From Flavobacteriales bacterium (GTDB lineage Bacteria; Bacteroidota; Bacteroidia; Flavobacteriales_F; PHOS-HE28), in the NCBI GenBank assembly GCA_019638085.1, contig JAHBUL010000011.1, positions 62,001 through 126,000 of the forward strand: a stretch of 64,000 nt of DNA, given 5' to 3'. The position numbers and the translations under genes were made by a program. The notes under the pieces were generated by a model. It had not been told where the DNA came from. It ran no database searches and saw nothing but the letters and a program-made list of their open reading frames with translations. How positions within the stretch are numbered: the first letter of the stretch is position 1; each line of letters starts with the position of its first letter. Shown here in pieces: positions 1-64,000 of the stretch.

Positions 1-24
1 TCCACAAAAATCGGCGGAGACACC

Positions 25-714
25 ATGTCGACGAAATCAAACGAAGGTAAGGACCTGGATATCGGTGAGATCTACACCAAGAGTGAATTGTTCCTTGAAA
101 AGAACAAAACACCGGTCACCATTGCCGTGGTGGCAGTGCTGGTGATCGTCGGCGGCTTGCTGGGGTACAAGAAGTTCGTTTCTGAACCCCGCGCACAAGA
201 GGCGCAGGAAATGATCTGGAAGGCCCAGTATTATTTCGAGATCGACTCGTTGGACAAGGCGATGAACGGCGACGGCAACTACTTGGGCTTTGCGCAGGTA
301 GCCGACGATTACGGCTCCACTACCACGGGCAACCTGGCCAAATTCTACATGGCTGTGATCTTCCACCAGAAAGGAGATTACGAGAACGCCTTACAGTACT
401 ACAAGGAAGCGGACTTGGACGACAACGTGCTGCGGGTGATGGCCACGGGCAACCAAGGCGATGTGCTGGTGGAACTGCAACGGCCTGCTGAGGCCGCCAC
501 GCAATTCATGAAGGCAGCCGACATGGTCAAGAGCGATTACACCACGCCGATGTTCCTGATGAAGGCGGGCATCGTATACCAGCAGCAGAATGACTGGAAG
601 AACGCGGCAAAGTGCTTTGGGCGCGTTGCATCCGACTATCCGGGCTCACCCGATGCCAACACGGCGAAAAAGTACGCGGCCCGTGCGAAGACGATGGCCG
701 GCCAGCCTTCGTAA
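25..714 (+). CDS. Tetratricopeptide-repeat membrane protein (YfgM-like)
   Basis: A 229-residue protein with a short cytoplasmic N-terminus, one hydrophobic segment at about residues 31-47 and a periplasmic region built of TPR-like helix pairs. The clearest repeats are around residues 105-130 and 178-206 (FLMKAGIVYQQQNDWKNAAK). This architecture resembles YfgM/BamD-like scaffold proteins, which bind partner proteins in the envelope rather than catalyse a reaction. The stop codon overlaps the ribH start in TAATG, so the two genes are probably translated together. The ATG at 25 is the only start that keeps the charged N-terminus before the membrane segment. The partner is unknown. Confidence 0.8.
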   Translation: MSTKSNEGKDLDIGEIYTKSELFLEKNKTPVTIAVVAVLVIVGGLLGYKKFVSEPRAQEAQEMIWKAQYYFEIDSLDKAMNGDGNYLGFAQVADDYGSTTTGNLAKFYMAVIFHQKGDYENALQYYKEADLDDNVLRVMATGNQGDVLVELQRPAEAATQFMKAADMVKSDYTTPMFLMKAGIVYQQQNDWKNAAKCFGRVASDYPGSPDANTAKKYAARAKTMAGQPS

Positions 715-1202
715 TGGCCACCACCGACCTTTCGAATTATGATGCAGCCGGTGTCCCAAAGGGCACCGGTCTGCGTTTGGGGCTGGTGGTAAGTGCTTGG
801 AACCCGGAGATCACCGGGGCCATGCGCGATGGCGCGGTGGAGACCCTGCTCAAGCACGGTGTAGCCTTGAAGGACATTATTGAAGAGCAGGTACCCGGGA
901 GCTACGAACTGGCCCTTGGTGCTCAGCTCTTGCTGGATCATCGCCCGCTGGATGGCGTGATCTGCATTGGCAGCGTGGTACGCGGGGAAACCCCGCATTT
1001 TGACTTTGTCTGCCAAGCCACGGCACAAGGCATCATGGATGTGGGCCTGAAAACTGGCAAACCGGCAATTTTCTGTGTGCTCACGGACGACAACATCGAG
1101 CAAGCCCGGGCCCGCAGTGGTGGCATACACGGCAATAAGGGCGTGGAGGCAGCTGTGGCACTGCTCCGCATGGCGACGATGCGCCGGAGGCTTACAGATT
1201 AG
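714..1202 (+). CDS. ribH: 6,7-dimethyl-8-ribityllumazine synthase
   Basis: Lumazine synthase condenses 5-amino-6-ribitylaminouracil with 3,4-dihydroxy-2-butanone 4-phosphate, the step before riboflavin synthase. The 162-residue length is typical of the family. Visible hallmarks are the substrate-stacking Trp in SAWNPEIT (W29), the loop PGSYELALGA, the catalytic His in VRGETPHFDFVC (H95) and the C-terminal GNKGVEAAVALL. The ATG at 714 overlaps the upstream stop by one base. An in-frame start exists at 612 but would lie inside the upstream gene and add a non-conserved tail, so 714 is preferred. No other riboflavin gene is in the window. Confidence 0.95.
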   Translation: MATTDLSNYDAAGVPKGTGLRLGLVVSAWNPEITGAMRDGAVETLLKHGVALKDIIEEQVPGSYELALGAQLLLDHRPLDGVICIGSVVRGETPHFDFVCQATAQGIMDVGLKTGKPAIFCVLTDDNIEQARARSGGIHGNKGVEAAVALLRMATMRRRLTD

Positions 1203-1359
1203 GCCACAGTTGTCAGCTATCTCCTTCCACTCCTGCTGGTTACGGTTGTTGCCTCCTTCAACCTTGTGCCGGATCAGCGTTATCAGGTTTGGTCAAGAAC
1301 CTTTGTAACCAATTGGTTCCAGCTTCCGGATTTCCTGAGCGGTGGTCTCACTAACATTT

Positions 1360-1387
1360 GGCCCGGTGCTTCGTGAAGCACCGGGCC
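1360..1387. terminator. Hairpin between convergent genes
   Basis: A perfect 13-base inverted repeat, GGCCCGGTGCTTC paired with its complement across a two-base centre, lies between ribH (+) and the next gene (-). Neither side has a clear T-run, so termination in both directions is inferred from the stem strength and the convergent position. Confidence 0.6.
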
Positions 1388-1417
1388 GAACTTAGGTGGT
1401 TAGCAACTACGGCCAGC

Positions 1418-3007
1418 TCACTTAAAGCTGATCAAGCCAAAGCGATAATCCTTCTTTCTGCTTGCGTAAATGAACATCGTTTCATCCTTCAGCTGCACAC
1501 AGTCCTGGGGGCGAAGGATCACATCGCGGCGATCTGGAGTGAACAAGGCCTCGCGGGACACATTTCCAGCCTCATCGATGGTCGCCAGGATCACCAAGGC
1601 ATCCTTACCTTTCAACTCGAACTGCTTGATCTTATCGCCGGGCTTCAGGAAGAGATTCTCTCCTGTATCATTGAAAACGAGATAGATCCTGTTGTCCTTT
1701 ACCTCCACGGCGCAACCGCTGAAAACTCCGTTATCGTTGACACTATGTTGGCGCTTGGGCACTTTGGTAGCCCAATCGATATCCCCTTGTGGATCGATGT
1801 TCACCACCACCACATCGTTGTAATAATAATGGTAAGTGGTCGTGGTGACGGTTCCACCGTTCGGAGTGGAGCTGGTGGTGGTGACTACCCGCATGAAGTA
1901 CTGCTCCGCTATGAGAACTGCACCGCCGTCATCCCGATGAATGATATCGTGCAATACGAATTCAGGTAATTCCAACTCTTCGTCCTTCTTCTCTGCTTTC
2001 TTCTTTGCCTTCTTCGCTTCCTTTTCGGTCATGTATGAAGTGATGAAATCGTCGCTGAACGCCTTGAAGCTTTCATGGGAAATGGACTTCGTGGCGCGAT
2101 CAAGTCGAAGAAAGAAGGCCCCTCGGACACTGAAGCTGCCTTTATTCCCGAAGAGTCCCGCACAGATGATATCACCTTCATTTGCCATTGAAAGGGTCAT
2201 ATCCTGAAGGAACTTGTCCTGAATTGCGATGGCATGATCTTGCGGGGTGGGCGAATCACCGGTGTAGACCAGCAGATGGTATTCATAAGTGGATTTATTC
2301 GCGCGTTTCAGGGCCTTCCTTTCCTTCTTGTCCGCATATTTCACGCCCAATACAAGCACGCTTCCATCATTGTCCACACGTTGTGATTCCACCCTGTAAT
2401 CCACATCGGTAAAGGGCAATGCAAACTCCTGTGACCATTGGAGCTGCATATCCGCATCGTACACGTTCATGCTGGACCGCTCCACATCCTCCTTATCGAG
2501 AGGAGGTAACACTTGCACCAGCACCTTTGAACGGTCCGGTGATGAGGAGATGATGAATGCTCCGATATTGGATGATTTCTGGGCCGGTATGGTAGCGATC
2601 TTCTCAAACCGCTTCAACGGTTTGAAGCTGGCTTGATCGTAACTGCTCAAGTAGAGGGTGTTCTCATTCTCCTTCTTGTCATAATATCTGCAGAAGACCA
2701 ATATATCGGTCTTGGTGAGGATAATGGCTTTTATCGTCAGGTCCTTTTTGTCAAGCTCCAGATCCAACGGCTTTTGCCAGGCCACTTTCAGGCCATCCAT
2801 GCGCTGGACCAGCACGTCCTTCTTGCGATGCACGAGCATGAAGGTGGAATTGTCCACGTCATCGATCACATAGTCGAATTGACCGTTGTCATTAATGGTC
2901 ATGTCCGCTCCCCATTTCACATTAGCCATATCGGTCTTCTTCTGCGCGTGGACGGGCATTGAGACCAATACCGGAAAGGCCAAAAGGAGTAATATTCTTG
3001 GGTGCAT
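1418..3007 (-). CDS. Secreted protein of unknown function, probable beta-propeller
   Basis: A 529-residue protein with a clear Sec signal peptide ending near VHAQKK (about residue 22). The mature part is rich in short beta-type stretches alternating with polar turns, which suggests a propeller. There is a lysine/glutamate-rich insert near residues 330-350 and a Ser/Thr-rich stretch around 375-395. I see no catalytic motif, lipobox, T9SS sorting domain or named family. It has its own promoter-like sequence and is convergent with ribH. It may be periplasmic or outer-membrane associated, but this is inference. Confidence 0.75.
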   Translation of the reverse strand: MHPRILLLLAFPVLVSMPVHAQKKTDMANVKWGADMTINDNGQFDYVIDDVDNSTFMLVHRKKDVLVQRMDGLKVAWQKPLDLELDKKDLTIKAIILTKTDILVFCRYYDKKENENTLYLSSYDQASFKPLKRFEKIATIPAQKSSNIGAFIISSSPDRSKVLVQVLPPLDKEDVERSSMNVYDADMQLQWSQEFALPFTDVDYRVESQRVDNDGSVLVLGVKYADKKERKALKRANKSTYEYHLLVYTGDSPTPQDHAIAIQDKFLQDMTLSMANEGDIICAGLFGNKGSFSVRGAFFLRLDRATKSISHESFKAFSDDFITSYMTEKEAKKAKKKAEKKDEELELPEFVLHDIIHRDDGGAVLIAEQYFMRVVTTTSSTPNGGTVTTTTYHYYYNDVVVVNIDPQGDIDWATKVPKRQHSVNDNGVFSGCAVEVKDNRIYLVFNDTGENLFLKPGDKIKQFELKGKDALVILATIDEAGNVSREALFTPDRRDVILRPQDCVQLKDETMFIYASRKKDYRFGLISFK

Positions 3008-3035
3008 GGTGGGGTTGGATCTGGTTAAAAGGGAG

Positions 3036-3043
3036 CGAATATA
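3036..3043 (-). promoter_or_regulatory. Bacteroidota-type -7 element candidate
   Basis: TATATTCG on the minus strand matches TAnnTTTG at seven of eight positions. It lies about 29 bases upstream of the ATG at 3007. No convincing -33 element is visible. Confidence 0.35.
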
Positions 3044-3166
3044 GAAGAATCGGTTCCGGGCGATCGCTGATCTTCATCAATCCGACAAGATCACTTGCTG
3101 CCCGTCGGCCGCACAAAGCCATGGAAAGCAGAGGTCAACGGCGAAAAACAAATCACATGGAGGATG

Positions 3167-3823
3167 TCAAACTTCCGGCCCCAGATCGTAGATCTGGCGG
3201 ATCTCTTCCAGTTTACCAAGGAAGTCAAAGTTCAGGTCCACAAGTTCACCAGTGCGCATGTCGAACACCCAACCATGCACCGTCGGCGTTTTGTTGCGGA
3301 GGTAGGATTTTTGCAGCACGGCGGTCTTGATCACGTTGATGCACTGTTCTTCCACGTTCAGTTCCACCAGGCGGCGGTAGCGTTGGGGTTCGTCGGTGAT
3401 GGCATCCAGTTCTGCGCGGTGCAAGCGGTATACATCCCGGATCTGCCGCAACCAGGGGTTGATCAACCCGAGGTCCTTGGCCTCCATGGCAGCTTTCACG
3501 CCACCACAGCCGTAATGTCCGCATATCACTACACGCTTCACCTTCAACGCACCTATTGCATACTCGATCACGCTAAGCGCATTGAGGTCGGCACTGCCCA
3601 CCACATTGGCGATGTTCCTGTGGACGAAGACCTCTCCCGGTCCTGCTCCCATCAATTCCTCTGCGGTAGCGCGACTATCACTACACCCGATGTATAGGAT
3701 CTCGGGGCTTTGCCCTTCGGCCAATTGACTGAAGTAATCCTTGTTCAGGGATTTCTTGGCCGCGATCCATTTGCGGTTGTTCTCGAACACTCGCTTGTAA
3801 AATGCATCTCCGTTCCCCGCCAT
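3167..3823 (-). CDS. Beta-class carbonic anhydrase
   Basis: Interconverts CO2 and bicarbonate in the cytoplasm. The zinc ligands are visible as C47 in CSDSR, and H103 and C106 in CGHYGCGG; the Asp49-Arg51 dyad is intact. The length (218) fits a bacterial beta-carbonic anhydrase. HRNIANVV follows the first motif as expected. It is transcribed alone or with folD, which lies 87 bases upstream in the same orientation. A GATATTTG sequence (seven of eight to TAnnTTTG) lies in that gap. Confidence 0.95.
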   Translation of the reverse strand: MAGNGDAFYKRVFENNRKWIAAKKSLNKDYFSQLAEGQSPEILYIGCSDSRATAEELMGAGPGEVFVHRNIANVVGSADLNALSVIEYAIGALKVKRVVICGHYGCGGVKAAMEAKDLGLINPWLRQIRDVYRLHRAELDAITDEPQRYRRLVELNVEEQCINVIKTAVLQKSYLRNKTPTVHGWVFDMRTGELVDLNFDFLGKLEEIRQIYDLGPEV

Positions 3824-3910
3824 GGTCGTTCTCTATGTTAAAATGCGCTGTTCCTAAAGCCCAAATATCGGAAAGCAGGCTGGACTTCATTGAATCCTGT
3901 ACGTAACTGC

Positions 3911-4801
3911 TCACGAGGTGGCTGCCTTCAACGTATTGAGCAAAAGGCTCGTCACGGTCATCGGTCCCACTCCCCCAGGCACAGGCGTGATCCAAGCGCA
4001 CTTGGAGGCCACTTCGTCGAAGTTCACATCGCCTGAGATCCGATACCCCCGCTTCCGCGAAGCATCTTCTACCCGATGAATGCCCACATCCACTACCACC
4101 GCGCCTTCCTTCACCATATCCGCAGTAATGAAGCCGGCCTTGCCGATGGCAACAATGAGAATGTCCGCTTGGCGTGTGATGTACGGTAGGTTCTTAGTAC
4201 GGCTATGGGTAATGGTAACCGTGCAGTTCCCCGGGTAGGTGTTACGACTCATCAGGATGCTCATGGGCGTACCCACGATGTTGCTTCGCCCCACCACCAC
4301 GCAATGTTTGCCTTCGGTGGGGATCTCGTAATACTTCAGCAGTTCCATGATACCGTTCGGCGTGGCGGGCAAATACCCTGGAAGTCCCAACATCATCCGG
4401 CCCAAATTCTGCGGATGGAAGCCATCCACGTCCTTGGAAGGGTCGATGGCCAACGTTACGCGCTCCTCGTCGATGTGCTCGGGCAAAGGCAGCTGCACGA
4501 TGAAGCCGTCAACAGCCGGGTCCTCATTCAGCTCGGCCACCACTTTCAGCAGCTCGGCCTCCGTGGTATCAGCTGATCTCCGGAGCAAGGTGCTGCGAAA
4601 ACCTACCTCCTCACAGGCCTTCACCTTGCTTCCTACATAGGTTTGGCTGGCGGCATCCTCGCCCACCAGCACGGCAACAAGGTGCGGCGCACTTCCACGG
4701 TCCTTCAGCACTTCCTGGGTTTTAATTGCGATCTGCGCACGGAGTGCTTTTCCGCATTCAATACCGTCGAGCGAACGGTAGGTGGAGGTTGTATCGGACA
4801 T
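3911..4801 (-). CDS. folD: Bifunctional methylenetetrahydrofolate dehydrogenase/cyclohydrolase
   Basis: FolD converts 5,10-methylene-THF to 10-formyl-THF, supplying one-carbon units for purines and initiator tRNA. The catalytic Tyr55 and Lys59 lie in SQTYVGSKVKACE. The signatures VDGFIVQLPLP, KDVDGFHP, VVVGRSNIVGTP and the C-terminal TPVPGGVGPMT are all present. The 296-residue length is normal. The gene precedes the carbonic anhydrase on the same strand. Confidence 0.97.
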   Translation of the reverse strand: MSDTTSTYRSLDGIECGKALRAQIAIKTQEVLKDRGSAPHLVAVLVGEDAASQTYVGSKVKACEEVGFRSTLLRRSADTTEAELLKVVAELNEDPAVDGFIVQLPLPEHIDEERVTLAIDPSKDVDGFHPQNLGRMMLGLPGYLPATPNGIMELLKYYEIPTEGKHCVVVGRSNIVGTPMSILMSRNTYPGNCTVTITHSRTKNLPYITRQADILIVAIGKAGFITADMVKEGAVVVDVGIHRVEDASRKRGYRISGDVNFDEVASKCAWITPVPGGVGPMTVTSLLLNTLKAATS

Positions 4802-4808
4802 GGTGTGC

Positions 4809-4816
4809 CGAAACTA
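4809..4816 (-). promoter_or_regulatory. -7 element candidate for folD
   Basis: TAGTTTCG on the minus strand matches TAnnTTTG at seven of eight positions and sits 8 bases before the folD ATG. A transcript from it would be nearly leaderless. Confidence 0.3.
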
Positions 4817-4862
4817 CTTCTTTATCCAGAATTCGGCAGCGATCACGCAGTGCTTGCACCAC

Positions 4863-6409
4863 TCATCTTCCAACAATGAGGATGCTCTGCACCTGTACTC
4901 CCAAGGGTGAGATCACCCTCAGATAGTGATCCCCGAGCGCAACACTGCTCGGGTCGACCATCAGTTGGCTGGTGCCCTCTGCCGTGATCGCCTTGGTCAA
5001 GAGCACATGTCCCGCTCCGTCCATCAACTCCACGCGGGCGGGGACGGGAATGGGCGTTGCAAAGGGCACGGTGAACGGTCCAACGGTGGGGTTGGGATAA
5101 ACGAGCGGTAATAGGTCAATAAAGGAAACGGAATGGACCGGCACCGCATCCGAGATGGTGGTCTCACCGTTGATGTCCGTTTGCCGCAAGTGGTAATAGC
5201 TCAACCCCGGTAGGGCTTCCTGGTCCGTAGCCTCATAGCTCAACTGGAATGAACTGTTGCCAGCACCTGGAACGGTAATGATGGAAGACCAGTTCGCGAG
5301 ATCCCCGGAGCGCTCCACGGTGAAGTATGCATTGTCCTGCTCGCTTGCTGTGGCCCATGTCAACTCCACGGTGCCTGGAGCAATTGGCGTCGCATTGAAG
5401 GAGATCAGCTCGATCGGTAAAGGAGTGGCTGCGGAATTGACGGTCCCTAATGAGAAGCGCACGTTGTTCTTGATGGCCGTGATCCCGGAAAACTGATACT
5501 GGCCGGCCCCCATGGACACGGCACCGCCGATCGCTACTTCATCGGCAAAGGAGCCATCGTTGTTGGAGTCGACCAAGAGGCGTAGATCGCTGGCCGTAAC
5601 GCTGCCGAGTCCGGTAAGGTCGAAGGTCATATCGATCGCTCCCACATCCACTGCCGCTCCGGACAGGTTCACTTCGTTCACGCGCCATGTCCTTGCCAAA
5701 CGCTCCTGCACACCGGCGGGCCGGACACCTGCCCCCCAATAACCCAAGGTACCGTTGTCGTGACCCCAAATGAGGAATTCATTGTTGCCCAAGTTGGAAG
5801 GTGCCGAGACCTGCACGATCCCGCTTCCTCGGGAGGAGGTCTGCATACTGGAAGCTGATATACGCCCGATACCCGCCACCTCGTGGTCATAATTCCCATT
5901 GGCGGGGTCGTCCTGTACATAGATGTCATCCGCGCCTAGCGTGATGCCATACTTGGCAGCGAGGTAGTTGGCCATGATCACCTGTTGGGCTGAATTGAGC
6001 GCCGTGGTATAGCCGATCACCTCGGCGATGTCGCCATCCCAGCCTTCGGCTCCCGCCTGCACACCAATGGACATGTCCCATTGAGGCCAGTGGCGGCCAT
6101 TCGGGTCCCACTTGCTGCCGTGAAGCGGACTACCGGCAGACCGTTCACCACTCCCGGAACGAATTTCGGGCGGTTGGCCAATGTGGGTTGCTGGGCATGG
6201 CCGGTATTGCCGGAGCTGTTGTTCCACTGCTGCACCGCGTCGCCACTGGTCGCGAGCGTAGTCCCTGCATTTTTGTACACACCGGATTCTGCGCTCAGCC
6301 AAATGACGTTGTTGGCACTTGAACCGATCCCTCCGGGACCTGTTTGCGCTATCGCATTCGCGGCCCAAACCGTGATCACTGACCATAACAGGCGCATCGT
6401 TCGCTCCAT
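4863..6409 (-). pseudogene. T9SS type A cargo with LamG-like N-terminus, frameshifted
   Basis: The protein is split between two frames. From 6409 the first frame gives a signal peptide (ending near ANAIAQ) and the start of a LamG/concanavalin-like domain (NNVIWLSAESGVYKN, then VNGLPVVRFTAASGTRM) to about position 6076. The next frame then picks up the end of the same domain (SIGVQAGAEGWDGDIAEVIG) and runs to 4863. It carries a conserved Bacteroidota beta-domain (HEVAGIGR) and a C-terminal T9SS type A sorting domain starting at YPNPTVGPF and ending SILIVGR. The middle of the LamG domain seems missing at the junction, so a deletion rather than a one-base slip is likely. A sequencing or assembly error is not excluded. 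Confidence 0.7.
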
Positions 6410-6483
6410 TTTGGAAGGTTGGAACGATGAACCATGAAAAAGGTTGAACCGTCGATGAAAAAACAGGCTCCGTCGATGATAAC

Positions 6484-6912
6484 CTACTTCACCGCATGCT
6501 TCAGAAGGAACTCACGGGCATCCAGCACTTCCATCTCCGAGAAATAGAAATCTTTCTTGTCATAGGTCACGATGCAAGTGCACTTGGCATCAACAGCGGA
6601 ATAGTACTCAAGTCCATCCTCGAGATCGTGTATTTTCTTGTTCGCGATGGTCCGCTTGGCTGAAGACCCATCCACGTGGGTGACCTTCAACTTCTCCAAC
6701 ATGATCCCGATCTTCTTCTTGGCCACCTGTTTGCCGCTCTTCTTGCCTGCTAAGTGGCCTGCAATGGCCAAGCATAGCGGCGAGGTGTATACCTCAAACC
6801 GCTTGTCATCCGCCAAGCTTAATACGCGGGCACACACCGTAAATTTCGGATACTCATTACAGAGCACGGTAACGAGGACATTGGCATCCAGGAAAATGCG
6901 TTTGGCCGACAT
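6484..6912 (-). CDS. PIN-domain protein, probable VapC-type RNase toxin
   Basis: PIN-fold nucleases cleave RNA with a cluster of acidic residues holding Mg or Mn. Here the first Asp is D9 in FLDANVLV, E98/D99 lie in HDLEDGLEYYSA, and the last motif is TYDKKDF with D118 and D121. The length (142) fits a toxin of this family. A short open frame with no ATG start ends 9 bases upstream and is the only antitoxin candidate. If that frame is not translated, this is an orphan PIN protein. Confidence 0.85.
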   Translation of the reverse strand: MSAKRIFLDANVLVTVLCNEYPKFTVCARVLSLADDKRFEVYTSPLCLAIAGHLAGKKSGKQVAKKKIGIMLEKLKVTHVDGSSAKRTIANKKIHDLEDGLEYYSAVDAKCTCIVTYDKKDFYFSEMEVLDAREFLLKHAVK

Positions 6913-6921
6913 GCTTGGAAC

Positions 6922-7056
6922 CTATCGCCCCTTCCGGCTTTCCAGATAGTCCTTCTTCACGCTCTTCGCGCTGTTCTTGCGGACATACTGCACTTCCCCT
7001 TCACTGACCAAGCATTGGTTGCGAAACGATATTCCATGGTGCTCCGGCAACTTCAC
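6922..7056 (-). CDS. Candidate short partner of the PIN protein, start uncertain
   Basis: On the minus strand a stop-free frame runs from the end of ffh to a TAG at 6922, 9 bases before the PIN start. It has no in-frame ATG; the coordinates use a GTG at 7056, giving 44 residues. The last 30 codons look coding: they favour G or C at the third position and read EGEVQYVRKNSAKSV followed by KKDYLESRKGR. The basic, helix-forming C-terminus would suit an antitoxin tail. It may instead be the remnant of a longer gene. I do not recognise the family. Confidence 0.35.
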   Translation of the reverse strand: MKLPEHHGISFRNQCLVSEGEVQYVRKNSAKSVKKDYLESRKGR

Positions 7057-7146
7057 CCGCTGAATCACTGCTTGGTCCCCGGTCTGGACTTCGGCTTGAC
7101 GGACCTTGGGAGTTGCGTGCAGCGTTCGGGCGACAAATTTGCCGCC

Positions 7147-8487
7147 CTATCGCCGCATGCCCTGCGCCTGTTGCATCCGCTGCATCATCGCTTGCATCTT
7201 GCTCTTGTCGCCCATCATCTTCATCATTTTGCGGGTCTCATCGAACTGCTTCATCAGCTTGTTCACCTCGGCCACGTTGGTGCCGCTGCCCGCCGCGATG
7301 CGCTGTCGGCGACTGCCGTTGATCACGCTGGGGGTGCTGCGTTCCATGGGTGTCATGCTGCGGATGATAGCCTCGATACCCTTGAAGGCATCGTCCGGGA
7401 TGTCCAGGTTCTTCATGGCCTTGCCCACGCCGGGGATCATGCCCATGAGGTCCTTCATGTTGCCCATTTTCTTGATCTGCTGGATCTGCTCCAGGAAATC
7501 GTCGAAGCCGAACTGGTCCTTGGCGATCTTCTTCTGCAGCGCCCGGGCCTGCTTCTCGTCGAACTGCTCCTGTGCACGTTCCACCAGCGAAACCACGTCG
7601 CCCATGCCAAGGATGCGACCGGCCATGCGGTCCGGGTGGAACTCGTCCAGCGCCTCCATCTTCTCGCCTGTGCCGATGAACTTGATCGGTTTGTCCACCA
7701 CACTGCGGATGGTGAGCGCGGCACCACCTCGGGTATCGCCGTCCAACTTGGTGAGCACTACGCCATCGATGTCCAACCGATCATTGAACGCCTTGGCCGT
7801 ATTCACCGCATCCTGGCCGGTCATGGCATCCACCACGAACAGGGTTTCCTGCGGATCGATCGCCTTCTTGATCGCGGCGATCTCGTCCATCATCTTCTCA
7901 TCGATCGCCAAGCGGCCGGCGGTATCGATGATGACGGCGGTGAAGCCATGCTGCTTTGCATGTGCGATGGCATTCTTCGCGATGCTCACTGGATCCGTGT
8001 TACCGCGCTCGCTGTAGACATCGACCTCCAGCTGTTTTCCCAGTGTTTCCAACTGGTCTATGGCGGCTGGGCGGTACACGTCCGCGGCCGTGAGCAGCAC
8101 GCGCTTCCCCTTTTTGCGGATGTAGTTGGCCAGCTTTCCGCTGAAGGTGGTCTTACCCGAACCCTGCAGGCCGCTCATCAGGATCACCGTAGGGTTGCCT
8201 CCCATATTGATGCCGGCGTTCTTGCCGCCCATCAATTCGGCGAGTTCGTCGTTGGTGATCTTGGTGAGCAGCTGCCCCGGGCTCACAGCCGTCAGCACAT
8301 TCTGCCCCAGCGCCTTGGCCTTCACACGATCGGTGAATTCCTTGGCGGTCTTGAAGTTCACGTCGGCATCCAGCAAGGCACGCCGCACCTCCTTCATGGT
8401 CTCGGCCACATTGATCTCCGTGATCTGGCCTTGGCCCTTGAGTACTTTGAATGCTCTCTCGAGCTTGTCACTTAAATTCTCGAACAT
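7147..8487 (-). CDS. ffh: Signal recognition particle protein Ffh
   Basis: The SRP GTPase that targets nascent membrane proteins, bound to 4.5S RNA. Domains in order: N-terminal helical bundle (residues 1-90), GTPase with P-loop GLQGSGKTT at 106-114, the DTAGRL and TKLDGDTRGG motifs, and a methionine-rich M domain from about 300 to 446 (MKDLMGMIPG, SRRQRIAAGSGT). The length of 446 is normal. It is divergent from the large adhesin. A TACCTTCG element lies about 50 bases upstream. Confidence 0.98.
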   Translation of the reverse strand: MFENLSDKLERAFKVLKGQGQITEINVAETMKEVRRALLDADVNFKTAKEFTDRVKAKALGQNVLTAVSPGQLLTKITNDELAELMGGKNAGINMGGNPTVILMSGLQGSGKTTFSGKLANYIRKKGKRVLLTAADVYRPAAIDQLETLGKQLEVDVYSERGNTDPVSIAKNAIAHAKQHGFTAVIIDTAGRLAIDEKMMDEIAAIKKAIDPQETLFVVDAMTGQDAVNTAKAFNDRLDIDGVVLTKLDGDTRGGAALTIRSVVDKPIKFIGTGEKMEALDEFHPDRMAGRILGMGDVVSLVERAQEQFDEKQARALQKKIAKDQFGFDDFLEQIQQIKKMGNMKDLMGMIPGVGKAMKNLDIPDDAFKGIEAIIRSMTPMERSTPSVINGSRRQRIAAGSGTNVAEVNKLMKQFDETRKMMKMMGDKSKMQAMMQRMQQAQGMRR

Positions 8488-8804
8488 CGAAATTGATTGG
8501 GTTACGCCTATGCCAAGGCTTCGGCGAACAAGGTTGCGAAGGTAAACCAGGCTGCCTCATCACCTTTTCGTCCCCTCTACATATCGGATACCCGCAGACG
8601 GAACGGAGCACATGCGAGGAATGCACGAATAGGCGCAATTGTGTATTAGCCCAGAACTGGAACATGGCTGCGGCGTGAATGCGTCTCGTCGCGACTTTGG
8701 ATGCGGACAGCACTACGCGGCGCGTCCGCTGGGCGGTCACTGTGGGCACCGTGGCCGTAACCTTCCATCATGTGCAGCGTAGAATTCTTCCAAGCTCCTC
8801 CTGC
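8488..8804. other. Divergent intergenic region between ffh and the adhesin
   Basis: This 317-base gap holds the ffh promoter candidate at 8537-8544. I see no convincing gene or repeat in it. The adhesin frame remains open back to 8679, but that extension encodes an Arg/Val-rich stretch without the features of a signal peptide, so I treat it as untranslated. Confidence 0.5.
8537..8544 (-). promoter_or_regulatory. -7 element candidate for ffh
   Basis: TACCTTCG on the minus strand, one mismatch to TAnnTTTG, about 50 bases upstream of the ffh start. Confidence 0.4.
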
Positions 8805-11800
8805 ATGTTCCGAAAGCTACTTGCCTCCGTTGTCCTCTGCCTGCTTCTCGCCACCTCGGCACGTGCCACGCACATTTCAGGTGGGGAGATCTATTATGAT
8901 TGCTTGGGGAACAACCAGTATCGGATCACCTTGGTGGTTTACCGCGACTGCGCGGGGATCCTCCTCAACAGCTCATACACGCTCAATGTCAACAGTCCTT
9001 GTGGAAACAAGACAATGACAGTGAGCACTCCGGGCGGTACGGAGATCTCGCAACTTTGCGACCTGCAGTTGCCGAACAGTACTTGCAACGGTGGCAACCT
9101 TCCCGGGATCCAACAGTACATCTATACGGGAACAGTGAGCCTTCCGCCTTGCAATTTCTGGACGATCTCTTGGACCGAGCAATGGCGCAACGGGGCCATC
9201 GCCAACCTGGTTCAGCCTGGCAACAAGAATGTTTACATCGAGGCCAAGCTGAACAACGTCCTGGCCCCATGCGACAATTCACCACAATTCACCAATACCG
9301 CGATTCCATACGTCTGTGCAGGATTCCCCATCTCATACAGCTATGGTGCCTATGATGCTGGTGGGGATTCGCTCACCTACACCTTCATCAGTGCGATGAA
9401 CACCGGTGCGGTGAACCTGCCTTACGTGTCGCCATTCACGGGCACTGCACCGATCACCGGGATCACACTGGATCCGCAATCCGGACAAGTGAACTTCACC
9501 CTGAACCAAACCGGGAACTGGGTGGTAGTGGTGCGAGTGGATCAGTACGATGATGCGGGAAATTGGATCGGTTCCGTGATGCGCGATATGCAATTCATTG
9601 CATATCCATGCACGAACATTCCGCCAGAAGCATCCACGGGTACCGTGACAAACTTGAGCGGGCAGGCCACCCAGACGGGTCCCCGTTCGATACAGATCTG
9701 TGAATCCGGTGATTTCTGTTTCGATGCCGTGATCACCGATATGAACGCGACCAACGTGCTAACGGCTACTTCGAACATTACACAGAACTTACCCGGTGCC
9801 ACCTTTTCATTCACCGGGACCAATCCCATAACTGCGCACGTCTGCTGGAGCGGCATTTCCGGGACTTCGGGCTTCTTTCCGTTCATCATAACGGCGAACG
9901 ATGGTGCTTGTCCCATACCAGCGATGCAGACCTATGTCTACTCCATTCAAGTATTACCCGGTTTGAGCCTGATCGGCCCGGAAATAATCGACGAATCCTG
10001 TGCAGGGAATGAGGATGGGAGTGCCTCCGTCTCCGTGGATGTGGGCACCCCGCCCTATGCTTACAGTTGGAGCACTGGGGCTACCACTTCGGACATTATT
10101 GCCGGAGCTGGCGATTATCAGGTAACCGTGACTGATGGGAATGGCTGCGTGAGCCGACCACTCACGGCCACTATTGGTGAGGCGAACCAGATCAGTACAG
10201 TTAATGCCGGTCCGGACCTGGTGGCCTGTGAAGGTGAGCTTCCGGTCTCACTAACAGGAACAGTGACAAATGCTCCCGACGGCTATTGGTCGGGCGGTGA
10301 CGGGGAATTCACTGGAACGGGGTTGAATGTTACCTACATGCCGAGCTCGGCCGAACTCGCGAGCGGTGGTGTGGACCTCTATCTGACAAGCAGCGAATCG
10401 CCTTGCGGGACCGTGACCGACACAGTACACCTCACGTTCTCCACGAGCTTCATCAATGCTGCAATATCAGCGGACGACCTGCTGTGCTCCAGCACTGCCA
10501 CTGGTACTGCCATGTTTGCGCCCGATAATGGCGAGTTCACCTATTTGTGGGACGACCCTGCCGCTCAGACGACCGCCACGGCCACCTCACTTGCTGCAGG
10601 CACCTATAGTGTGCTGGCAACCGATAGCTATGGTTGCCATACTACACTTAGCGTGACCATTACTGAGCCAGCTGAACTGAGCATCGCCAACCTGAACGTA
10701 GTGAACGAACAGTGTGCGGGCGATGAGCACGGAAGCATCACGGCCGTAGTAACGGGCGGCACCCCACCCTACCAGTATGCTTGGAGCAACGGGGCTACCA
10801 CCGCCTCCATACAAGCAGGTGCGGGTATTTATTCCCTTACGGTCACGGACGCCAACGGCTGCGCCCCCGCATCGGGAAGTGCCACCATTACGGCGAATGG
10901 GCAACCCAATACCGCCAACGCAGGCGTGGATATCATCGGCTGCTACGGCAACCTGCCGATCCAACTCAACGGCTCGGTGACCAACGCCACCGGCGGCATA
11001 TGGTCCGGTGGTAGCGGAACCTTCAGTGGTCCAGGGCTTCAGCCAACCTATACGCCAACACCGACCGAGGTGCTGGCCAACGGCGTGGACCTGGTGCTCA
11101 CCACCACGGGGAACAGCAGCTGTCCGGAAGCTTCGGACACCGTCCACCTCACCTTGCCCACCAGCTTCTTCGGCGCCAGCATCACTTCCGTGAACGCCAC
11201 GTGCGATGCTACAGCGTCCGGCTCTGCGAGCTTCACGCCGAACGATCCCGGCTTCACCTATCTCTGGAGCGATCCAGCAACGCAAACCAGTGCTACCGCC
11301 GTCGGACTTGTCGCAGGCAATTACAATGTGTTGGTAACGGACGGCTATGGCTGCGACACCACGCTCGTTACCACCATTACCGCGCCTGCCGCCATTGCCA
11401 TTGCCAACTTGGTCGTGGTGGATGAACAGTGCGCCGGCAATGGTGACGGCAGCGTTACGGCGACGGTTACCGGTGGAACGGCTCCTTACCAATATACCTG
11501 GAGCACAGGGGCTACTACTCCCACGATCAGTGCAGGTGCCGGTTCATATTCGCTTAGTGTGACCGATGCCAACGGTTGTGTTCCCGCCCAAGGAAATGCC
11601 ACGATCCAAGCACTGGGACAGCCCAATGTGGCGAACGCTGGAGCGGATATTGTCACCTGTTTCGGCGACCTGCCCATACAACTCAACGGTGGCGTGGTCA
11701 ACGCCACTGGCGGCAACTGGTCCGGTGGCAGTGGAACTTTCAGTGGCACTGGATTACAACAGAGCTACATGCCCACCGCAGCAGAGATCCTGGCCAATGG

Positions 11801-13616
11801 GGTGGACCTGATATTGACGACCACCGGAAACACGACCTGCGCTGCGGATCAGGATACGGTACACATCACCCTGCCCACAAGTTTCTTCGGTTCCGCCCTC
11901 GGCAGCACTGCGCTTGCTTGCAATAGTGATCATTCAGGAAGTGCCTCATTCACGCCGAACAACTCTTCCTACTCCTACCAATGGAATGATGCTTCAGCTC
12001 AAACCACGGCAACAGCCAGTGGACTTCAGGCTGGAACATACACGGTGCATGTAACGGATAATTACGGCTGCGACACGACCGCCTCCGTGGTCATCAGTGA
12101 ACCATCTGCCTTGAGCACCGCAAACATCACCGCAACTCCACCCTCATGCGTGGGTGGAAGCAATGGCTCTGCCAGTGTACAGCCTGTAGGTGGCACCCCG
12201 GGCTATACTTATCAATGGAGCAGCAATGCAAACTCACAGACCACCTCCACCGCTTTTGGATTACCTCCCGGGGCCTATACCGTGGTGGTAACGGATGCCA
12301 ACGGCTGCCAGTCGCAGGCTACTGCCACTTTGACCGCACCCACGCCGATCACCCTTACCGCGCAGGTTGAGGACACGGTTTGTGTGAACTCGCCCGTGCC
12401 ACTCACCGCCCAAGCCTCTGGCGGGGCCGGCGGCTATACGATCACGTGGGCTGGTATTGGCACCGGGGACTCGCTCCAGTACTCCTTCCCGGCCACCCAA
12501 GTAGTACATGTATCGGTAGTGGACCAAGCAGGCTGCGCAGGCCCCATGCTGGAACTCCCCGTAACCGTCCTCGATCTTTCACTGGCGACACTCCATACGT
12601 ATGGGGATACGGCTTTTTGTCCGGGTGGAACAGCCACAGTGGGAGCTTTGATCACGGGTTATCCCGGCACCGTTTCGCTCTCTTGGCCGCAACTTCCGGC
12701 GACAGGGAATGGCCCATTCTCCATACCCGCAACTACGAGTAGAAGCCTGACCGTGACGGCAACGGATGCCTGCTCCAACACCTTGCAAAGCACCATCGCC
12801 ATCACAGTGGAAACACCCCCAGCAATCACTCTGCCATCGGTGATCGCCGAAGGCTGTGAACCCCTGACCGTCCACTTCCCTACCGGACTCAGCAACCAAC
12901 CGGTCTCATACCTATGGAACTTCGGCGATGGGACCACCAGCACCTCCATGTCCCCGGTCCATGTGTACCCTGCGGGGGATTACACGGTCTCCTTAACGGT
13001 GACCACTCCACTCGGATGCACGGCCAACGCCTTGAACACAGGCATGGTACATGCCTATGGACATCCCGTGGCCGCCTTTACGGCCGATCCATGGGAAACC
13101 GATGCCGACCATGCCGATATACAGTTCACTGATCAATCCACGGGCTCCATCAGTACGTGGGACTGGAGCTTCGGTGATGGCGGTATCAGCATCGATCCAG
13201 ATCCGGCATACCATTACCTGGAGCCGGGCACATGGCAGGTATCGCTCCAAGTAACGGACGATCACGGCTGCACGAGTAACGTGGACCACATTGTGAAAGT
13301 GAATCCGGTATACGACGTTACCATACCCAACGCCTTCACCCCCAACCCGAATGGCGGGAGCGGCGGGAGTTTCGACCCAATGGACCTGAGCAACGACGTG
13401 TTCTACCCCTTCATCCGTTTCGTGAAGGACTTCCGCATGAGGGTGTTCAACCGCTGGGGAGAACTGGTCTTCGAAAGCAACGACATCAACCAAGGATGGG
13501 ACGGTTACTACAAAGGCCATATCAGCCAACAGGATGTGTATGTGTATCAACTATGGGTACGCTTCGTGGATAACAAGGAAGTACAACGCATTGGTGATAT
13601 CACCCTGTTCCGATAG
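8805..13616 (+). CDS. Giant SprB-repeat surface adhesin with T9SS type B sorting domain
   Basis: A 1603-residue secreted protein. The start at 8805 gives a proper signal peptide (ends near SARATHISGG). The N-terminal domain contains the GGEIYYDCLGNNQYRITL and VYRDC sequence seen at the head of many Bacteroidota surface proteins. From about residue 400 come SprB-type repeats (PPYAYSWSTGATT, then VTVTDGNGC). Residues 465-1180 contain three copies of a 238-239-residue module. Two PKD domains follow (YLWNFGDGTT at about 1370, WDWSFGDGG at about 1447), then a C-terminal T9SS type B (gliding-motility CHU_C) domain with IPNAFTPNPNG and VFNRWGELVFES. Such proteins are exported by the T9SS and act in adhesion or gliding. 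The SprF-type partner begins 3 bases downstream. Confidence 0.93.
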   Translation: MFRKLLASVVLCLLLATSARATHISGGEIYYDCLGNNQYRITLVVYRDCAGILLNSSYTLNVNSPCGNKTMTVSTPGGTEISQLCDLQLPNSTCNGGNLPGIQQYIYTGTVSLPPCNFWTISWTEQWRNGAIANLVQPGNKNVYIEAKLNNVLAPCDNSPQFTNTAIPYVCAGFPISYSYGAYDAGGDSLTYTFISAMNTGAVNLPYVSPFTGTAPITGITLDPQSGQVNFTLNQTGNWVVVVRVDQYDDAGNWIGSVMRDMQFIAYPCTNIPPEASTGTVTNLSGQATQTGPRSIQICESGDFCFDAVITDMNATNVLTATSNITQNLPGATFSFTGTNPITAHVCWSGISGTSGFFPFIITANDGACPIPAMQTYVYSIQVLPGLSLIGPEIIDESCAGNEDGSASVSVDVGTPPYAYSWSTGATTSDIIAGAGDYQVTVTDGNGCVSRPLTATIGEANQISTVNAGPDLVACEGELPVSLTGTVTNAPDGYWSGGDGEFTGTGLNVTYMPSSAELASGGVDLYLTSSESPCGTVTDTVHLTFSTSFINAAISADDLLCSSTATGTAMFAPDNGEFTYLWDDPAAQTTATATSLAAGTYSVLATDSYGCHTTLSVTITEPAELSIANLNVVNEQCAGDEHGSITAVVTGGTPPYQYAWSNGATTASIQAGAGIYSLTVTDANGCAPASGSATITANGQPNTANAGVDIIGCYGNLPIQLNGSVTNATGGIWSGGSGTFSGPGLQPTYTPTPTEVLANGVDLVLTTTGNSSCPEASDTVHLTLPTSFFGASITSVNATCDATASGSASFTPNDPGFTYLWSDPATQTSATAVGLVAGNYNVLVTDGYGCDTTLVTTITAPAAIAIANLVVVDEQCAGNGDGSVTATVTGGTAPYQYTWSTGATTPTISAGAGSYSLSVTDANGCVPAQGNATIQALGQPNVANAGADIVTCFGDLPIQLNGGVVNATGGNWSGGSGTFSGTGLQQSYMPTAAEILANGVDLILTTTGNTTCAADQDTVHITLPTSFFGSALGSTALACNSDHSGSASFTPNNSSYSYQWNDASAQTTATASGLQAGTYTVHVTDNYGCDTTASVVISEPSALSTANITATPPSCVGGSNGSASVQPVGGTPGYTYQWSSNANSQTTSTAFGLPPGAYTVVVTDANGCQSQATATLTAPTPITLTAQVEDTVCVNSPVPLTAQASGGAGGYTITWAGIGTGDSLQYSFPATQVVHVSVVDQAGCAGPMLELPVTVLDLSLATLHTYGDTAFCPGGTATVGALITGYPGTVSLSWPQLPATGNGPFSIPATTSRSLTVTATDACSNTLQSTIAITVETPPAITLPSVIAEGCEPLTVHFPTGLSNQPVSYLWNFGDGTTSTSMSPVHVYPAGDYTVSLTVTTPLGCTANALNTGMVHAYGHPVAAFTADPWETDADHADIQFTDQSTGSISTWDWSFGDGGISIDPDPAYHYLEPGTWQVSLQVTDDHGCTSNVDHIVKVNPVYDVTIPNAFTPNPNGGSGGSFDPMDLSNDVFYPFIRFVKDFRMRVFNRWGELVFESNDINQGWDGYYKGHISQQDVYVYQLWVRFVDNKEVQRIGDITLFR
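10200..12120 (+). repeat. Three-fold ~715-base coding module inside the adhesin
   Basis: Equivalent points NAGPDLVAC, NAGVDIIGC and NAGADIVTC fall at 10200, 10914 and 11631, so the spacing is 714 and 717 bases. Each module contains a WSGG.G.F.G.GL segment, a GVDL.LT segment, a DTVH.T..TSF segment and one or two SprB-like repeats. The copies have diverged throughout and so are not recent exact duplications. Confidence 0.85.
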
Positions 13617-13619
13617 ATC

Positions 13620-14621
13620 ATGTGCAATCGCCTTAATTTCCTGCTGGCCTCGGCCACATTCTTGGCGCTGCGCGCATTCGCGCAGGACCCGCAGCTCTCG
13701 CAGTTCTATGCCGCGCCACTGTACCTGAACCCGGCATTGACCGGTAATACCCACCAAGATCGGATCGGACTGAACTACCGCTTGCAATGGCCTGCCATCG
13801 GTTCGGCCTACAAGACCTATGCTGTCACATACGACCATCGCAGTGCTGCGATGAACAGCGGGATCGGCGGAATGGTGATGCATGATCGGGCCGGTTCCTT
13901 CGGCCTGAACTTCACCCAAGCTGCCTTGAGCTATTCCTATGAGGCAAGGCTGAACCGCAAACAGGCGATACGGGGCGGCATGCGAGTGGGCTACACCATG
14001 CGATCCTTCGATCCGGGCAACATGCTCTTTGCAGACCAGATCATCCGCGACAATGCTCCCACCTCCATTGAGCCCGCCATGATCAGTAGCGTATCGTATT
14101 TCGACTTTTCCGCAGGACTTCTGTACTACTCCGAACAGTTCTGGGGTGGCTTTTCAGTGAATCATCTGAACGAACCGCAGCAGAGCCTTTACTTGGATGG
14201 TGATGCGAAGCTGCCTATGCGTACCAGTGCTCACGTTGGATACCGGTTCGCAGTGGATGGGCGCACCTTCAGGCATAGCGAGACCACCATGACCTTGGCG
14301 ACCCACTACAAGGCCCAGGACAAATGGGACCAACTGGACATTGGGGCATACATCGACCATAATTCAGTCACCATGGGCATGTGGTACCGTGGCCTGCCTG
14401 CCTTGAAGGCCTATCAGCCCGGATACCCCAATGATGATGCGGTGGTCGTCATGTTCGGCTATGAAACGCCCTACCAATTACGCATGATCTACAGCTACGA
14501 TGTTACCGTGTCCAAATTGACCTTGAAAAGTGGTGGGGCACATGAGATCAGCTTGATCTATGAGTGGCCACGGCACAACAAGAACCGACGGTACCGGGCG
14601 GTGCCTTGCCCGAAGTTCTGA
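13620..14621 (+). CDS. PorP/SprF family T9SS outer-membrane protein
   Basis: A 333-residue protein with a signal peptide (ends near LRAFAQDPQ) followed by the family's diagnostic start LSQFYAAPLYLNPALTG. The rest alternates short beta strands, as expected of an outer-membrane barrel. SprF helps secrete and localise the SprB adhesin in gliding Flavobacteria, and PorP/SprF paralogues usually sit next to the T9SS type B substrate they serve. This gene starts 3 bases after the adhesin stop, which fits a dedicated partner. Its end is 19 bases from the convergent argS. Confidence 0.93.
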   Translation: MCNRLNFLLASATFLALRAFAQDPQLSQFYAAPLYLNPALTGNTHQDRIGLNYRLQWPAIGSAYKTYAVTYDHRSAAMNSGIGGMVMHDRAGSFGLNFTQAALSYSYEARLNRKQAIRGGMRVGYTMRSFDPGNMLFADQIIRDNAPTSIEPAMISSVSYFDFSAGLLYYSEQFWGGFSVNHLNEPQQSLYLDGDAKLPMRTSAHVGYRFAVDGRTFRHSETTMTLATHYKAQDKWDQLDIGAYIDHNSVTMGMWYRGLPALKAYQPGYPNDDAVVVMFGYETPYQLRMIYSYDVTVSKLTLKSGGAHEISLIYEWPRHNKNRRYRAVPCPKF

Positions 14622-14640
14622 TCGGGTCCTGGAAATCCGG

Positions 14641-16467
14641 TCACATTTGCTCCGGCACTTCGATGCCGAGACACCACATGGATTTCTTCACGGCTGAAGC
14701 TACCGCAGCGCTAAACACCAAGCGGAAATTGAGTTTCCCCGCATCTTCCTCCTTCAGTATCGGGACTGTTTGATAGAAGCTGTTATAGCTCTTCACAAGG
14801 TCGTAGGCATGATTGGCGAGCGAAGAGGGATCAAGCCTTGCTGCGGCTTCGTGCAGCACCGCAGGAAACTGATGGAGAAGCTTGATCACGGTGCGTTCCT
14901 CTGGGAGCAGTTGATAGTTGTCCGTTGTCAGTTGTCCGGCTGCCGATGCCTTCTCGCCTGACAGCTGAGAACCAGCACCTGACAACTCCGCCTTGCGAAG
15001 CAAGCTGCGGATCCTCGCATAGGTGTACTGGATGAACGGCCCGGTGTGTCCTTGCAGATCAATGCTGGCCTTGGGGTCGAATAGCATCCGCTTTTTCGGG
15101 TCCACCTTCAGCAGGTAATACTTCAAGGCGGCGAGGCCGATCTGCTCATAGAGGGCGGACTTCTCCTCCTCCGAAAAATCATCGAGCTTGCTCAACTCCT
15201 CCCCGGCCGATCGGGCTTCCTGCACCACCTCCTCCATCAGCTCGTCGGCATCCACCACAGTGCCTTCGCGACTTTTCATCTTGCCCGTGGGCAGGTCCAC
15301 CATGCCGTAACTGAGGTGGTACAGGCCATCCGCCCATGCATACCCGAGCTTTTTCAGGATCAGGAATAGCACCTTGAAGTGGTAGTCTTGTTCGTTGCCC
15401 ACAGTGTAGATCAAGCGCTTCAGGTCCGGGAATTCCTCGAAGCGCTTTGTGGCGGTACCGATGTCCTGCGTCATGTAGAGACTGGTGCCGTCACCGCGCA
15501 TCAGCACCTTTTCATCGAGGCCTTCTGGCGTATTGTCCACCCACACACTGCCGTCGTCCTTCTTGTAGAACACGCCCCTCTCAAGGCCGTCCGTTACATC
15601 CTTCTTACCAAGTACGTACGTCTCGCTTTCGTAATAGACCTTGTCGAAGGCAACGCCCATGCGGGCATATGTGGCATTGAAGCCGTCATAGACCCAATGG
15701 TTCATCTTCGCCCACAACTCGCGCACCTCGGGATCGTTGGCTTCCCACTGACGCAGCATTGCCTGCGCTGCCATCATGATCGGTGCCTGCTTTTCGGCCT
15801 CCTCCTCCTTCATTCCAGCAGCGATCTGCTCCGCCACTTCGGCCTTGAATGCTTTGTCGAAGGCGACGTAATATTTACCGACCAACTTGTCCCCTTTCAG
15901 ACCACTGCTTTCCGGTGTTTCCCCCTTACCGAACTGCTGCCAGGCCACCATGCTCTTGCAGATGTGGATGCCGCGGTCGTTGATGATCTGTACGCGCACC
16001 ACCTCGTTGCCGACAGCTTCCAGGATCCGGCTTACCGAATGGCCGAGGAAGTTGTTCCGAAGGTGGCCCAAGTGCAAGGGCTTATTGGTGTTCGGAGAAG
16101 AGTATTCCACCATAACCTGGTCCCCGGTGGAAGCGAATTGCAGGATATCAACTTCTGCGGCCTCCCGCAAAAAGCCGTGCCAGTAGCTATCCGCGATCAC
16201 TAAATTGAGAAAACCCTTCACCACATTGAAGCGCTCCACAACCTCCACATTTGCTTGCAGGTGCTCTCCGATCGCCGTGGCGGTCTGCTCGGGCCCTTTC
16301 CCACTGACCTTCAGGAAAGGGAATACATTGATCGTGACATCCCCCTCGAATTCCGGACGGGTGGGCTGGAATGCAATGGCCTTATGTTCCAGTGTGTGCT
16401 GGAAGAGCTCTTGGAAGGCGTTCTGTAACGCAGGTTGCAACTGTGCTTGGAGGCGGTCTTGGAACAT
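14641..16467 (-). CDS. argS: Arginyl-tRNA synthetase with an extra internal segment
   Basis: Charges tRNA-Arg. The class I signatures are present: HLGHLRN (residues 132-138, HIGH-type) and GKMKSREG (KMSKS-type). The N-terminal additional domain and the C-terminal anticodon-binding domain (YDLVKSYNSFYQ) are recognisable. The 608-residue length includes about 26 extra residues, E494-Q519, between IRSLLRKA and LLPEERTVIKLL. Their DNA (14911-14988) resembles the dispersed GTTGTCAGTTGTC repeat family seen elsewhere here. The segment stays in frame in what is expected to be an essential gene. It follows the CtlX-like gene by 17 bases. Confidence 0.95.
   Translation of the reverse strand: MFQDRLQAQLQPALQNAFQELFQHTLEHKAIAFQPTRPEFEGDVTINVFPFLKVSGKGPEQTATAIGEHLQANVEVVERFNVVKGFLNLVIADSYWHGFLREAAEVDILQFASTGDQVMVEYSSPNTNKPLHLGHLRNNFLGHSVSRILEAVGNEVVRVQIINDRGIHICKSMVAWQQFGKGETPESSGLKGDKLVGKYYVAFDKAFKAEVAEQIAAGMKEEEAEKQAPIMMAAQAMLRQWEANDPEVRELWAKMNHWVYDGFNATYARMGVAFDKVYYESETYVLGKKDVTDGLERGVFYKKDDGSVWVDNTPEGLDEKVLMRGDGTSLYMTQDIGTATKRFEEFPDLKRLIYTVGNEQDYHFKVLFLILKKLGYAWADGLYHLSYGMVDLPTGKMKSREGTVVDADELMEEVVQEARSAGEELSKLDDFSEEEKSALYEQIGLAALKYYLLKVDPKKRMLFDPKASIDLQGHTGPFIQYTYARIRSLLRKAELSGAGSQLSGEKASAAGQLTTDNYQLLPEERTVIKLLHQFPAVLHEAAARLDPSSLANHAYDLVKSYNSFYQTVPILKEEDAGKLNFRLVFSAAVASAVKKSMWCLGIEVPEQM
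14911..14988 (-). repeat. Repeat-derived in-frame insert in argS
   Basis: On the plus strand the segment begins GTTGATAGTTGTCCGTTGTC and ends CACCTGACAACTC, the same paired inverted motifs as the intergenic elements at 42.2 and 44.1 kb but with a shorter core. It encodes a low-complexity Ser/Gly/Gln/Thr stretch absent from the usual ArgS domain pattern. That it is an insertion is inferred from the family pattern without an alignment. Confidence 0.65.
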
Positions 16468-16484
16468 GATGTGCGATGGATCGG

Positions 16485-17429
16485 CTAGGAACGCAAAGGA
16501 AGAAAGTTCTCCGCGAGCATGCAGCGGACGCTCCCTCCGCCGATCGCCTCAATGGTAGGAATGGCCACGGGCACCAGTTCCCCGTGTTTACCCAACTGGC
16601 GTATCTGATCGGCTCGCAACGACCGGTGGGCCTGCTCCGAAAGGAAAATAAAGTCGCCCTTCCCACTTCGCAGATGCAGGATATTCCCCGCGAAAGCATG
16701 CATTTGCTCGAGGGTGATCTGGACAAGTTCCCTGCGGGACTCCGCGAGCCCGGCTGCTACCCGGTGCCTTTCATTGAGGTCCGGGAGGGCTTCCATGCAG
16801 ATCGCTGCAAAGCGATCCCCGATGCTCATCAGGACATTGGTGTGATAGATGGCCTGCCCTTCCTTGGTGCCGTCCATGGTAGCAGTGAAGGAGATGGGCT
16901 CATACCTCATTTCCTTGCACCACGCATCAAGCACTTGCTCGGATGTACGTGGTGAAAGGGCGGCATAGGCCGTATGTGTTCTTCTATCCAGTACCAAACT
17001 GCCAGTACCTTCCAGTGCCAGACCCTGCTCTTCCCAATGGCTCAGGTCGAGCGTTCCGGTGTTCGCCGATCCAAGAGTGTTCAATACATCGCCCACCTTC
17101 GGGTCACGTTCCACCCGCCGGGATGCCGCCGCCATGGGATAAAGGACGATGCGCCCTTCCTCGTCCGTGCTGAACCAATTGTTGGGGAATACAGCGTCCG
17201 GTGCCGAGGGATCCTTCGGGTCGAGCAACAGACTATCGATGCCACATTTCACCAGTGCTTGGAGAAGTGCATCGAACTCCTCGCCGGCTTTCCACTCGAC
17301 ATCCGGTACGGTCAACTCGTGTTGAAAACCATTGGTGGCTGCGGTTTCCTTGGAGTAGCCAAAGCCGACGGGCCTGACCAGGATCACATTCCGGGCGACT
17401 TGTTCATGAGGTGTAAAGTGAGCTCTCAC
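16485..17429 (-). CDS. CtlX-like hydrolase of the arginine deiminase superfamily
   Basis: A 314-residue member of the amidinotransferase/arginine deiminase fold. Visible motifs are FPNNWFS (82-87), LEGTGSLVLDR, the catalytic His in YHTNVLMS (H196) and the catalytic Cys in GGGSVRCML (C303). Relatives are annotated as arginine deiminase-related or citrulline-utilisation hydrolase CtlX. Such enzymes hydrolyse guanidino or ureido substrates. Its position between arginase and argS supports a role in arginine or citrulline breakdown. The exact substrate cannot be read from the sequence. Confidence 0.85.
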   Translation of the reverse strand: MRAHFTPHEQVARNVILVRPVGFGYSKETAATNGFQHELTVPDVEWKAGEEFDALLQALVKCGIDSLLLDPKDPSAPDAVFPNNWFSTDEEGRIVLYPMAAASRRVERDPKVGDVLNTLGSANTGTLDLSHWEEQGLALEGTGSLVLDRRTHTAYAALSPRTSEQVLDAWCKEMRYEPISFTATMDGTKEGQAIYHTNVLMSIGDRFAAICMEALPDLNERHRVAAGLAESRRELVQITLEQMHAFAGNILHLRSGKGDFIFLSEQAHRSLRADQIRQLGKHGELVPVAIPTIEAIGGGSVRCMLAENFLPLRS

Positions 17430-17440
17430 AACGATGCCGA

Positions 17441-18382
17441 TCAGCGCGCGCGAAGAATGGGGAACAGCGGCTCCATGACCGTGAGTACGTTCTCGGCCAT
17501 GGCGTTCATGGAATCCAAGGCCGGGTTGATCTCCACTACGTCCAAGGTCACCGTTTTGGGGTCGGAGCAGAAGCCGGTGAGCAACTCTCGCGCCTCGTCC
17601 AAAAAAAGACCGTCGGGCACAGGGGTGCCGGTACCCACGGAAATGGTGGGGTCAAGGCTGTCCACATCAAAACTCACGTGGACCTTTTCGCAAGCGCTCA
17701 GATATGCCAAGGTCTCAGCCACCACGGCCTTCGCCCCTTTCTCCCGCAGTTCCTTCACCGTGACCACCTTGATGTTGTGCTCTTCGATGATCGCTCTTTC
17801 CTCCTCCTCATAGTCGCGGAGTCCGATGAATACGAGGTCTGCAGGAAGCACTTTAGGACCGCTTGAGCCGATCTTCCGAAGCCGATCCCAGACATCAAGG
17901 GTGAACATCCTTGGTCGGTTCTGGCCCTTCATTTCGATGTTCATCAGCAAGGACAACGGCATGCCATGCACATTCCCGCTGGGCGTGGTCCATGGGCTGT
18001 GCAGGTCCGCATGGGCATCGATCCAGATCAAGCCGATGCGTTCCGTGGGAAAAGCCATCTTGGTGCCGGAAACTGAGCCGATCGCGATGGAATGGTCCCC
18101 ACCGATGACGATCGGGAAGACATTGTTGCGTAGGAACTTGTAGACCTCATAGGCCAGGTCTGATTCAAAACGGATCAATCCGTCGATATGATGGGCATTG
18201 GGCGAATCCATGTCGTCCTCATAGAGCACATCGTTCTCGTCACGTAGAATGCTTTCTTCGGCATGGCCGAAGAGCTCGCTTCCCTTTTTCCATGCGGCCA
18301 CGCGCAATGCGCTCATGCCCATGCTCGTGCCGCGGGTGCCGGCGCCGATCTCCGAGGCCGCTTCGATCAATCTCACTTCCAT
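17441..18382 (-). CDS. rocF: Arginase
   Basis: Hydrolyses arginine to ornithine and urea. The manganese ligands are intact: H97 in GGDHSIA, D122/H124/D126 in WIDAHADLHSP and D239/D241 in SFDVDSLDP. GTGTPVPDG completes the signature. The length (313) is typical. It heads a minus-strand series rocF-ctlX-argS with gaps of 11 and 17 bases. A perfect TACATTTG promoter element lies 25 bases upstream. Agmatinase is less likely because the overall pattern (GTRGTSMG start, VIGGDHS) fits arginase better. Confidence 0.9.
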   Translation of the reverse strand: MEVRLIEAASEIGAGTRGTSMGMSALRVAAWKKGSELFGHAEESILRDENDVLYEDDMDSPNAHHIDGLIRFESDLAYEVYKFLRNNVFPIVIGGDHSIAIGSVSGTKMAFPTERIGLIWIDAHADLHSPWTTPSGNVHGMPLSLLMNIEMKGQNRPRMFTLDVWDRLRKIGSSGPKVLPADLVFIGLRDYEEEERAIIEEHNIKVVTVKELREKGAKAVVAETLAYLSACEKVHVSFDVDSLDPTISVGTGTPVPDGLFLDEARELLTGFCSDPKTVTLDVVEINPALDSMNAMAENVLTVMEPLFPILRAR

Positions 18383-18406
18383 TTGAATGGTTGTCCGCTA
18401 GGGCCT

Positions 18407-18414
18407 CAAATGTA
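18407..18414 (-). promoter_or_regulatory. -7 element for the arginine cluster
   Basis: TACATTTG on the minus strand is an exact match to the Bacteroidota -7 consensus TAnnTTTG and lies 25 bases before the arginase ATG. No clear -33 TTTG is visible. Confidence 0.5.
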
Positions 18415-18459
18415 ATCGAGGGCCGGTAACGCTACTTTCCGTGATGGGCCGTGATCCTA

Positions 18460-19632
18460 TCAACTGACCTTCTCCTCGTAGACGGCCTTCGGGGAAGGCT
18501 GATGAGGGAGCACGAAGCGCAGCCATGTATACCCGATGACGGCTGCGATAAAGGAAGAGACCAGGATCGTGGTCTTGGATGATACCACGTGCTCGAGATC
18601 ATCGAAGGCCAGCATGGTGATGAATATGGACATGGTAAAGCCGATCCCCGCCAACATGGCCGCCCCCAATAATTGCTTCCAACTGATCCCCGGTGGTAAT
18701 GTGGACACTCCCAGGCCGATCGTCGCGAGACAGAAAAGACCGATACCCAATGGCTTGCCCACCACAAGGCCCAAGAAGATCCCATATCCGTTCAGGGTCA
18801 ACAAATGTTCGAACCAATGGCTTTCGAGGATGATCCCGGTATTGGCCAACGCAAAGAGGGGCAGTATGGCATAGGATACAGGGCGGTGCAGGAAATGCTG
18901 TAGTCGTGCGGAGATGGATTTCCGGCTTCCATCGCCGAATGGAATGGCAAATGCCACCAAAACCCCGGTCACGGTGGCATGTACTCCTGAGTGCAGCATC
19001 AGGTACCACATCACCACGCCGAGCGCCAAATAAGGGATCAGGTTCATCACTTTGGCCCTGTTCAAGATGAAGAGGATCAACAGGATGCCCATGGCCCCTC
19101 CCAGATAGGCCCAATCAATACCAGTGGAATAGAAAACGGCAATGGTAAAGATCGCTCCGAGGTCATCGATCACCGCCAAGGCGGTAAGGAAAACCTTGAG
19201 GGCCAAAGGAACCCGATCGCCCAACAAGGCCAAGATGCCGATGGCGAAAGCGATGTCCGTGGCCATGGGGATACCCGCTCCGGAAGCGGTGGGTGTGCCA
19301 TGGTTGAAGAGCAAGTGGATCCCCGCAGGAACCAGCATTCCGCCAAAAGCGGCCATCAGCGGCAACATCGCTTGTTTGCGATCGGAGAGTTCACCGATGT
19401 AGATCTCCCGTTCCAGTTCCAGCCCGATCATCAGGAAGAAGATGGCCATGAGCCCATCATTGATCCAGTATTCGAAATTCTGCCCGGCCATGGGGAAGTG
19501 CCAAATGGCCAAATAGGCTTCCCCGATCGCGGAATTGGCCAAGGTCAAGGAAATGACCGTACAGATCACGAGCAACATGCCCGCAGTACGCTCATTGTTC
19601 AGCAGGTCGGCAAATAGACTGATAGCTTTCAT
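18460..19632 (-). CDS. nhaA: Na+/H+ antiporter NhaA
   Basis: A 390-residue inner-membrane antiporter with about 12 hydrophobic segments. The ion-binding Asp pair is present in ALAVIDDLGAIF (D156-D157), and MATDIAFAIG carries the unwound-helix Thr-Asp. FFLMIGLELERE is the family's early signature. It exchanges Na+ (or Li+) out for H+ in, for pH and salt balance. The gene is divergent from a CDF metal exporter across 84 bases. Confidence 0.97.
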   Translation of the reverse strand: MKAISLFADLLNNERTAGMLLVICTVISLTLANSAIGEAYLAIWHFPMAGQNFEYWINDGLMAIFFLMIGLELEREIYIGELSDRKQAMLPLMAAFGGMLVPAGIHLLFNHGTPTASGAGIPMATDIAFAIGILALLGDRVPLALKVFLTALAVIDDLGAIFTIAVFYSTGIDWAYLGGAMGILLILFILNRAKVMNLIPYLALGVVMWYLMLHSGVHATVTGVLVAFAIPFGDGSRKSISARLQHFLHRPVSYAILPLFALANTGIILESHWFEHLLTLNGYGIFLGLVVGKPLGIGLFCLATIGLGVSTLPPGISWKQLLGAAMLAGIGFTMSIFITMLAFDDLEHVVSSKTTILVSSFIAAVIGYTWLRFVLPHQPSPKAVYEEKVS

Positions 19633-19675
19633 AAAGGATTTCCTTTACAAACCCAACACGGCTTGTTCCGGGGTG

Positions 19676-19683
19676 CAAGATTA
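19676..19683 (-). promoter_or_regulatory. -7 element candidate for nhaA
   Basis: TAATCTTG on the minus strand, one mismatch to TAnnTTTG, 43 bases upstream of nhaA. Confidence 0.3.
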
Positions 19684-19703
19684 AGCAACGCCGGGGAAGG
19701 CAT

Positions 19704-19711
19704 TTACTTTG
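19704..19711 (+). promoter_or_regulatory. -7 element candidate for the CDF gene
   Basis: TTACTTTG lies 5 bases before the ATG at 19717 and differs by one base from TAnnTTTG. The same eight bases lie upstream of the ATG at 61679. Use of this site would give an almost leaderless transcript. Confidence 0.3.
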
Positions 19712-19716
19712 GCAAC

Positions 19717-20700
19717 ATGGAGGGGCCACGAGCAAACGTTCGATTGCAGGCCGGTGTACTGCTGGCGGGCGTCTTACTGATGTTGGTAAAGTTTGTTGCA
19801 TGGCATCTCACGCAGAGCAATGCGGTGCTTAGCGATGCCTTGGAGAGCATTGTGAACGTGGCTGCCGGTGGCTTCGCGCTGTATAGCCTGATGCTCGCGG
19901 CAAAGCCCCGCGACAGGGAACATCCCTACGGCCACGGCAAGGTGGAATTCATCAGCGCCGCCTTGGAGGGGTCGCTGGTAGCCCTGGCCGGTGGGCTGAT
20001 CATCTATCGTGCCATCGAAGCATGGCTTACCGGTGTGGAGATCCATGCGCTGGGCATCGGTACGCTGATGATCGCCGGTAGCGGTGCCGCCAATTTGGCC
20101 CTCGGCCTGGTGCTTCGTAAGCGCGGAAGACGAGCACATTCCCTTACGATGGAGGCCGGGGGCGTACACCTGCTCTCGGATGCATGGAGCAGCGCAGCAC
20201 TGGTACTGGGCCTCGTGGTGATCCAACTTACCGGCCTGCTCTGGCTGGACAGCCTATTTGCGATCGGCTTTGCGATCTTCATCATTTGGCAAGGCATTCG
20301 GATGGTGCGGCGGAGCGTCGGCGGCATCATGGACGAAACGGACATGGCGGTGGCCGATGAGCTGGTGCGGATCATCGATACCAACCGTCGACCCGAATGG
20401 ATCGACATCCATAATTTCCGGGTGATCAAGTTCGGAAGTACGCTTCATATCGACTGCCACGTGACCTTGCCGTGGTACTTCACCTTGGAACGGGCGCACG
20501 ACGAGATCTCCGAACTGGATGCGCTGGTGAACCGGAATTCAGGACGGGAAGTGGAGTTCTTCATCCACATGGATCCATGCATCCCTACATCATGTCCGAT
20601 CTGCCGGATAATGGATTGCCCGGTGCGGGAAGCGCCATTCGTGAAACGCATTCCTTGGACATTGGCCACTGTGCTAGCGAATACGAAACACAGTGCGTAG
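19717..20700 (+). CDS. Cation diffusion facilitator (CDF) metal transporter
   Basis: A 327-residue inner-membrane exporter of divalent metals such as Zn2+, Co2+ or Fe2+. It has the family pattern of six hydrophobic segments, the metal-site segment LSDALESIVN in TM2, HPYGHGKVEF in the loop, HLLSDAWSSAAL in TM5 and a cytoplasmic domain from about residue 215. The C-terminus has a His/Cys-containing tail (HMDPCIPTSCPICRIMDCP) that could bind metal, which is unusual. The ATG at 19717 is chosen because upstream residues lack family features. Confidence 0.92.
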   Translation: MEGPRANVRLQAGVLLAGVLLMLVKFVAWHLTQSNAVLSDALESIVNVAAGGFALYSLMLAAKPRDREHPYGHGKVEFISAALEGSLVALAGGLIIYRAIEAWLTGVEIHALGIGTLMIAGSGAANLALGLVLRKRGRRAHSLTMEAGGVHLLSDAWSSAALVLGLVVIQLTGLLWLDSLFAIGFAIFIIWQGIRMVRRSVGGIMDETDMAVADELVRIIDTNRRPEWIDIHNFRVIKFGSTLHIDCHVTLPWYFTLERAHDEISELDALVNRNSGREVEFFIHMDPCIPTSCPICRIMDCPVREAPFVKRIPWTLATVLANTKHSA

Positions 20701-20727
20701 GGAGCGCACGCTTCCAACACCTTGGGT

Positions 20728-20763
20728 AAAACAACAAAACCCCGTTCGGGGTTTTGTTGTTTT
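20728..20763. terminator. Bidirectional rho-independent terminator
   Basis: A perfect 16-base stem (AAAACAACAAAACCCC with its complement) around the loop GTTC, with A-rich left and T-rich right arms. It can end both the CDF gene (+) and the tRNA-His gene (-). Confidence 0.9.
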
Positions 20764-20764
20764 G

Positions 20765-20839
20765 GGTGGAAGACCGGGCTTGAACCGGCGACCTCCGGAA
20801 TCACAATCCGGCGCTCTAACCAACTGAGCTACATCCACC
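20765..20839 (-). tRNA. tRNA-His (anticodon GTG)
   Basis: The minus strand folds as a cloverleaf. The acceptor begins GTGGATG, the D-arm is TAGCTCAGTTGGTTAGAGC, the anticodon stem-loop is CCGGA-TTGTGAT-TCCGG with anticodon GTG, and the T-loop is TTCAAGC. The extra G at -1 opposite discriminator C73 is the identity mark of tRNA-His. CCA is not encoded. One mismatch is visible in the acceptor stem. Confidence 0.97.
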
Positions 20840-20870
20840 ATTTCCGTTCAACCGATGGCCAAACGGGCCG

Positions 20871-20878
20871 CAAATATA
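20871..20878 (-). promoter_or_regulatory. -7 element for tRNA-His
   Basis: TATATTTG on the minus strand is an exact TAnnTTTG match, 32 bases upstream of the mature tRNA 5' end. Confidence 0.55.
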
Positions 20879-20914
20879 GAGGGGAACGGGATACCGACTA
20901 AATTGCCGCCATAG

Positions 20915-22036
20915 ATGCGCGTGTTATTCATTCCGGGCTGGTACCCCCACCGGGGCCAACCCGATCTTGGCAACTTCATCCAACGCCATGCCAGAGCTGT
21001 GGCCACGCTTCATCCGGTAACCGTATTGTATGCAGTATCCGATCCCGAGGTGCGTTCCTTGGAGATCGCCTCGCGGGAGGAAGGGATGCTCACCGAACAC
21101 ATCGCGTACTTCCCTCCTTCCAAACCAGGTCCATTGGCCCGCAAGAAGGCATGGACCAAGCTGCTCGACCTGCACGCTGCCGAACATGACGTCCTACACG
21201 CACATGTATTGCATGCCAGTTTGCTTCCCCTGCGGCGTACGAGACGGAAGCTGAAACTTCCTGTGGTGATCAGCGAGCACTGGACAGGCTACCAGGACGG
21301 CCGGGCTGCAGCATTGCCCTACCCTATCAAGCTGGTGATGCGGGCTGAAGCAAAGGCTGCCTTCAGGATCTGCCCGGTAACCGAGCAACTTGGGACGGAC
21401 ATGCGCAAGCTGGGGTTGAAGGGGCAGTACGAACAAGTGCCCAATGTGGTGAATACCGACCTTTTCGTACCACCTGACACGCCACTCGCCCATAGTGGCA
21501 TTCGGCTCTTGCACGTATCCACCTTATTGGAGAACCAGAAGAACATCTCCGGCATGCTACGCGCTTTCAAAAGGGCGCTGAAAGATGTTCCTGCCATGCA
21601 CTTGCACATCATCGGAGAGAACGCATGGACCGCAACTGCGGAAATGGCTGCAGCGATGGATATCCCACGGTCCGCCATCGGCTTCGCTGGTCCGGTAGGG
21701 CAAGCTGAGGTGGCGCGCTCCATGGCGGAGTCTGATGCACTTTTGCTGTTCAGCAATTGGGAAAACATGCCCTGCGTGATCTCCGAGTCCTTCAGTTGTG
21801 GCAAGCCAGTGATCTCCACCCGCGTAGGTGGCATCGCAGAGGAAGTGGCTCCCGAGCGCGGCCTGCTGCTGGAACGCGGCGACGAGGATGGTCTGGTCAA
21901 TTCCCTCCTTGAATTTGCCCGGACCAAGCAGGATTACAACGGGGAGATGATCCGCCAATACGCATTGGATCGCTACAGTGTGCCCGGCATAGCAAAGGCA
22001 TTCGAAGCGATCTACCAAAAGGCGCTACGTGCATGA
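20915..22036 (+). CDS. Family 4 glycosyltransferase (GT-B fold)
   Basis: A 373-residue retaining glycosyltransferase. The N-terminal Rossmann-like half starts MRVLFIPGWYP and has HAHVLHAS and SEHWTGY. The C-terminal nucleotide-sugar half has LLHVSTLLENQKN and the EX7E motif in ENMPCVISESF, followed by GKPVISTRVGGI. It probably adds a sugar to a lipid-linked or surface glycan. It is the first of three collinear genes with a flippase at the end. The donor and acceptor are not predictable. Confidence 0.9.
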   Translation: MRVLFIPGWYPHRGQPDLGNFIQRHARAVATLHPVTVLYAVSDPEVRSLEIASREEGMLTEHIAYFPPSKPGPLARKKAWTKLLDLHAAEHDVLHAHVLHASLLPLRRTRRKLKLPVVISEHWTGYQDGRAAALPYPIKLVMRAEAKAAFRICPVTEQLGTDMRKLGLKGQYEQVPNVVNTDLFVPPDTPLAHSGIRLLHVSTLLENQKNISGMLRAFKRALKDVPAMHLHIIGENAWTATAEMAAAMDIPRSAIGFAGPVGQAEVARSMAESDALLLFSNWENMPCVISESFSCGKPVISTRVGGIAEEVAPERGLLLERGDEDGLVNSLLEFARTKQDYNGEMIRQYALDRYSVPGIAKAFEAIYQKALRA

Positions 22037-22111
22037 CCACACGAATTGGATCAGTGAGCACTGGCCGCCGATCAGTGCATTCCGCCACCCAACTCCCGAA
22101 GGTGCTTGGCC

Positions 22112-23719
22112 ATGGCTGAAGGTTCACTGCGTATCGGAATAGCCTGCTCGGGGACGCAGTTGCCCCAATGGCAGCTGAAATGCCTGCAAGAACTCCTGGC
22201 GGTACCGGGCGTGGTGGTGGTCGCCGTTCTGGAACTACCGGAAGCCGAAACACAGGAAGCCACATCCGCTTTGTATCGTTGGTGGTTTCGGCGTTCCTCC
22301 CGGGCCGGACCGCTGATGGTACAAGATGCATCGCCCCTGCTGGCGGACTTCCATCGGGTGGCACAGGCTGGAACGATCTTGCCAGAGGTGCTGCGAGAAT
22401 ATCCCATGGACGCGCTGCTCCAGTTGAATGGAGCGGAACTGTCCAATGCGGAAGAAGGAGCAATACCATTCGGGATCTGGCAGTTCATGCATGGAGGGCT
22501 TGGCTCCGGCTCAAACCCTATCCCCGGTTTATGGGAGTTCCTTAAGGATGAACCCATGACCAGCGCATCGCTACAGAGCCATTCCGCAGCCTCAGGGAAA
22601 AATGGCGTACTGCGCGAAGGCTTCTTCCGGACCCTTGACCATTCGGTGGTAAAGACCGCCGAATCCGTGCTGGCCGAATGTGCGATCTGGCCAGCGTTGG
22701 CGTGCCGCTCCATTCTCTCAGGTGATAGCCAGATCATTACCGACACTCCTGGACCTTCCGACGGGTTGCGAGCCACCCCGGGCAACTCGGATATGCTCGC
22801 ATTGCTCTGGAAGGAATTCGCCAACGGGCGACAACAACGCAACCATAGCACGGCGTCGGATGAATGGAACATCGGTGTACTCCCGCATCCCGTGCAGGAC
22901 CTTTTGGACGAGAGCCCCAACCTGAACGTGCGTTGGCTGCCACCACCGGCTCCCGGCCAGTCGCGCTCCACACCTTTCGGGTGGATGAAAGAGGAAAACC
23001 TGAACGTTCTGTATGAGAAATATCAGCCGGATACAGGCGAAGGCGTGATCGCACGGCTTCGTCCGAAAAAGGATAACAACCTGAAGCGTTCACGCACCGT
23101 GCTCGAAGCAAGTGGGCACCTCACCTACCCGTTCATCCTGGAACACGAAGGCCAGATCTATGTGATCCCGGAACAGACCCACACGGGAAAAGTGGACCTC
23201 TTCCTATTGGACGATGAAGGAACCACCTTGACATTTGTCCGCACGCTTCTCGAACAGCCACTCTGTTCCCCTACGCTTTTTCAGCATGAAGAGCGCTGGT
23301 GGTTATTCGGTACGGATACCCGCATGCCGGACACCTTGCTCCTGGCTTTTCATTCGAAGCGTTTTGACGGGCCTTATGCACCCCATCAGCTCAATCCCAT
23401 CAAAACGGACATCCGCTCAGCACGACCGGGAGGAACACCCTTCCACCATGCCGGTGCACTATGGCGACCTGCTCAGGACGGCAGTGTTCCTGGGGGGCAG
23501 ATCATCTTCAACCGCATCGTCAGCCTTACACCAACGCAGTTCCATGAGCAGGCCGCGAAGCGCATGGAACCCGTGCCCGGGCCTTGGTCCCATGGTCTTC
23601 ACACGGTGAGCGCCATGGGGGATGTCACCTTGGTGGATGGCATGCGGAAACACAGCGGCAAAGCGCGAAGTAAAAGCCAACGTGAGCAGGACCGCAAGAA
23701 AAATGCACACGCCTCCTGA
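22112..23719 (+). CDS. GINT1-like putative glycosyltransferase with formyltransferase-like N-terminus
   Basis: A 535-residue protein. Residues 1-110 look like a Rossmann domain (RIGIACSGTQLPQWQ) of the kind seen in formyltransferases. The C-terminal half (about 290-500) carries the beta-propeller-like pattern of the GINT1 (glucosamine inositolphosphorylceramide transferase) N-terminal family: YPFILEHEGQIYVIPEQ, WWLFGTD and GPYAPHQLNPIKTDIRSARPGG. No signal peptide or membrane segment is seen. It lies 75 bases after the GT4 gene and 3 bases before the flippase, so a glycan-assembly role is inferred. The family assignment is from memory of the pattern. Confidence 0.65.
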   Translation: MAEGSLRIGIACSGTQLPQWQLKCLQELLAVPGVVVVAVLELPEAETQEATSALYRWWFRRSSRAGPLMVQDASPLLADFHRVAQAGTILPEVLREYPMDALLQLNGAELSNAEEGAIPFGIWQFMHGGLGSGSNPIPGLWEFLKDEPMTSASLQSHSAASGKNGVLREGFFRTLDHSVVKTAESVLAECAIWPALACRSILSGDSQIITDTPGPSDGLRATPGNSDMLALLWKEFANGRQQRNHSTASDEWNIGVLPHPVQDLLDESPNLNVRWLPPPAPGQSRSTPFGWMKEENLNVLYEKYQPDTGEGVIARLRPKKDNNLKRSRTVLEASGHLTYPFILEHEGQIYVIPEQTHTGKVDLFLLDDEGTTLTFVRTLLEQPLCSPTLFQHEERWWLFGTDTRMPDTLLLAFHSKRFDGPYAPHQLNPIKTDIRSARPGGTPFHHAGALWRPAQDGSVPGGQIIFNRIVSLTPTQFHEQAAKRMEPVPGPWSHGLHTVSAMGDVTLVDGMRKHSGKARSKSQREQDRKKNAHAS

Positions 23720-23722
23720 CCC

Positions 23723-24967
23723 ATGCTGAAGGCGATCTCCGGCACCATCGCGGCCCGCATCATCACAACTGCGATGGGCCTGCTGATCTCCGTGATCGCG
23801 GGGCACCGCTTAGGCACCTCGGGACTGGGTTCCATCGGCTTGATCGTACTGGGCATCACCTTGGTGCGTTTGGCCATGGACCTCGTGGGCGGGAGTGCCT
23901 TGGTGTATCTGGTGCCGCGCGTTTCCTTGGGCCGGCTGCTTCGCCCTTGCTATCTATGGGCACTGATGGCAGCCGGTGTGGGCTATGCCGTGGTGGACTT
24001 TTTCAGGTTGGTTCCGGATGGCTACTCCATGCATGTGGCAATGCTGGCCTTCCTGCAAGGGATCAATGCGATCCATCTCAGTGTGCTCATTGGTCAGCAA
24101 CGGATCCGGGCCAACAACCAGATCGCCGTGGTGCAGGCCGTGGTGCTGGTAGTGGCGTTTGCAGTGCTCGCCCGGGCACCCGATGCCGATGCCCATGCGT
24201 TCGTGCAAGCGGCCTATCTCTCCGTTGCTTCGGCCTTGGTATTGAGTTTTGCTGCCATGCGCAAGCGGGTGCCTGTGCTGGGAAAACCACCCGCAAGCGT
24301 CCTGAAGCTCCTGATCCGGCAAAGCACGTACGTGCAAGCGGCCAATGGCATGCAATTGCTCAACTACCGCTTGGCCTACTGGCTGATCGAGAAGTTCCAA
24401 GGTACCTCGCTGCTGGGTATCTATACCGTGGCGAACCAACTGGCGGAAGGCGCATGGTTGGTCCCCAAAAGCTTGGCCCTGGTGCTCTACAGCAAGATCA
24501 GCAACACGGAAGGGATGGAGGGACAACGCCTGTTGACGCTCACCTTCCTGAAGGTCTCCATGGCTTGTGCCACGGCTGTAGTAGCTGTGCTGCTACTGCT
24601 GCCATCATCGGTCTTCCAGTGGGTGTTCGGGCCGGAGGTGGTGGGCATTTCCCCATTGATCGGTTTGCTGATCCCGGGCATCCTCAGCATGGCCGCGTCG
24701 CAGGCATACAGCCATTTCTTCAGTGGTACGGCAAGGAACATCCACAATGTGATCGGTTCCGGCCTGGGGTTGGTGGTAACGATCGGGGCAGGACTGGCGT
24801 TGATCCCCGCCATTGGGCTTGCAGGCGCAGCCATCACGGCTACGCTTGCATACGGCACCAGCACCGTCTATCAGACCATCGCCTTTATGCGCATCACCGG
24901 CTCCCGGTTCATTGACCTCTGGCCGAATGCGGAGGATGGCCGCCGACTGCGACGGATGTTCTTTTGA
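23723..24967 (+). CDS. Oligosaccharide flippase (polysaccharide biosynthesis MOP family)
   Basis: A 414-residue integral membrane protein with about 12 hydrophobic segments and the MOP/Wzx start pattern (TIAARIITTAMGLLISVIAG, then LGTSGLGSIGLI). Such flippases move undecaprenyl-linked glycans across the inner membrane. It follows the GINT1-like gene by 3 bases and closes the glycan cluster. The product could be a surface polysaccharide or a glycan for T9SS cargo; the sequence does not decide. Confidence 0.85.
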   Translation: MLKAISGTIAARIITTAMGLLISVIAGHRLGTSGLGSIGLIVLGITLVRLAMDLVGGSALVYLVPRVSLGRLLRPCYLWALMAAGVGYAVVDFFRLVPDGYSMHVAMLAFLQGINAIHLSVLIGQQRIRANNQIAVVQAVVLVVAFAVLARAPDADAHAFVQAAYLSVASALVLSFAAMRKRVPVLGKPPASVLKLLIRQSTYVQAANGMQLLNYRLAYWLIEKFQGTSLLGIYTVANQLAEGAWLVPKSLALVLYSKISNTEGMEGQRLLTLTFLKVSMACATAVVAVLLLLPSSVFQWVFGPEVVGISPLIGLLIPGILSMAASQAYSHFFSGTARNIHNVIGSGLGLVVTIGAGLALIPAIGLAGAAITATLAYGTSTVYQTIAFMRITGSRFIDLWPNAEDGRRLRRMFF

Positions 24968-25065
24968 TCGGACGATCAGATGCTTCCGCCGAGGTTATAG
25001 CGAAGGAGGATGATCAGACAATGGATCCGACCTTCATCGGATGCCTTCCTCGCTGGAGGTCTCCC

Positions 25066-25086
25066 GATCGCGCTACAAGCGCGATC
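25066..25086. terminator. Hairpin between convergent genes
   Basis: A perfect 9-base stem GATCGCGCT/AGCGCGATC with loop ACA, between the flippase (+) and the MbnP-like gene (-). No T-run. Confidence 0.4.
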
Positions 25087-25206
25087 AGATACGCATCGGA
25101 CCGCGCACGCCGCGTTCCAAGCGCGGGCGGACGCTGATCTTGAAAAGGGCCGCCCCTACCGCATGTATGCGGATCAGAACGGCCCCTTCAACTTGGTGGC
25201 AGATCC

Positions 25207-25962
25207 TCAATGCATTCCGTCGATCCCAGCGGAGAGGTTGATCATGATCCGGGCACATTCAGGGCTGTGCATATCGGGTGTGGGTGATGCCATCAGGTCC
25301 AAACCGGAGAAGATCCCGCTGAGGTCCACTTGGATCATGGCGGTGTATACATCGCCGTCGGCAAGGTCGTGGTGTACGTGCGCATGGGCTTCCGTAAGCG
25401 CGGAATCCATGCCGCATTCATAGCTCACGGGTGTTTCGTAGACACCGTCTCCATCCAGGTCCGCATGGCCCGTTACCACGAAGAACTTATACCCCATCGG
25501 CTGGCTGACGAAATACATGGAGGTATCGTTCAGCGGTGGCGCTGCCGTGGCCGGATCGGCTGCATTGGCGACGGGATCCACGCCCAGATCGAAATGGAAC
25601 TCGTGGATGTGCGAGGCGTTGATCTGCCCCAGCAGGTAGTTGTTGGTGGCCAGTGCGGCGTCCACCAGCATGTACACCTCTTCGTAGTGGCCGATGGCAT
25701 TGCCCGCATTGTCCATGGCATGCACACCGCTAACAAAAAAGCGCACCTGGTCCAGCTGTACCGCATGACCGAGGCTATCGTGCAATACCGAGTTGTTCAG
25801 TGCGAAGTCCTCCGTACCGTTCATGAACATGTAGTTCATGCGCAAGGTGGCGGTCACGGTGTTCGTGGGTGTCTCCGCAGGTGGGTCCACCGTATCCTTT
25901 TTGCATCCCGCACTGGCGAGAAGCAGCGCCGCCATTATGGCGATGATCGAATTGTTCTTCAT
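25207..25962 (-). CDS. MbnP-like lipoprotein
   Basis: A 251-residue protein with a lipoprotein signal peptide (lipobox ASAGC, Cys19). The mature part matches the MbnP family pattern: RMNYMFMNGTEDFALN, QLDQVRFFVSG, HIHEFHFDLGVDP, FFVVTGHADLDGDG and a His-rich AHAHVHHDLADG. MbnP proteins are periplasmic partners of copper or methanobactin uptake systems and are often near TonB receptors. The His-rich segments fit metal binding. The gene closes a three-gene minus-strand series. Confidence 0.85.
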   Translation of the reverse strand: MKNNSIIAIMAALLLASAGCKKDTVDPPAETPTNTVTATLRMNYMFMNGTEDFALNNSVLHDSLGHAVQLDQVRFFVSGVHAMDNAGNAIGHYEEVYMLVDAALATNNYLLGQINASHIHEFHFDLGVDPVANAADPATAAPPLNDTSMYFVSQPMGYKFFVVTGHADLDGDGVYETPVSYECGMDSALTEAHAHVHHDLADGDVYTAMIQVDLSGIFSGLDLMASPTPDMHSPECARIMINLSAGIDGMH

Positions 25963-26028
25963 CGATTGAATGTTCCGTTGTGTTTGTGTGGTTCAAGCAC
26001 GGCTTCGGCCGTGAACGGAGCGGTTCTT

Positions 26029-26982
26029 TCAGTCCCGCTCAAAACTGTAAATGATCCCTGCCGTGAAGCGTTCCCGGTTGGGGATCATCAGGGAGCCGAG
26101 GTCGTTTACCAAGGCATGCTGCCAGGTGAATGAGAGGCCCATGTTCCTCCACCAGAGGCGGGTGCCGAGATGGCTGAAAAGCACGTTACCTCCGGTGGTC
26201 GGGTCCTCCACCCCGTTCATCTGATCCACCTCGGCCAATTCCACATATGCCCCCGCCGAGGGAAGCAATCGGAAGTCCTTGATGGGAAAGATGCGGAAGA
26301 CCTCGGCCGTGAAGGTGGCGTTGTTGCCCATGTGATGCCCGCCCGGCGCAGTGCCGTTCACCCTTCCCATCGCCGCCAGACTGCTCCCCCATTGTCTACC
26401 GCGCACCATGTATTCCAAGCTGATCATGCCATCCCAGCTTCCGGTGCCGGGCTGCAGGTCGAAATCCAACACCTTGCCGAATTGCTCCACATCGGTGCGT
26501 CCTACAGGGATCTTCACCCCGAGCCCTGCAGTAAGGCGGTGACGCAGCCGGGTGGTATCCGGACCGGAAGTGGACCCCAACAGCACATAACGACCCAGCA
26601 CCATAGGGTCGCCAATACCGGTGATGTCCGCCCGGCGGATCCCATCCACCGATTGGAAATTGCTGAGCACGGGAAAGTTCGCCGTAAGGCTGAACAGCTG
26701 GCCGAACCAGACCTGCCCGCGTGCCTCCACCACGGCATAGGTCTCGATGTAGGTGGACGTGCTGCCGGGCTCGGTATCCCCGTGCCCTCCGTGTTTAAGC
26801 AGGCTCACCTGTGGCGGCGTGGTGATATCGCCCTGCAGATAGCGCATCCGCCAGTGCATGCCGAAATTGTTGGCGTGGTCATGTGGCTGCACGCCGAGCA
26901 GCAGGCCGCAACCACATTGGTCGCAGGCCACACTGGGAAGCACCGCGAGCAGCAGCGCGCCCAGCACGAAAAGCTTCTTCAT
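26029..26982 (-). CDS. Putative outer-membrane barrel with N-terminal CDQCGCG motif
   Basis: A 317-residue protein. The start at 26982 gives a good signal peptide (MKKLFVLGALLLAVLPSVA), directly followed by CDQCGCGLLLGVQPHD, a likely metal-binding start with a nearby His. The remainder alternates amphipathic strands and ends with an aromatic residue pattern typical of outer-membrane barrels (GIIYSFERD). A start at 27054 is possible but would hide the signal peptide. The MbnP-like and small Cys-motif neighbours suggest metal handling. The family name is unknown to me. Confidence 0.7.
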   Translation of the reverse strand: MKKLFVLGALLLAVLPSVACDQCGCGLLLGVQPHDHANNFGMHWRMRYLQGDITTPPQVSLLKHGGHGDTEPGSTSTYIETYAVVEARGQVWFGQLFSLTANFPVLSNFQSVDGIRRADITGIGDPMVLGRYVLLGSTSGPDTTRLRHRLTAGLGVKIPVGRTDVEQFGKVLDFDLQPGTGSWDGMISLEYMVRGRQWGSSLAAMGRVNGTAPGGHHMGNNATFTAEVFRIFPIKDFRLLPSAGAYVELAEVDQMNGVEDPTTGGNVLFSHLGTRLWWRNMGLSFTWQHALVNDLGSLMIPNRERFTAGIIYSFERD

Positions 26983-27044
26983 CGGAAAAAGGAATTGGTG
27001 ACGAGAATGAAAAGCAGCTACCGTTCCGCGGAACGGAGGTTCAT

Positions 27045-27416
27045 TCAGCACCAAGGCACCGGCGCATGCGGGCGCTTGTGGCCGTCGAGGGGCTCTTCAC
27101 TGAAACTGCCCCATGGGAAGCGGATCCCATTCGTGGGCAGCACTATGGCCAGTTCGCTTTCGTCCGCGATCATATCGCCGATGCGTACGGCTCGTATTTC
27201 ATTCGGCAGGTTCTGTTCCCGATCCGCGCACTTATCCAAGCGCTTCATCAGGCTGCATTCGCCGTGGCAGGTACGTTCTGCATCGGGTACCATCCGCTGC
27301 ACGCAAAGCTCCTGTGCGATGCGGTCCTGTTCCACCCAGAAATCCGCCACGATCCATCCCGGAGCAAGGGTGACTGCGATAAAGTGCAGCAAGAGGAAAG
27401 CGGTTATGCCGCGCAT
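27045..27416 (-). CDS. Small Cys-motif envelope protein of a metal locus
   Basis: A 123-residue protein with an N-terminal hydrophobic segment (FLLLHFIAVTLAPGWIVADF) and a TCHGECSLMKRLDK motif, preceded by an isolated Cys in ELCVQR. Small proteins with this C-x-G-x-C-x-L-x-K pattern occur next to copper or heavy-metal genes in Bacteroidota. Function is inferred from the pattern and from the neighbours. It is the first gene of the minus-strand series and faces a TonB-dependent receptor. Confidence 0.7.
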   Translation of the reverse strand: MRGITAFLLLHFIAVTLAPGWIVADFWVEQDRIAQELCVQRMVPDAERTCHGECSLMKRLDKCADREQNLPNEIRAVRIGDMIADESELAIVLPTNGIRFPWGSFSEEPLDGHKRPHAPVPWC

Positions 27417-27639
27417 GAGGGTGCGAACTTAAGCCCGGTGCCGTAGGCAACACTGTTTCCATCGAACGGCCCGTGGCGTGTGGTGCTAATAGGATGCTGG
27501 TGTTGGAGGAAGGTTACATGAGTTCCCTCAGCGATCTCCCGCCGGGGATCCTGAGGACAGAATGAATGATACAGGAGTTTCAGTTTCTTCAAGTGCTACA
27601 CTAGACCTTGATAGAACCAACGCTTCGTAACATCGCGGC

Positions 27640-29973
27640 ATGTTCCACCTACTCGTGAGGCAGTTGCGGATCATCGCTATCCCACTTTTTCATGCACCCT
27701 TGCTGGCTCTCGCCCAGCCACCGCTGGCCACGCTGACCGGCCAAGTGGTGGATGCACGATCCTTCCAGCCCGTACCGGGGGCGGCGGTATTGCTCATCCC
27801 GGGCAACATCTCTTTGACCACCACAAGCGATAGCACCGGACATTTCCGCATCGCGGGAATACCAGTGGGGCATTACGCATTGAGGGTGGCGGCCGTGGGC
27901 TACGACACGTTGGAGATACCCGAGCTGTGGTTGCGCGCGGGTAAACAGGCCGAGCAACGTCTGGAGCTTTCACCTGCCGCGAGTGAATTGGGCGCCGTTA
28001 CCGTGAGTGCGATGGCCCGTGAGCAACCTGAGCGCATGGGGGTGCGGCCGTTCACGGTGGAGCAGAGCTTACGCTGGCCTGCCACTTTTTTCGATCCCGG
28101 CCGATTGGTGACCGCGTTACCCGGGGTGGTCAATGCCAACGACCAGGCCAATCATTTGATCATTCGCGGCAACTCGCCCAACGCCAATGCCTATACACTG
28201 GAAGGCCTGGAGATCGTGAACCCGAACCATACCGGCAACGCCGGCACCGCCAGCGACCTGCCCACGCTCAGCGGTGGCGGGGTGAACATGCTCAGCGCGC
28301 AGATGCTCGGCCCTTCGCAATTGCTCACCGGTGTGTTCCCCATGGACCGCGGCAATGCGCTTGGCGGGATCCTGGACATGAACCTGCGCAACGGCAGCAT
28401 GCACCAGCAGGAATGGACGGCACAGGCGGGCCTGCTCGGCATCGACCTCTCCACGGAAGGGCCGATCGGCAAAGGAGGGCGCTCCTCCTACTTGGCGAAT
28501 TACCGCTACTCCACCGTGGGCATTTTGGGAGCGCTGGGCGTGGACCTCGGCGATGAGGAGATCAACTTCCAGGACTTGGCCTTCCATGTAGCATTACCGT
28601 TGGGCAAACGCGGTGAGGCGCACCTCTTCGGCCTGGGCGGCAACAGCAGCAACGTCTTCGAGGCGGTGCATGACACCACGGAATGGGAGGTGGACAAGGA
28701 CAGCCGAAACATTGATTACTCCTCCAAGATGGGCGCTGCTGGTGGACGTGTCCGCATGCCGATCGGCGAAAGGACCAGTATCAGTGCAGCGGTGGCGATC
28801 TCCGCGAATGACCAGGAACGCACCGAGGACCGCCTGCTACCGGACTACAGCGTTGGCGGCCATACCAAGGCCACGCTCAGCGAGCGGAAGCTATCCGGCA
28901 TGGTGCAGCTGGATGGTGCCGTGGGTGCCCGGCTGCGCTACTCCATTGGTGGAAGTGGCTTGGAGCGGAGCCTTTCCGACACCCGGGATGACGAGATCAC
29001 CGGCTGGCTTCTTCGCCCTTGGCTGAACGCACGATGGAGCATAACGGACCGTCTGCAGGCTACCGTGGGTATTGGCCTCTCCTACTTCTCCTTCACGGAG
29101 GAAACCGTCGCGGAGCCGCGTGCATCGCTGCAATGGCGCATGAAGCGAGGCCGTGCGCTGGCCTTGGCCGCAGGGGTCAGATCCCAGTTGCCGCAATGGC
29201 AGTCGTTCAGTCCCGGTCTTCAAACATTCTTCGCGCAGGCTCCCATCGGCCTCACGCGCTCGCAGGATGTGGTGCTGGGATACGACCACCCGGTGAATGA
29301 GCGCGTGAAATTCCATGTGGAAACGTATTATCAATATCTAATGGATGTACCGGTATATGCCCTGGGGCAATTCCTGAGCTACGTCGATGGGTTCAGCATG
29401 GTGAACGTGTGGGACGAGTTCGTCTACCTTCCACTGATCTCCACCGGCACGGCCACCAACATGGGCGTGGAACTGAGCGTGGACCATCACTTTGCGAATG
29501 GTATTTTTTACCAGGTCAACACCTCGCTGTACAATAGCCAGTACATGGATGCTTCCTCAGGGGAGCACGACACCCGCTGGAACGGACAGTACATTTTCAA
29601 TCTCTTCGGAGGGAAGGAATTCAAGAAAGTAAAGGAGGACCGCGTGCGCACCTGGGGCGTGAGCGGGCGGTTGAATGTGATGGGCGGGATGCGTGAATCA
29701 CCGATCAATGTCCGCATGTCGGAAGCCATCGATGGCACCGTGTTCATGGGTCCGGAGTGGAGCGAGCAACTGGCTCCGTTCTATCGGATCGATCTGCGCG
29801 TGTACTTGAAGAAGGACCGTCAGGGCCATACGGGCATGTGGTCGTTGGACCTGCAGAATGTGACGAATGCACAGAATGAAGCGTTCCGGTATTACGACTC
29901 GCGCAAAGGAGAAGTGATCACCAAATACCAGCTTGGGATCATTCCGAACTTGAGTTATCGCATCGAGTTCTGA
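27640..29973 (+). CDS. TonB-dependent receptor with carboxypeptidase-like N-terminal domain
   Basis: A 777-residue outer-membrane receptor. After the signal peptide (ends near LALAQ) comes a CarboxypepD_reg-like domain at about 30-115 (LTGQVVDARSFQPVPGA). The plug domain (about 130-250) contains VNANDQANHLIIRGNSPNANA. The beta-barrel ends in LSYRIEF with a terminal Phe. The substrate is not visible in the sequence. The divergent MbnP-like gene set points to copper or a copper chelate. The 223-base gap upstream shows no clear promoter or operator. Confidence 0.9.
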   Translation: MFHLLVRQLRIIAIPLFHAPLLALAQPPLATLTGQVVDARSFQPVPGAAVLLIPGNISLTTTSDSTGHFRIAGIPVGHYALRVAAVGYDTLEIPELWLRAGKQAEQRLELSPAASELGAVTVSAMAREQPERMGVRPFTVEQSLRWPATFFDPGRLVTALPGVVNANDQANHLIIRGNSPNANAYTLEGLEIVNPNHTGNAGTASDLPTLSGGGVNMLSAQMLGPSQLLTGVFPMDRGNALGGILDMNLRNGSMHQQEWTAQAGLLGIDLSTEGPIGKGGRSSYLANYRYSTVGILGALGVDLGDEEINFQDLAFHVALPLGKRGEAHLFGLGGNSSNVFEAVHDTTEWEVDKDSRNIDYSSKMGAAGGRVRMPIGERTSISAAVAISANDQERTEDRLLPDYSVGGHTKATLSERKLSGMVQLDGAVGARLRYSIGGSGLERSLSDTRDDEITGWLLRPWLNARWSITDRLQATVGIGLSYFSFTEETVAEPRASLQWRMKRGRALALAAGVRSQLPQWQSFSPGLQTFFAQAPIGLTRSQDVVLGYDHPVNERVKFHVETYYQYLMDVPVYALGQFLSYVDGFSMVNVWDEFVYLPLISTGTATNMGVELSVDHHFANGIFYQVNTSLYNSQYMDASSGEHDTRWNGQYIFNLFGGKEFKKVKEDRVRTWGVSGRLNVMGGMRESPINVRMSEAIDGTVFMGPEWSEQLAPFYRIDLRVYLKKDRQGHTGMWSLDLQNVTNAQNEAFRYYDSRKGEVITKYQLGIIPNLSYRIEF

Positions 29974-29976
29974 ACT

Positions 29977-30038
29977 CCTTGGCACGGGAGCACGGCTATC
30001 TGCCGGAGGTTCCGTTCGGCCTAACTCCCGCGCCAAGG
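29977..30038. terminator. Long imperfect hairpin after the TonB receptor
   Basis: CCTTGGCACGGGAG pairs with CTCCCGCGCCAAGG at 13 of 14 positions around a 34-base loop. It starts 4 bases after the receptor stop. No T-run follows, so termination is inferred. Confidence 0.45.
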
Positions 30039-30064
30039 TTGGGCCATGGATCTTGTCAGTTCCA

Positions 30065-30073
30065 TTACTTTCG
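30065..30073 (+). promoter_or_regulatory. -7 element candidate for the TMEM220 gene
   Basis: TTACTTTCG, related to TAnnTTTG, 22 bases upstream of the ATG at 30096. Confidence 0.25.
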
Positions 30074-30095
30074 GGGTCCACCAATCCACGCTACC

Positions 30096-30458
30096 ATGAA
30101 GATCATATACCTCATCCTCTGCGTGATGTTCCTGGTCTTTGCCGGACTTCAGCTCAATGATCCGGATCCGATCCATTGGGTGCTCGCTTACCTGGCCATC
30201 GCCATCTCGTGTGCATTGGTCGCCTTTGGAAAGTATCCCAAGTGGTGGCTTTGGGGAGTTACCATCGTCTTCGGTGTGTGGATGCTGATCGCCTCACCGG
30301 CCTTCTTTCGCTGGGTACAAGAAGGTTTTCCGAACATCGCTGGCCAGATGGAGGACTCACGGCCGATCATTGAGGAGACGCGTGAATTCCTGGGCCTTCT
30401 CATCGCTTTCATTGTAATGCTCACGCTCGCACTGCCTAAGCGCACAGTGCGTTCCTGA
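30096..30458 (+). CDS. TMEM220-family small membrane protein
   Basis: A 120-residue protein with four hydrophobic segments. The start MKIIYLILCVMFLVFAGLQL followed by NDPDPIHW is the family's signature. Residues 99-113 form the last membrane segment, before a basic C-terminus. The function of the family is unknown. The start at 30096 is the natural one, since an upstream in-frame start would add a non-conserved 39 residues. It lies upstream of dps in the same direction. Confidence 0.85.
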   Translation: MKIIYLILCVMFLVFAGLQLNDPDPIHWVLAYLAIAISCALVAFGKYPKWWLWGVTIVFGVWMLIASPAFFRWVQEGFPNIAGQMEDSRPIIEETREFLGLLIAFIVMLTLALPKRTVRS

Positions 30459-30512
30459 TCGACCACGAACAAAAGTGCACCCTTATTGTTACATCCCAAA
30501 AAGACCCTATTC

Positions 30513-31049
30513 ATGGCAACCAAGAAAAAAACTTCTACCACCAAGAAAAAGAACCAGGTCAAGCCGAGCAATGGAAGTGTGCGCATGCATTCCCTCCGTT
30601 GGTCCACGAAGGAGCGCAAGCTTTTGGCCGATTCATTGAATGAGTTGCTGGCCAACTACGAGGTACACTACCAAAAGCTCCGCAACTACCACTGGAACGT
30701 CACCGGGGGTGATTTCTTCGATATCCACGAGAACCTCGAGGTGCAGTACACCCAATCGCAGATGAACATCGACCTCATTGCCGAGCGCGTCCGCGTGTTC
30801 CGTGAGCGTCCGTTGAGCACCTTCGCGGAATACCTCAAGGTGAGCAGCCTGAAGGAGGACGGCACGGTGCCGAGTTCCGAGAACATGGTGAAGAACCTGC
30901 TCGCCGATTACGTGGTGCTGGTGGACCACATGTACGAGACCGTGGAACTGGCGATGAAACTTTCCGATGCCGGTACCGAGCGCATGGTGAAGGCCTTCAT
31001 CGAGCAGATCGAAAAGCACCATTGGATGCTGGGGAGCTTCAACAAGTAG
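30513..31049 (+). CDS. dps: Dps ferritin-like DNA-protection protein
   Basis: Dps forms a 12-subunit shell that oxidises and stores iron and shields DNA in starvation. The ferroxidase segment is visible in LRNYHWNVTGGDFFDIHENLE. The 178-residue protein has a lysine-rich N-terminal tail (about residues 3-16, KKKTSTTKKK), which in Dps proteins binds DNA. The ATG at 30513 is preferred because the tail then begins MATKKKTS. A terminator-like hairpin follows at 31091. Confidence 0.93.
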   Translation: MATKKKTSTTKKKNQVKPSNGSVRMHSLRWSTKERKLLADSLNELLANYEVHYQKLRNYHWNVTGGDFFDIHENLEVQYTQSQMNIDLIAERVRVFRERPLSTFAEYLKVSSLKEDGTVPSSENMVKNLLADYVVLVDHMYETVELAMKLSDAGTERMVKAFIEQIEKHHWMLGSFNK

Positions 31050-31090
31050 GCTTCATTCCGGTACTTGGCAGTAGCCCGGTGCAAGTAATT

Positions 31091-31129
31091 GAAAGGGTGA
31101 GCGGGTGAGCGATCGCCACTCACCCTTTC
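31091..31129. terminator. Hairpin after dps
   Basis: GAAAGGGTGAG pairs perfectly with CTCACCCTTTC over 11 bases around a 17-base centre that also contains GCGATCGC. The likely role is to end dps before the DUF1800 gene. Confidence 0.6.
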
Positions 31130-31236
31130 ATCGTTCTGCTCATTTCACGCCCTCCTCTTCCCGTCGGATCAAACCTGCGGTCGTTGGCGATGTTCTAAAC
31201 GGAGAAAGTCTACCTTTCCGTACCAAGCCACACCGC

Positions 31237-32898
31237 ATGCCGCTACAACCATTCACTGGGACGTTCGGCAGTCCCGAGCTGCGCCACTTGCTTCGTCGCA
31301 CGCTTTTCGGTGCTAGCAATGCCGATGTCGCGCACTTCGCGGGCATGCCACTTGCGGATGTTGTGGACGAGTTGCTCACGTTCACGAATGACACCACTCC
31401 TCCGATCAAGGCCTATACCGCACCGGACGGCAACGATCTGCCGGACCCGTCGCTGATCGACCCGGACGTCCCCTTCGGCACCACATGGACCACGGTGGTG
31501 CGTGACCCTACCCTTCAGCCCAACCCTAACCCTCAGCGGCAGGCGAGCTTTCAACATTGGTGGACGGGACTCATGATCGGTCAGGCGCGGAACATCCGGG
31601 AAAAGATGGTGCTGTTCTGGCATACCAATTTGGCCACACAGGCATCGGTGGTGCAGCTTGCCGAGCCGCTCTATGCAATGAACCAATTGCTGCGCGACCA
31701 ATGCCTGGGGAACTTCCGCAGCATGATGTACGACGTGACGGTGGATGCCGCAATGCTGATCTACCTCAATGGATACCTCAACACCAACGCGGCCCCTGAC
31801 GAGAACTACGGACGCGAGCTGATGGAACTCTTCACCTTGGGTGAAGGCACGGGATATACCGAGGAGGACGTCCACACGGCCGGGCGTGTGCTTACCGGCT
31901 GGACCGTACAACTACAGAACGGCGGCACGCCTATCCTTCCCACCGTGGCTTATTACCCATTTCTCCACGATGCCACGAACAAGCAGTTCTCGGCATTTTT
32001 CAATAACACGGTGATCCAAGGCCAAGGCGGTCCGGGTGGCGGCACTACCGAGATCAACGCGTTACTGGACATGATCTTTGCCAAGGAGGAGGTGAGCCTG
32101 CACATGGCACGAAAGCTCTACCACTTCTTCGTCCATGGCGAGATCACGGACACGGTGGAGACGGATGTGATCGAGCCGTTGGCGCAGATCTTCCGCGACA
32201 ATGCATCCGCGCCGGACCAAATGCGTATCGTGCTCCAAGCGCTGCTCACCAGTGATCATTTCTTCAGCATGGACATGCGCGCCTGCATGATCTCCAGCCC
32301 TGCGGACTTCATCATCGGCACCTTGCGCGAGTTGGAAATGCCCATGCCGGACGCGACGCAATTCGAGGCGCAATACCACATCTGGAAGGACATCTTCGGC
32401 CTGCTGTACATCACCGGGCAGGGCATCAGTGAACCACCGAACGTGGCCGGATGGGTCGCCTACTATCAGGGGCCGCTTTATGATGGGATATGGATGGATA
32501 CCGGCTCCTACGTCTACCGTTTGTACACGTACCAGGTCCTTTCCTACGTCGGTCTCTCCACGCCGAACAACCTCTTCCAACCGGCAAGTCAGGGCCTTCA
32601 GTTCAAGGTCGACTTCATGGCGCTCACGCAGCAGTTCACCACACCGGAAGACCCGAACGCCTTGGTGGCGCAAGCGGCGGACCTGTTGTTCAAGGTGGAC
32701 GTTTCGCAGCAGGTGAAGGATCAGTTGAAGACCAACTACCTGCTCTTCGGGCAACAGGCCGATCACTATTGGACAGATGCCTACCTGATCTACCTGGCGG
32801 ACCCGAATACGCCCAACACCACGGCACAGCTCGTCCCCACGCTGTTGCTCGGACTCTTTCTGGATATGCAAGGGGCCGCCGAACATCAACTCGTGTAA
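31237..32898 (+). CDS. DUF1800 family protein
   Basis: A 553-residue protein of the DUF1800 family. Family pattern: LRHLLRRTLFGAS at the start, REKMVLFWHTNLAT, YGRELMELFTLGEG, YTEEDVHTAGRVLTGWT and ISEPPNVAGW. Its function is unknown; in many bacteria it is paired with a DUF1501 protein. Here the DUF1501 gene starts 12 bases downstream. I chose the ATG at 31237 because the family homology begins immediately after it. No clear signal peptide is visible. Confidence 0.9.
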   Translation: MPLQPFTGTFGSPELRHLLRRTLFGASNADVAHFAGMPLADVVDELLTFTNDTTPPIKAYTAPDGNDLPDPSLIDPDVPFGTTWTTVVRDPTLQPNPNPQRQASFQHWWTGLMIGQARNIREKMVLFWHTNLATQASVVQLAEPLYAMNQLLRDQCLGNFRSMMYDVTVDAAMLIYLNGYLNTNAAPDENYGRELMELFTLGEGTGYTEEDVHTAGRVLTGWTVQLQNGGTPILPTVAYYPFLHDATNKQFSAFFNNTVIQGQGGPGGGTTEINALLDMIFAKEEVSLHMARKLYHFFVHGEITDTVETDVIEPLAQIFRDNASAPDQMRIVLQALLTSDHFFSMDMRACMISSPADFIIGTLRELEMPMPDATQFEAQYHIWKDIFGLLYITGQGISEPPNVAGWVAYYQGPLYDGIWMDTGSYVYRLYTYQVLSYVGLSTPNNLFQPASQGLQFKVDFMALTQQFTTPEDPNALVAQAADLLFKVDVSQQVKDQLKTNYLLFGQQADHYWTDAYLIYLADPNTPNTTAQLVPTLLLGLFLDMQGAAEHQLV

Positions 32899-32910
32899 CG
32901 CCACCGCACC

Positions 32911-34497
32911 ATGGACAGAAGGGAATTCATCCGGAGCACAACACTGGCGACGCTGGGCGGCTTCGCATTGCGGGGCATGATCAGCCCGCTTTTTGCGCCG
33001 CTGCTGGCAGCTGGGGTAGAGGAAGACCGCGTGCTCGTAATGGTACAGCTCTATGGCGGGAATGACGGCCTGAACACGGTGATCCCGCTCGATCAATATC
33101 CGCTCCTGTCGCAGTTCCGGAACAACATCCTCATACCTGAATCCCAGGTACTCGGCCTTTCCGGATCGGGCGGTGCCACAGGACTACATCCTTCGCTCAC
33201 AGGGCTGCAGGACCTGTGGAACGATGGGAAGCTTTCGATCGTGCAAGGCGTGAGCTATCCCGATCCGAGCTACTCGCACTTCCGCGCCACGGACATCTGG
33301 GAGACCGGCTCCCACTCCGACCAGGTCCTGGAATCCGGCTGGGTGGCCCGATACCTCAACAATGAATTCCCGAACTATCCCGCCGGTTTCCCCAACGCGA
33401 CCATGCCGGATCCCTTGGCCATCCGTGTGGGTGGCCCCATCACGGTGGGCCTACAGAACATCGGTGTGAGCATGGGCGTGGCGATCAACAACACCGACGA
33501 TCCGCTCAACCTCACCGGCAACCTGTACGTGGACCCCATCACTCCGGATTGTCGCGGAGAAAAGCTCGAATATGTCCGCACCGTGCAACGGCAGACCGAC
33601 CAGTATGGCGATGTGATCAACGCCGCTGCCGTGCAAGGCTGCAACCAAAGCACTCTCTACCCCACCGGCAACGAACCCGGAGCTAAACTTGCACAGGCGT
33701 TGAAGATCGTGGCGCAACTGATCTGCGGCGGTTTGAAGACCCGCGTCTACTGGGTCAGCTTGAACGGCTTCGACACCCATGCTCAGCAGACCGACGCCGC
33801 CGACCATACGGTCGGTGTACATGCCAACCTGTTGCAAGGGGTCAGCGATTCCATCCGTGCGTTCCAGGACGACCTGCACCTGCTGAACCTCGAGGACCGC
33901 GTGATCGGCATGACCTTCTCCGAGTTCGGCAGACGCATCACCAGCAATGGTTCCGGCGGCACGGACCATGGTTCGGCTGAACCGATATTCATGTTCGGCA
34001 CGCAAGTGGTCCCCGGTCTACTGGGCGAGAATCCCCAGATCGACCCGAACACCACGTACAACACGAACCTACCGATGCAGTACGACTTCCGTAGCGTGTA
34101 TGCCTCGGTGTTGAAGGACTGGTTCTGTATACCGCAAAGCGAGATCGACCAAGTGTTGATGGACTTTTACCAACCGCTCACATTGGTCGACCCTGCGGGC
34201 TGCCTCAGTGCCGGCCTTCATGAGTTGAACCAAGGCTCAGGAAATTCGCTTTTGGATATTCTGCCGAACCCGTTCACGGAAAGCACCACCGTACGGTTCT
34301 CCAGCACAGGAGGCCGCATCATCCTTCAGGTGTTCAATGAGGAAGGGCGGACCGTGAAGATCCTCGTGAACCGGGACATGACCGCAGGCACGCACACCAT
34401 CACTTGTGACCTCGGCAACATGCCAGCAGGCATTTACTATTGCCGCTTGCAGAACGAGGCCCGACAGCAGGTGAAGAGCATGTTGAAGATGCGTTGA
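32911..34497 (+). CDS. DUF1501 protein with Tat-like signal and T9SS type A sorting domain
   Basis: A 528-residue DUF1501 (sulfatase-like fold) protein. The N-terminus MDRREFIRSTTLATLGGF is a twin-arginine-type signal. The main domain contains QLYGGNDGLNTVIPLDQY, HFRATDIWETGS, LNGFDTHAQQ and FSEFGRRITSNGSGGTDHG. The last 75 residues (ILPNPFTESTTVRF to MLKMR) are a T9SS type A sorting domain, so the protein is predicted to cross the outer membrane and attach to the surface. It is the partner of the DUF1800 gene. Export by Tat and then T9SS is an inference. Confidence 0.9.
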   Translation: MDRREFIRSTTLATLGGFALRGMISPLFAPLLAAGVEEDRVLVMVQLYGGNDGLNTVIPLDQYPLLSQFRNNILIPESQVLGLSGSGGATGLHPSLTGLQDLWNDGKLSIVQGVSYPDPSYSHFRATDIWETGSHSDQVLESGWVARYLNNEFPNYPAGFPNATMPDPLAIRVGGPITVGLQNIGVSMGVAINNTDDPLNLTGNLYVDPITPDCRGEKLEYVRTVQRQTDQYGDVINAAAVQGCNQSTLYPTGNEPGAKLAQALKIVAQLICGGLKTRVYWVSLNGFDTHAQQTDAADHTVGVHANLLQGVSDSIRAFQDDLHLLNLEDRVIGMTFSEFGRRITSNGSGGTDHGSAEPIFMFGTQVVPGLLGENPQIDPNTTYNTNLPMQYDFRSVYASVLKDWFCIPQSEIDQVLMDFYQPLTLVDPAGCLSAGLHELNQGSGNSLLDILPNPFTESTTVRFSSTGGRIILQVFNEEGRTVKILVNRDMTAGTHTITCDLGNMPAGIYYCRLQNEARQQVKSMLKMR

Positions 34498-34507
34498 GAT
34501 CACCCTT

Positions 34508-34552
34508 GGTCGGTGAGAACGTCAGGAATAGCCTGTTCCTGATCGACCGACC
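34508..34552. terminator. Nested hairpin after the DUF1800/DUF1501 pair
   Basis: Inner stem TCAGGAA/TTCCTGA (7 bases, loop TAGCCTG) inside an outer stem GGTCGGT/ACCGACC. Begins 10 bases after the stop codon. Confidence 0.55.
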
Positions 34553-34634
34553 CCACTGTTCGCATCATCCTGATCGACTTCAGCATTGGATGTTTCCATC
34601 CTCCGGCCCCATCTTTGTGATCCACTCCATCACC

Positions 34635-35024
34635 ATGAGAACCAAGCACATCCTACTCGCTCTTGCGCTGGCCTTCATCACTTCCGCGACATTCGCCCAA
34701 AAGGCCATTTACAGCTATGCCATCGGTAATTGGCGCAATGGTCCTACTGTGGAGTTCTCCCCGCTTTTCGAGACCACGGAAATGTATACGGCGCCTCAGT
34801 TGATCCAATGGGTGCGGGAGCAGTGGCCTGCATCCTTCACGGACACCACGGACATCGATGTGCTCTTTTTTACGGATATCGAAGGCGGCCAAGAGAACCG
34901 GCAAACGCTGAAGGCGAAATACGGCATGCGGAAGCTGCCGGTGAACATGATCGAGGTGGATCCCATGCCGAAGACGCCAGCTGCGCCGCCACGGAAAGCT
35001 TCCGCTACGGGCGAACCACGATAA
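34635..35024 (+). CDS. Small secreted protein of unknown function
   Basis: A 129-residue protein with a Sec signal peptide (MRTKHILLALALAFITSATFAQ). The mature part has no recognised domain. It contains NWRNGPTVEFSP and FFTDIEGGQENRQTLK, and ends in a proline/alanine-rich stretch. CATCTTTG lies 17 bases upstream of the ATG as a possible -7 element. Its last 20 bases overlap the convergent protease gene. Confidence 0.65.
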   Translation: MRTKHILLALALAFITSATFAQKAIYSYAIGNWRNGPTVEFSPLFETTEMYTAPQLIQWVREQWPASFTDTTDIDVLFFTDIEGGQENRQTLKAKYGMRKLPVNMIEVDPMPKTPAAPPRKASATGEPR

Positions 35025-36660
35025 GCGGCGCAGTGCCGATCACTTTTTCCTCTGCTACCAAACGCAGTACGTAGGCACCACCATCCAATGTCGTGGTGTC
35101 CAAGCGATGGCTGGTTGCGCTACCCACCGCCACGTTAGCGACAAGCCTGCCCCCCATATCATGCACTTCCAATGAACCGTAGTGTCGGGCTATCTGAGGG
35201 ATGTTGATCAGGGCCTCATCCGTGGTCGGGTTCGGAAATACCTCCAGTCGCTGGACCGTATTGCTCAGCTCGTTGATCCCGATGCTGGCACCGCAGGGAT
35301 CGTAGCTCCCGTTCAAAGTGAGCGTCCCGGTGCTTTGAGGATCCAGCCATGCCTTCAAGCGCGTACTTGCTGGCCCCGGGTTGCTCTGCCAGTGGTAACT
35401 GACCTTGCCGAAATAGTCGGGGTAGTTGGTGTTCGTACATGATGAACCTCCTCCGGTGAGCGTGCCGATGATACGGTGGGAGCTGTTGAACAGCGGAGAA
35501 CCCGAGGAACCACCCTCGGTAACTCCATATCCGTTCGCGGTGGCCGACCAATAAACGCGCCAGTGGGTATTGGGCACGCCTCCCCAGCTCATACTACTGG
35601 TATTCCCATTGAATGTACTGATCTTCTTCCGATCCCCACTGGGATGATGGATACAGACCCCGCCGGAGCTACCCGTACCGGTGGCATCCCAACCGGCCCA
35701 ATAAGGATGGTAGCTGGTCGGGATCACAGCATTGTTGGCCTCCAATAACAAGAAGTCCGAGCCACTGTCACCTCCTCCATCATTACTTGATCCGCGCTTG
35801 GTGCAGCCCACTACCACATGGCTCGATGTTGAGCCTCCCGAGCCGCAACCGGATCTTTCGTAGTTGAAATAGAATTTCCATTGATTGAAATCGGATGCGG
35901 AGGTACCGTCGCCACAGTGCTGGGCCGTTAGGAAGTAGGGCTTGCAATCCTGCGCCACATTGTTCACCAAGGCACCGCTGCACCAATAGCCCAGACCACT
36001 ATCCACGATCCCGATACGCACCGCTGCATCCCGCTGCTCGGTCCAAGCTGATCCTTCACTGCAGTTCACGTCCACTTGGCAGGGGCCGGAGGCATCCATG
36101 AAATCCTCCACATTGCGATAGGCATGCCCGATCGAAGCGACGTAAAGATGTCCGAGACCTACTACAGCCGCTGGTTCATGGTATTCCACAATACACGCTT
36201 CGCCGGGGATCAAGCTGGTTGCGAATCTTCCATCGTCACTGTTGTTGAAGGCCGTAAAGCCCCCGATGACCTGCGCGCCATCTTCTCCGTACACATACAG
36301 GGAGGCATTATCAGGCATAAGGAAATCCGTGAAGTAGAGCTCTGTTGCCAATGCTCCATCACTGATCACCCGGAGACGCCAGATGCGGTCACCATTGGGA
36401 AGATCGGTCCAAAGGCCCGCATCACCCGGCCCGGCATTCACTGGTAGCAAACGTGAATAAGCAGGTATAAGACCAGCGGCTTCGCGAGCGGCATCCTCGG
36501 CCGCCACGGCGAGGGCATCAAAAGGCCCGGCATGGATGGTCGGTACTTCCTGCAGGTCGAGTCCGGCCCGCAGCCCGTAAGGTTTTCCACCAGTGGAGAT
36601 CTGTGCGAACAAGGAAAATGAGAACGTAGCAAAGGCGAGGATGGTAATATTCCGGATCAT
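35005..36660 (-). CDS. Lysyl-endopeptidase-like S1 serine protease, T9SS type A cargo
   Basis: A 551-residue secreted protease. After the signal peptide (ends SLFAQ, residue 20) comes a pro-region to about 190. The trypsin-fold domain has the catalytic triad H248 in FLTAQHCGDG, D302 in SDFLLLE and S386 in TEGGSSGSPLF. The pattern is closest to lysyl endopeptidase (Achromobacter protease I type). The C-terminus is a T9SS type A sorting domain (LEVFPNPTTDEALI). It is expected at the cell surface or in the medium. The start at 36660 is preferred because residues before it do not form a signal. The gene is divergent from pbpC. Confidence 0.88.
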   Translation of the reverse strand: MIRNITILAFATFSFSLFAQISTGGKPYGLRAGLDLQEVPTIHAGPFDALAVAAEDAAREAAGLIPAYSRLLPVNAGPGDAGLWTDLPNGDRIWRLRVISDGALATELYFTDFLMPDNASLYVYGEDGAQVIGGFTAFNNSDDGRFATSLIPGEACIVEYHEPAAVVGLGHLYVASIGHAYRNVEDFMDASGPCQVDVNCSEGSAWTEQRDAAVRIGIVDSGLGYWCSGALVNNVAQDCKPYFLTAQHCGDGTSASDFNQWKFYFNYERSGCGSGGSTSSHVVVGCTKRGSSNDGGGDSGSDFLLLEANNAVIPTSYHPYWAGWDATGTGSSGGVCIHHPSGDRKKISTFNGNTSSMSWGGVPNTHWRVYWSATANGYGVTEGGSSGSPLFNSSHRIIGTLTGGGSSCTNTNYPDYFGKVSYHWQSNPGPASTRLKAWLDPQSTGTLTLNGSYDPCGASIGINELSNTVQRLEVFPNPTTDEALINIPQIARHYGSLEVHDMGGRLVANVAVGSATSHRLDTTTLDGGAYVLRLVAEEKVIGTAPLIVVRP

Positions 36661-36866
36661 GAATGGAATGATGTTGGGGTGTGAAAGTACTCCCGATGGA
36701 AATGATGGACTGAAATGAAACACTGCATTCCTGCACTCCTTGAGGACGCGCACGGTGCGTGCCGGAAAAGCCAGGGACCGCAAGCTTCGCATAACCTCGG
36801 AAGGGACCATCCGCTCCTGCTTCATCTTTGCCACAGCATGCATGTACCACAGCCCGACCTTTCTCC

Positions 36867-39260
36867 ATGCTGAACCGCCTTCGCCAATGGGCCATCGGGC
36901 AACGTCGCGTTCTGTTCTTCACTGCGCTGGGGCTGCTGCTCCTTATAGCATGGGCACGTTGGTGGCCGATGGATCCGTTGTTCGGAACAGCCCGCTCCAC
37001 CGTGATGCTCGACCGCGATGGCGGCCTCCTTGGTGCCACGGTCGCCACCGATGGCCAGTGGCGTTTCCCCTCCACGCATGTCGTACCTGAGCGCTTCGCA
37101 ACCTGCTTGATCCAGTTCGAGGATCGCCATTTCCGCAGCCATTTCGGTATCCGTCCGCAGTCGCTTGTAAGGGCATGGAGGCAGAACCGTCGTGCCGGGC
37201 GCGTGGTGAGCGGCGGCAGCACCATCACCATGCAAGTGGCCCGGATGGCGCGGGGGAACCAGCCCCGCACCTATGGGGAGAAACTGTTGGAAGCCCTGCT
37301 GGCGTTGCGCATCGAGATCCGCGAAAGCAAGGCCGATATCCTGGCACTCTTCGCCGAGAATGCACCCTTCGGCGGGAATGTAGTGGGGCTGGATGCCGCA
37401 GCATGGCGTTACTACGGCCGTTCCGCCGACCAGTTGAGCTGGAGCGAAAGTGCCACGCTCGCCGTATTGCCGAACGCACCCTCGGCCATCTATCCGGGAA
37501 AAGGTCATCGCGCGTTACAGGCGAAACGCGATCGGCTGCTGGACCGTTTACTGAAAGTGCATGCCATCGACAGCATGGAATGGTCGCTGGCGAAAGAGGA
37601 ACCGCTACCGGAACGCGCACAGGAAATACCGCAACGGGCTCCCCAGCTGCTCACCACAATAAAGGCACAAGTGGGCGATGGAAAACTCCTACGCACCACC
37701 GTGGAAGGAGCGTTGCAGGACCGGGCAACGGATGCCGCCGACCGCTACGCTGCCAGGCTCAACGCCAACGAGGTACACAATGCGGCGGCCATCATCGTGG
37801 ACGTTCCCACAGGTGAAGTGTTGGCGTACGTGGGCAATCTCGGTAACGCTGGAAGTGACCACGCCGGCTCAGTGGATATCGTCCGTGCCCGGCGCAGCAC
37901 CGGCAGCGTGCTCAAACCCTTTCTCTATGCGGATATGCTGCAGAGCGGCGAGCTCACGCCGGACATGATGCTAGCGGACGTACCAACCCGCTACGATGGC
38001 TTTTCACCCCGCAACTACGATGAGCATTACAGCGGGGCAGTGCCCGCTTCGGAAGCCTTGGCGCGCTCACTGAACGTACCCACCGTACGGTCGCTCCGTA
38101 GCCATGGTGTGGAGCGCACCCTGCGCATGCTGCACGGCATGGGCCTTCACAGCATCGATCGAAGCGCGGCGGATTACGGACTGTCGTTGATCGTCGGTGG
38201 AGCGGAATCCACACTTTGGGAACTGGCCGGAGCATACTCCAGCATGGGGCGGGTGTTGGAGCACTTCGGTCGCTTGGGCATGCCGTACCGCAAAGGCGAT
38301 ATCCACCCACCACACGTACTGCAGCGGAAGGACGACCTGCAAGAGAAGCCCACCGCGTTGGATGGTACACCGGTCCTCAGTGCCAGTGCCATCCACTTCA
38401 CCCTGCGGGCGCTGCGCGAAGTGGCCCGTCCTGCCGATGAGCAGGGCTGGAGCCACTTCACGGGTCAGAAGCACATTGCCTGGAAAACGGGCACCAGCTA
38501 CGGGCACCGCGATGCATGGGCCATCGGCCTCACCAGCCGCTACTGCATCGCGGTGTGGACCGGCAATGCCAGCGGCGAAGGGCGACCCGGCCTTACAGGC
38601 ACCTTGGCCGCAGCTCCGCTCCTCTTCGACCTCTTCAGCCTGTTGCCGAACAGTCCGGCTTTCGCGCCCCCTTACGATGAAATGGTGCGGACTTCCTTGT
38701 GCCGGATCACTGGCTTCCGTGCCGGACTGGATTGCCCACAGGTGGATACCACGTGGGTGCAACCGGAGGGTATGCGTACACCGACCTGCCCCTATCACCG
38801 CAGGATACTGCTCGACCCCACCGGTAGTTGGCGCATCAGCGGTGGCCAAGGCATTTCCGCTCCATGGTTCGTGCTTCCACCGGCCATGGAACATTATTAC
38901 GCCCAGCGCAACCCAAACTACCGCCCTCTTCCTCCATGGAGACCGGGTATGCAGAGCAACGACCAGCCCATGGAGATCCTCTATCCGGATGCCGCGGCCA
39001 CCGTTCTGATCCCCGTACAACTGGATGGCAGTCGCGGGAACATGGTGGTGGAGGTGGCACACCGCAACCCGAGGACCACCCTCTTCTGGGATCTGGACGG
39101 CACCTTTATCGGCACCACCCAAGGTGAACATCGCATGGCGCTTTCCCCGGCGGAAGGGATGCATCGCCTAACTTTGACGGACGGCTCCGGGCATGTCTTA
39201 CATCGCACCTTCACCATCGTTTCAGGTGCCCGGAATGCTCCTTCCCCGAATGCTCCGTAA
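36867..39260 (+). CDS. pbpC: Penicillin-binding protein 1C
   Basis: A 797-residue bifunctional peptidoglycan synthase. One N-terminal membrane helix (about 14-31) is followed by the GT51 transglycosylase (E85 in QFEDRHFRSHFG, GGSTITMQVARM). The transpeptidase has SxxK in RSTGSVLKPF (S347, K350), the SLN motif in ARSLNVPTV and KTGTS at about 539. The C-terminal PBP1C-specific domain (about 700-797) contains ILYPDAAATVLIP and LFWDLDGTFIGTT. The usual alpha-2-macroglobulin neighbour is not present here. The 3' end overlaps the next gene by 11 bases. Confidence 0.95.
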   Translation: MLNRLRQWAIGQRRVLFFTALGLLLLIAWARWWPMDPLFGTARSTVMLDRDGGLLGATVATDGQWRFPSTHVVPERFATCLIQFEDRHFRSHFGIRPQSLVRAWRQNRRAGRVVSGGSTITMQVARMARGNQPRTYGEKLLEALLALRIEIRESKADILALFAENAPFGGNVVGLDAAAWRYYGRSADQLSWSESATLAVLPNAPSAIYPGKGHRALQAKRDRLLDRLLKVHAIDSMEWSLAKEEPLPERAQEIPQRAPQLLTTIKAQVGDGKLLRTTVEGALQDRATDAADRYAARLNANEVHNAAAIIVDVPTGEVLAYVGNLGNAGSDHAGSVDIVRARRSTGSVLKPFLYADMLQSGELTPDMMLADVPTRYDGFSPRNYDEHYSGAVPASEALARSLNVPTVRSLRSHGVERTLRMLHGMGLHSIDRSAADYGLSLIVGGAESTLWELAGAYSSMGRVLEHFGRLGMPYRKGDIHPPHVLQRKDDLQEKPTALDGTPVLSASAIHFTLRALREVARPADEQGWSHFTGQKHIAWKTGTSYGHRDAWAIGLTSRYCIAVWTGNASGEGRPGLTGTLAAAPLLFDLFSLLPNSPAFAPPYDEMVRTSLCRITGFRAGLDCPQVDTTWVQPEGMRTPTCPYHRRILLDPTGSWRISGGQGISAPWFVLPPAMEHYYAQRNPNYRPLPPWRPGMQSNDQPMEILYPDAAATVLIPVQLDGSRGNMVVEVAHRNPRTTLFWDLDGTFIGTTQGEHRMALSPAEGMHRLTLTDGSGHVLHRTFTIVSGARNAPSPNAP

Positions 39261-39771
39261 GCTCCTGTTCCATGCTACCCTGTTGGTGGGCACCCTGCTA
39301 TATGCACAACCCGACTCCCTCTATATCCCCGAGAACGGAGAGACCGTCGCATACGCCGTGGTCTATGAGCCGGTGCAGAATGTGGAACGCTTTCGGCGCG
39401 AGGGTAAATACGCCTTCGATACCAGCCGCGTGGCCGTGCAGATCGACTACAAGCGCGGCAAACCCAGCGGCATTTACCGCGCCTTCTATCCGGATGGCAA
39501 GCAACTGATCTTCGCTGTATACGGCTGGGGCAGCCTTCACGGCGACTGGGTGGAATACGATCCCACGGGCCGCATCAGTGTGAAAGGTCAGTACCGCATG
39601 GGCAAACGCAGCGGCACGTGGGCATTTCGGGAGCAAGGCATCGTGGGCCATTACAAGGACGGCCTGAAAAACGGTAGCTGGAAGTACTACGAGAACGGCA
39701 AGTTGGTGCGCAAGGAGAAATGGCGCAAAGGCACGATCAAGCAGGGCGGTACGTTCCTGTTCGGCCTGTGA
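39250..39771 (+). CDS. Secreted MORN-repeat protein
   Basis: A 173-residue protein with a Sec signal peptide (MLRKLLFHATLLVGTLLYAQ) and three or four MORN-type repeats, best seen as GIYRAFYPDGKQLIF, GDWVEYDPTGRI and GSWKYYENGKLVRKEKW. MORN repeats are beta-hairpins of uncertain function in bacteria. The start overlaps pbpC; an alternative ATG at 39235 is possible. Overlap with pbpC suggests co-expression. Confidence 0.8.
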   Translation: MLRKLLFHATLLVGTLLYAQPDSLYIPENGETVAYAVVYEPVQNVERFRREGKYAFDTSRVAVQIDYKRGKPSGIYRAFYPDGKQLIFAVYGWGSLHGDWVEYDPTGRISVKGQYRMGKRSGTWAFREQGIVGHYKDGLKNGSWKYYENGKLVRKEKWRKGTIKQGGTFLFGL

Positions 39772-39950
39772 TCGATCAAACGATCAGGTGATCTATTCGG
39801 ACTACGTTCTTTGGCCTTAACAGCACTTAACCGGTCAAAGGCAACCTCTTCCGCCGACATCCGTTAATTTCGTGCTGGTCCTCGCGCATTGTGCGGCATG
39901 GCCATTGCAAGGCCCTCGCCACTTCCACTATCCAACCGGACTGCTCCTCG

Positions 39951-41537
39951 ATGAAAAAATTTCTGCTCGCCCTCGCCGTTCTTGCGGCTGCTCCCGCATT
40001 CTCCCAGCCTTCCGCCGCCGCCACCAAGCTGCAAGCCCTGCTGTACCAGATCGACCACATGTATGTGGACAGCGTGGATGATAACAAGCTGGCGGAAAAG
40101 GCCATTGTGGCCATGCTGGCCGAGCTCGATCCACATAGCGTGTACATCCCGAAAGAAGATCTGGAAGAGGTGAACGAACCCTTGAAAGGCAACTTCGAAG
40201 GTGTGGGCATCCAATTCAACATTGTGCGTGATACCATCTATGTGGTTGATGCCATCGCGAGCGGCCCCAGTGAGCGAGTAGGTATCCGGGCAGGTGACCG
40301 CATCATTACCGTGGATAGTGAAACAGTGGCCGGCACTGGCGTGAAGAACTCGGATGTGATACGCCTGCTGCGCGGACCCAAAGGCACCAAGGTGAATGTG
40401 GGTATCGTGCGTCATGGGGAGAAAGACCCGTTGGAATTCACCATCACCCGGGACAAGATCCCCATCTATAGCGTGGAAGCCGCGTACATGGCCGCACCCA
40501 ACGTGGGCTACATCAAGGTGAGCCGCTTCGGTGCCACCACCACGAAGGAGTTCTCCGATAAACTGGATGAGCTGAAGAAGCAGGGCATGAAGGACCTGGT
40601 ACTGGACCTGCAAGGCAATGGTGGCGGCTATCTGCGCTCAGCGATCGAGATGGCGGACCAGTTCCTGGGCGACCGCAAGCTGATCGTTTACACCGACGGG
40701 CGCAGCACTCCTCGCGAGGATACCTATGCCACGGAAGGCGGTAAGTTCAAAAAGGGCCGCTTGGTGGTGATGATCGACGAGGGCAGTGCCTCGGCCAGCG
40801 AGATCGTTTCCGGTGCGATACAGGACTGGGACCGGGGCGTGGTGATCGGTCGACGTTCCTTTGGGAAAGGACTTGTGCAGCGGCCCGTGATGTTGCCGGA
40901 CGGCTCCGCAGTACGTCTTACGGTTTCCCGCTACTACACCCCCAGTGGGCGTTGCATCCAAAAATCGTACGCGGATGGACTGGAGGCTTACCGTCATGAG
41001 CGGATGGACCGCCTGCGCGAAGGCGAACTCACCAACCAGGACAGCATCCACCTGCAGGACACGGTAAAGTATTTCACGAACAACAAACGCGTGGTCTACG
41101 GTGGTGGCGGGATCATGCCGGACGTTTTCGTACCTATCGATACCACGCTCAGCTCGGCTTGGTTCGGGCAGCTGGTGCGTAAAGGCATCACAAATACCAC
41201 CGCGATCAACTATGTGGACAAGAAACGCACGGAGCTGCTCCGCGAATACAAGGACGTGGAAGCCTTTCGCAAGGAGTTCAAAGTGGAAAAGGACTTGGAC
41301 GATATGCTGATGAAATTGGCCGAGGAGGCCAAGATCGAACCTGACAGCGCGGGCATGGCCCGTTCCAAGCCCTTGGTGGACCTGAGATTGAAGGCCCTGA
41401 TCGCCCGGGACCTCTGGAACACATCGGCCTATTGGCAGATCATCAATGCAGATAACCCTGTGGACCGGAGCTACGATGAAGCGCTCCGCGTGATCACCGA
41501 CCCGGAGCTTCAACGCACCAAGCTGGCCGAGCGTTGA
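39951..41537 (+). CDS. S41 family C-terminal processing protease
   Basis: A 528-residue periplasmic or outer-membrane protease with a signal peptide (ends APAFSQ) and a PDZ domain at about 80-165 (FEGVGIQFN, GIRAGDRIITVD). The catalytic core has DEGSASASEIVSG with Ser281, D292 in AIQDWDRG and Lys306 in RRSFGKGLVQ, the spacing known from Tsp/CtpA. SRYYTPSGRCIQ follows. Such proteases trim or degrade envelope proteins from the C-terminus. TAATTTCG at 39865 is a possible promoter element. Confidence 0.93.
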   Translation: MKKFLLALAVLAAAPAFSQPSAAATKLQALLYQIDHMYVDSVDDNKLAEKAIVAMLAELDPHSVYIPKEDLEEVNEPLKGNFEGVGIQFNIVRDTIYVVDAIASGPSERVGIRAGDRIITVDSETVAGTGVKNSDVIRLLRGPKGTKVNVGIVRHGEKDPLEFTITRDKIPIYSVEAAYMAAPNVGYIKVSRFGATTTKEFSDKLDELKKQGMKDLVLDLQGNGGGYLRSAIEMADQFLGDRKLIVYTDGRSTPREDTYATEGGKFKKGRLVVMIDEGSASASEIVSGAIQDWDRGVVIGRRSFGKGLVQRPVMLPDGSAVRLTVSRYYTPSGRCIQKSYADGLEAYRHERMDRLREGELTNQDSIHLQDTVKYFTNNKRVVYGGGGIMPDVFVPIDTTLSSAWFGQLVRKGITNTTAINYVDKKRTELLREYKDVEAFRKEFKVEKDLDDMLMKLAEEAKIEPDSAGMARSKPLVDLRLKALIARDLWNTSAYWQIINADNPVDRSYDEALRVITDPELQRTKLAER

Positions 41538-41658
41538 ACAAATGGCCAGACCCTCCGATCTGCCGAAGAAGGATCAAATCCTGTTAAAGGAGAGCCGTCA
41601 GCTCAGCAAGAGTTACTCGCACCCCCTATTTTAGCCCTCGTACATAGAGACCACCAAA

Positions 41659-42183
41659 ATGAAGGAGAACATCAAGATCGCATTACTGGCAGTGATCGCA
41701 GCAGCGGTCATTTTCATGGCCGTTGACCAACGTAGCACGGCAACTTCAACACCTGCCACGTTTGCACCACTTCCTACCAAGACGGCAGCCACACCAGCGG
41801 TCACCAAGGCACCAAAGGACAATTTCGACCCCTTGGTCCCACCGGCGCCCATGCCGGAGGTCGCTGGTCCCACCACAACAATGGGCTTTGTCAACGCGAC
41901 CCACGACTTTGGCAAGATCAAGCAGAACAGTGACAATCATTACTCCTTCAAATTCACCAATACCGGCAAGGAACCCTTGGTGATCACCAATGCCGTAGGC
42001 AGCTGCGGTTGCACGGTGCCTGAGTACCCGAAGCATCCGATCGCACCCGGCGAGACCGGTGAGCTGCGTATCGAATACAAGCCCGGGATGCAGGAAGGTC
42101 AACAGAACAAGACCGTGACGGTGACCGCCAATACGGAGCCTTCGCAGACCGTGCTGCGGATCTTGGCTGACGTGCAGAAGTAA
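41659..42183 (+). CDS. DUF1573 protein
   Basis: A 174-residue protein with a short N-terminal hydrophobic segment (about residues 7-21) and one DUF1573 beta-sandwich. The signature is HDFGKIKQNSDNHYSFKFTN followed by VGSCGCTVPEYP and PGETGELRIEYKPG. It is envelope-anchored or periplasmic and has no known activity. TATTTTAG 25 bases upstream resembles a -7 element. Confidence 0.9.
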   Translation: MKENIKIALLAVIAAAVIFMAVDQRSTATSTPATFAPLPTKTAATPAVTKAPKDNFDPLVPPAPMPEVAGPTTTMGFVNATHDFGKIKQNSDNHYSFKFTNTGKEPLVITNAVGSCGCTVPEYPKHPIAPGETGELRIEYKPGMQEGQQNKTVTVTANTEPSQTVLRILADVQK

Positions 42184-42189
42184 GTTCTG

Positions 42190-42348
42190 TAGTTGTCGGT
42201 TGTCGGTTGTCAGGTCCGGGAATAAGTTCAGTGCTGACCCGCTACTGTGGTCGCTTGCTTGGTTTCAGCCATGCGAGCAGGCCATTCGGAATGGAGGCCA
42301 AAGACCGCACCATCAGGCCACCAAGCACACCTGACAACGGACAGCCCC
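42190..42348. repeat. Paired inverted-repeat element, copy A
   Basis: The left end GTTGTCGGTTGTCAGGTCCG and right end CACCTGACAACGGACAG are inverted copies separated by about 110 bases. The same ends recur at 44.1-44.2 kb. Family size and mobility are unknown. Confidence 0.7.
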
Positions 42349-42465
42349 GCTCAAGTCCGGGGCAGGCGAACAACTGATAACTAAGTCAGCTAGCGTTCGC
42401 GTGCCTGCCTCCCACAGGGATGGTCGCCAGTGCGGATATGGGCACTGACCTGTTGGATGCAGATT

Positions 42466-42535
42466 ATACCATTTCGCAATAGAATATCATCCGATCTACT
42501 TGCTCTTTGGACGACCTTCTATTGCGAAGTGGTAT
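42466..42535. repeat. Palindrome 1 of a REP-like pair
   Basis: ATACCATTTCGCAATAGAA pairs with TTCTATTGCGAAGTGGTAT at 18 of 19 positions, spaced by 32 bases. Confidence 0.7.
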
Positions 42536-42548
42536 TACTTCGGTCGTT

Positions 42549-42592
42549 CCTCCCTCGCAATGACGATACTCCGAGCGTCATTGTGAGGGAGG
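42549..42592. repeat. Palindrome 2, GTCATTG-type repeat
   Basis: CCTCCCTCGCAATGACG pairs with CGTCATTGTGAGGGAGG at 16 of 17 positions around 10 bases. The arm matches a repeat family (CGTCATTGCGAGG) I know as dispersed in many Bacteroidota genomes. Confidence 0.65.
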
Positions 42593-42884
42593 AAGCGGTG
42601 TCGATATTGCTTAGCATAATGGCATTGCATGAGCGTCAGCAGAGGCAGGGCCCTGTGCTTCGGCTACGCTTTTTTGTCATACGGAGAGTTCAGACCACCC
42701 GATGCTTAGCACGGCAAATAGCCCAGGATCCGCGAAGACCTTTGTTGCGGCCAAAGTAATTCCTCATCGAATGGAGAGCATGCCGAGGTGCAGGACAGCG
42801 GGATAACGCCGGCCGGAGCTGGTTCCACCATTACCGTATCCATGCTACAACAGCTCAAGTACTGAGGGAACGTGTACCGCCGGA

Positions 42885-43538
42885 TCAGATATTACCCAGA
42901 TGTACCACGGCCGTTCCGTTGGTGATGGTCTTAATGAGCGTGCCTCCTTCTGAATACAGCTTACAGTTGAACGTGGCACGCACCACCAAACTAGTACCAA
43001 AGAACTGCGAGGTGACGGGTAGCATCTGTGTGATCTCGAAGGTGGAGCCGGTCTGATCGCCATATGCGGTGGAGTAGGTCAAGTAGTTACTGCCTAAAAA
43101 CTCACTCGTGGACACTGTGGCCACATTGAATGCCATCGCATCTCCGTATGGCCAAGTTCCTGTATGGAAGAAACTCAAAAAGGCGGAATCGGTCGGCAGG
43201 CCCACGGATTGACCGGTGGAGAACCTCCCGAACTTGAGGCGGACGACATCGTTATCATTATTGATGTCAACTACGCTGCCCCCATATTCCTTGGCAGATG
43301 CTTCACCTCCGCTGGACGTTCCGCACTCGTAGGCCACAAAGTCAGCAGTAACAGAAACGGCCGTGCCGTTCACGGTCATTTGTACCGAACACGGTGTGGT
43401 GGGGGTGAGCTGAGTGGTTCCACCCGTACCCCCGCCACCGCCACCGCCACCTGATGGTGTCGCATTATCATCGTTATCCGAGCTGCATCCTGTGAATAGC
43501 AGGGCACCAGCAAAAAGGGCGATCACATGGAGTTTCAT
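42885..43538 (-). CDS. Lipoprotein of unknown function
   Basis: A 217-residue protein with a lipobox (ALLFTGCSS, Cys18), an Asp/Asn-rich stretch and an eight-glycine linker (about residues 31-38). The folded part has two Cys (CSVQMTVNG and FVAYECGTSS) and mostly beta-type sequence, with a third Cys in FNCKLYSEGG. I do not recognise a family. It is convergent with the DUF1573 gene across the repeat-rich gap. Confidence 0.7.
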   Translation of the reverse strand: MKLHVIALFAGALLFTGCSSDNDDNATPSGGGGGGGGTGGTTQLTPTTPCSVQMTVNGTAVSVTADFVAYECGTSSGGEASAKEYGGSVVDINNDNDVVRLKFGRFSTGQSVGLPTDSAFLSFFHTGTWPYGDAMAFNVATVSTSEFLGSNYLTYSTAYGDQTGSTFEITQMLPVTSQFFGTSLVVRATFNCKLYSEGGTLIKTITNGTAVVHLGNI

Positions 43539-43786
43539 GATAGGCTTTGATTTTGAACAAGGTTAGGTAATAAACGGGTAGCGTGGGCAAGATCGCTGTC
43601 GCGCTCAACACACCACGCATCGTAGCCGAACTTCCAGCACGAACAAGATCAACTTTTTTCAAGACCTCAGCTAGCGCACGCGTATCGCGAGTGCGGATCC
43701 CCCTCCCGCTACTGCGCTTGCGTTCCTGATACAGCCATGCCGAGGCTTTTCGGAAGGCAATAATCGGAGGAGCTAGCCACGAAGTG

Positions 43787-43820
43787 CACCTGACAACGGA
43801 CAACTAAAACCTGACAACTA
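43787..43820. repeat. Partial inverted-repeat element, copy C
   Basis: CACCTGACAACGGACAACT followed by CCTGACAACTAG matches the right end of copies A and B. No left end is visible within about 250 bases. It lies at the 3' side of the pterin dehydratase gene. Confidence 0.65.
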
Positions 43821-43822
43821 GA

Positions 43823-44053
43823 TCAAGCGATCCCATCGATCGTCTTCGCCAGCTTCCTGTCCTTATCGGTGACCTTGTTCCCTGCATCATGGCTGCATAG
43901 CTTGATGTCCACGGTGTTGTACACGTTGGTCCATTCGGGGTGATGGTCCATCTTTTCCGCCGCCAAGGCCACGCGGGTCATAAAGGCGAAGGCTTCGCTG
44001 AAGTCCTTGAACTTGAAGCTGCGCTGCAGTTTGTTGTTCTCTTCTTTCCACAT
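43823..44053 (-). CDS. 4a-hydroxytetrahydrobiopterin dehydratase
   Basis: A 76-residue pterin-4a-carbinolamine dehydratase that recycles oxidised tetrahydrobiopterin. The active-site His pair is in EKMDHHPEW (H37, H38), with [18 protein letters not shown] carrying the third His (H55). The sequence is slightly short compared with the usual 90-100 residues. No aromatic amino acid hydroxylase is in the window. The gene is enclosed by inverted copies of the GTTGTCAGTTGTC repeat. Confidence 0.9.
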
Positions 44054-44056
44054 TTC

Positions 44057-44248
44057 TCAGTTGTCAGTTGTTCCGACATGCGTCGGAAGTTGTCGGTTGT
44101 CAGGTCCGGAAATCACCTCAGCAGTTGAGGCAGATCCGTGTGCTCAATAGCTCTGACGCTTTGGTGTTGCTGTTTGTTCAGTTGAGCGATACAAGCGCGG
44201 ACCGGCGCCTCAGGTGCGGTCACCCTGACAACTGACAGCTGACAACTA
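44057..44248. repeat. Paired inverted-repeat element, copy B
   Basis: The left part has CTCAGTTGTCAGTTGTTC, an 18-base hairpin (TTCCGAC/GTCGGAA at 44071-44088) and GTTGTCGGTTGTCAGGTCCG. The right end is CCCTGACAACTGACAGCTG followed by ACAACT. The enclosed DNA differs from copy A, so only the ends are shared. Confidence 0.7.
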
Positions 44249-44251
44249 CCC

Positions 44252-46450
44252 TTAACGATGCAACGGCAGCTCGATCACACGTGGCTCATCCGCACGTGAT
44301 ACCAGCTCCATCTCATTGATCAGCCGCGTGGCACCAAGATATTTGTCCATCACGAAGAGGACGTATCGGATATCCACGGAAATGTTCCGGCACTTGGCGG
44401 GGTCGAACAGAATATCGCTCATGGTACTTTCCCAGGTGCGGTCGAAGTTGATGCCGATGAGCTGGCCCTTGCCATTGAGCACGGGGCTACCGCTATTGCC
44501 TCCCGTGGTATGCAGCGAGGTAAGGAAACATACGGGGACGTCATCATCCATGGCATAGGGTCCGAAATCCTTGGCTTCATAGAGGTCGATCAACTTCTGA
44601 GGCACCACGAAGTCGGGATCGTTGGGATTGTTCTTCTCCATGATGCCTTGCAGCGTGGTGAACGGCTTGTAGATGATGCCATCGCGCGGCTCCGCTCCTT
44701 CCACCTTGCCGTAGCTGAGGCGCAGGGTGCTGTTGGCATCGGGCCACCAGGTCTTCTCGGGGAAGAGTTCCATCAGGCCGCGCGAATAGGTGCGCATGCC
44801 CGCATCCAAGCTATCGCTGATCTCGCTGTGCCTCGGCCTTACCTGATCGAAGAAGTTGGATGAAAAGGCTTTCACCAAGGTGTAGGCGGGATCCTTGGCC
44901 ATCTTTTTCGCCGTCTTGCCTGAGAAATGGTCGAGTGCCTTATACAGGCGCCCCGGATCGGTGAAAATGCTCTTGTCGAAGATGGCCTCGGCATAGCGAT
45001 CGGTGTTGCCACCATAGCGGCTATCGATCACGGCCAGTTCCTTGGGTGCCAAGCGGGGATCGGCGTGCTGGCGGTAGATGGGCAGCAAGGCTTTGAAAAC
45101 ATCCCGATCCACTGCAGGGATGTAGTTCTTGTAAAAACCTTCGGCCGCTTTCTTCAGCCGCTCCAGCTCAGCATCCAGCTTGCCCTCCTGCTTCAGCTCC
45201 GCGTGTTTAGTGATCAGCTTGGTGTAGCCTTCCGCGAAGCGTAGGAACTCCGGCCCTACGTAAACGAATTCCACAAAGAGTTCCCGAGCAACGGCATATG
45301 GAAGATATTCCCGATACAGTCCCGAGAGTTCGCCGAGCACTGTGGTGTACTCCGGCTTTCCGGCAGCCCGGCTAGTGAATTCCTGCTCCTGTGCAAGCTT
45401 CACATTGATGGCATCCAGTTCATTCAATCCGCGCACCTCTCCTATCCACTTCTTCCATCCGTTACTGATGCGGCTCTGCTTGCTGGCATACTGCAGCTTG
45501 GCATGTTCGCTGGAGAGCATGGCGGCATCGATCACCTTCAGGCTGGCGGTGCGCATCTCGATCCGCAGCGGGTCGATCACGTTCATCACTTGGTCCACGG
45601 CGAAGCTGGGCAGGTAGCGCTGGGTGCTCCCGGGGAAACCGAAGATCATGGCGTATTCCCCGGCCTGGGCACCACCCAAGGCGATGGGCAGGCTGTGCTT
45701 GGGCGTGTAGGGAACGTTCTCCGGTGCATATTCCGCAGCGTAGTTCTCCGGTGAAGCATAAATGCGGAACACACTGAAATCCCCGGTCTGGCGGGGCCAC
45801 ATCCAGTTATCGGTATCGCCACCGAACTTGCCGATGGCACTGGGCGGCGCAGCCACCATCCGCACATCGCGGAAGGTCTCGCTGATGATCAGGTACCAAC
45901 TGTTGCCGTAGTTGAACGGGCGCACCACACCGCTGTGGCTTGTTCCTTCCGTAGCTTCCTTGCTGATGGCCTCGCCCAACTCTCGCGCTGCTGCATCGCG
46001 CTCCGCCTCGGTCATTTCCGGCGTGAAGGCCGCCAGCATGCGTTCCGAAACATCCTCCATACGCACGATGAAGGTGGCCGATAGCCCGGGACTGGGCAGC
46101 TCATCTGCCAAGGTGGCCGCATTGAAGCCATCCCGCAGGTAGTTGTGCTCGAGGGAGCTGTGCTGCTGGATCACGCTGTAGCCGCAGTGATGGTTGGTGA
46201 GGATAAGCCCTTGTGTGCTCACCACCTCAGCCGTGCAACCGCCTCCGAAGAGCACCACGGCATCCTTGATCGAACTGGAGTTGATGCTGTAGATATCCTC
46301 AGCGGTGATCTGAAGGCCTGCCGTTCGCAGGTCTCCTTCGATGGCCTTCAGCAGCGTGGGGAGCCACATGCCCTCGTGTGCACGGAGCATAAAGGGCTGA
46401 AGGACCAAGGACAGGCAAAGAACAAGGACTGACGAACGGGAGCGGCTCAT
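44252..46450 (-). CDS. S46 dipeptidyl-peptidase, DPP11-like (acidic P1)
   Basis: A 732-residue periplasmic exopeptidase that removes dipeptides from peptides. The signal peptide ends near MLRAHEGMW. Catalytic His88 is in LTNHHCGYS and Ser653 in TTGGNSGSPVLNG. Arg671 in NFDRTWESTMSD lies 18 residues after the Ser, the same spacing as Arg673 to Ser655 in the P. gingivalis DPP11 enzyme. That Arg gives preference for Asp or Glu at P1, and DPP7 has Gly there. The start at 46450 is preferred because it gives the signal peptide. Confidence 0.92.
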   Translation of the reverse strand: MSRSRSSVLVLCLSLVLQPFMLRAHEGMWLPTLLKAIEGDLRTAGLQITAEDIYSINSSSIKDAVVLFGGGCTAEVVSTQGLILTNHHCGYSVIQQHSSLEHNYLRDGFNAATLADELPSPGLSATFIVRMEDVSERMLAAFTPEMTEAERDAAARELGEAISKEATEGTSHSGVVRPFNYGNSWYLIISETFRDVRMVAAPPSAIGKFGGDTDNWMWPRQTGDFSVFRIYASPENYAAEYAPENVPYTPKHSLPIALGGAQAGEYAMIFGFPGSTQRYLPSFAVDQVMNVIDPLRIEMRTASLKVIDAAMLSSEHAKLQYASKQSRISNGWKKWIGEVRGLNELDAINVKLAQEQEFTSRAAGKPEYTTVLGELSGLYREYLPYAVARELFVEFVYVGPEFLRFAEGYTKLITKHAELKQEGKLDAELERLKKAAEGFYKNYIPAVDRDVFKALLPIYRQHADPRLAPKELAVIDSRYGGNTDRYAEAIFDKSIFTDPGRLYKALDHFSGKTAKKMAKDPAYTLVKAFSSNFFDQVRPRHSEISDSLDAGMRTYSRGLMELFPEKTWWPDANSTLRLSYGKVEGAEPRDGIIYKPFTTLQGIMEKNNPNDPDFVVPQKLIDLYEAKDFGPYAMDDDVPVCFLTSLHTTGGNSGSPVLNGKGQLIGINFDRTWESTMSDILFDPAKCRNISVDIRYVLFVMDKYLGATRLINEMELVSRADEPRVIELPLHR

Positions 46451-46664
46451 GCAAAAGGACTTGAAGTATGGGGTGATCGCCCACTTGGAGATCGGGCGCG
46501 ACAAGATAGCCCTCTTCCTTAAGGTGGGTATACTGAAGTTGGAGCTTGACGGCGCGGAGGCCGGCCATCACCTTTGCTGTCACATCCTACGGTCCCGGCC
46601 TGTGTCCGATATACCCACAATGCCGCTGGCCGGTCGGCGCGGAACATCTGCTTAATTTCACGCC

Positions 46665-47042
46665 ATGGATACGCGCATGTACCGCCTTCAGCGGATGCTC
46701 CGATTAAAGCACCCCCAGTTCCGGAACCGGGAACCGCTGATCCTGCGCGACCATTTGGCCTTGGAACGGACGCGCCTGTCGAATGAGCGCACTTTGCTCA
46801 GCTACATCCGCTCCTCGCTGTACTTATTGATCGGCGGCATCGCCTTGATCCAGATCGAGGGTTATGGCGACCTGCGTTATGTAGGTTACTTGGCCCTGCT
46901 GCTCTGTGTGCTATTCGTGGTGGTCGGCTTCTTCCGGTTCTTCCGTTTACGCGATCAGTTGGACCGCTTCTATGTATTCGGCCAGCGTGTGGAGGCACGC
47001 CGGCGCGCACAGGCATCGGACGGCGAGTCCGATGGTGCCTGA
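46665..47042 (+). CDS. DUF202 membrane protein
   Basis: A 125-residue protein with a basic N-terminus and two membrane segments (about 49-62 and 71-88). The DUF202 signature is LALERTRLSNERTLLSYIRS. Function unknown. TTAATTTCA ends 4 bases before the ATG and resembles other promoter-like sites in the window. It is 184 bases upstream of the giant adhesin and probably independent of it. Confidence 0.9.
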   Translation: MDTRMYRLQRMLRLKHPQFRNREPLILRDHLALERTRLSNERTLLSYIRSSLYLLIGGIALIQIEGYGDLRYVGYLALLLCVLFVVVGFFRFFRLRDQLDRFYVFGQRVEARRRAQASDGESDGA

Positions 47043-47226
47043 AAGTGTGCATGCCCGCCGATACGCGCAGTTGATCGGCCTCCCCTCGGCACCGCGACCA
47101 GACGTTTCATCGATAGGAAAATCATGTTCGTGGAGGCCATGTGCTGAAACCAGCTACGTGATTCACCGTAATGAGGGGCGACGAAACCAACTTTCATTCA
47201 GCCTACGCTCCAATAGGCATCGACGA

Positions 47227-50200
47227 ATGACCATACCCCCTTGGCCTACACATACCCTTCCCTTCTCTCTGGTCCTTCTATTGGGCCTGGGTACACATAG
47301 CGACGGATTGAAGGCCCAGCCCGTTCCGTTCGATTGGCACTCCGCTGCCATAGCGAACAACATCTCTGGTGATGATGTGCGGGATATTGCGGTGGACACG
47401 GTGAACAACTTCATCTATGCCGTGGGTGTGGTCCATGGCAACGGACCATACGGCCTTCAAGCCTACAATGGCATACCTCCGCTGCTACAAACTCCCCGGC
47501 GTGATGGCTTCCTGATGAAGCTCAACCTGGATGGCTCCCCCGTGTGGGCCAAGACCTTGGGAGGCACCGGTTCCGACGAACTGAATGCCGTGGCCATCGG
47601 TCCCGATGGGAACATCTACGTTACCGGGTCCTATCAGAACAGTTTAAGCCTTACCGGCGTGTTGAATGCCGTTTTCAATCTGGGCTCTGCAGGAGGAAGC
47701 GACATCCTGGTGGCCTCGTACGCGCCCTCTGATGGTTCCTTGAACTGGATCAAAGCAGTTTCGGGGAGCTACGGCAATGATCGCGGCACCGGCATTGTCG
47801 CCTTGCCCTCAGGCGTTTTCATTACCGGAGATTATCGCCGACAGATCTATTTCAACGGCAGCAGCAACTCCGTTGGAGAGATCCATAACAGCCAAAACGT
47901 CTTCATTGCCAAGTACAGCCTGAGCGGGACGTTCATGGCCAGTTGCAGCGGGGGAACGAACAATGACGACTTCGCAGGGAAACTGGCCACCGACGGCACC
48001 CATATCTACACCACTGGCATCTTCAATGACGGTGTGGAGGCTCGTTGGCGCAATCCGAATTCTTCACTGGTCGTGCAATGGAACAACTTGGCCACCTCGA
48101 ACAACGCTTTTGTGCTCAGCGTCAATTCCTCTTGCGTACTGAATTGGGCGAACTACATGTTGAATCCAGTAGGTTCGGACCTCACTGTGGGGGCCATTGC
48201 TGCTGGAGCCGGAGCCTGCGGCAAGATCTACATCGCCGGTGCCACGCACAACAATAGCATTTTCCCTTCCAACGGAACTACGACCCTCCCCGGAAACCCG
48301 CACGACTTCCTGTTCTTGGCCGCCTTGAATAAGACCAACGGGAACACGGCTTGGCTTCGCACTGCCACTGGTCCGGTAAACCATGCGAATACGGGCTTGG
48401 ACCTGGATATTGGCCCGAAGGGTGAAGTGTATCTCGCAGGCACCTACACCAGCCAGATCACATGGGACGACGGAACCACAGCGAGCGGTACCTCGGGAAA
48501 GGAAATGTTCGCTGCCCGGTTCACTTCCTATGGCGAGCGGGAGTGGTTCCTGCCGATCACCGGCGCGAATGATGATGTGCTGCAAGCGGTTGCAGCAGGA
48601 AAGAACGGTGCACTCTTCGTGGGCGGCTATGCAAATACGAACGACCTTCTTCTGGGGCGCGTATCCGATACGGGTACTTCGCTGTGGCCCACGAACCCAT
48701 CCAATTTCAAACTCCCCGCCTCGCATTGCACATCGCTAGGTCCCTTGGATCTGCATTCACTCTTGGTGCCCTTGCATGGTGGAAATGCCGTGGCCGTCAC
48801 CGCTCAAGTGGGACTCTCCAACATCGCCGGTGCTCTTGGCGTGCCTGATGGCGCGGGAACCGAGTTCAGCTCCAACGGTGCTTCACTCACCGTGGACCTG
48901 GGTGAAGAACTGGATACCGGGGGCACGGTACAACTCATCTGGCGAAAGTCCACCGGCGCATCAGGAACCGCTATTCCCAAGGTGGAAGTTTCAGCGGACG
49001 GCCTAACATGGACCACCGTGCCGACCCCTCCCACCACCACGACCGAAACTTTTGCCGGAGGGAACTTCGTGTTGCCTATCGCCACACGTTACGTCCGCGT
49101 GCAGAAAGACGATGCCATCAGTACCACCGCCTTCGTTCTTGATGCCTTCCAATTCAAGACCGGTGCACTCACTGGTGGCACATGGAGCGGCCCCGGCGTT
49201 TCAGGTTCCACATTCTACCCGGCCGGCCTTATCGGCCCGCAGGTCATCACCTACACGGTTTCCTGCTACAGCACCACCAAGGTGATCCAGATAGACCCTC
49301 CATCAGTGGGCGGAACATTGAGCGGAGGAGGTAGCGCCTGCCTCGGGACGGAAATGGAATTATCCCTCACGGGTAATATGGGAAATACAATCATCTGGAA
49401 TGTGAGCACCGATGGTGGCAGCACCTGGTCCGAGGACACCACGGGGCAAGCCACCTATAATGTTCCGGCCATGCTCACGGCCACCCGGGTGCGGGTCCGC
49501 TCCATCAGTGGAAGCTGTGCCGCCGCCATAAGTAACACGGTGCAGGTGGTGGCTGCGGACAATACCGCCCCGGTCCTTGCCGGCTGCCCGGGGAACATCA
49601 CCGTGTACACACCGGCCAACGGCTGTACCGCCACGGTGAATTACACTCTGCCCACCGCAACTGACAATTGCCCCGGCACGCTGAGCATTGTGCCATCGGA
49701 TCCCGCGCATGCATCCGGCGAGCAATTCCCGGTGGGGAATACCGCAGTGACCATAAACGCATCGGACAGCTTTGGGAACGTGTCCAGTTGCAGCTTCACC
49801 ATAACAGTTGTCGATACGATAAGGCCGAGCATATCCTGTCCGCCAGCGGTAACGGTGAGCACCACTACCGGTTGCGCGGCTACCGGCGTAGTACTGGGGA
49901 CACCGGTCACCAACGACAACTGTGGCCCGATCACCATGACGAACAATGCTCCTGCTGCATTCCCATTAGGGATCACCCATGTGGTGTGGACCGCCACGGA
50001 TGCCAGCGGGAACAGCCGAACATGTATACAGCAGGTAACCGTAACGGACAACACGCCACCCAGCATTACCTGCCCTGCGGACAAGAGCACTTCGGCCAAT
50101 GCCGGCTGTACCGCAACGGGCGTAAACCTTGGAACTCCGGTGACCGCGGACAATTGCGCGATCGCCTCCGTGACGAACAATTCAACATCCTCCTACACCT

Positions 50201-53200
50201 TGGGGATCACAACGGTGACGTGGACCGTAACGGATAATTCCGGGAACAGCAGCACTTGCACGCAACGCATCACGGTGATCGACATCACGCCGCCGACGCT
50301 GAGTTGTCCTGCGGCCATTCAGGTGGCGGCCAACAACGGCTGCGCTGCAACCGGGGTGGACCTTGGCCAGCCCGTAGCCACGGACAACTGCGAGGTGACC
50401 TCGCTGACGAACGACGCTCCTGCCGCCTTCCCACTTGGAACGACCACCATAACATGGACCGCGACGGATGCCGGCGGCAATGTGATCACCTGTGCACAAA
50501 CCGTGACCGTTACGGATACTACCACACCCACGATAGCCTGCCCTGCGAACGTGCAGGCCACGACCAACAGCGGTTGTACAGCCACTGGTGTAGACTTGGG
50601 AACACCTGTAGCAAGCGACAACTGTGCTGGTGTGTCCGTAACGAACAATGCCCCTTCAGCCTTCCCGATAGGAAGCACCGAAGTGATCTGGACCGCCACC
50701 GATGCCAGCGGGAACACGGCAACCTGCACGCAGACCGTGACGGTGACGGACAATGTCCTTCCCTCCATCGCATGCCCTCCAACTGTTCAAGTCTACGTGA
50801 ATGCCGGTTGTACGGCTACGGCGGTGGACTTGGGAACGCCTACCGCCACCGATAACTGCACTGGCGTTACCGTGACCAATGATGCGCCGGCCATCTTCCC
50901 GATCGGTAGTACCACTGTTACGTGGACAGCAACGGATGCAAGTGGCAACACCGCAACATGCGCACAAACGGTGACGGTGACCGACGTGATCGCACCGTTG
51001 ATCAGCGGTCCTGCAGCTGTGCAAATAGCTACCAATGCGGGTTGCACCGCTACCGGCGTGGACCTGGGCACACCCGACTACAGTGATAATTGCACGGGCA
51101 CTACGATCAGCAATGACGCTCCTTCCGCCTTCCCCTTGGGAATCACCACGGTGACCTGGACGGCCACCGATGCCAGCGGGAACAGCGCCACCTCCAGCCA
51201 GACCGTAACGGTGATCGATCAAACGGACCCTGTTGCCATTTGCCAAGAGGCCACCGTGAACGTGGATGCAACGGGATGGGCACATGTGACCACGGACGTG
51301 ATCGACAATGGAAGCTGGGACAATTGCAGCGTGGCTTCGATGAGCGTGGTACCCGCGGACTTCAACACGTTGGGAGATCATACGGTCACCCTTACGGTGG
51401 TGGATGCGGCGGGGAACAGCAGCTCCTGCACGACACTTGTTCACGTAGTGGACAACGCTCCGCCCACGGCCATCTGCTCCGACCTCACCGTCCACTTGGA
51501 TCCTTCCGGGGAAGCATCCATCGATGCACAGGAATTGGATGGCGGCAGCACGGATAACGGCAGCATCGTAGCCTACGATGCAAGCACAACACAGTTCACT
51601 TGTGCGGACATCGGCACATTCGCTGACACGCTTTTCGTGACCGACAACGGAGGCAACACCAGCTTTTGCATCGCACAGGTCACCGTGCTGGATACCGTAG
51701 CACCGCAGGCACAGGGGCAGAGCATCGATGCATTCCTCAATGCTTCCGGCGAGGCAACTATCGCTGCCAGCGAACTAGACAACGGCAGTAACGATGCCTG
51801 TGGGCCGCTCACCTTCAGTGCTTCAAACACCACGTTCACGTGCGCGGACATCGGTATCGTGGACCTCCTGCTCACGGTGGCGGATGCGAGTGGCAACAGC
51901 TCCACTGCCAGCACACAGGTTACCGTACAAGACACCATCGCCCCCGTGTCGCTGTGTCAATCCGCAACGGCCTATCTGGATGCGAACGGCTTCACATCCA
52001 TTTCAGCTTCGGATGTGGATGCGGGCAGCACGGACAACTGCGCCATCGGCACGCGCGAGGTAGTGCCGTCGGTGCTGCAAGGTGCTGGCGACCATGCCGT
52101 ACAACTGTTCATCACCGATGGTTCGGGCAACAGCCACTCCTGCACGGCAGTGGTCACTGTGCTGGATACGATCGCACCCGTAGCGCTCTGCCGGGACACG
52201 CTTCTTCAACTCGGCTCTTCCGGCACGGCCACCCTCTATGCGATGGACCTGGACGGCGGATCCAGCGACAACGACAGCATCACCCATTGGGCCGCCAGCC
52301 AGTTGGTTTTCGGCTGCGCCGATCTTGGGGTGAACAGCGACACGCTCTTTGTGACCGACGGCAGTGGCAACACCTCCTTCTGTATCTCCACCGTTACGGT
52401 GATGGATCCCAACCCGGTGAATGCCGGAGCGGATAGCACTGCGGACTTCTGCAACGTGGGTGCCTCCACATCGCTATTCCCTTACGTGGGCCCTGATGGA
52501 CAAGCTGGAGGCAGTTGGTGGTTCCAAGGCCAACCCGTTCCCGGGGAGTTCGATCCGGCGGTGGATGCACCGGGAGCCTATCTCTACACGGTGACCAACA
52601 CCAGTGGCTGCCTTGTGGACAGCGCAATAGTGACCACCGTGATCCATACCACGGCCGATCCCGGACAGGATACCAGCATCACGGTCTGCTGTAATGACGC
52701 CACCCTATCTCTCATCACCCTCTTGCCGGGCGCCGATCCCGGTGGGGTCTGGAGCAACGGAACCGGCCTATTTGATCCGGCCATGGCTGGTTCTGGCCAG
52801 GTGCTTTACACGGTGGATGGCCCGGTCGGATGCCCATCGGCCACGGCCACTGTCTCCATCCTTGTGAATGCGGCACCCGATGCGGGTACGGGAAGCAGCT
52901 TGACGCTCTGCACGGTTGCTGATCCAGTAAGCCTCTTCTCCGCCTTACAGGGAAACCCGGATGCAAGTGGACAATGGACGGACCCGAGCGGCCAGGCCAT
53001 CAGCGAGGTCTTCGACCCGGCCACGATGGGCGCAGGTGCCTACACGTATACCGTGAGCGGCATGGCCCCCTGTTCACAAGCAAGCAGCGTGGTGATCATT
53101 GCGTTGACCTCACAGCCTTCCGCGGCGTGGAGCACACCGGACCCGATCTGTTCCTCCGCTGCTGCGATCGATCTTAATGCACTCGTTACCGGAGTGGCCG

Positions 53201-54114
53201 GTGGCACATGGAGCGGTCCGGGAATAACGGCTGGAAGCGCGCAGTTCGATCCCGGAAGCCTACCCCTACAGGGAGCATCAACCCTGTTCGACATCACTTA
53301 CACCGCATCGGAGAATGGATGTGACGCCAGTACCACGGGCCCTATCACCGTGCTGGCAGCCCCCGTTGCAGATGCGGGTGATGACCACTCCGCTTGCGGC
53401 CTTACTGCAATTCTGAACGCTTCCCTTGACTTCGGCACAGGACACTGGAGCGCCGGCAGCGACGTGGTCTTCAGTGACGTGAATGCCTCGGACGCAGTGG
53501 CCCACGTAACGGCACCGGGCAGTTATGAAATGCACTGGACCGTCACCAATGGCCAATGCAGCAATTCCGATCCCGTGCTTGTGACCTTCCACGTGCCTGA
53601 ACAACTGGGCGAAGTGGATGCTGGTCCGGATGAGAGCTGGAACATCAAGCGCGACTCCCAACTACAGGGTGTTGCCGAGGGTGCCACGGAAACGCGCTGG
53701 ACACTGCTTGGCGGATCGGGGTACATCCACGACCCGGCGGCACTTGCCACTGCAGTAAGCGACCTGGCGATCGGTGCCAACACCTTCATGCTCAGTGCGC
53801 GCGTTGGCGTGTGTCCTTTCAAAATGGATACGGTGGTGCTGGTGATCCGTGACTTCTTCATCCCCTCCGGCTACTCGCCCAATGGCGATGGCGTGAACGA
53901 CAACTTCGAGATCATCGGCATCGATGTGTACCGCGACAATGAACTCACGGTCTTCAACCGCTGGGGGCAGGTGGTGTACCAGGCCGTGGGCTATGCCAAC
54001 CAATGGAACGGACAGGCCAACAACGGTTCGCCGCTCATGGACGACACCTACTTCTATGTGCTGAAGTTCAACGAGGACGCCACGTATAACGGACAGGTGA
54101 TCATCAAGCGATGA
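47227..54114 (+). CDS. Giant HYR-repeat surface protein with T9SS type B sorting domain
   Basis: A 2295-residue secreted protein. The signal peptide ends near DGLKAQPVPF. Residues 30-490 form a beta-propeller of SBBP-like repeats (GGTGSDELNAVAIGPDGNIY). A galactose-binding-like segment follows at about 530-650. Residues 777-1410 hold HYR repeats (CPANVQATTNSGCTATGVDL, WTATDASGNTATCTQTVTV). Next come related FTCADIG repeats, WSGPGI-type Ig-like segments and a T9SS type B domain (IPSGYSPNGDGVNDNFEI, TVFNRWGQVVYQ). It is predicted to be displayed on the surface as a long adhesive stalk. The frame is open back to 46906, but only the ATG at 47227 gives a signal peptide. Its stop overlaps the PorP/SprF start by 4 bases. 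Confidence 0.93.
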   Translation: MTIPPWPTHTLPFSLVLLLGLGTHSDGLKAQPVPFDWHSAAIANNISGDDVRDIAVDTVNNFIYAVGVVHGNGPYGLQAYNGIPPLLQTPRRDGFLMKLNLDGSPVWAKTLGGTGSDELNAVAIGPDGNIYVTGSYQNSLSLTGVLNAVFNLGSAGGSDILVASYAPSDGSLNWIKAVSGSYGNDRGTGIVALPSGVFITGDYRRQIYFNGSSNSVGEIHNSQNVFIAKYSLSGTFMASCSGGTNNDDFAGKLATDGTHIYTTGIFNDGVEARWRNPNSSLVVQWNNLATSNNAFVLSVNSSCVLNWANYMLNPVGSDLTVGAIAAGAGACGKIYIAGATHNNSIFPSNGTTTLPGNPHDFLFLAALNKTNGNTAWLRTATGPVNHANTGLDLDIGPKGEVYLAGTYTSQITWDDGTTASGTSGKEMFAARFTSYGEREWFLPITGANDDVLQAVAAGKNGALFVGGYANTNDLLLGRVSDTGTSLWPTNPSNFKLPASHCTSLGPLDLHSLLVPLHGGNAVAVTAQVGLSNIAGALGVPDGAGTEFSSNGASLTVDLGEELDTGGTVQLIWRKSTGASGTAIPKVEVSADGLTWTTVPTPPTTTTETFAGGNFVLPIATRYVRVQKDDAISTTAFVLDAFQFKTGALTGGTWSGPGVSGSTFYPAGLIGPQVITYTVSCYSTTKVIQIDPPSVGGTLSGGGSACLGTEMELSLTGNMGNTIIWNVSTDGGSTWSEDTTGQATYNVPAMLTATRVRVRSISGSCAAAISNTVQVVAADNTAPVLAGCPGNITVYTPANGCTATVNYTLPTATDNCPGTLSIVPSDPAHASGEQFPVGNTAVTINASDSFGNVSSCSFTITVVDTIRPSISCPPAVTVSTTTGCAATGVVLGTPVTNDNCGPITMTNNAPAAFPLGITHVVWTATDASGNSRTCIQQVTVTDNTPPSITCPADKSTSANAGCTATGVNLGTPVTADNCAIASVTNNSTSSYTLGITTVTWTVTDNSGNSSTCTQRITVIDITPPTLSCPAAIQVAANNGCAATGVDLGQPVATDNCEVTSLTNDAPAAFPLGTTTITWTATDAGGNVITCAQTVTVTDTTTPTIACPANVQATTNSGCTATGVDLGTPVASDNCAGVSVTNNAPSAFPIGSTEVIWTATDASGNTATCTQTVTVTDNVLPSIACPPTVQVYVNAGCTATAVDLGTPTATDNCTGVTVTNDAPAIFPIGSTTVTWTATDASGNTATCAQTVTVTDVIAPLISGPAAVQIATNAGCTATGVDLGTPDYSDNCTGTTISNDAPSAFPLGITTVTWTATDASGNSATSSQTVTVIDQTDPVAICQEATVNVDATGWAHVTTDVIDNGSWDNCSVASMSVVPADFNTLGDHTVTLTVVDAAGNSSSCTTLVHVVDNAPPTAICSDLTVHLDPSGEASIDAQELDGGSTDNGSIVAYDASTTQFTCADIGTFADTLFVTDNGGNTSFCIAQVTVLDTVAPQAQGQSIDAFLNASGEATIAASELDNGSNDACGPLTFSASNTTFTCADIGIVDLLLTVADASGNSSTASTQVTVQDTIAPVSLCQSATAYLDANGFTSISASDVDAGSTDNCAIGTREVVPSVLQGAGDHAVQLFITDGSGNSHSCTAVVTVLDTIAPVALCRDTLLQLGSSGTATLYAMDLDGGSSDNDSITHWAASQLVFGCADLGVNSDTLFVTDGSGNTSFCISTVTVMDPNPVNAGADSTADFCNVGASTSLFPYVGPDGQAGGSWWFQGQPVPGEFDPAVDAPGAYLYTVTNTSGCLVDSAIVTTVIHTTADPGQDTSITVCCNDATLSLITLLPGADPGGVWSNGTGLFDPAMAGSGQVLYTVDGPVGCPSATATVSILVNAAPDAGTGSSLTLCTVADPVSLFSALQGNPDASGQWTDPSGQAISEVFDPATMGAGAYTYTVSGMAPCSQASSVVIIALTSQPSAAWSTPDPICSSAAAIDLNALVTGVAGGTWSGPGITAGSAQFDPGSLPLQGASTLFDITYTASENGCDASTTGPITVLAAPVADAGDDHSACGLTAILNASLDFGTGHWSAGSDVVFSDVNASDAVAHVTAPGSYEMHWTVTNGQCSNSDPVLVTFHVPEQLGEVDAGPDESWNIKRDSQLQGVAEGATETRWTLLGGSGYIHDPAALATAVSDLAIGANTFMLSARVGVCPFKMDTVVLVIRDFFIPSGYSPNGDGVNDNFEIIGIDVYRDNELTVFNRWGQVVYQAVGYANQWNGQANNGSPLMDDTYFYVLKFNEDATYNGQVIIKR
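49813..51450 (+). repeat. HYR coding repeats with exact 234-base period
   Basis: The Asp that opens each unit (DTIRP, DNTPP, DITPP, DTTTP, DNVLP, DVIAP, DQTDP) is at 49813, 50047, 50281, 50515, 50749, 50983 and 51217, so six successive spacings are exactly 234 bases (78 residues). Confidence 0.95.
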
Positions 54115-55034
54115 AACTGGAACGCTTCATATGGACATGTTGCACCTTGCTGCTTGCAGCGGTGACCTTCGGGCAGCATACACCGCTGACCACGCAGTAC
54201 CTCTTCAATGGCCTGCTGATCAATCCGGCGTATGCCGGTAGCCGTGAGGCACTCACGGCCACGCTCAGTTATCGCCACCAATGGGTCGGCTTCGAGGGCG
54301 CGCCCACCACACAGATCCTCAGCATCCATTCCCCGTTGAACGCGAAGAAAATAGCGCTGGGGCTGGTGGTGCATAACGACCGCATCGGCGTGAGCCGCGA
54401 GAGCGGCGTGATGAGCAACTACGCCTATCGCATGCGCTTGGGTAGCGGCAAGCTGGCCTTGGGTTTGGGTCTGGGCTTGAAGATGATGCAGGCGGATTGG
54501 ACGGCCGTGCGCACGGTAACACCCGGCGATGTGGAATTCGCGACGGACAGCCGCAGTGTACTGGAACCCAAGTTCAGCGCGGGTGCCTACTACTCCAATT
54601 CCCGCTGGTTCGCCGGGCTTTCGCTGCCGTACTTCCTGGGCCAAAGCCGCGACATCGGGAATGACCGCTGGGAAATGACCAAGATCGTGGATCAGTATCA
54701 GCCCATGCTCACGGCGGGCTATCTGCTGGAGGTGGACCGCGATATCAAATTGAAGCCTTCGGTGCTGATCCGGAAAGCGGGTGGTGAAGAGGCCCAGGCC
54801 GACCTCAACCTCAACATGATCTGGAAGGGCATGTTCTGGCTCGGTGCCAGCTACCGGACGGATGATGCCGTGTGCCTCTCGCTGCAAGTAATGCCGAACA
54901 AGCAATTCACCATCGGTTACTCGTACGACATGGCCACCAGCGCGATCAGTGGGTATCAGCACGGCACGCATGAGGTGATGCTGCAATATGAATTCGGCTT
55001 TGCGGTGAAGGCCAAGGACCCCCGCTACTTCTGA
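54111..55034 (+). CDS. PorP/SprF family T9SS outer-membrane protein
   Basis: A 307-residue barrel with a signal peptide (ends near VTFGQH) and the family start TTQYLFNGLLINPAYAGSRE. Later family features are LSYRHQWVGFEGAPTTQILS and the C-terminal HEVMLQYEFGF. It overlaps the giant adhesin in ATGA and the OmpA gene in TGATG, so translation is probably coupled. It is a different paralogue from the one at 13620. Confidence 0.93.
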   Translation: MKLERFIWTCCTLLLAAVTFGQHTPLTTQYLFNGLLINPAYAGSREALTATLSYRHQWVGFEGAPTTQILSIHSPLNAKKIALGLVVHNDRIGVSRESGVMSNYAYRMRLGSGKLALGLGLGLKMMQADWTAVRTVTPGDVEFATDSRSVLEPKFSAGAYYSNSRWFAGLSLPYFLGQSRDIGNDRWEMTKIVDQYQPMLTAGYLLEVDRDIKLKPSVLIRKAGGEEAQADLNLNMIWKGMFWLGASYRTDDAVCLSLQVMPNKQFTIGYSYDMATSAISGYQHGTHEVMLQYEFGFAVKAKDPRYF

Positions 55035-57196
55035 TGCTGGCGCGCTACCTCTTCCTCCTGCTCCTGCTGTCGGCCTTCCCGGCGGCGTCCCAAGTGCTGT
55101 ACATGGTGGAGCCGTTGGATATCCGCCCTGCCGGCGAGGACTATGCGCCCACCTTGGTGGACAGCAACCTGGTGATCACCTCCATACGCCAGCGGGCACA
55201 GGCCATCGCCTACACCGCTGCCGGTTCGGACCTGCCCTTGGCAGACATTTACCTGGTCCCGTTGCGCAGCGGGAAACCCGGAACACCGCGCCTGATGGAC
55301 GGAACGCTGTGCACCCCGTTCAACGATGGGCCGGCGGCCTTCACGGCCAGTGGCGATACCATCTGCTTCACCCGGAACCTTCCGGTGGGCCGCCGTTCCT
55401 CCGATCATTTGGGGCTCTTCTTCGCCGTGAAGCAGGAAAAGGAATGGTCCGAGGTCACTGCATTCGAGCACAACGGTACAGGCTTCTCCACCATGGCCCC
55501 CGCCTTCAGCCGGGATGGCCGTTCGCTCTACTTCGCATCCGACCGCCCCGGAGGCCATGGCGGCATGGACCTGTATGAAAGCCGAAGAGGACCCGATGGC
55601 TGGTCCGCCCCGAAGAATTTGGGGCCGGAGGTGAACAGCACAGCCAACGAGGCTTTCCCCTCCATCGGCGGGAACGGCGAGCTCTTCTTCTCTTCGGACC
55701 GGGCCGGAGGCATGGGGCAGTTGGACATCTACACGTCCCATTTCGAATACGGTGAATACGCGGTACCGGTGGCGCTTCCTGCACCCGTGAACTCCGCAGG
55801 GAATGACCTCGGCTACACCACCTATGCCGACGGCGAGTCCGGCTTCTTCAGTTCCAACCGCGACGGTCGCGACCGCATCCACCGGTTTGCGCGCAAGCCG
55901 CAGCCCTTCCACGATTGCGTGCCGCAGGAAACGAACAGTTACTGCTTCCATTTCGAGGATGTGGGATCCACCGGGACCGATTCACTACCGCTACGCTACG
56001 AATGGGACTTCGGCGATGGGAACACCGCGCGCGGTCTGTCCACCAACCATTGCTACGGCGACAATGGCATCTATACCGTGAAGCTGAACCTGATCGACAC
56101 GCTCAGCCAGAGCGTCTACTTCAACCAAGTGAGCTACGAGCTGGAGGTGCTGGACGAGGAACAGGCCCACATCCATTCGCCTGATAGCATCGGAACGGGT
56201 ACATCGGTGGTATTCGATACGCAGCATACCAACCTTCCCGGCTTCGAACCCGTGGAGACACATTGGGACCTGGGCGACGGGACATTCACAACGGGCGAGC
56301 AGGTGGCCCATGTTTTCGCGCAAGCGGGCAGCTATACCGTACGGCTCGACCTGATCGGCGGACCCGATGGGAAGGGCGGATATGTGAACCACTGCGTCAC
56401 CCGCACGGTACATGTGATCGATGGGCTGATCGCGACACCTGGATACATCAATGCATCCGCCGGCGGCAATGGTGGCGGGCGCGCATTCACCTACAGCGAA
56501 CTGCCGTTCGACAATGCCCACCTCGGAGCGCAGGGTGCGCAGGACGTCACCTACACCGTGCAACTGCTGGCCTCCAAGGATCGCTTGGGGCTGAACGACG
56601 CGCGCTTCATTCCGGTGCGCCCGTACTACTCCATCACCGAACGCTTCCTGCCCTCGGTGCGCGAATACACCTACTCCATCGGCACGGGTACCACACCGCT
56701 GTCCGTGTACAATGCGTATCAACTGGCGCGCCGTTCCGGCTTTACGGAAAGCGTGGTGAAGGGCTTGGAAGTGGAAAAGGACCTGGAACTCATACAGGCG
56801 GAAAGCTTGCCGGTGGAAGCCTTGAACAAAGGGTTCCTGAAGTTCTCCACCGTCCGGTTCCGCACCGGCGAGAGCAATTTCGACCCCAGCTTCAACGCCA
56901 CGCTGGACCGCGTGTTGGCCATCCTGCAGAAGTACACGGAGGTGGAACTGGTTATAGAGGCCCATACGGACGCCATTGGTGAGGACATGGCCAATTTGGC
57001 CCTTTCGCAGGCCCGCGCACAGAAGATCACGGACTACTTCATCACACACGGGATCACCACGGACCGCTTGGTGCCCATCGGCTATGGCGAGGAACACCCC
57101 GTGGCGGACAACAACACCGAAGCCGGACGTGCGCGGAACCGCCGGGTGGAATTCCACATTTCCGTACGCGATCACTCAACCCCTCCCACACCATGA
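55034..57196 (+). CDS. OmpA-family envelope protein with PD40 propeller and PKD domains
   Basis: A 720-residue secreted protein. The signal peptide ends near FPAASQ. Residues 100-280 have WD40/PD40-like repeats (FSRDGRSLYFASDRPGGHGG, LFFSSDRAGGMGQLDIY). Two PKD domains follow (YEWDFGDGNT at about 318, THWDLGDGTF at about 408). The C-terminus is an OmpA-type peptidoglycan-binding domain (LVIEAHTDAIGEDMANLALS, GRARNRRVEFHI). This resembles the T9SS protein PorE, but I see no TPR. Its likely role is to anchor the outer-membrane complex to peptidoglycan. It overlaps its neighbours by 1 and 4 bases. Confidence 0.88.
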   Translation: MLARYLFLLLLLSAFPAASQVLYMVEPLDIRPAGEDYAPTLVDSNLVITSIRQRAQAIAYTAAGSDLPLADIYLVPLRSGKPGTPRLMDGTLCTPFNDGPAAFTASGDTICFTRNLPVGRRSSDHLGLFFAVKQEKEWSEVTAFEHNGTGFSTMAPAFSRDGRSLYFASDRPGGHGGMDLYESRRGPDGWSAPKNLGPEVNSTANEAFPSIGGNGELFFSSDRAGGMGQLDIYTSHFEYGEYAVPVALPAPVNSAGNDLGYTTYADGESGFFSSNRDGRDRIHRFARKPQPFHDCVPQETNSYCFHFEDVGSTGTDSLPLRYEWDFGDGNTARGLSTNHCYGDNGIYTVKLNLIDTLSQSVYFNQVSYELEVLDEEQAHIHSPDSIGTGTSVVFDTQHTNLPGFEPVETHWDLGDGTFTTGEQVAHVFAQAGSYTVRLDLIGGPDGKGGYVNHCVTRTVHVIDGLIATPGYINASAGGNGGGRAFTYSELPFDNAHLGAQGAQDVTYTVQLLASKDRLGLNDARFIPVRPYYSITERFLPSVREYTYSIGTGTTPLSVYNAYQLARRSGFTESVVKGLEVEKDLELIQAESLPVEALNKGFLKFSTVRFRTGESNFDPSFNATLDRVLAILQKYTEVELVIEAHTDAIGEDMANLALSQARAQKITDYFITHGITTDRLVPIGYGEEHPVADNNTEAGRARNRRVEFHISVRDHSTPPTP

Positions 57197-58161
57197 TACG
57201 ACGCCTGATCCTCCTGGCCGTCATGGCACTTTCAGCCTGGCTATGCCGTGCACAGCCCGTACCGGCCAGTGATGAGAACATTCCTTGGCTGGTCACCTTC
57301 GGCGCCCGGAGCCAGACCTCCTGGGGTGACGATGACTTCTGCCAGACCTTCTTCTTCGTGGTGCCCAAGAGCACGGTCGTGCCGATCTACATCCGCGTGT
57401 TCGATCCCGATTGCTCGGGTGCCATTGATGAAGCCAAGGGCGAATTCAACACCGTCACCAATTTCTCCGTGTATGGCGGCAAGGGTTGCATCTCCGATCC
57501 GGACGCGCGCGAAACCGATCCCGTAGGCAACTACCGAAGCGGCAATCTGCTCGCCACGCGTGACTTCGGTGCGGACAGCCAGTACGACCAGAAGTGGTAC
57601 ACCTTCGGCCCCTTCGACCCGAACTCCGGGGAGGACATGCCCGAATACAGCGGCCGAGTCTTCAAAGTGATCGCCCAAGGGAAAAGCGGTGACGATGGCA
57701 ATTTGTACCGCTACTTCATGAGTTCCAGGCCGGATGCCAACGAAGCGATCGAGGGGGGGAATGCGTTCACCTTCGAATACAGCTTCCGGCTGCACGACGA
57801 TCCGAAAGAAGTGTCGCACATCTACCCTTATGTGGATGAGCGCGTGATCAGCGTAAAGCAGAGCAACTTCGATTGGGATGGCGATGGCTCGGTCCGTCTG
57901 GTCTCGGTAGCGAAGAAGGGTGATGCCGTGACCACCAGCGGGGACGACCAATGGGTGAGCAGCGTGCATCCGATCGTGAAACAGGAGCTGAACACCTCGT
58001 TGGACATCCGCTTCATCAAGCGGTCCGACGGGGCGGTGCGGAACAACAACGTGGTCTTCTACATCCGTAACCAATACGGTGCCTTGCTTCCCTTCTTCAC
58101 CGTGCCCATTGGTGGCGTGCCGCAATACAAACCCACCATCGCGGTCACCAAGATCAAATGA
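57193..58161 (+). CDS. Secreted protein of unknown function in the adhesin operon
   Basis: A 322-residue protein with a signal peptide (ends near LCRAQPVP). It is mostly beta-type sequence with acidic loops, including FDPDCSGAIDEAKGEF and SNFDWDGDGSVRLVSV, which may bind Ca2+. Two Cys occur in VFDPDCSG and GGKGCISDP. It has no sorting domain and no recognised family. It overlaps both neighbours by ATGA, so it is translated as part of the unit. Confidence 0.75.
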   Translation: MIRRLILLAVMALSAWLCRAQPVPASDENIPWLVTFGARSQTSWGDDDFCQTFFFVVPKSTVVPIYIRVFDPDCSGAIDEAKGEFNTVTNFSVYGGKGCISDPDARETDPVGNYRSGNLLATRDFGADSQYDQKWYTFGPFDPNSGEDMPEYSGRVFKVIAQGKSGDDGNLYRYFMSSRPDANEAIEGGNAFTFEYSFRLHDDPKEVSHIYPYVDERVISVKQSNFDWDGDGSVRLVSVAKKGDAVTTSGDDQWVSSVHPIVKQELNTSLDIRFIKRSDGAVRNNNVVFYIRNQYGALLPFFTVPIGGVPQYKPTIAVTKIK

Positions 58162-61100
58162 GGTCGCCCCTTCCTCGGATCATCCTTACGGCATGCACGG
58201 CGGCCCTTGTGGGGCTTGCGGTAGGCCAGACCTATAAACTGAAGTCCGTAGGGCCTGCGGAAGGCTTGACCAACCCTTTCGTACACGCATTGGCCCAGGA
58301 TGCCACGGGGCGCCTATGGATCGGCACGGGCGATGGTGCCGGCCGCTACGATGGGCAGCGCGTCACCATGTTCACCACGGCGGACAGCTTGGCGGAGAAC
58401 TTCGTATCCACCATTCATCCCGGGGCTGATGGCAAGATCTGGTTCGGCCATAGCGAAGGTGGGATCTCGATCTACGAGAACGGCGTATTCCGCAAGGTCC
58501 GAACGGAGGAACACAGCAACAGTAGCATCAATGCGATCGTGGATGATGGCCAAGGCGGCATCTGGGCGGTGGCGCAGAACAAAGGCATCCTGCACGTGGA
58601 TGCCCATGATGAATGCCGCGTAGTGGTCGCCAAGACCCACATCCAGTGGTACAGCCTGTTGGTCCTGAACGCCAACAGCTTGCTGGCCGGCACCAGCGAT
58701 GGCCTGCATCTGCTTCAACGTGAAAAGAGCGGTTCATTCTCCATCTCCCCCGTCCTGAGCGAGGTGACCACCGCTCCCGTACACAGCCTGCTCATGGAGC
58801 AGAACGGCGAGCGCATCCACGCCGGTACCGAAGGTGCGGGTGTAATGACCTTCGGGTTAAAGGACGGGCGGATAAGCAACGTGGCCCAGCTCGGCACCGC
58901 TGCGGGCCTGGGTGAACTGCGCATCCGCGACATGCAGATCGGAACCTATGGCCAGCTCATCCTGGGCACTTTCGGCAATGGCGCCTACGAGATCGAGCTG
59001 CAGGGTGACAGCATCACCGCACTGCTGCACTACAGCCAGGAGAACGGCTTGGGCACCGACAACGTGAGCGTGGTGCTGCCCGATAGCGAGAACAACCTGT
59101 GGTTCGGGCGCTTCGGCATGGGCTTGGCGAGGCTGCTGGACCGTGCCGTGGTGTACTACGCCGCGGACGGCGCTGCTGCACAGGATGTGCGGGCGATCAC
59201 CTTCAGCGGAAACGACATCTGGTTCTCCATTACCGGCAAGATCCTGCATGCCAACAGCAACGACATGCGCCACATGGACACCTTGGGCGTGGCGAACGGC
59301 CTGCCGGATACGGAGATCAGTGCGCTGGCCACCGATACAAGTGGGCGCATCCTGGCAGGCACCGCGAACAACGGCCTCTACAGGCAGGATGGCAACGGGC
59401 GATTCATGCCCGTGGCCATCGGGAACGACCTGATGAGCCGGAAGATCCACGCCATCGTGGTGAAAGGGGATGAGATCTGGGTGGGCACCAGCTATGGCGT
59501 GTACCTGCTCAGCCCGCGTGGCAACCGCCACCTCACCACCGCGAACGGGCTGCTGCATAACGAGGTGAATGCACTTTACCTGGAAGCGAACGGCCACATC
59601 TGGGCAGCGTGCAACAACGGTGGCGTCAGCGTGATCAGCGGCGACGATGTGAAGAGCTTCACGCTTACCGAGCAGGGCAATTCGGTCCACGTTACGGGCA
59701 TCACCCAGGATAGCTTGGGTACCCTATGGTTCAGCACGAACGGCAATGGGGTCCGCTACATCAAAGGAGGTGTGGTGCTGGGCGTGAGCAAAGCGGATGG
59801 TCTGCATTCCGACTACGTCCAAGCCATCGCCTCGGACGGACATGGAGGTATTTGGGCCGCCCATCGCGGGGGAGCCAGCCGCGTGGGTCGCGACGACCAT
59901 AAAGTAATGGCCTTCGCCGACCAGTTCGGGATCGAACCGGACCGGCGGATGAACGCCATTGCCAAAGGCCCGTACGGCCACATGTGGTTCGCTACGGACA
60001 AGGGGCTGTTGCGGTATACCTCCATGAAGGATGTACACAGCGTGCGTACCCCTACGGCCATTATCACGGGCGTGAAGGTCTCCGGACGGGACATGCCGCC
60101 CGACCGGTCCATCGACCTTCCGCCGGACATCTATCGCATTCAGTTCGACTTTCTCGGGATCAGCTTGGCCAACCCCGATGGGGTGCGCTACCGCTACAAG
60201 CTGGAAGGGTACGACCTGGATTGGACCGAGACCACCTTGGGCTCGGCCCACTACATGCGCATCAGCGAAGGGAACTACACGCTGCAGGTACAAGCGGCCA
60301 TGATCGGTGGTGATTTCACCGGCAACACGGCGCGGTTGGCGATCACCGTTCAAACGCCAGTGTGGAAGCGCCATTGGTTCATCGCGCTATGCGTCATCGC
60401 TTTGCTCGCTGCGATCTCCGGCTTCATCCGCTTGCGCGAGCGCAGGCAACGCAAGAACCGCGAACTCCTCAAGAAAAGCTTGAAGGAGCGGACCAAGGAG
60501 CTGCAGGCCAAGTCCGACGAACTCGAGGAGAAGAACAAGGACATCACCGACAGCATCACCTATGCACGCCGCATCCAGCAGGCCATCCTTCCGCAGGAGG
60601 ACATCCTCGCCGAGCACTTTCCCAACTCCTTCATCTTCTATCGCCCACGGGATATCGTGAGCGGCGACTTCTACTGGTTCCGCCGCTTCGGCACCAAGTT
60701 CATCCTGGCCTGTGCGGACTGTACCGGCCACGGCGTGCCCGGCGCGTTCATGAGCATGATCGGCAGCATGCTCCTGCGGGAAGTAAGTGCGGAAAAAGAG
60801 GTGAACTCACCCGATGTGCTGCTCACCAACCTGGACAATGAATTGCGCGCAGTGCTCCGGTATCAGGGAGAGAACCAATACAACCATGACGGCATGGACA
60901 TCAGCCTGTGCGAGATCGATATGGAGACAAGGCTGCTGCGGTCCTCCGCCGCCATGCACGACCTGTTGATCCTGCGCAATGGCAAGCTGCTACGCGAGCG
61001 CGGCACCCGGCGTTCCATCGGCGGGGTGATGGAGGAAGGTGTTGAGCAGCACTTCAACAGGTTCGAGATCCCGTTGGAACCGGGCGACCGGATCTTCCTC

Positions 61101-61298
61101 TTCACCGATGGCATGCCGGACCAATTCGGAGGCGCGAAGGGAAAGAAGTTGAAGATCTCCGGCCTCACCGAATGGATCGAGGAGACCGCACCCCTACCAA
61201 TGGATGAACAGGCCAGTTTGCTGCGTTTCCGCTTCGAGGAATGGATCGGCGAGCAGGCCCAAGTGGATGATGTGCTCCTGATCGGCATTGAAGTTTAG
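58158..61298 (+). CDS. Membrane-anchored sensor: two-component-type propeller, Y_Y_Y domain and SpoIIE/PP2C phosphatase
   Basis: A 1046-residue signalling protein. After the signal segment (ends near AVGQ), residues 30-620 form propeller repeats (HALAQDATGRLWIGT, NSVHVTGITQDSLGTLWFST). A Y_Y_Y domain follows at about 655-730 (FLGISLANPDGVRYRYKLEG). One membrane helix lies at about 737-752, then a coiled coil (SLKERTKELQAKSDELEEK) and a PP2C domain of the SpoIIE/RsbU type. Its metal-binding motifs are intact (VSGDFYW, CADCTGHGVPGAF, LFTDGMPDQFGG, QVDDVLLIGIEV). It should sense an outside signal and dephosphorylate a cytoplasmic protein. No histidine kinase domain is present. Confidence 0.9.
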   Translation: MRSPLPRIILTACTAALVGLAVGQTYKLKSVGPAEGLTNPFVHALAQDATGRLWIGTGDGAGRYDGQRVTMFTTADSLAENFVSTIHPGADGKIWFGHSEGGISIYENGVFRKVRTEEHSNSSINAIVDDGQGGIWAVAQNKGILHVDAHDECRVVVAKTHIQWYSLLVLNANSLLAGTSDGLHLLQREKSGSFSISPVLSEVTTAPVHSLLMEQNGERIHAGTEGAGVMTFGLKDGRISNVAQLGTAAGLGELRIRDMQIGTYGQLILGTFGNGAYEIELQGDSITALLHYSQENGLGTDNVSVVLPDSENNLWFGRFGMGLARLLDRAVVYYAADGAAAQDVRAITFSGNDIWFSITGKILHANSNDMRHMDTLGVANGLPDTEISALATDTSGRILAGTANNGLYRQDGNGRFMPVAIGNDLMSRKIHAIVVKGDEIWVGTSYGVYLLSPRGNRHLTTANGLLHNEVNALYLEANGHIWAACNNGGVSVISGDDVKSFTLTEQGNSVHVTGITQDSLGTLWFSTNGNGVRYIKGGVVLGVSKADGLHSDYVQAIASDGHGGIWAAHRGGASRVGRDDHKVMAFADQFGIEPDRRMNAIAKGPYGHMWFATDKGLLRYTSMKDVHSVRTPTAIITGVKVSGRDMPPDRSIDLPPDIYRIQFDFLGISLANPDGVRYRYKLEGYDLDWTETTLGSAHYMRISEGNYTLQVQAAMIGGDFTGNTARLAITVQTPVWKRHWFIALCVIALLAAISGFIRLRERRQRKNRELLKKSLKERTKELQAKSDELEEKNKDITDSITYARRIQQAILPQEDILAEHFPNSFIFYRPRDIVSGDFYWFRRFGTKFILACADCTGHGVPGAFMSMIGSMLLREVSAEKEVNSPDVLLTNLDNELRAVLRYQGENQYNHDGMDISLCEIDMETRLLRSSAAMHDLLILRNGKLLRERGTRRSIGGVMEEGVEQHFNRFEIPLEPGDRIFLFTDGMPDQFGGAKGKKLKISGLTEWIEETAPLPMDEQASLLRFRFEEWIGEQAQVDDVLLIGIEV

Positions 61299-61328
61299 GG
61301 TTCCTGCGGAAAGGGCTTTTGGGTGGAG

Positions 61329-61350
61329 CTGTGCGCCTGGCGGCGCACAG
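61329..61350. terminator. Hairpin after the phosphatase gene
   Basis: CTGTGCGCC pairs with GGCGCACAG around TGGC, 31 bases after the stop. No T-run, but the strong stem and its position suggest it ends the operon. Confidence 0.55.
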
Positions 61351-61366
61351 GACTTCTGAAAGGGGA

Positions 61367-61561
61367 ACCACGGATGTACACGGACCGATACGTATCGGGC
61401 CCACACGGATAAATGCCGTTCTGCGGCCAATTCCTATTGGATCGACTTACCCCGCTTTCAAGTTCGGTGGCTTGGACCAAGCGAAGTGGAAAGAATGGCT
61501 GCGACCCCTCCGTTTCTCTGACAAGCTCCGGTATCCGTGTGCATCCGTGTCCATCCGTGGT
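61367..61561. repeat. Paired ACCACGGATG inverted repeat
   Basis: ACCACGGATGTACACGGA pairs with TCCGTGTCCATCCGTGGT at 17 of 18 positions, with about 159 bases between the arms. This motif type is widely dispersed in bacterial genomes. Confidence 0.6.
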
Positions 61562-61654
61562 CCCATACATATCGGACCAGCAACTAAAGCTTGTCCGCCC
61601 GCAGGGCGACAAGCCCGCCCGGCAAGGGCCTTTCCACCATGTGACAACGCTTGG

Positions 61655-61662
61655 TTACTTTG
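61655..61662 (+). promoter_or_regulatory. -7 element candidate for the last gene
   Basis: TTACTTTG, one mismatch to TAnnTTTG, ends 16 bases before the ATG at 61679. Confidence 0.35.
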
Positions 61663-61678
61663 GGGCGTCTCATTACCG

Positions 61679-64000
61679 ATGCGTCCCTCCCGCCTTTTGC
61701 TTTTGCTTGCCCTGCTGCCGTGCCTTGAGCTGGCCGCACAACCTGCGCTGCGCTTCATTGAGAACCGAGGGCAATGGCCCGCCGAGGTGGCCTTCCGTGC
61801 GGAGGCGCCCGATGCCATGCTCTGGATCGAACCGGGGGCCATTCTGATCGATCGCTTTGATGCAGCGGCCATCGCGAAGCACCATGCGGGGCATGGGGAC
61901 ACCTATGATCCCAATGCCTCACGCACCATCCGGCACCATGCGCTTCGCCTGCGTTTCCGCGATGCTTCAGGCCCTGCGCGCAGCGAAGGCATCGGCGTGC
62001 AACAGGACAGCTACAATTACTTCCTCGGGAAGGATGAAAGCCGCTGGGCATCCAATGCCCATGCCTTCTCCGCCGTGGTGCAGCACGACCTCTACCCCGG
62101 TATCGACCTGCGTCTCCGGCGTGGCGGCGAAGTGTTGAAGTACGACCTGGTGGTGGCACCGGGTGCCGATCCGGCGCAGGCGCGCTTCACCTACGATGGC
62201 GCGGAAAGCGTGGCTTTGAAGGATGGGAAGCTCATCATCGGCACCTCCTTGGGCGATCTGATCGATGAGCTGCCCCTCGCCTACCAGCTGAAGGATGGCC
62301 AACAGCAGCGGGTGGATTGCCGCTATGCGCTGAAGGCTGGCATCGTCTCCTTCGTCGTGGGCGCCTACGATCCGCAGCTGGAGCTGGTGATCGATCCCAC
62401 CATCGCCTTCAGCAGCTATTCCGGTTCCACCTCGGATAATTTCGGCTACTCCGCCACCTTCGACGACCAAGGCTTTCTCTACTCCGGCAGCAGCGCCTTC
62501 GGACAGGGCTACCCCACCACCGTGGGCGCTTATGATGTGACGTGGAACGGCGGCGTGGGCAGCCAGAACCCCGGCACGGACATCGCCCTCAGCAAGTGGG
62601 ACACCACCGGCTCCTTCCTTATCTGGAGCACCTTCCTCGGTGGCAGCGGCGACGACCTCCCCCACAGCTTGATCGTGAACCCTGCCGGGGAACTGGTGGT
62701 GCTCGGCACCACGGGCTCCCCGAACTTCCCCACGACCGCAGGCGCTTTCCAACCTGCGTTCGCCGGCGGCACCCCCTTCACGCCGCAGGGCATCGGTACC
62801 AACTACCCCTTGGGAACGGACATGATCATCTCCCGGCTGAGCGCGGATGGCGCCCAGCTGCTCGGCAGCACCTACATCGGCGGATCCGCCAACGACGGCA
62901 TCAACAACGCGGTGGCCCTGCACTTCAACTATGCGGATGACATGCGCGGCGAAGTGGAGCTAACGCCCGGCGGGAACATCCTGGTGGCCAGTTGCACCCA
63001 GAGCACCGACTTCCCCACCACACCCGGTGCCTTTCGCACCTTCTTCACCGGCGGCAGCCACGATGCCGTCCTCTTCGAGCTGGATCCCGCCCTCACCACC
63101 ATGGTCTGGGGCACCTACTTCGGTGGCTCGCAGGTGGATGCCGCGTACTCCGTGGAGCAGGACAGCAACGGCAACATCTTCATCGCCGGTGGCACCACCT
63201 CCATCAACCTGCCGGTGACGCCCGGTACGGTCTCCACCACCAACAACGGCGGGCAGGCCGATGCCTTCGTGGCCGCCTTCAGTCCCAACGGCAGCACGCT
63301 GCTCGCCTCCACCTACTATGGCAGCACCGGCTACGACCAGTTCTACTTCGTGGGGATCGATGGCGATGACGACATCTACCTCTTCGGCCAGACCAATGCC
63401 CCGGCGGGCGACCTGATCAGCGGTGCCAGCTACTTCGTCTCCACCGGCGGCCAGCTCCTGGCGAAGCTCTCCAACGACCTCACCACCACGCTCTGGAGCT
63501 CGCGCTTCGGCGCGCTTTCCGGCCCCGGTGTCGGGGTGCCGAACATCTCGCCCACGGCCTTCCTGGTGGACTATTGCGACAAGATCTACATCAGCGGCTG
63601 GGGCAGCGCCGTGTTGGGCACCCTCACCACCAACGGCCTGCCCGTTACCCCCGATGCCTTCCAGACCACTACCGACGGCAACGACTTCTACCTCGCCGTG
63701 TTCGACATCAACATGACGGGCCTCTCCTACGCCACCTACTTCGGCGGCAGCCAGAGCTTCGAGCACGTGGACGGCGGCACCAGCCGCTTCGACCGGCGCG
63801 GACGGGTCTACGGCGCGGTGTGCGCCGGCTGCGGAAGCCACGATGATTTCCCCACCACCCCCAATGCCCTCAGCAGCACCAACAACTCCTTCAACTGCAA
63901 CCTCGGCGTGTTCAAGTTCGATTTTGAAGCACCGCTGGTGATCGCCGATCCCGGTGCGCCCGCGCCGCTATGCGCGGGTGGAGCGTTCCAGTTCACCAAC
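61679..64000 (+). CDS. DUF7948 / SBBP beta-propeller surface protein, 3' end outside the window
   Basis: The frame is open from an ATG at 61679 to the end of the window (at least 774 residues). The signal peptide is MRPSRLLLLLALLPCLEL followed by AAQPA. The start of the mature part, RFIENRGQWPAEVAFRAE, is the mark of the DUF7948 family. Propeller-type repeats follow from about residue 250 (FSSYSGSTSDNFGYSATFDD, GTYFGGSQVDAAYSV). Proteins of this type in Bacteroidota usually end with PKD repeats and a T9SS type B domain, but that part is not visible. It lies downstream of the operon terminator and has its own promoter candidate. Confidence 0.88.
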   Translation, partial: MRPSRLLLLLALLPCLELAAQPALRFIENRGQWPAEVAFRAEAPDAMLWIEPGAILIDRFDAAAIAKHHAGHGDTYDPNASRTIRHHALRLRFRDASGPARSEGIGVQQDSYNYFLGKDESRWASNAHAFSAVVQHDLYPGIDLRLRRGGEVLKYDLVVAPGADPAQARFTYDGAESVALKDGKLIIGTSLGDLIDELPLAYQLKDGQQQRVDCRYALKAGIVSFVVGAYDPQLELVIDPTIAFSSYSGSTSDNFGYSATFDDQGFLYSGSSAFGQGYPTTVGAYDVTWNGGVGSQNPGTDIALSKWDTTGSFLIWSTFLGGSGDDLPHSLIVNPAGELVVLGTTGSPNFPTTAGAFQPAFAGGTPFTPQGIGTNYPLGTDMIISRLSADGAQLLGSTYIGGSANDGINNAVALHFNYADDMRGEVELTPGGNILVASCTQSTDFPTTPGAFRTFFTGGSHDAVLFELDPALTTMVWGTYFGGSQVDAAYSVEQDSNGNIFIAGGTTSINLPVTPGTVSTTNNGGQADAFVAAFSPNGSTLLASTYYGSTGYDQFYFVGIDGDDDIYLFGQTNAPAGDLISGASYFVSTGGQLLAKLSNDLTTTLWSSRFGALSGPGVGVPNISPTAFLVDYCDKIYISGWGSAVLGTLTTNGLPVTPDAFQTTTDGNDFYLAVFDINMTGLSYATYFGGSQSFEHVDGGTSRFDRRGRVYGAVCAGCGSHDDFPTTPNALSSTNNSFNCNLGVFKFDFEAPLVIADPGAPAPLCAGGAFQFTN

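Follow-up and report, generated by a model that had tools for sequence, protein, structure and literature searches.

Palindromic repeats that lie in frame within core genes are best known from Rickettsia, which has a reduced intracellular genome. The Rickettsia palindromic elements (RPEs) are dispersed repeats of roughly 150 bp; many unrelated metabolic genes contain them in frame and are not destroyed by them, and each element encodes a conserved peptide (PMC10969869). A second group, the TAACTGA heptamer repeats, has been described from Beggiatoaceae, cyanobacteria and a few Bacteroidetes (MacGregor, 2015; PMC4679880). These are direct repeats, apart from a single indirect set in the main genome that was studied; they lie mostly upstream of start codons, and the coding copies are mostly at protein ends (PMC4679880).

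Here we analyzed repeat DNA within the arginine--tRNA ligase gene (argS) of an uncultured Flavobacteriales bacterium (genome G000), based on a 64,000-nucleotide stretch of DNA (“the window”), the whole genome and related genomes. The original prediction likened this repeat to the RPEs, and the resemblance is fair as to behavior (in-frame copies in unrelated genes), not as to membership. Compared by description, both are palindromic and dispersed, and the repeat reported here is in frame in nine unrelated genes of G000. In contrast to the RPEs, the host belongs to the Bacteroidota (Flavobacteriales), each arm is a tandem array of heptads with a free base, the spacer is not conserved between copies, most arrays (89/104) are not inside genes and, in sister species, these loops contain other units.

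The TAACTGA repeats are similar in being tandem heptamers with a unit one base apart (GTTATCA there versus GTTGTCN here), mostly intergenic, with one stop-rich orientation and some copies in ORFs (LSVISYQ there, LSVVSSQ here). The repeats in this study, however, form inverted pairs with a spacer and are found inside conserved domains of core proteins. The TAACTGA unit was absent from the top eight period-7 units of G000. As in MITE and REP sequences, the copies are short and numerous and have inverted ends; unlike in these, no target duplication was found, nor a parent transposon in a search that covered Y1_Tnp only, no RAYT lies beside the copies, and both arms and spacers vary. A full-text search of open papers yielded no account of heptad-armed inverted pairs, nor of different units occupying the same loops.

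In these Flavobacteriales, with genomes of ~4 Mb, nine genes of one genome carry the repeat and several unrelated units occupy the same loops across species. They provide a natural series in which to ask how repeat DNA turns into protein sequence, which loops accept it and how fast it decays. The series also bears on what makes a tandem 7-base unit in inverted pairs.

A paired heptad element within argS

The host gene argS (14641-16467, minus strand) encodes a protein of 608 amino acids, identified by its match to NCBIfam TIGR00456 (386 bits, cut-off 262), a Pfam DALR_1 domain at residues 479-608 and homologues in all 39 genomes searched. Within it, positions 14910-14986 comprise an element of 77 bases with inverted arms, (GTTGTCN)4 and (NGACAAC)4, in exact 7-base register. 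The left arm (14910-14936, plus strand) reads GTTGATA GTTGTCC GTTGTCA GTTGTC, four heptads in register, and corresponds to GQLTTDNYQL on the coding strand. The right arm (14960-14986, minus strand) reads GACAGCT GAGAACC AGCACCT GACAAC, again four heptads in register, the third of which is decayed. Between the arms is a 23-base spacer (14937-14959), CGGCTGCCGATGCCTTCTCGCCT, with NGGC at its start and GCCT at its end, as in other copies. Its first bases, GGCTGCCGA, directly follow GTTGTC arms at 10 of their 23 occurrences in 824 kb. On the coding strand the whole element translates to ELSGAGSQLSGEKASAAGQLTTDNYQL.

Scored against (GTTGTCN)4/(NGACAAC)4, the argS element reaches 41 of 48, the highest paired-arm score in the window. 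Codon-shuffled versions of argS did not exceed 31, and none of the 400 trials reached 41. Repeat DNA is thus present at the place in argS where it had been predicted.

An AlphaFold model of ArgS has a mean pLDDT of 88. One helix ends at residue 495 and the next starts at residue 522, with the element in between, so that it separates two helices of the DALR anticodon-binding domain, in agreement with the original prediction. The pLDDT falls below 50 at residues 503-512, and the rest of ArgS is confident. The insert is predicted from this model to be disordered.

We also considered a structured RNA. The argS element has only a weak folding advantage over shuffled sequences (z -1.63) and no Rfam match, and this candidate was rejected. 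Across the window, tRNA was the only Rfam family matched and the repeat had no match.

Copies in the window and across the genome

The sequence GTTGTCNGTTGTC occurs 17 times in the window when up to two mismatches are allowed, versus 5.2 ± 2.4 expected. Two intergenic paired copies score lower than the argS element, as does every intergenic copy in the window. The first (42192-42345, paired-arm score 38) has arms GTTGTCGGTTGTCGGTTGTC and GACAACGGACAGC and a 121-base spacer beginning with AGGTCCGG. The second (44046-44246, score 35) has an additional left arm nested at 44089 and its right arm, GACAACTGACAGCTGACAAC, at 44227-44246. An intergenic half copy, consisting of a right arm (CACCTGACAACGGACAACTAAAACCTG), is located at 43787-43813 on the minus strand, and the sequence just before it (43752-43802) is similar to that at 42293-42343. 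The region 42466-42610 of the window contains another inverted repeat (ATACCATTTCGCAATAGA...), followed by TCATTGTGAGGGAGGAAGC, which is similar to the CATTGCGAGC repeat, translated as GHCEQSEA within the RsgA of G066.

In the whole G000 genome (4.0 Mb, 36 contigs) we identified 124 exact GTTGTCNGTTGTC sites, whereas the reversed control had none. Positional statistics were obtained from 824 kb of stretches picked around the sites. These include 104 arrays of 2 to 6 heptads, many of them inverted pairs with spacers of 6-340 bases; the pairs listed span about 60-380 bases. Among period-7 tandem units the GTTGTCN family is dominant, with AACTGAC at 57 places, AACGGAC at 22 and AACCGAC at 17, and the next unit at 7. 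Although 86.5% of the sequence codes, 89 of the 104 arrays are not fully within genes, and 15 are entirely within genes.

The inner boundary of the arrays is conserved, as the base following the arm's next base is G at 99 of the 104 arrays and is followed by another G at 84. The spacers of the array pairs, on the other hand, fall into several mutually unrelated groups. The outer ends are mixed, with TA or CA before GTTGTC and inconsistent pairing, and no strain pair is close enough for base-level empty sites; TA target-site duplication was rejected on account of these flanks. At seven places the TAG stop of a neighboring gene is completed by the first G of the element (L088:6923, L093:9985, L096:9571, L099:9048, L103:3160, L107:1641 and L107:8342).

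We searched for an autonomous partner. The genome has two RAYT-like Y1_Tnp genes with an NHVH or NHAH motif (L114 and L115; G000:C1:301272 and G000:C34:180580), and no heptads lie beside either in 3.2-kb loci. RAYT was therefore rejected as the mobilizer.

In-frame copies in other genes

A genome search for other coding copies, as had been suggested, identified at least eight G000 genes besides argS with in-frame copies (nine in all, one with an uncertain start). In RsgA the insert occupies residues 229-268, between the TTT motif and the DTPG of the GTPase, and in MiaB residues 438-478 of the TRAM domain. Domain matches break off at both inserts: RsgA_GTPase ends at 230 and TRAM at 435. Arrays are also in frame in DnaE, the allantoinase AllB, a ROK sugar kinase, a PMT_2 glycosyltransferase and a flavoprotein of the geranylgeranyl-reductase family. 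In a KdsC-like HAD phosphatase the array is at the N-terminus, and it is this gene whose start codon is uncertain. Gene models were based on a codon-usage score and family searches, with protein families above curated cut-offs. The inserts were read as protein from the DNA frames, and their presence in the mature proteins is predicted.

The first arm is read as LSVVSSQLS and the second as QLTTDN(G/R)QLTTDN. These arm peptides recur, and no spacer peptide is common to the copies. LSVVSSQLS or QLTTDNGQLTTDN inside a conserved protein should accordingly be annotated as repeat DNA, not as a domain. At the DNA level, the non-heptad spacer of the RsgA insert is 88% identical to intergenic copies over a 26-base stretch (E 1e-4).

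Outside genes, the free base N is T in 60% of cases (110/183). Nevertheless, the NGA codons of the coding arms are GGA, CGA or (once) GAA, and never TGA. The restriction of copies inside genes to those with an open frame is thus the mark of a filter.

A DnaE-like polymerase (G000:C1:467856-471437; L079:7857-11438) contains several repeat-derived linkers and a long Pro/Ser-rich segment, SPPSPPSPP.

The same loops in related genomes

Orthologue alignments comprised up to 11 same-genus genomes, and the close public relatives are metagenome assemblies. The ArgS segment between the two helices is 34 residues long in G000 and 19-30 residues in 18 genomes of the genus that have few copies of the repeat, giving a net gain of ~10 residues (4-15). 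The 26 extra residues originally proposed were therefore an overestimate. The original prediction had named an ordinary variable loop as a refuting alternative, and this is half correct: the loop is variable in every relative, but repeat DNA has entered it. Remains of the heptads in the ArgS loop are clear in G000, G013, G066, G065 and G005 and weaker in several other genomes. The QL/QLL end adjoining the second helix recurs.

On a tree of ArgS without the loop, the heptad label changes about four times. Well-supported branches force at least three of these changes, which may be gains or losses on what is a quick tree with many weak forks. A single ancestral argS insertion without losses was rejected because of these forced changes; several arrivals, or an arrival combined with losses, are more likely, and repeat DNA probably entered the ArgS loop more than once. 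Genomes with at least 12 heptad sites have ArgS loops that are more heptad-like (Mann-Whitney p = 0.0009) and longer (p = 0.0004), in a comparison uncorrected for ancestry, and supported branches offer just three independent pairs for relating heptad count to the loop.

A paired GTTGTCN element immediately precedes the start codon of argS in G005, G066 and G040 (L046, L061 and L065). By coordinates, a heptad site also lies upstream of argS in G010, G058 and G060, which have 2-5 sites per genome.

In MiaB, the turn that carries the element is 6-7 residues long in G002, G017 and G008 and equally short in G066 and G016, and the element is about 25-43 residues in G000, G013, G004, G044 and G040. 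The RsgA site has 9-10 residues in G016, G017 and G010, versus >40 in G000. From these alignments, the short MiaB and RsgA sites appear to be empty or near-empty.

When seven other genes of G000 and G013 were compared, sequence identity was 17-79% for the inserts and 85-96% for the remainder of the proteins. The ArgS loops of the two genomes also differ strongly. As the inserts diverge faster than their host proteins, they appear to be tolerated and have no sign of conservation. The ROK kinase of G013 (L154) has a nested insertion: 11 further residues (PHRRQGAMAGE) interrupt its heptad peptide.

Other repeat units at the same loops

The ArgS loop carries CACATGNN octads in G016 and G040, GATCAGAN-like units in G010 and G022, and five AAGTATC heptads in G036, a member of another family. 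In MiaB of G020 the arms are GTTCGTN. RsgA has inverted pairs with GTTCGTA arms in G002 and with GGCGAGT arms (GCGAGTN unit) in G008. Scanning the reading frames of DnaE, RsgA and MiaB without a preset unit revealed further heptads and octads, and the DnaE orthologue of G044 has about ten arrays of the octad CGCGAAGN. Different species thus have different heptad- or octad-armed repeats at the same places, and these protein loops appear to be repeated landing sites.

Three families were searched for in whole genomes, and each is dispersed in some species and nearly absent from others. CACATGNGCACATG has 7 to 42 sites in G016, G040, G059, G066, G061 and G008, and none in G000, G013 and G044. GCGAGTNGCGAGT has 69, 51 and 44 sites in G065, G066 and G008, respectively, and none in most other genomes. 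GTTCGTNGTTCGT has 23 sites in G020, 12-13 in G004, G018 and G048, six in G002 and one in G000. For the three families tested, we infer that the loops mostly carry the unit that their genome has amplified. Exceptions are G040, which has 75 GTTGTCN sites yet CACATGNN in its ArgS loop, and G017, with a CACATG-like loop and one exact site. AAGTATC was rejected as a large dispersed family in G036, where it occurs at three places only (argS and two others).

The MiaB insert of G020 (L174) combines a spacer like that of G013 with arms of GTTCGTN instead of GTTGTCN (0/500 shuffles; one case). It may represent an in-place exchange of arm units.

Origin and persistence of the repeats

We consider it probable that argS holds a complete copy of a dispersed palindromic element, which lodged in a disordered loop, is spreading or expanding in the genome, and is tolerated by the protein. 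The unit (GTTGTCN)n - spacer - (NGACAAC)n would have lodged in an already variable loop between the anticodon-binding helices, where its length and free base N would keep the frame open and allow ArgS to fold. The repeat would be selfish or self-expanding DNA, and the protein would tolerate the linker without acquiring a new function. Spread could occur as non-autonomous DNA mobilized in trans by a transposase, or through recombination among copies. Copies might land anywhere, but within genes survival would require a disordered loop and an open frame. We infer that copies spread as a unit, given the copy number, the conserved inner boundary and the spacer common to the RsgA insert and intergenic copies, and selection on the protein would then act as a filter only. 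Points against a mobile unit are that no autonomous partner was found in the Y1_Tnp search, that the outer ends gave no definable target duplication, and that the spacers, of 6-340 bases and in several unrelated groups, differ from those of a classical MITE family.

Some features could instead reflect local growth, in which replication slippage and quasi-palindromic template switching add tandem units to variable linkers, with no mobile unit. This would fit arrays of 2 to 6 heptads, differing spacers, the lack of target duplication and of a transposase link, the presence of different units at one site in different species, and the argS of G036, whose five AAGTATC heptads have just two other places in the genome. 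However, 124 copies of one exact heptad pair versus none in the control need copying between loci, the inner boundary is conserved (99/104 and 84/104 G), and distant copies have spacer sequence in common, in one case a coding and an intergenic copy. Slippage in place accounts for changes in array length but not for copy number, and as a full explanation we regard local growth as unlikely.

A quite improbable alternative is that the arms are written rather than copied between elements: at a DNA break, a putative enzyme would extend each of the two 3′ ends by a short templated unit, a heptad with one loose position, in a telomerase-like manner, before joining. If true, this would produce X_n - filler - rc(X)_n, in which arm length varies, the fillers are unrelated and there is no target duplication. 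The unit would differ by lineage, and the same tolerant loops would be hit repeatedly. It would also explain the inverted layout and the mixture of spacer and arms in MiaB of G020.

The original prediction described the repeat as domesticated. A selected role in ArgS, for example as a longer linker touching the tRNA or a partner, would be consistent with the persistence of heptad-rich loops in G000, G013, G066, G065 and G005 and with the recurring QL/QLL end. Such a role is very improbable, however, as the inserts diverge fast, the argS insert is predicted to be disordered, sister species have unrelated repeats or short loops in an ArgS they retain, and like inserts are found in unrelated proteins. 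An assembly or gene-model artifact can practically be dismissed: the close relatives are metagenome-assembled genomes and the gene models come from a codon-usage score, but related inserts occupy the same place in separate assemblies (argS in G013 and G066; MiaB in G013, G004 and G044), all frames are open and the families are above curated cut-offs.

One locus of G000 has a tandem arrangement. At L107:13333-13780, units of 92 bases are repeated in tandem, each with a left heptad arm and most with the spacer GGCTGCCGATGGCC, and right arms are located at the end.

Follow-up and report, generated by a model that had tools for sequence, protein, structure and literature searches.

A conserved five-gene unit in Bacteroidota sets a type IX adhesin, its barrel and a PorE-like protein beside U322, a candidate exported co-sensor, and a sensor phosphatase

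Five genes in the window (the whole stretch of 64,000 nucleotides analysed here) encode a T9SS type B adhesin, a PorP/SprF outer-membrane barrel, a PorE-like periplasmic protein, an exported protein of an unnamed family that we call U322, and a membrane sensor phosphatase. This five-gene unit is real and recurs across Bacteroidota, and within it U322 and the sensor form a two-gene module that can be present or absent. On the basis of gene order, domains and predicted structures, we propose that U322 could act as an exported co-sensor, passing information on the surface complex, or on a bound ligand, to the receptor and thence to the dephosphorylation of a SiaC-family protein, a reading to which we give an even chance of being right.

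Layout and conservation of the unit

The unit spans positions 47227-61298, with all five genes on the same strand and a stop/start overlap at every junction. The features, including the gene at its right border, are as follows:

47227..54114, plus strand: T9SS type B adhesin of about 2295 residues, with eight HYR repeats, an F5/8-like domain and a CHU_C / TIGR04131 sorting domain
54111..55034, plus strand: PorP/SprF outer-membrane barrel of 307 residues (PF11751, 239 bits; TIGR03519 over the cut-off)
55034..57196, plus strand: PorE-like periplasmic protein of 720 residues, with a PD40 propeller, two PKD domains and an OmpA C-terminus
57193..58161, plus strand: U322, exported protein of an unnamed family, 322 residues, with a signal peptide with Q at +1 and a predicted tandem beta-sandwich
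58158..61298, plus strand: membrane sensor phosphatase of 1046 residues, with two beta-propellers, Y_Y_Y, a membrane helix at about 739-760, a coiled coil and a SiaA-type PP2C domain
61559..64000, plus strand: DUF7948/SBBP T9SS protein, outside the unit at its right border, running past the end of the window

The five open reading frames and four overlapping junctions listed in the first-pass annotation were confirmed to the exact coordinate: ATGA at 54111-54114 between the adhesin and SprF, TGATG at 55032-55036 between SprF and the PorE-like gene, and ATGA again at 57193-57196 and 58158-58161, before U322 and the sensor, respectively. The adhesin frame is open upstream as far as a GTG at 46906, and the ATG at 47227 is a plausible start given the signal-peptide-like stretch after it.

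Domains were assigned to the five proteins by Pfam and NCBIfam profile searches. The adhesin ends in a type B sorting domain (TIGR04131, 58.3 bits against a cut-off of 35), and the barrel belongs to the PorP/SprF family (TIGR03519, 242.7 bits against a cut-off of 90.55). The 720-residue PD40/PKD/OmpA protein stays below the PorE model NF052230, with 210 of 600 bits, and we therefore call it PorE-like only. It had been presented as a peptidoglycan anchor newly added to the adhesin-SprF pair. As far as the accounts in PMC9143113 and PMC12618676 go, such an addition had already been described, and the anchor itself is not a constant part of the unit. A one-sequence phmmer search, which divergent OmpA domains may escape, found OmpA in 22 of the 59 PorE-like proteins encoded directly upstream of U322. 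A form of about 470 residues is common, and the three such proteins scanned with Pfam contained PD40-PKD-PKD only; a fourth PorE-like protein, of 650 residues, gave a weak OmpA match just below the cut-off. With the domain found in just 22 of 59, a peptidoglycan anchor does not define the unit, and we rejected the idea that it is essential.

Relatives of U322 were sought in one genome per species, and 149 were found, which rules out a unit peculiar to the window's genome. We kept the best 80 by similarity, with flanks of up to 10 kb, a choice that samples adjacency less well among the more distant relatives. Each of the window's five proteins served as a single query in phmmer searches for homologues, which weak adhesin and SprF relatives may escape. 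Judged by their titles, the loci come from Flavobacteriales, Bacteroidales, Marinilabiliaceae, Cytophagales and others, and U322 is also found in named strains of Marinilabilia, Alkalitalea, Labilibaculum, Breznakibacter and Flexithrix. Among these best 80 loci of 149, a sensor-type gene lies directly after U322 in 76 (median gap 4.5 nt), which bears out the suspected tie between the 322-residue protein and the phosphatase. A PorE-like gene lies directly before U322 in 59 of the same 80 (median gap 9 nt). The complete set of five genes was detected in 45, many of the remaining loci being cut by contig ends or devoid of the upstream trio.

As a synteny control, all neighbouring open reading frames were grouped in the 61 loci left after dereplication at 80% U322 identity. 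The expectation that all five neighbours would be conserved was upheld: U322 is present in 61 of these loci, the sensor in 57, the PorE-like protein in 47, SprF in 43 and the adhesin in at least 36, with extra adhesin groups of 5 and 3 beyond the main 36. The next commonest neighbour family appears in 7 of the 61. Thus, conservation stops sharply at the ends of the unit, and chance does not account for it. It is true that operons may hold unrelated genes, and the five could in principle share a location by accident or through hitch-hiking, without a common function. However, sharp borders over 61 dereplicated loci from several orders, together with the joint presence or absence of U322 and the sensor in the window's genus, make this explanation scarcely credible.

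U322 and its association with the sensor

U322 found no match in Pfam, NCBIfam or PHROGs, and none in a profile search against PDB sequences (best E 0.29). The family is nevertheless strongly conserved, since in an alignment of 81 sequences 70 columns are more than 95% identical and the minimum pairwise identity is 44%. In the same alignment, the signal peptide ends before an invariant glutamine. The portion of PMC5837995 that deals with the Q rule describes glutamine after the signal peptidase I cleavage site in this phylum, and U322 is probably exported by signal peptidase I. Two other routes were rejected: the C-terminus matches no sorting domain in Pfam or NCBIfam, as a T9SS substrate would be expected to do, and the signal peptide precedes the invariant Q rather than the lipobox cysteine of a lipoprotein.

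The AlphaFold model of U322 (pLDDT 90.8) consists of two beta-sandwiches, for which Foldseek and VIA returned weak matches only, the best with a Z of 5.5 over 111 residues. This weak likeness is to carbohydrate-binding jelly rolls, and it is the starting point of the main rival to our proposal, in which U322 would bind a glycan or another small ligand in the periplasm and carry it to the receptor, while the adhesin-SprF-PorE-like trio would be co-regulated as the main output and not sensed. A tandem beta-sandwich would suit such a role, but Z values below 8 are within the range of common arrangements, and on the evidence below we consider this rival a serious though somewhat unlikely one.

The gene orders indicate what U322 goes with. 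Of the loci with more than 2 kb of sequence upstream, 18 lack a PorE-like gene directly before U322. Three of these (L043, L046 and L080) have the adhesin-SprF pair directly upstream, one (L057) has a rearranged order, and 14 carry U322 and the sensor without the upstream trio, so that the state of the adhesin cannot be the sole input. These 14 loci also speak for ligand delivery. Three further loci (L055, L058 and L081) keep the PorE-like gene and U322, with no sensor within 3.1, 6.9 and 10 kb downstream, respectively. In L083, the order is SpoIIE, SiaB-family (DUF6272), adhesin, SprF, PorE-like, U322 and SiaC, with the sensor upstream of the adhesin and not after U322.

The window's genus tells a similar story of separability. 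A full-length PorE-like orthologue (more than 550 bits) occurs in 35 of 45 genomes and the trio is common, while U322 occurs in 4 of the 45. Among 35 genus members, the window's genome included, a full-length sensor orthologue is found in the same 4 genomes as U322; the 31 without U322 yielded no full-length sensor, only partial or weaker matches. In the three genus genomes in which the synteny without U322 was read (L134, L135 and L136), the adhesin, SprF and PorE-like genes are followed directly by a DUF7948-type T9SS gene, and in the window the U322-sensor pair sits between the PorE-like and DUF7948-type genes. Given that the pair is inserted or absent between constant neighbours, U322 and the sensor make up a two-gene module within a constant locus. 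The first-pass annotation had treated all five genes as one unit; the 14 loci without the trio and the many PorE-like genes of the genus without U322 show that the pair can be separated from the rest.

The persistence of the PorE-like gene and U322 in L055, L058 and L081, where no sensor adjoins them, would also fit a U322 that helps the adhesin-SprF-PorE complex to assemble, with the phosphatase being a separate, co-transcribed regulator. However, in the best 80 loci of 149 the sensor adjoins U322 in 76 and the PorE-like gene in 59, and most genomes of the genus carry the PorE-like orthologue without U322. In addition, the ectodomains adjacent to U322 belong to one clade irrespective of whether a SpoIIE or a kinase output follows, L072 excepted. 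A role confined to assembly is thus quite improbable.

Distant relatives provide a further indication. In other classes, a U322 domain forms the N-terminal part of proteins of some 1600 residues that are rich in PKD repeats; the one scanned has 15. Such a fusion brings to mind the PorE-like neighbour of U322 in Bacteroidia, which also carries PKD, although the domain is widespread. In L108, L109, L110 and L112, the U322-PKD gene has histidine kinases or cyclases with Cache-HAMP or HAMP domains as neighbours, and receiver-SpoIIE proteins are also nearby in L108 and L110. L114 has a propeller histidine kinase and a LuxR-type regulator a short distance away on the opposite strand, and in L113, L115, L116 and L117 no sensor was seen beside the gene. 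That the domain recurs next to signal transducers of different kinds speaks for a role in signalling. As for the delivery of a small ligand, both the fusion to PKD repeats and the adjacency to the PorE-like gene in 59 of the best 80 loci of 149 argue against it, as they point to a protein partner for U322.

The receptor and its output

The sensor contains Reg_prop, Y_Y_Y and SpoIIE domains (Pfam and NCBIfam), and its predicted structure (pLDDT 83.9, from an alignment that includes one kinase-type protein, L036) combines two propellers and a Y_Y_Y domain with a membrane helix and a PP2C domain. In Foldseek, the best match to the ectodomain is that of the hybrid two-component protein BT4663 (E 2.5e-44), called heparin-sensing in its PDB title. 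The closest fold relatives of the receptor sense glycans directly, without a partner protein, which speaks against our proposal of a co-sensor, and the resemblance to a heparin-sensing ectodomain is a further point for ligand delivery by U322. The periplasmic part, a double propeller with Y_Y_Y, is thus that of a hybrid two-component protein, whereas no histidine kinase, receiver or AraC output was found and a SpoIIE domain stands in their place.

The best Foldseek match to the catalytic part is the SiaA-PP2C domain of Pseudomonas aeruginosa (6k4e, TMt 0.89, 31% identity), which is also the only PDB match by sequence at E values up to 0.001 (E 1.3e-38). The conserved PP2C metal-binding and catalytic acids are kept in 24 of 25 aligned rows, the odd row being a kinase. 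Against the full-length SiaA equivalog NF038263, the sensor scores 189 of 700 bits over the C-terminal half only and therefore misses the cut-off. Two of the three other SpoIIE proteins in the window's genome match SiaA equally well, so that likeness to SiaA does not single out this sensor.

Of the 76 genes that follow U322, 63 gave a match to a SpoIIE catalytic domain. Among the remaining 13, eight have truncated or disrupted frames and five encode complete proteins whose output is different, namely a histidine kinase in L036, L067, L068 and L086 and a full hybrid two-component protein in L072. We built an ectodomain tree of 38 rows that includes 24 chosen U322-adjacent SpoIIE sensors and 9 non-adjacent sensors, two of these from U322 loci. 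The 24 SpoIIE sensors, the four adjacent kinase sensors and two second sensors (from L057 and L067) form one clade (100/100), outside of which fall seven other sensors and the L072 protein; the long branches of L061 and L031 may be falsely joined. The kinase forms are nested among the SpoIIE forms, and the kinase of L086, for instance, is sister to the SpoIIE sensor of L057. With both outputs in one ectodomain clade, U322 tracks the ectodomain and not the output, which makes a contact outside the cytoplasm likely. The L072 protein would be a separate recruitment. The trans-envelope signalling role that had initially been suggested from gene position is favoured by this swap of outputs under one ectodomain clade, as well as by the SiaC genes that abut the cassette.

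In the part of PMC7647112 that concerns the switch, the substrate of SiaA is SiaC, which SiaB phosphorylates at T68. A SiaC-family gene abuts the cassette in 5 of the best 80 loci of 149. In L047, L061 and L105 it immediately precedes the adhesin gene, in L040 it immediately precedes U322 and in L083 it immediately follows U322. A further genome (G051, locus L140) has the order adhesin, SprF, PorE-like, U322, SpoIIE and SiaC. Over the 1.32 Mb of loci, 8 SiaC genes were found against about 2.7 expected from the frequency in 5 genomes from outside the genus that carry U322 (37 in about 17.9 Mb). The position of the phospho-site is Thr in 9 and Ser in 4 of 13 aligned SiaC sequences. Three SiaC and three DUF6272 genes are present in the window's genome, among them one SiaB-SiaC pair, and none is linked to the unit. 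As two other SpoIIE proteins of this genome also resemble SiaA, the link of this sensor to SiaC as its substrate is plausible though not exclusive. A search for GGDEF domains found none in the window's genome, and the control search was positive in 8 of 14 named genomes. On this ground, c-di-GMP was rejected as the output, and a SiaD-like GGDEF enzyme is an unlikely partner for SiaC.

Proposed role and comparison with known systems

In the mechanism that we propose, the adhesin would be secreted by the T9SS and held on the surface by SprF, which the PorE-like PD40/PKD protein would bind in the periplasm, as is known for such proteins in other bacteria. U322 would lie between this surface complex and the double propeller of the inner-membrane receptor, where it would bind or dissociate upon adhesin engagement, complex assembly or the binding of a glycan, and thereby change the receptor. 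The PP2C domain of the latter could then dephosphorylate a SiaC-family protein previously phosphorylated by a SiaB-family kinase, and the dephosphorylated protein would switch a partner. The contacts between these proteins, the nature of the signal and the direction of control are what we infer from gene neighbourhoods and models, and the state of the fibre may be what is sensed. A bolder version, which we regard as unlikely, would make U322 the founder of a new class of trans-envelope relay, a periplasmic protein dedicated to sensing how loaded or how fully assembled a T9SS-anchored adhesin is and to informing inner-membrane receptors with interchangeable outputs (phosphatase or kinase), so that attachment would directly control a SiaB/SiaC switch without c-di-GMP synthases.

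For signalling from the surface to the inner membrane in Bacteroidota, U322 offers a concrete candidate relay that is strongly conserved and present in many species while still unnamed, and SiaC is suggested as the substrate for a class of receptor phosphatases. No paper found in our literature searches linked SpoIIE to type IX secretion or to SprF in Bacteroidetes, none was recognised as describing this gene arrangement, and a search for targets of this class of receptor phosphatases found no account either.

The trio itself is already known. In the sections of PMC9143113 and PMC12618676 that treat these proteins, PorE, PorP and PG1035 form a complex in Porphyromonas gingivalis, and Flavobacterium johnsoniae has five operons with PorE, SprF and type B genes. 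As in our unit, a protein with a type B CTD, a PorP/SprF barrel and a PorE-like protein are encoded by three genes in one operon, but the descriptions given there are without U322 or a sensor. The PorE of P. gingivalis is presented as having TPR, propeller, carboxypeptidase-regulatory-like and OmpA-like domains, whereas the PorE-like protein of the window is PD40-PKD-PKD-OmpA. What would be new here is the coupling of the adhesin-SprF-PorE-like trio, via U322, to a receptor of the hybrid two-component type with a double propeller and a SiaA-type PP2C domain.

The receptor shares with the Bacteroides hybrid two-component proteins of the BT4663 type a periplasmic double propeller with Y_Y_Y and one membrane helix, but it has a PP2C output in place of the kinase-receiver-AraC arrangement, and it comes with a conserved gene for an exported partner. 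With the SiaABCD system of P. aeruginosa, as far as it is laid out in the relevant parts of PMC7647112 and PMC8457831, it has in common a PP2C domain that is 31% identical with conserved catalytic acids, and the SiaB and SiaC families occur in the window's genome and sometimes in the same cluster in relatives. In contrast to that system, the sensor part here is a double propeller, the SiaA model covers the C-terminal half only, and there is no GGDEF partner.

Finally, the PorA to PorXY-SigP pathway differs from our proposal: by the account in PMC7712824, the type B protein of P. gingivalis is another protein than PorA, the sensor is a histidine kinase, and no relay similar to U322 is named in the portion devoted to this pathway. 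Nevertheless, a T9SS protein at the surface influences an inner-membrane sensor there, as we propose for the adhesin here, and the authors considered that other factors should mediate this effect.

Adhesin and border genes in the window

Beyond the five-gene unit, the window holds a second adhesin and barrel pair, in which the PorP/SprF gene starts 3 bases after the end of the gene for a 1645-aa protein containing SprB repeats, PKD and CHU_C domains.

Window 8679-14621, + strand: second adhesin and barrel gene pair
Window 61559-64000 and L138:3560-10820: T9SS protein of DUF7948/SBBP type, encoded downstream of the five-gene unit

An OmpA-matching ORF comes after the DUF7948/SBBP type gene. In relatives, the genes that follow the DUF7948/SBBP type gene are another one of about 350-420 aa and one of OmpA type.

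Sensors and giant proteins associated with U322

In one related locus, two sensors follow the 322-residue exported protein (U322), and both belong to the U322-linked ectodomain clade.

L067:6386-12785: tandem propeller sensors, kinase-type and SpoIIE-type

In other classes of the phylum (L108, L109, L110 and L112), giant U322-PKD proteins lie near LysM-FecR-Glucodextran_B-type proteins, and also near Cache-HAMP kinases or cyclases.

SiaC genes

Tandem SiaC genes and another adhesin-like ORF lie about 7.7 kb downstream of U322 in a related locus.

L040:18677-20950: two tandem SiaC genes, then the adhesin-like ORF
C7:93200-94005, C36:9535 and C33:142750: SiaA/B/C-type set in the window's genome

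The window's genome encodes three SiaC, three DUF6272 and four SpoIIE proteins, and a search of it for GGDEF domains found none; relative to the known SiaABCD system, its set is of the SiaA/B/C type, without the known SiaD partner.
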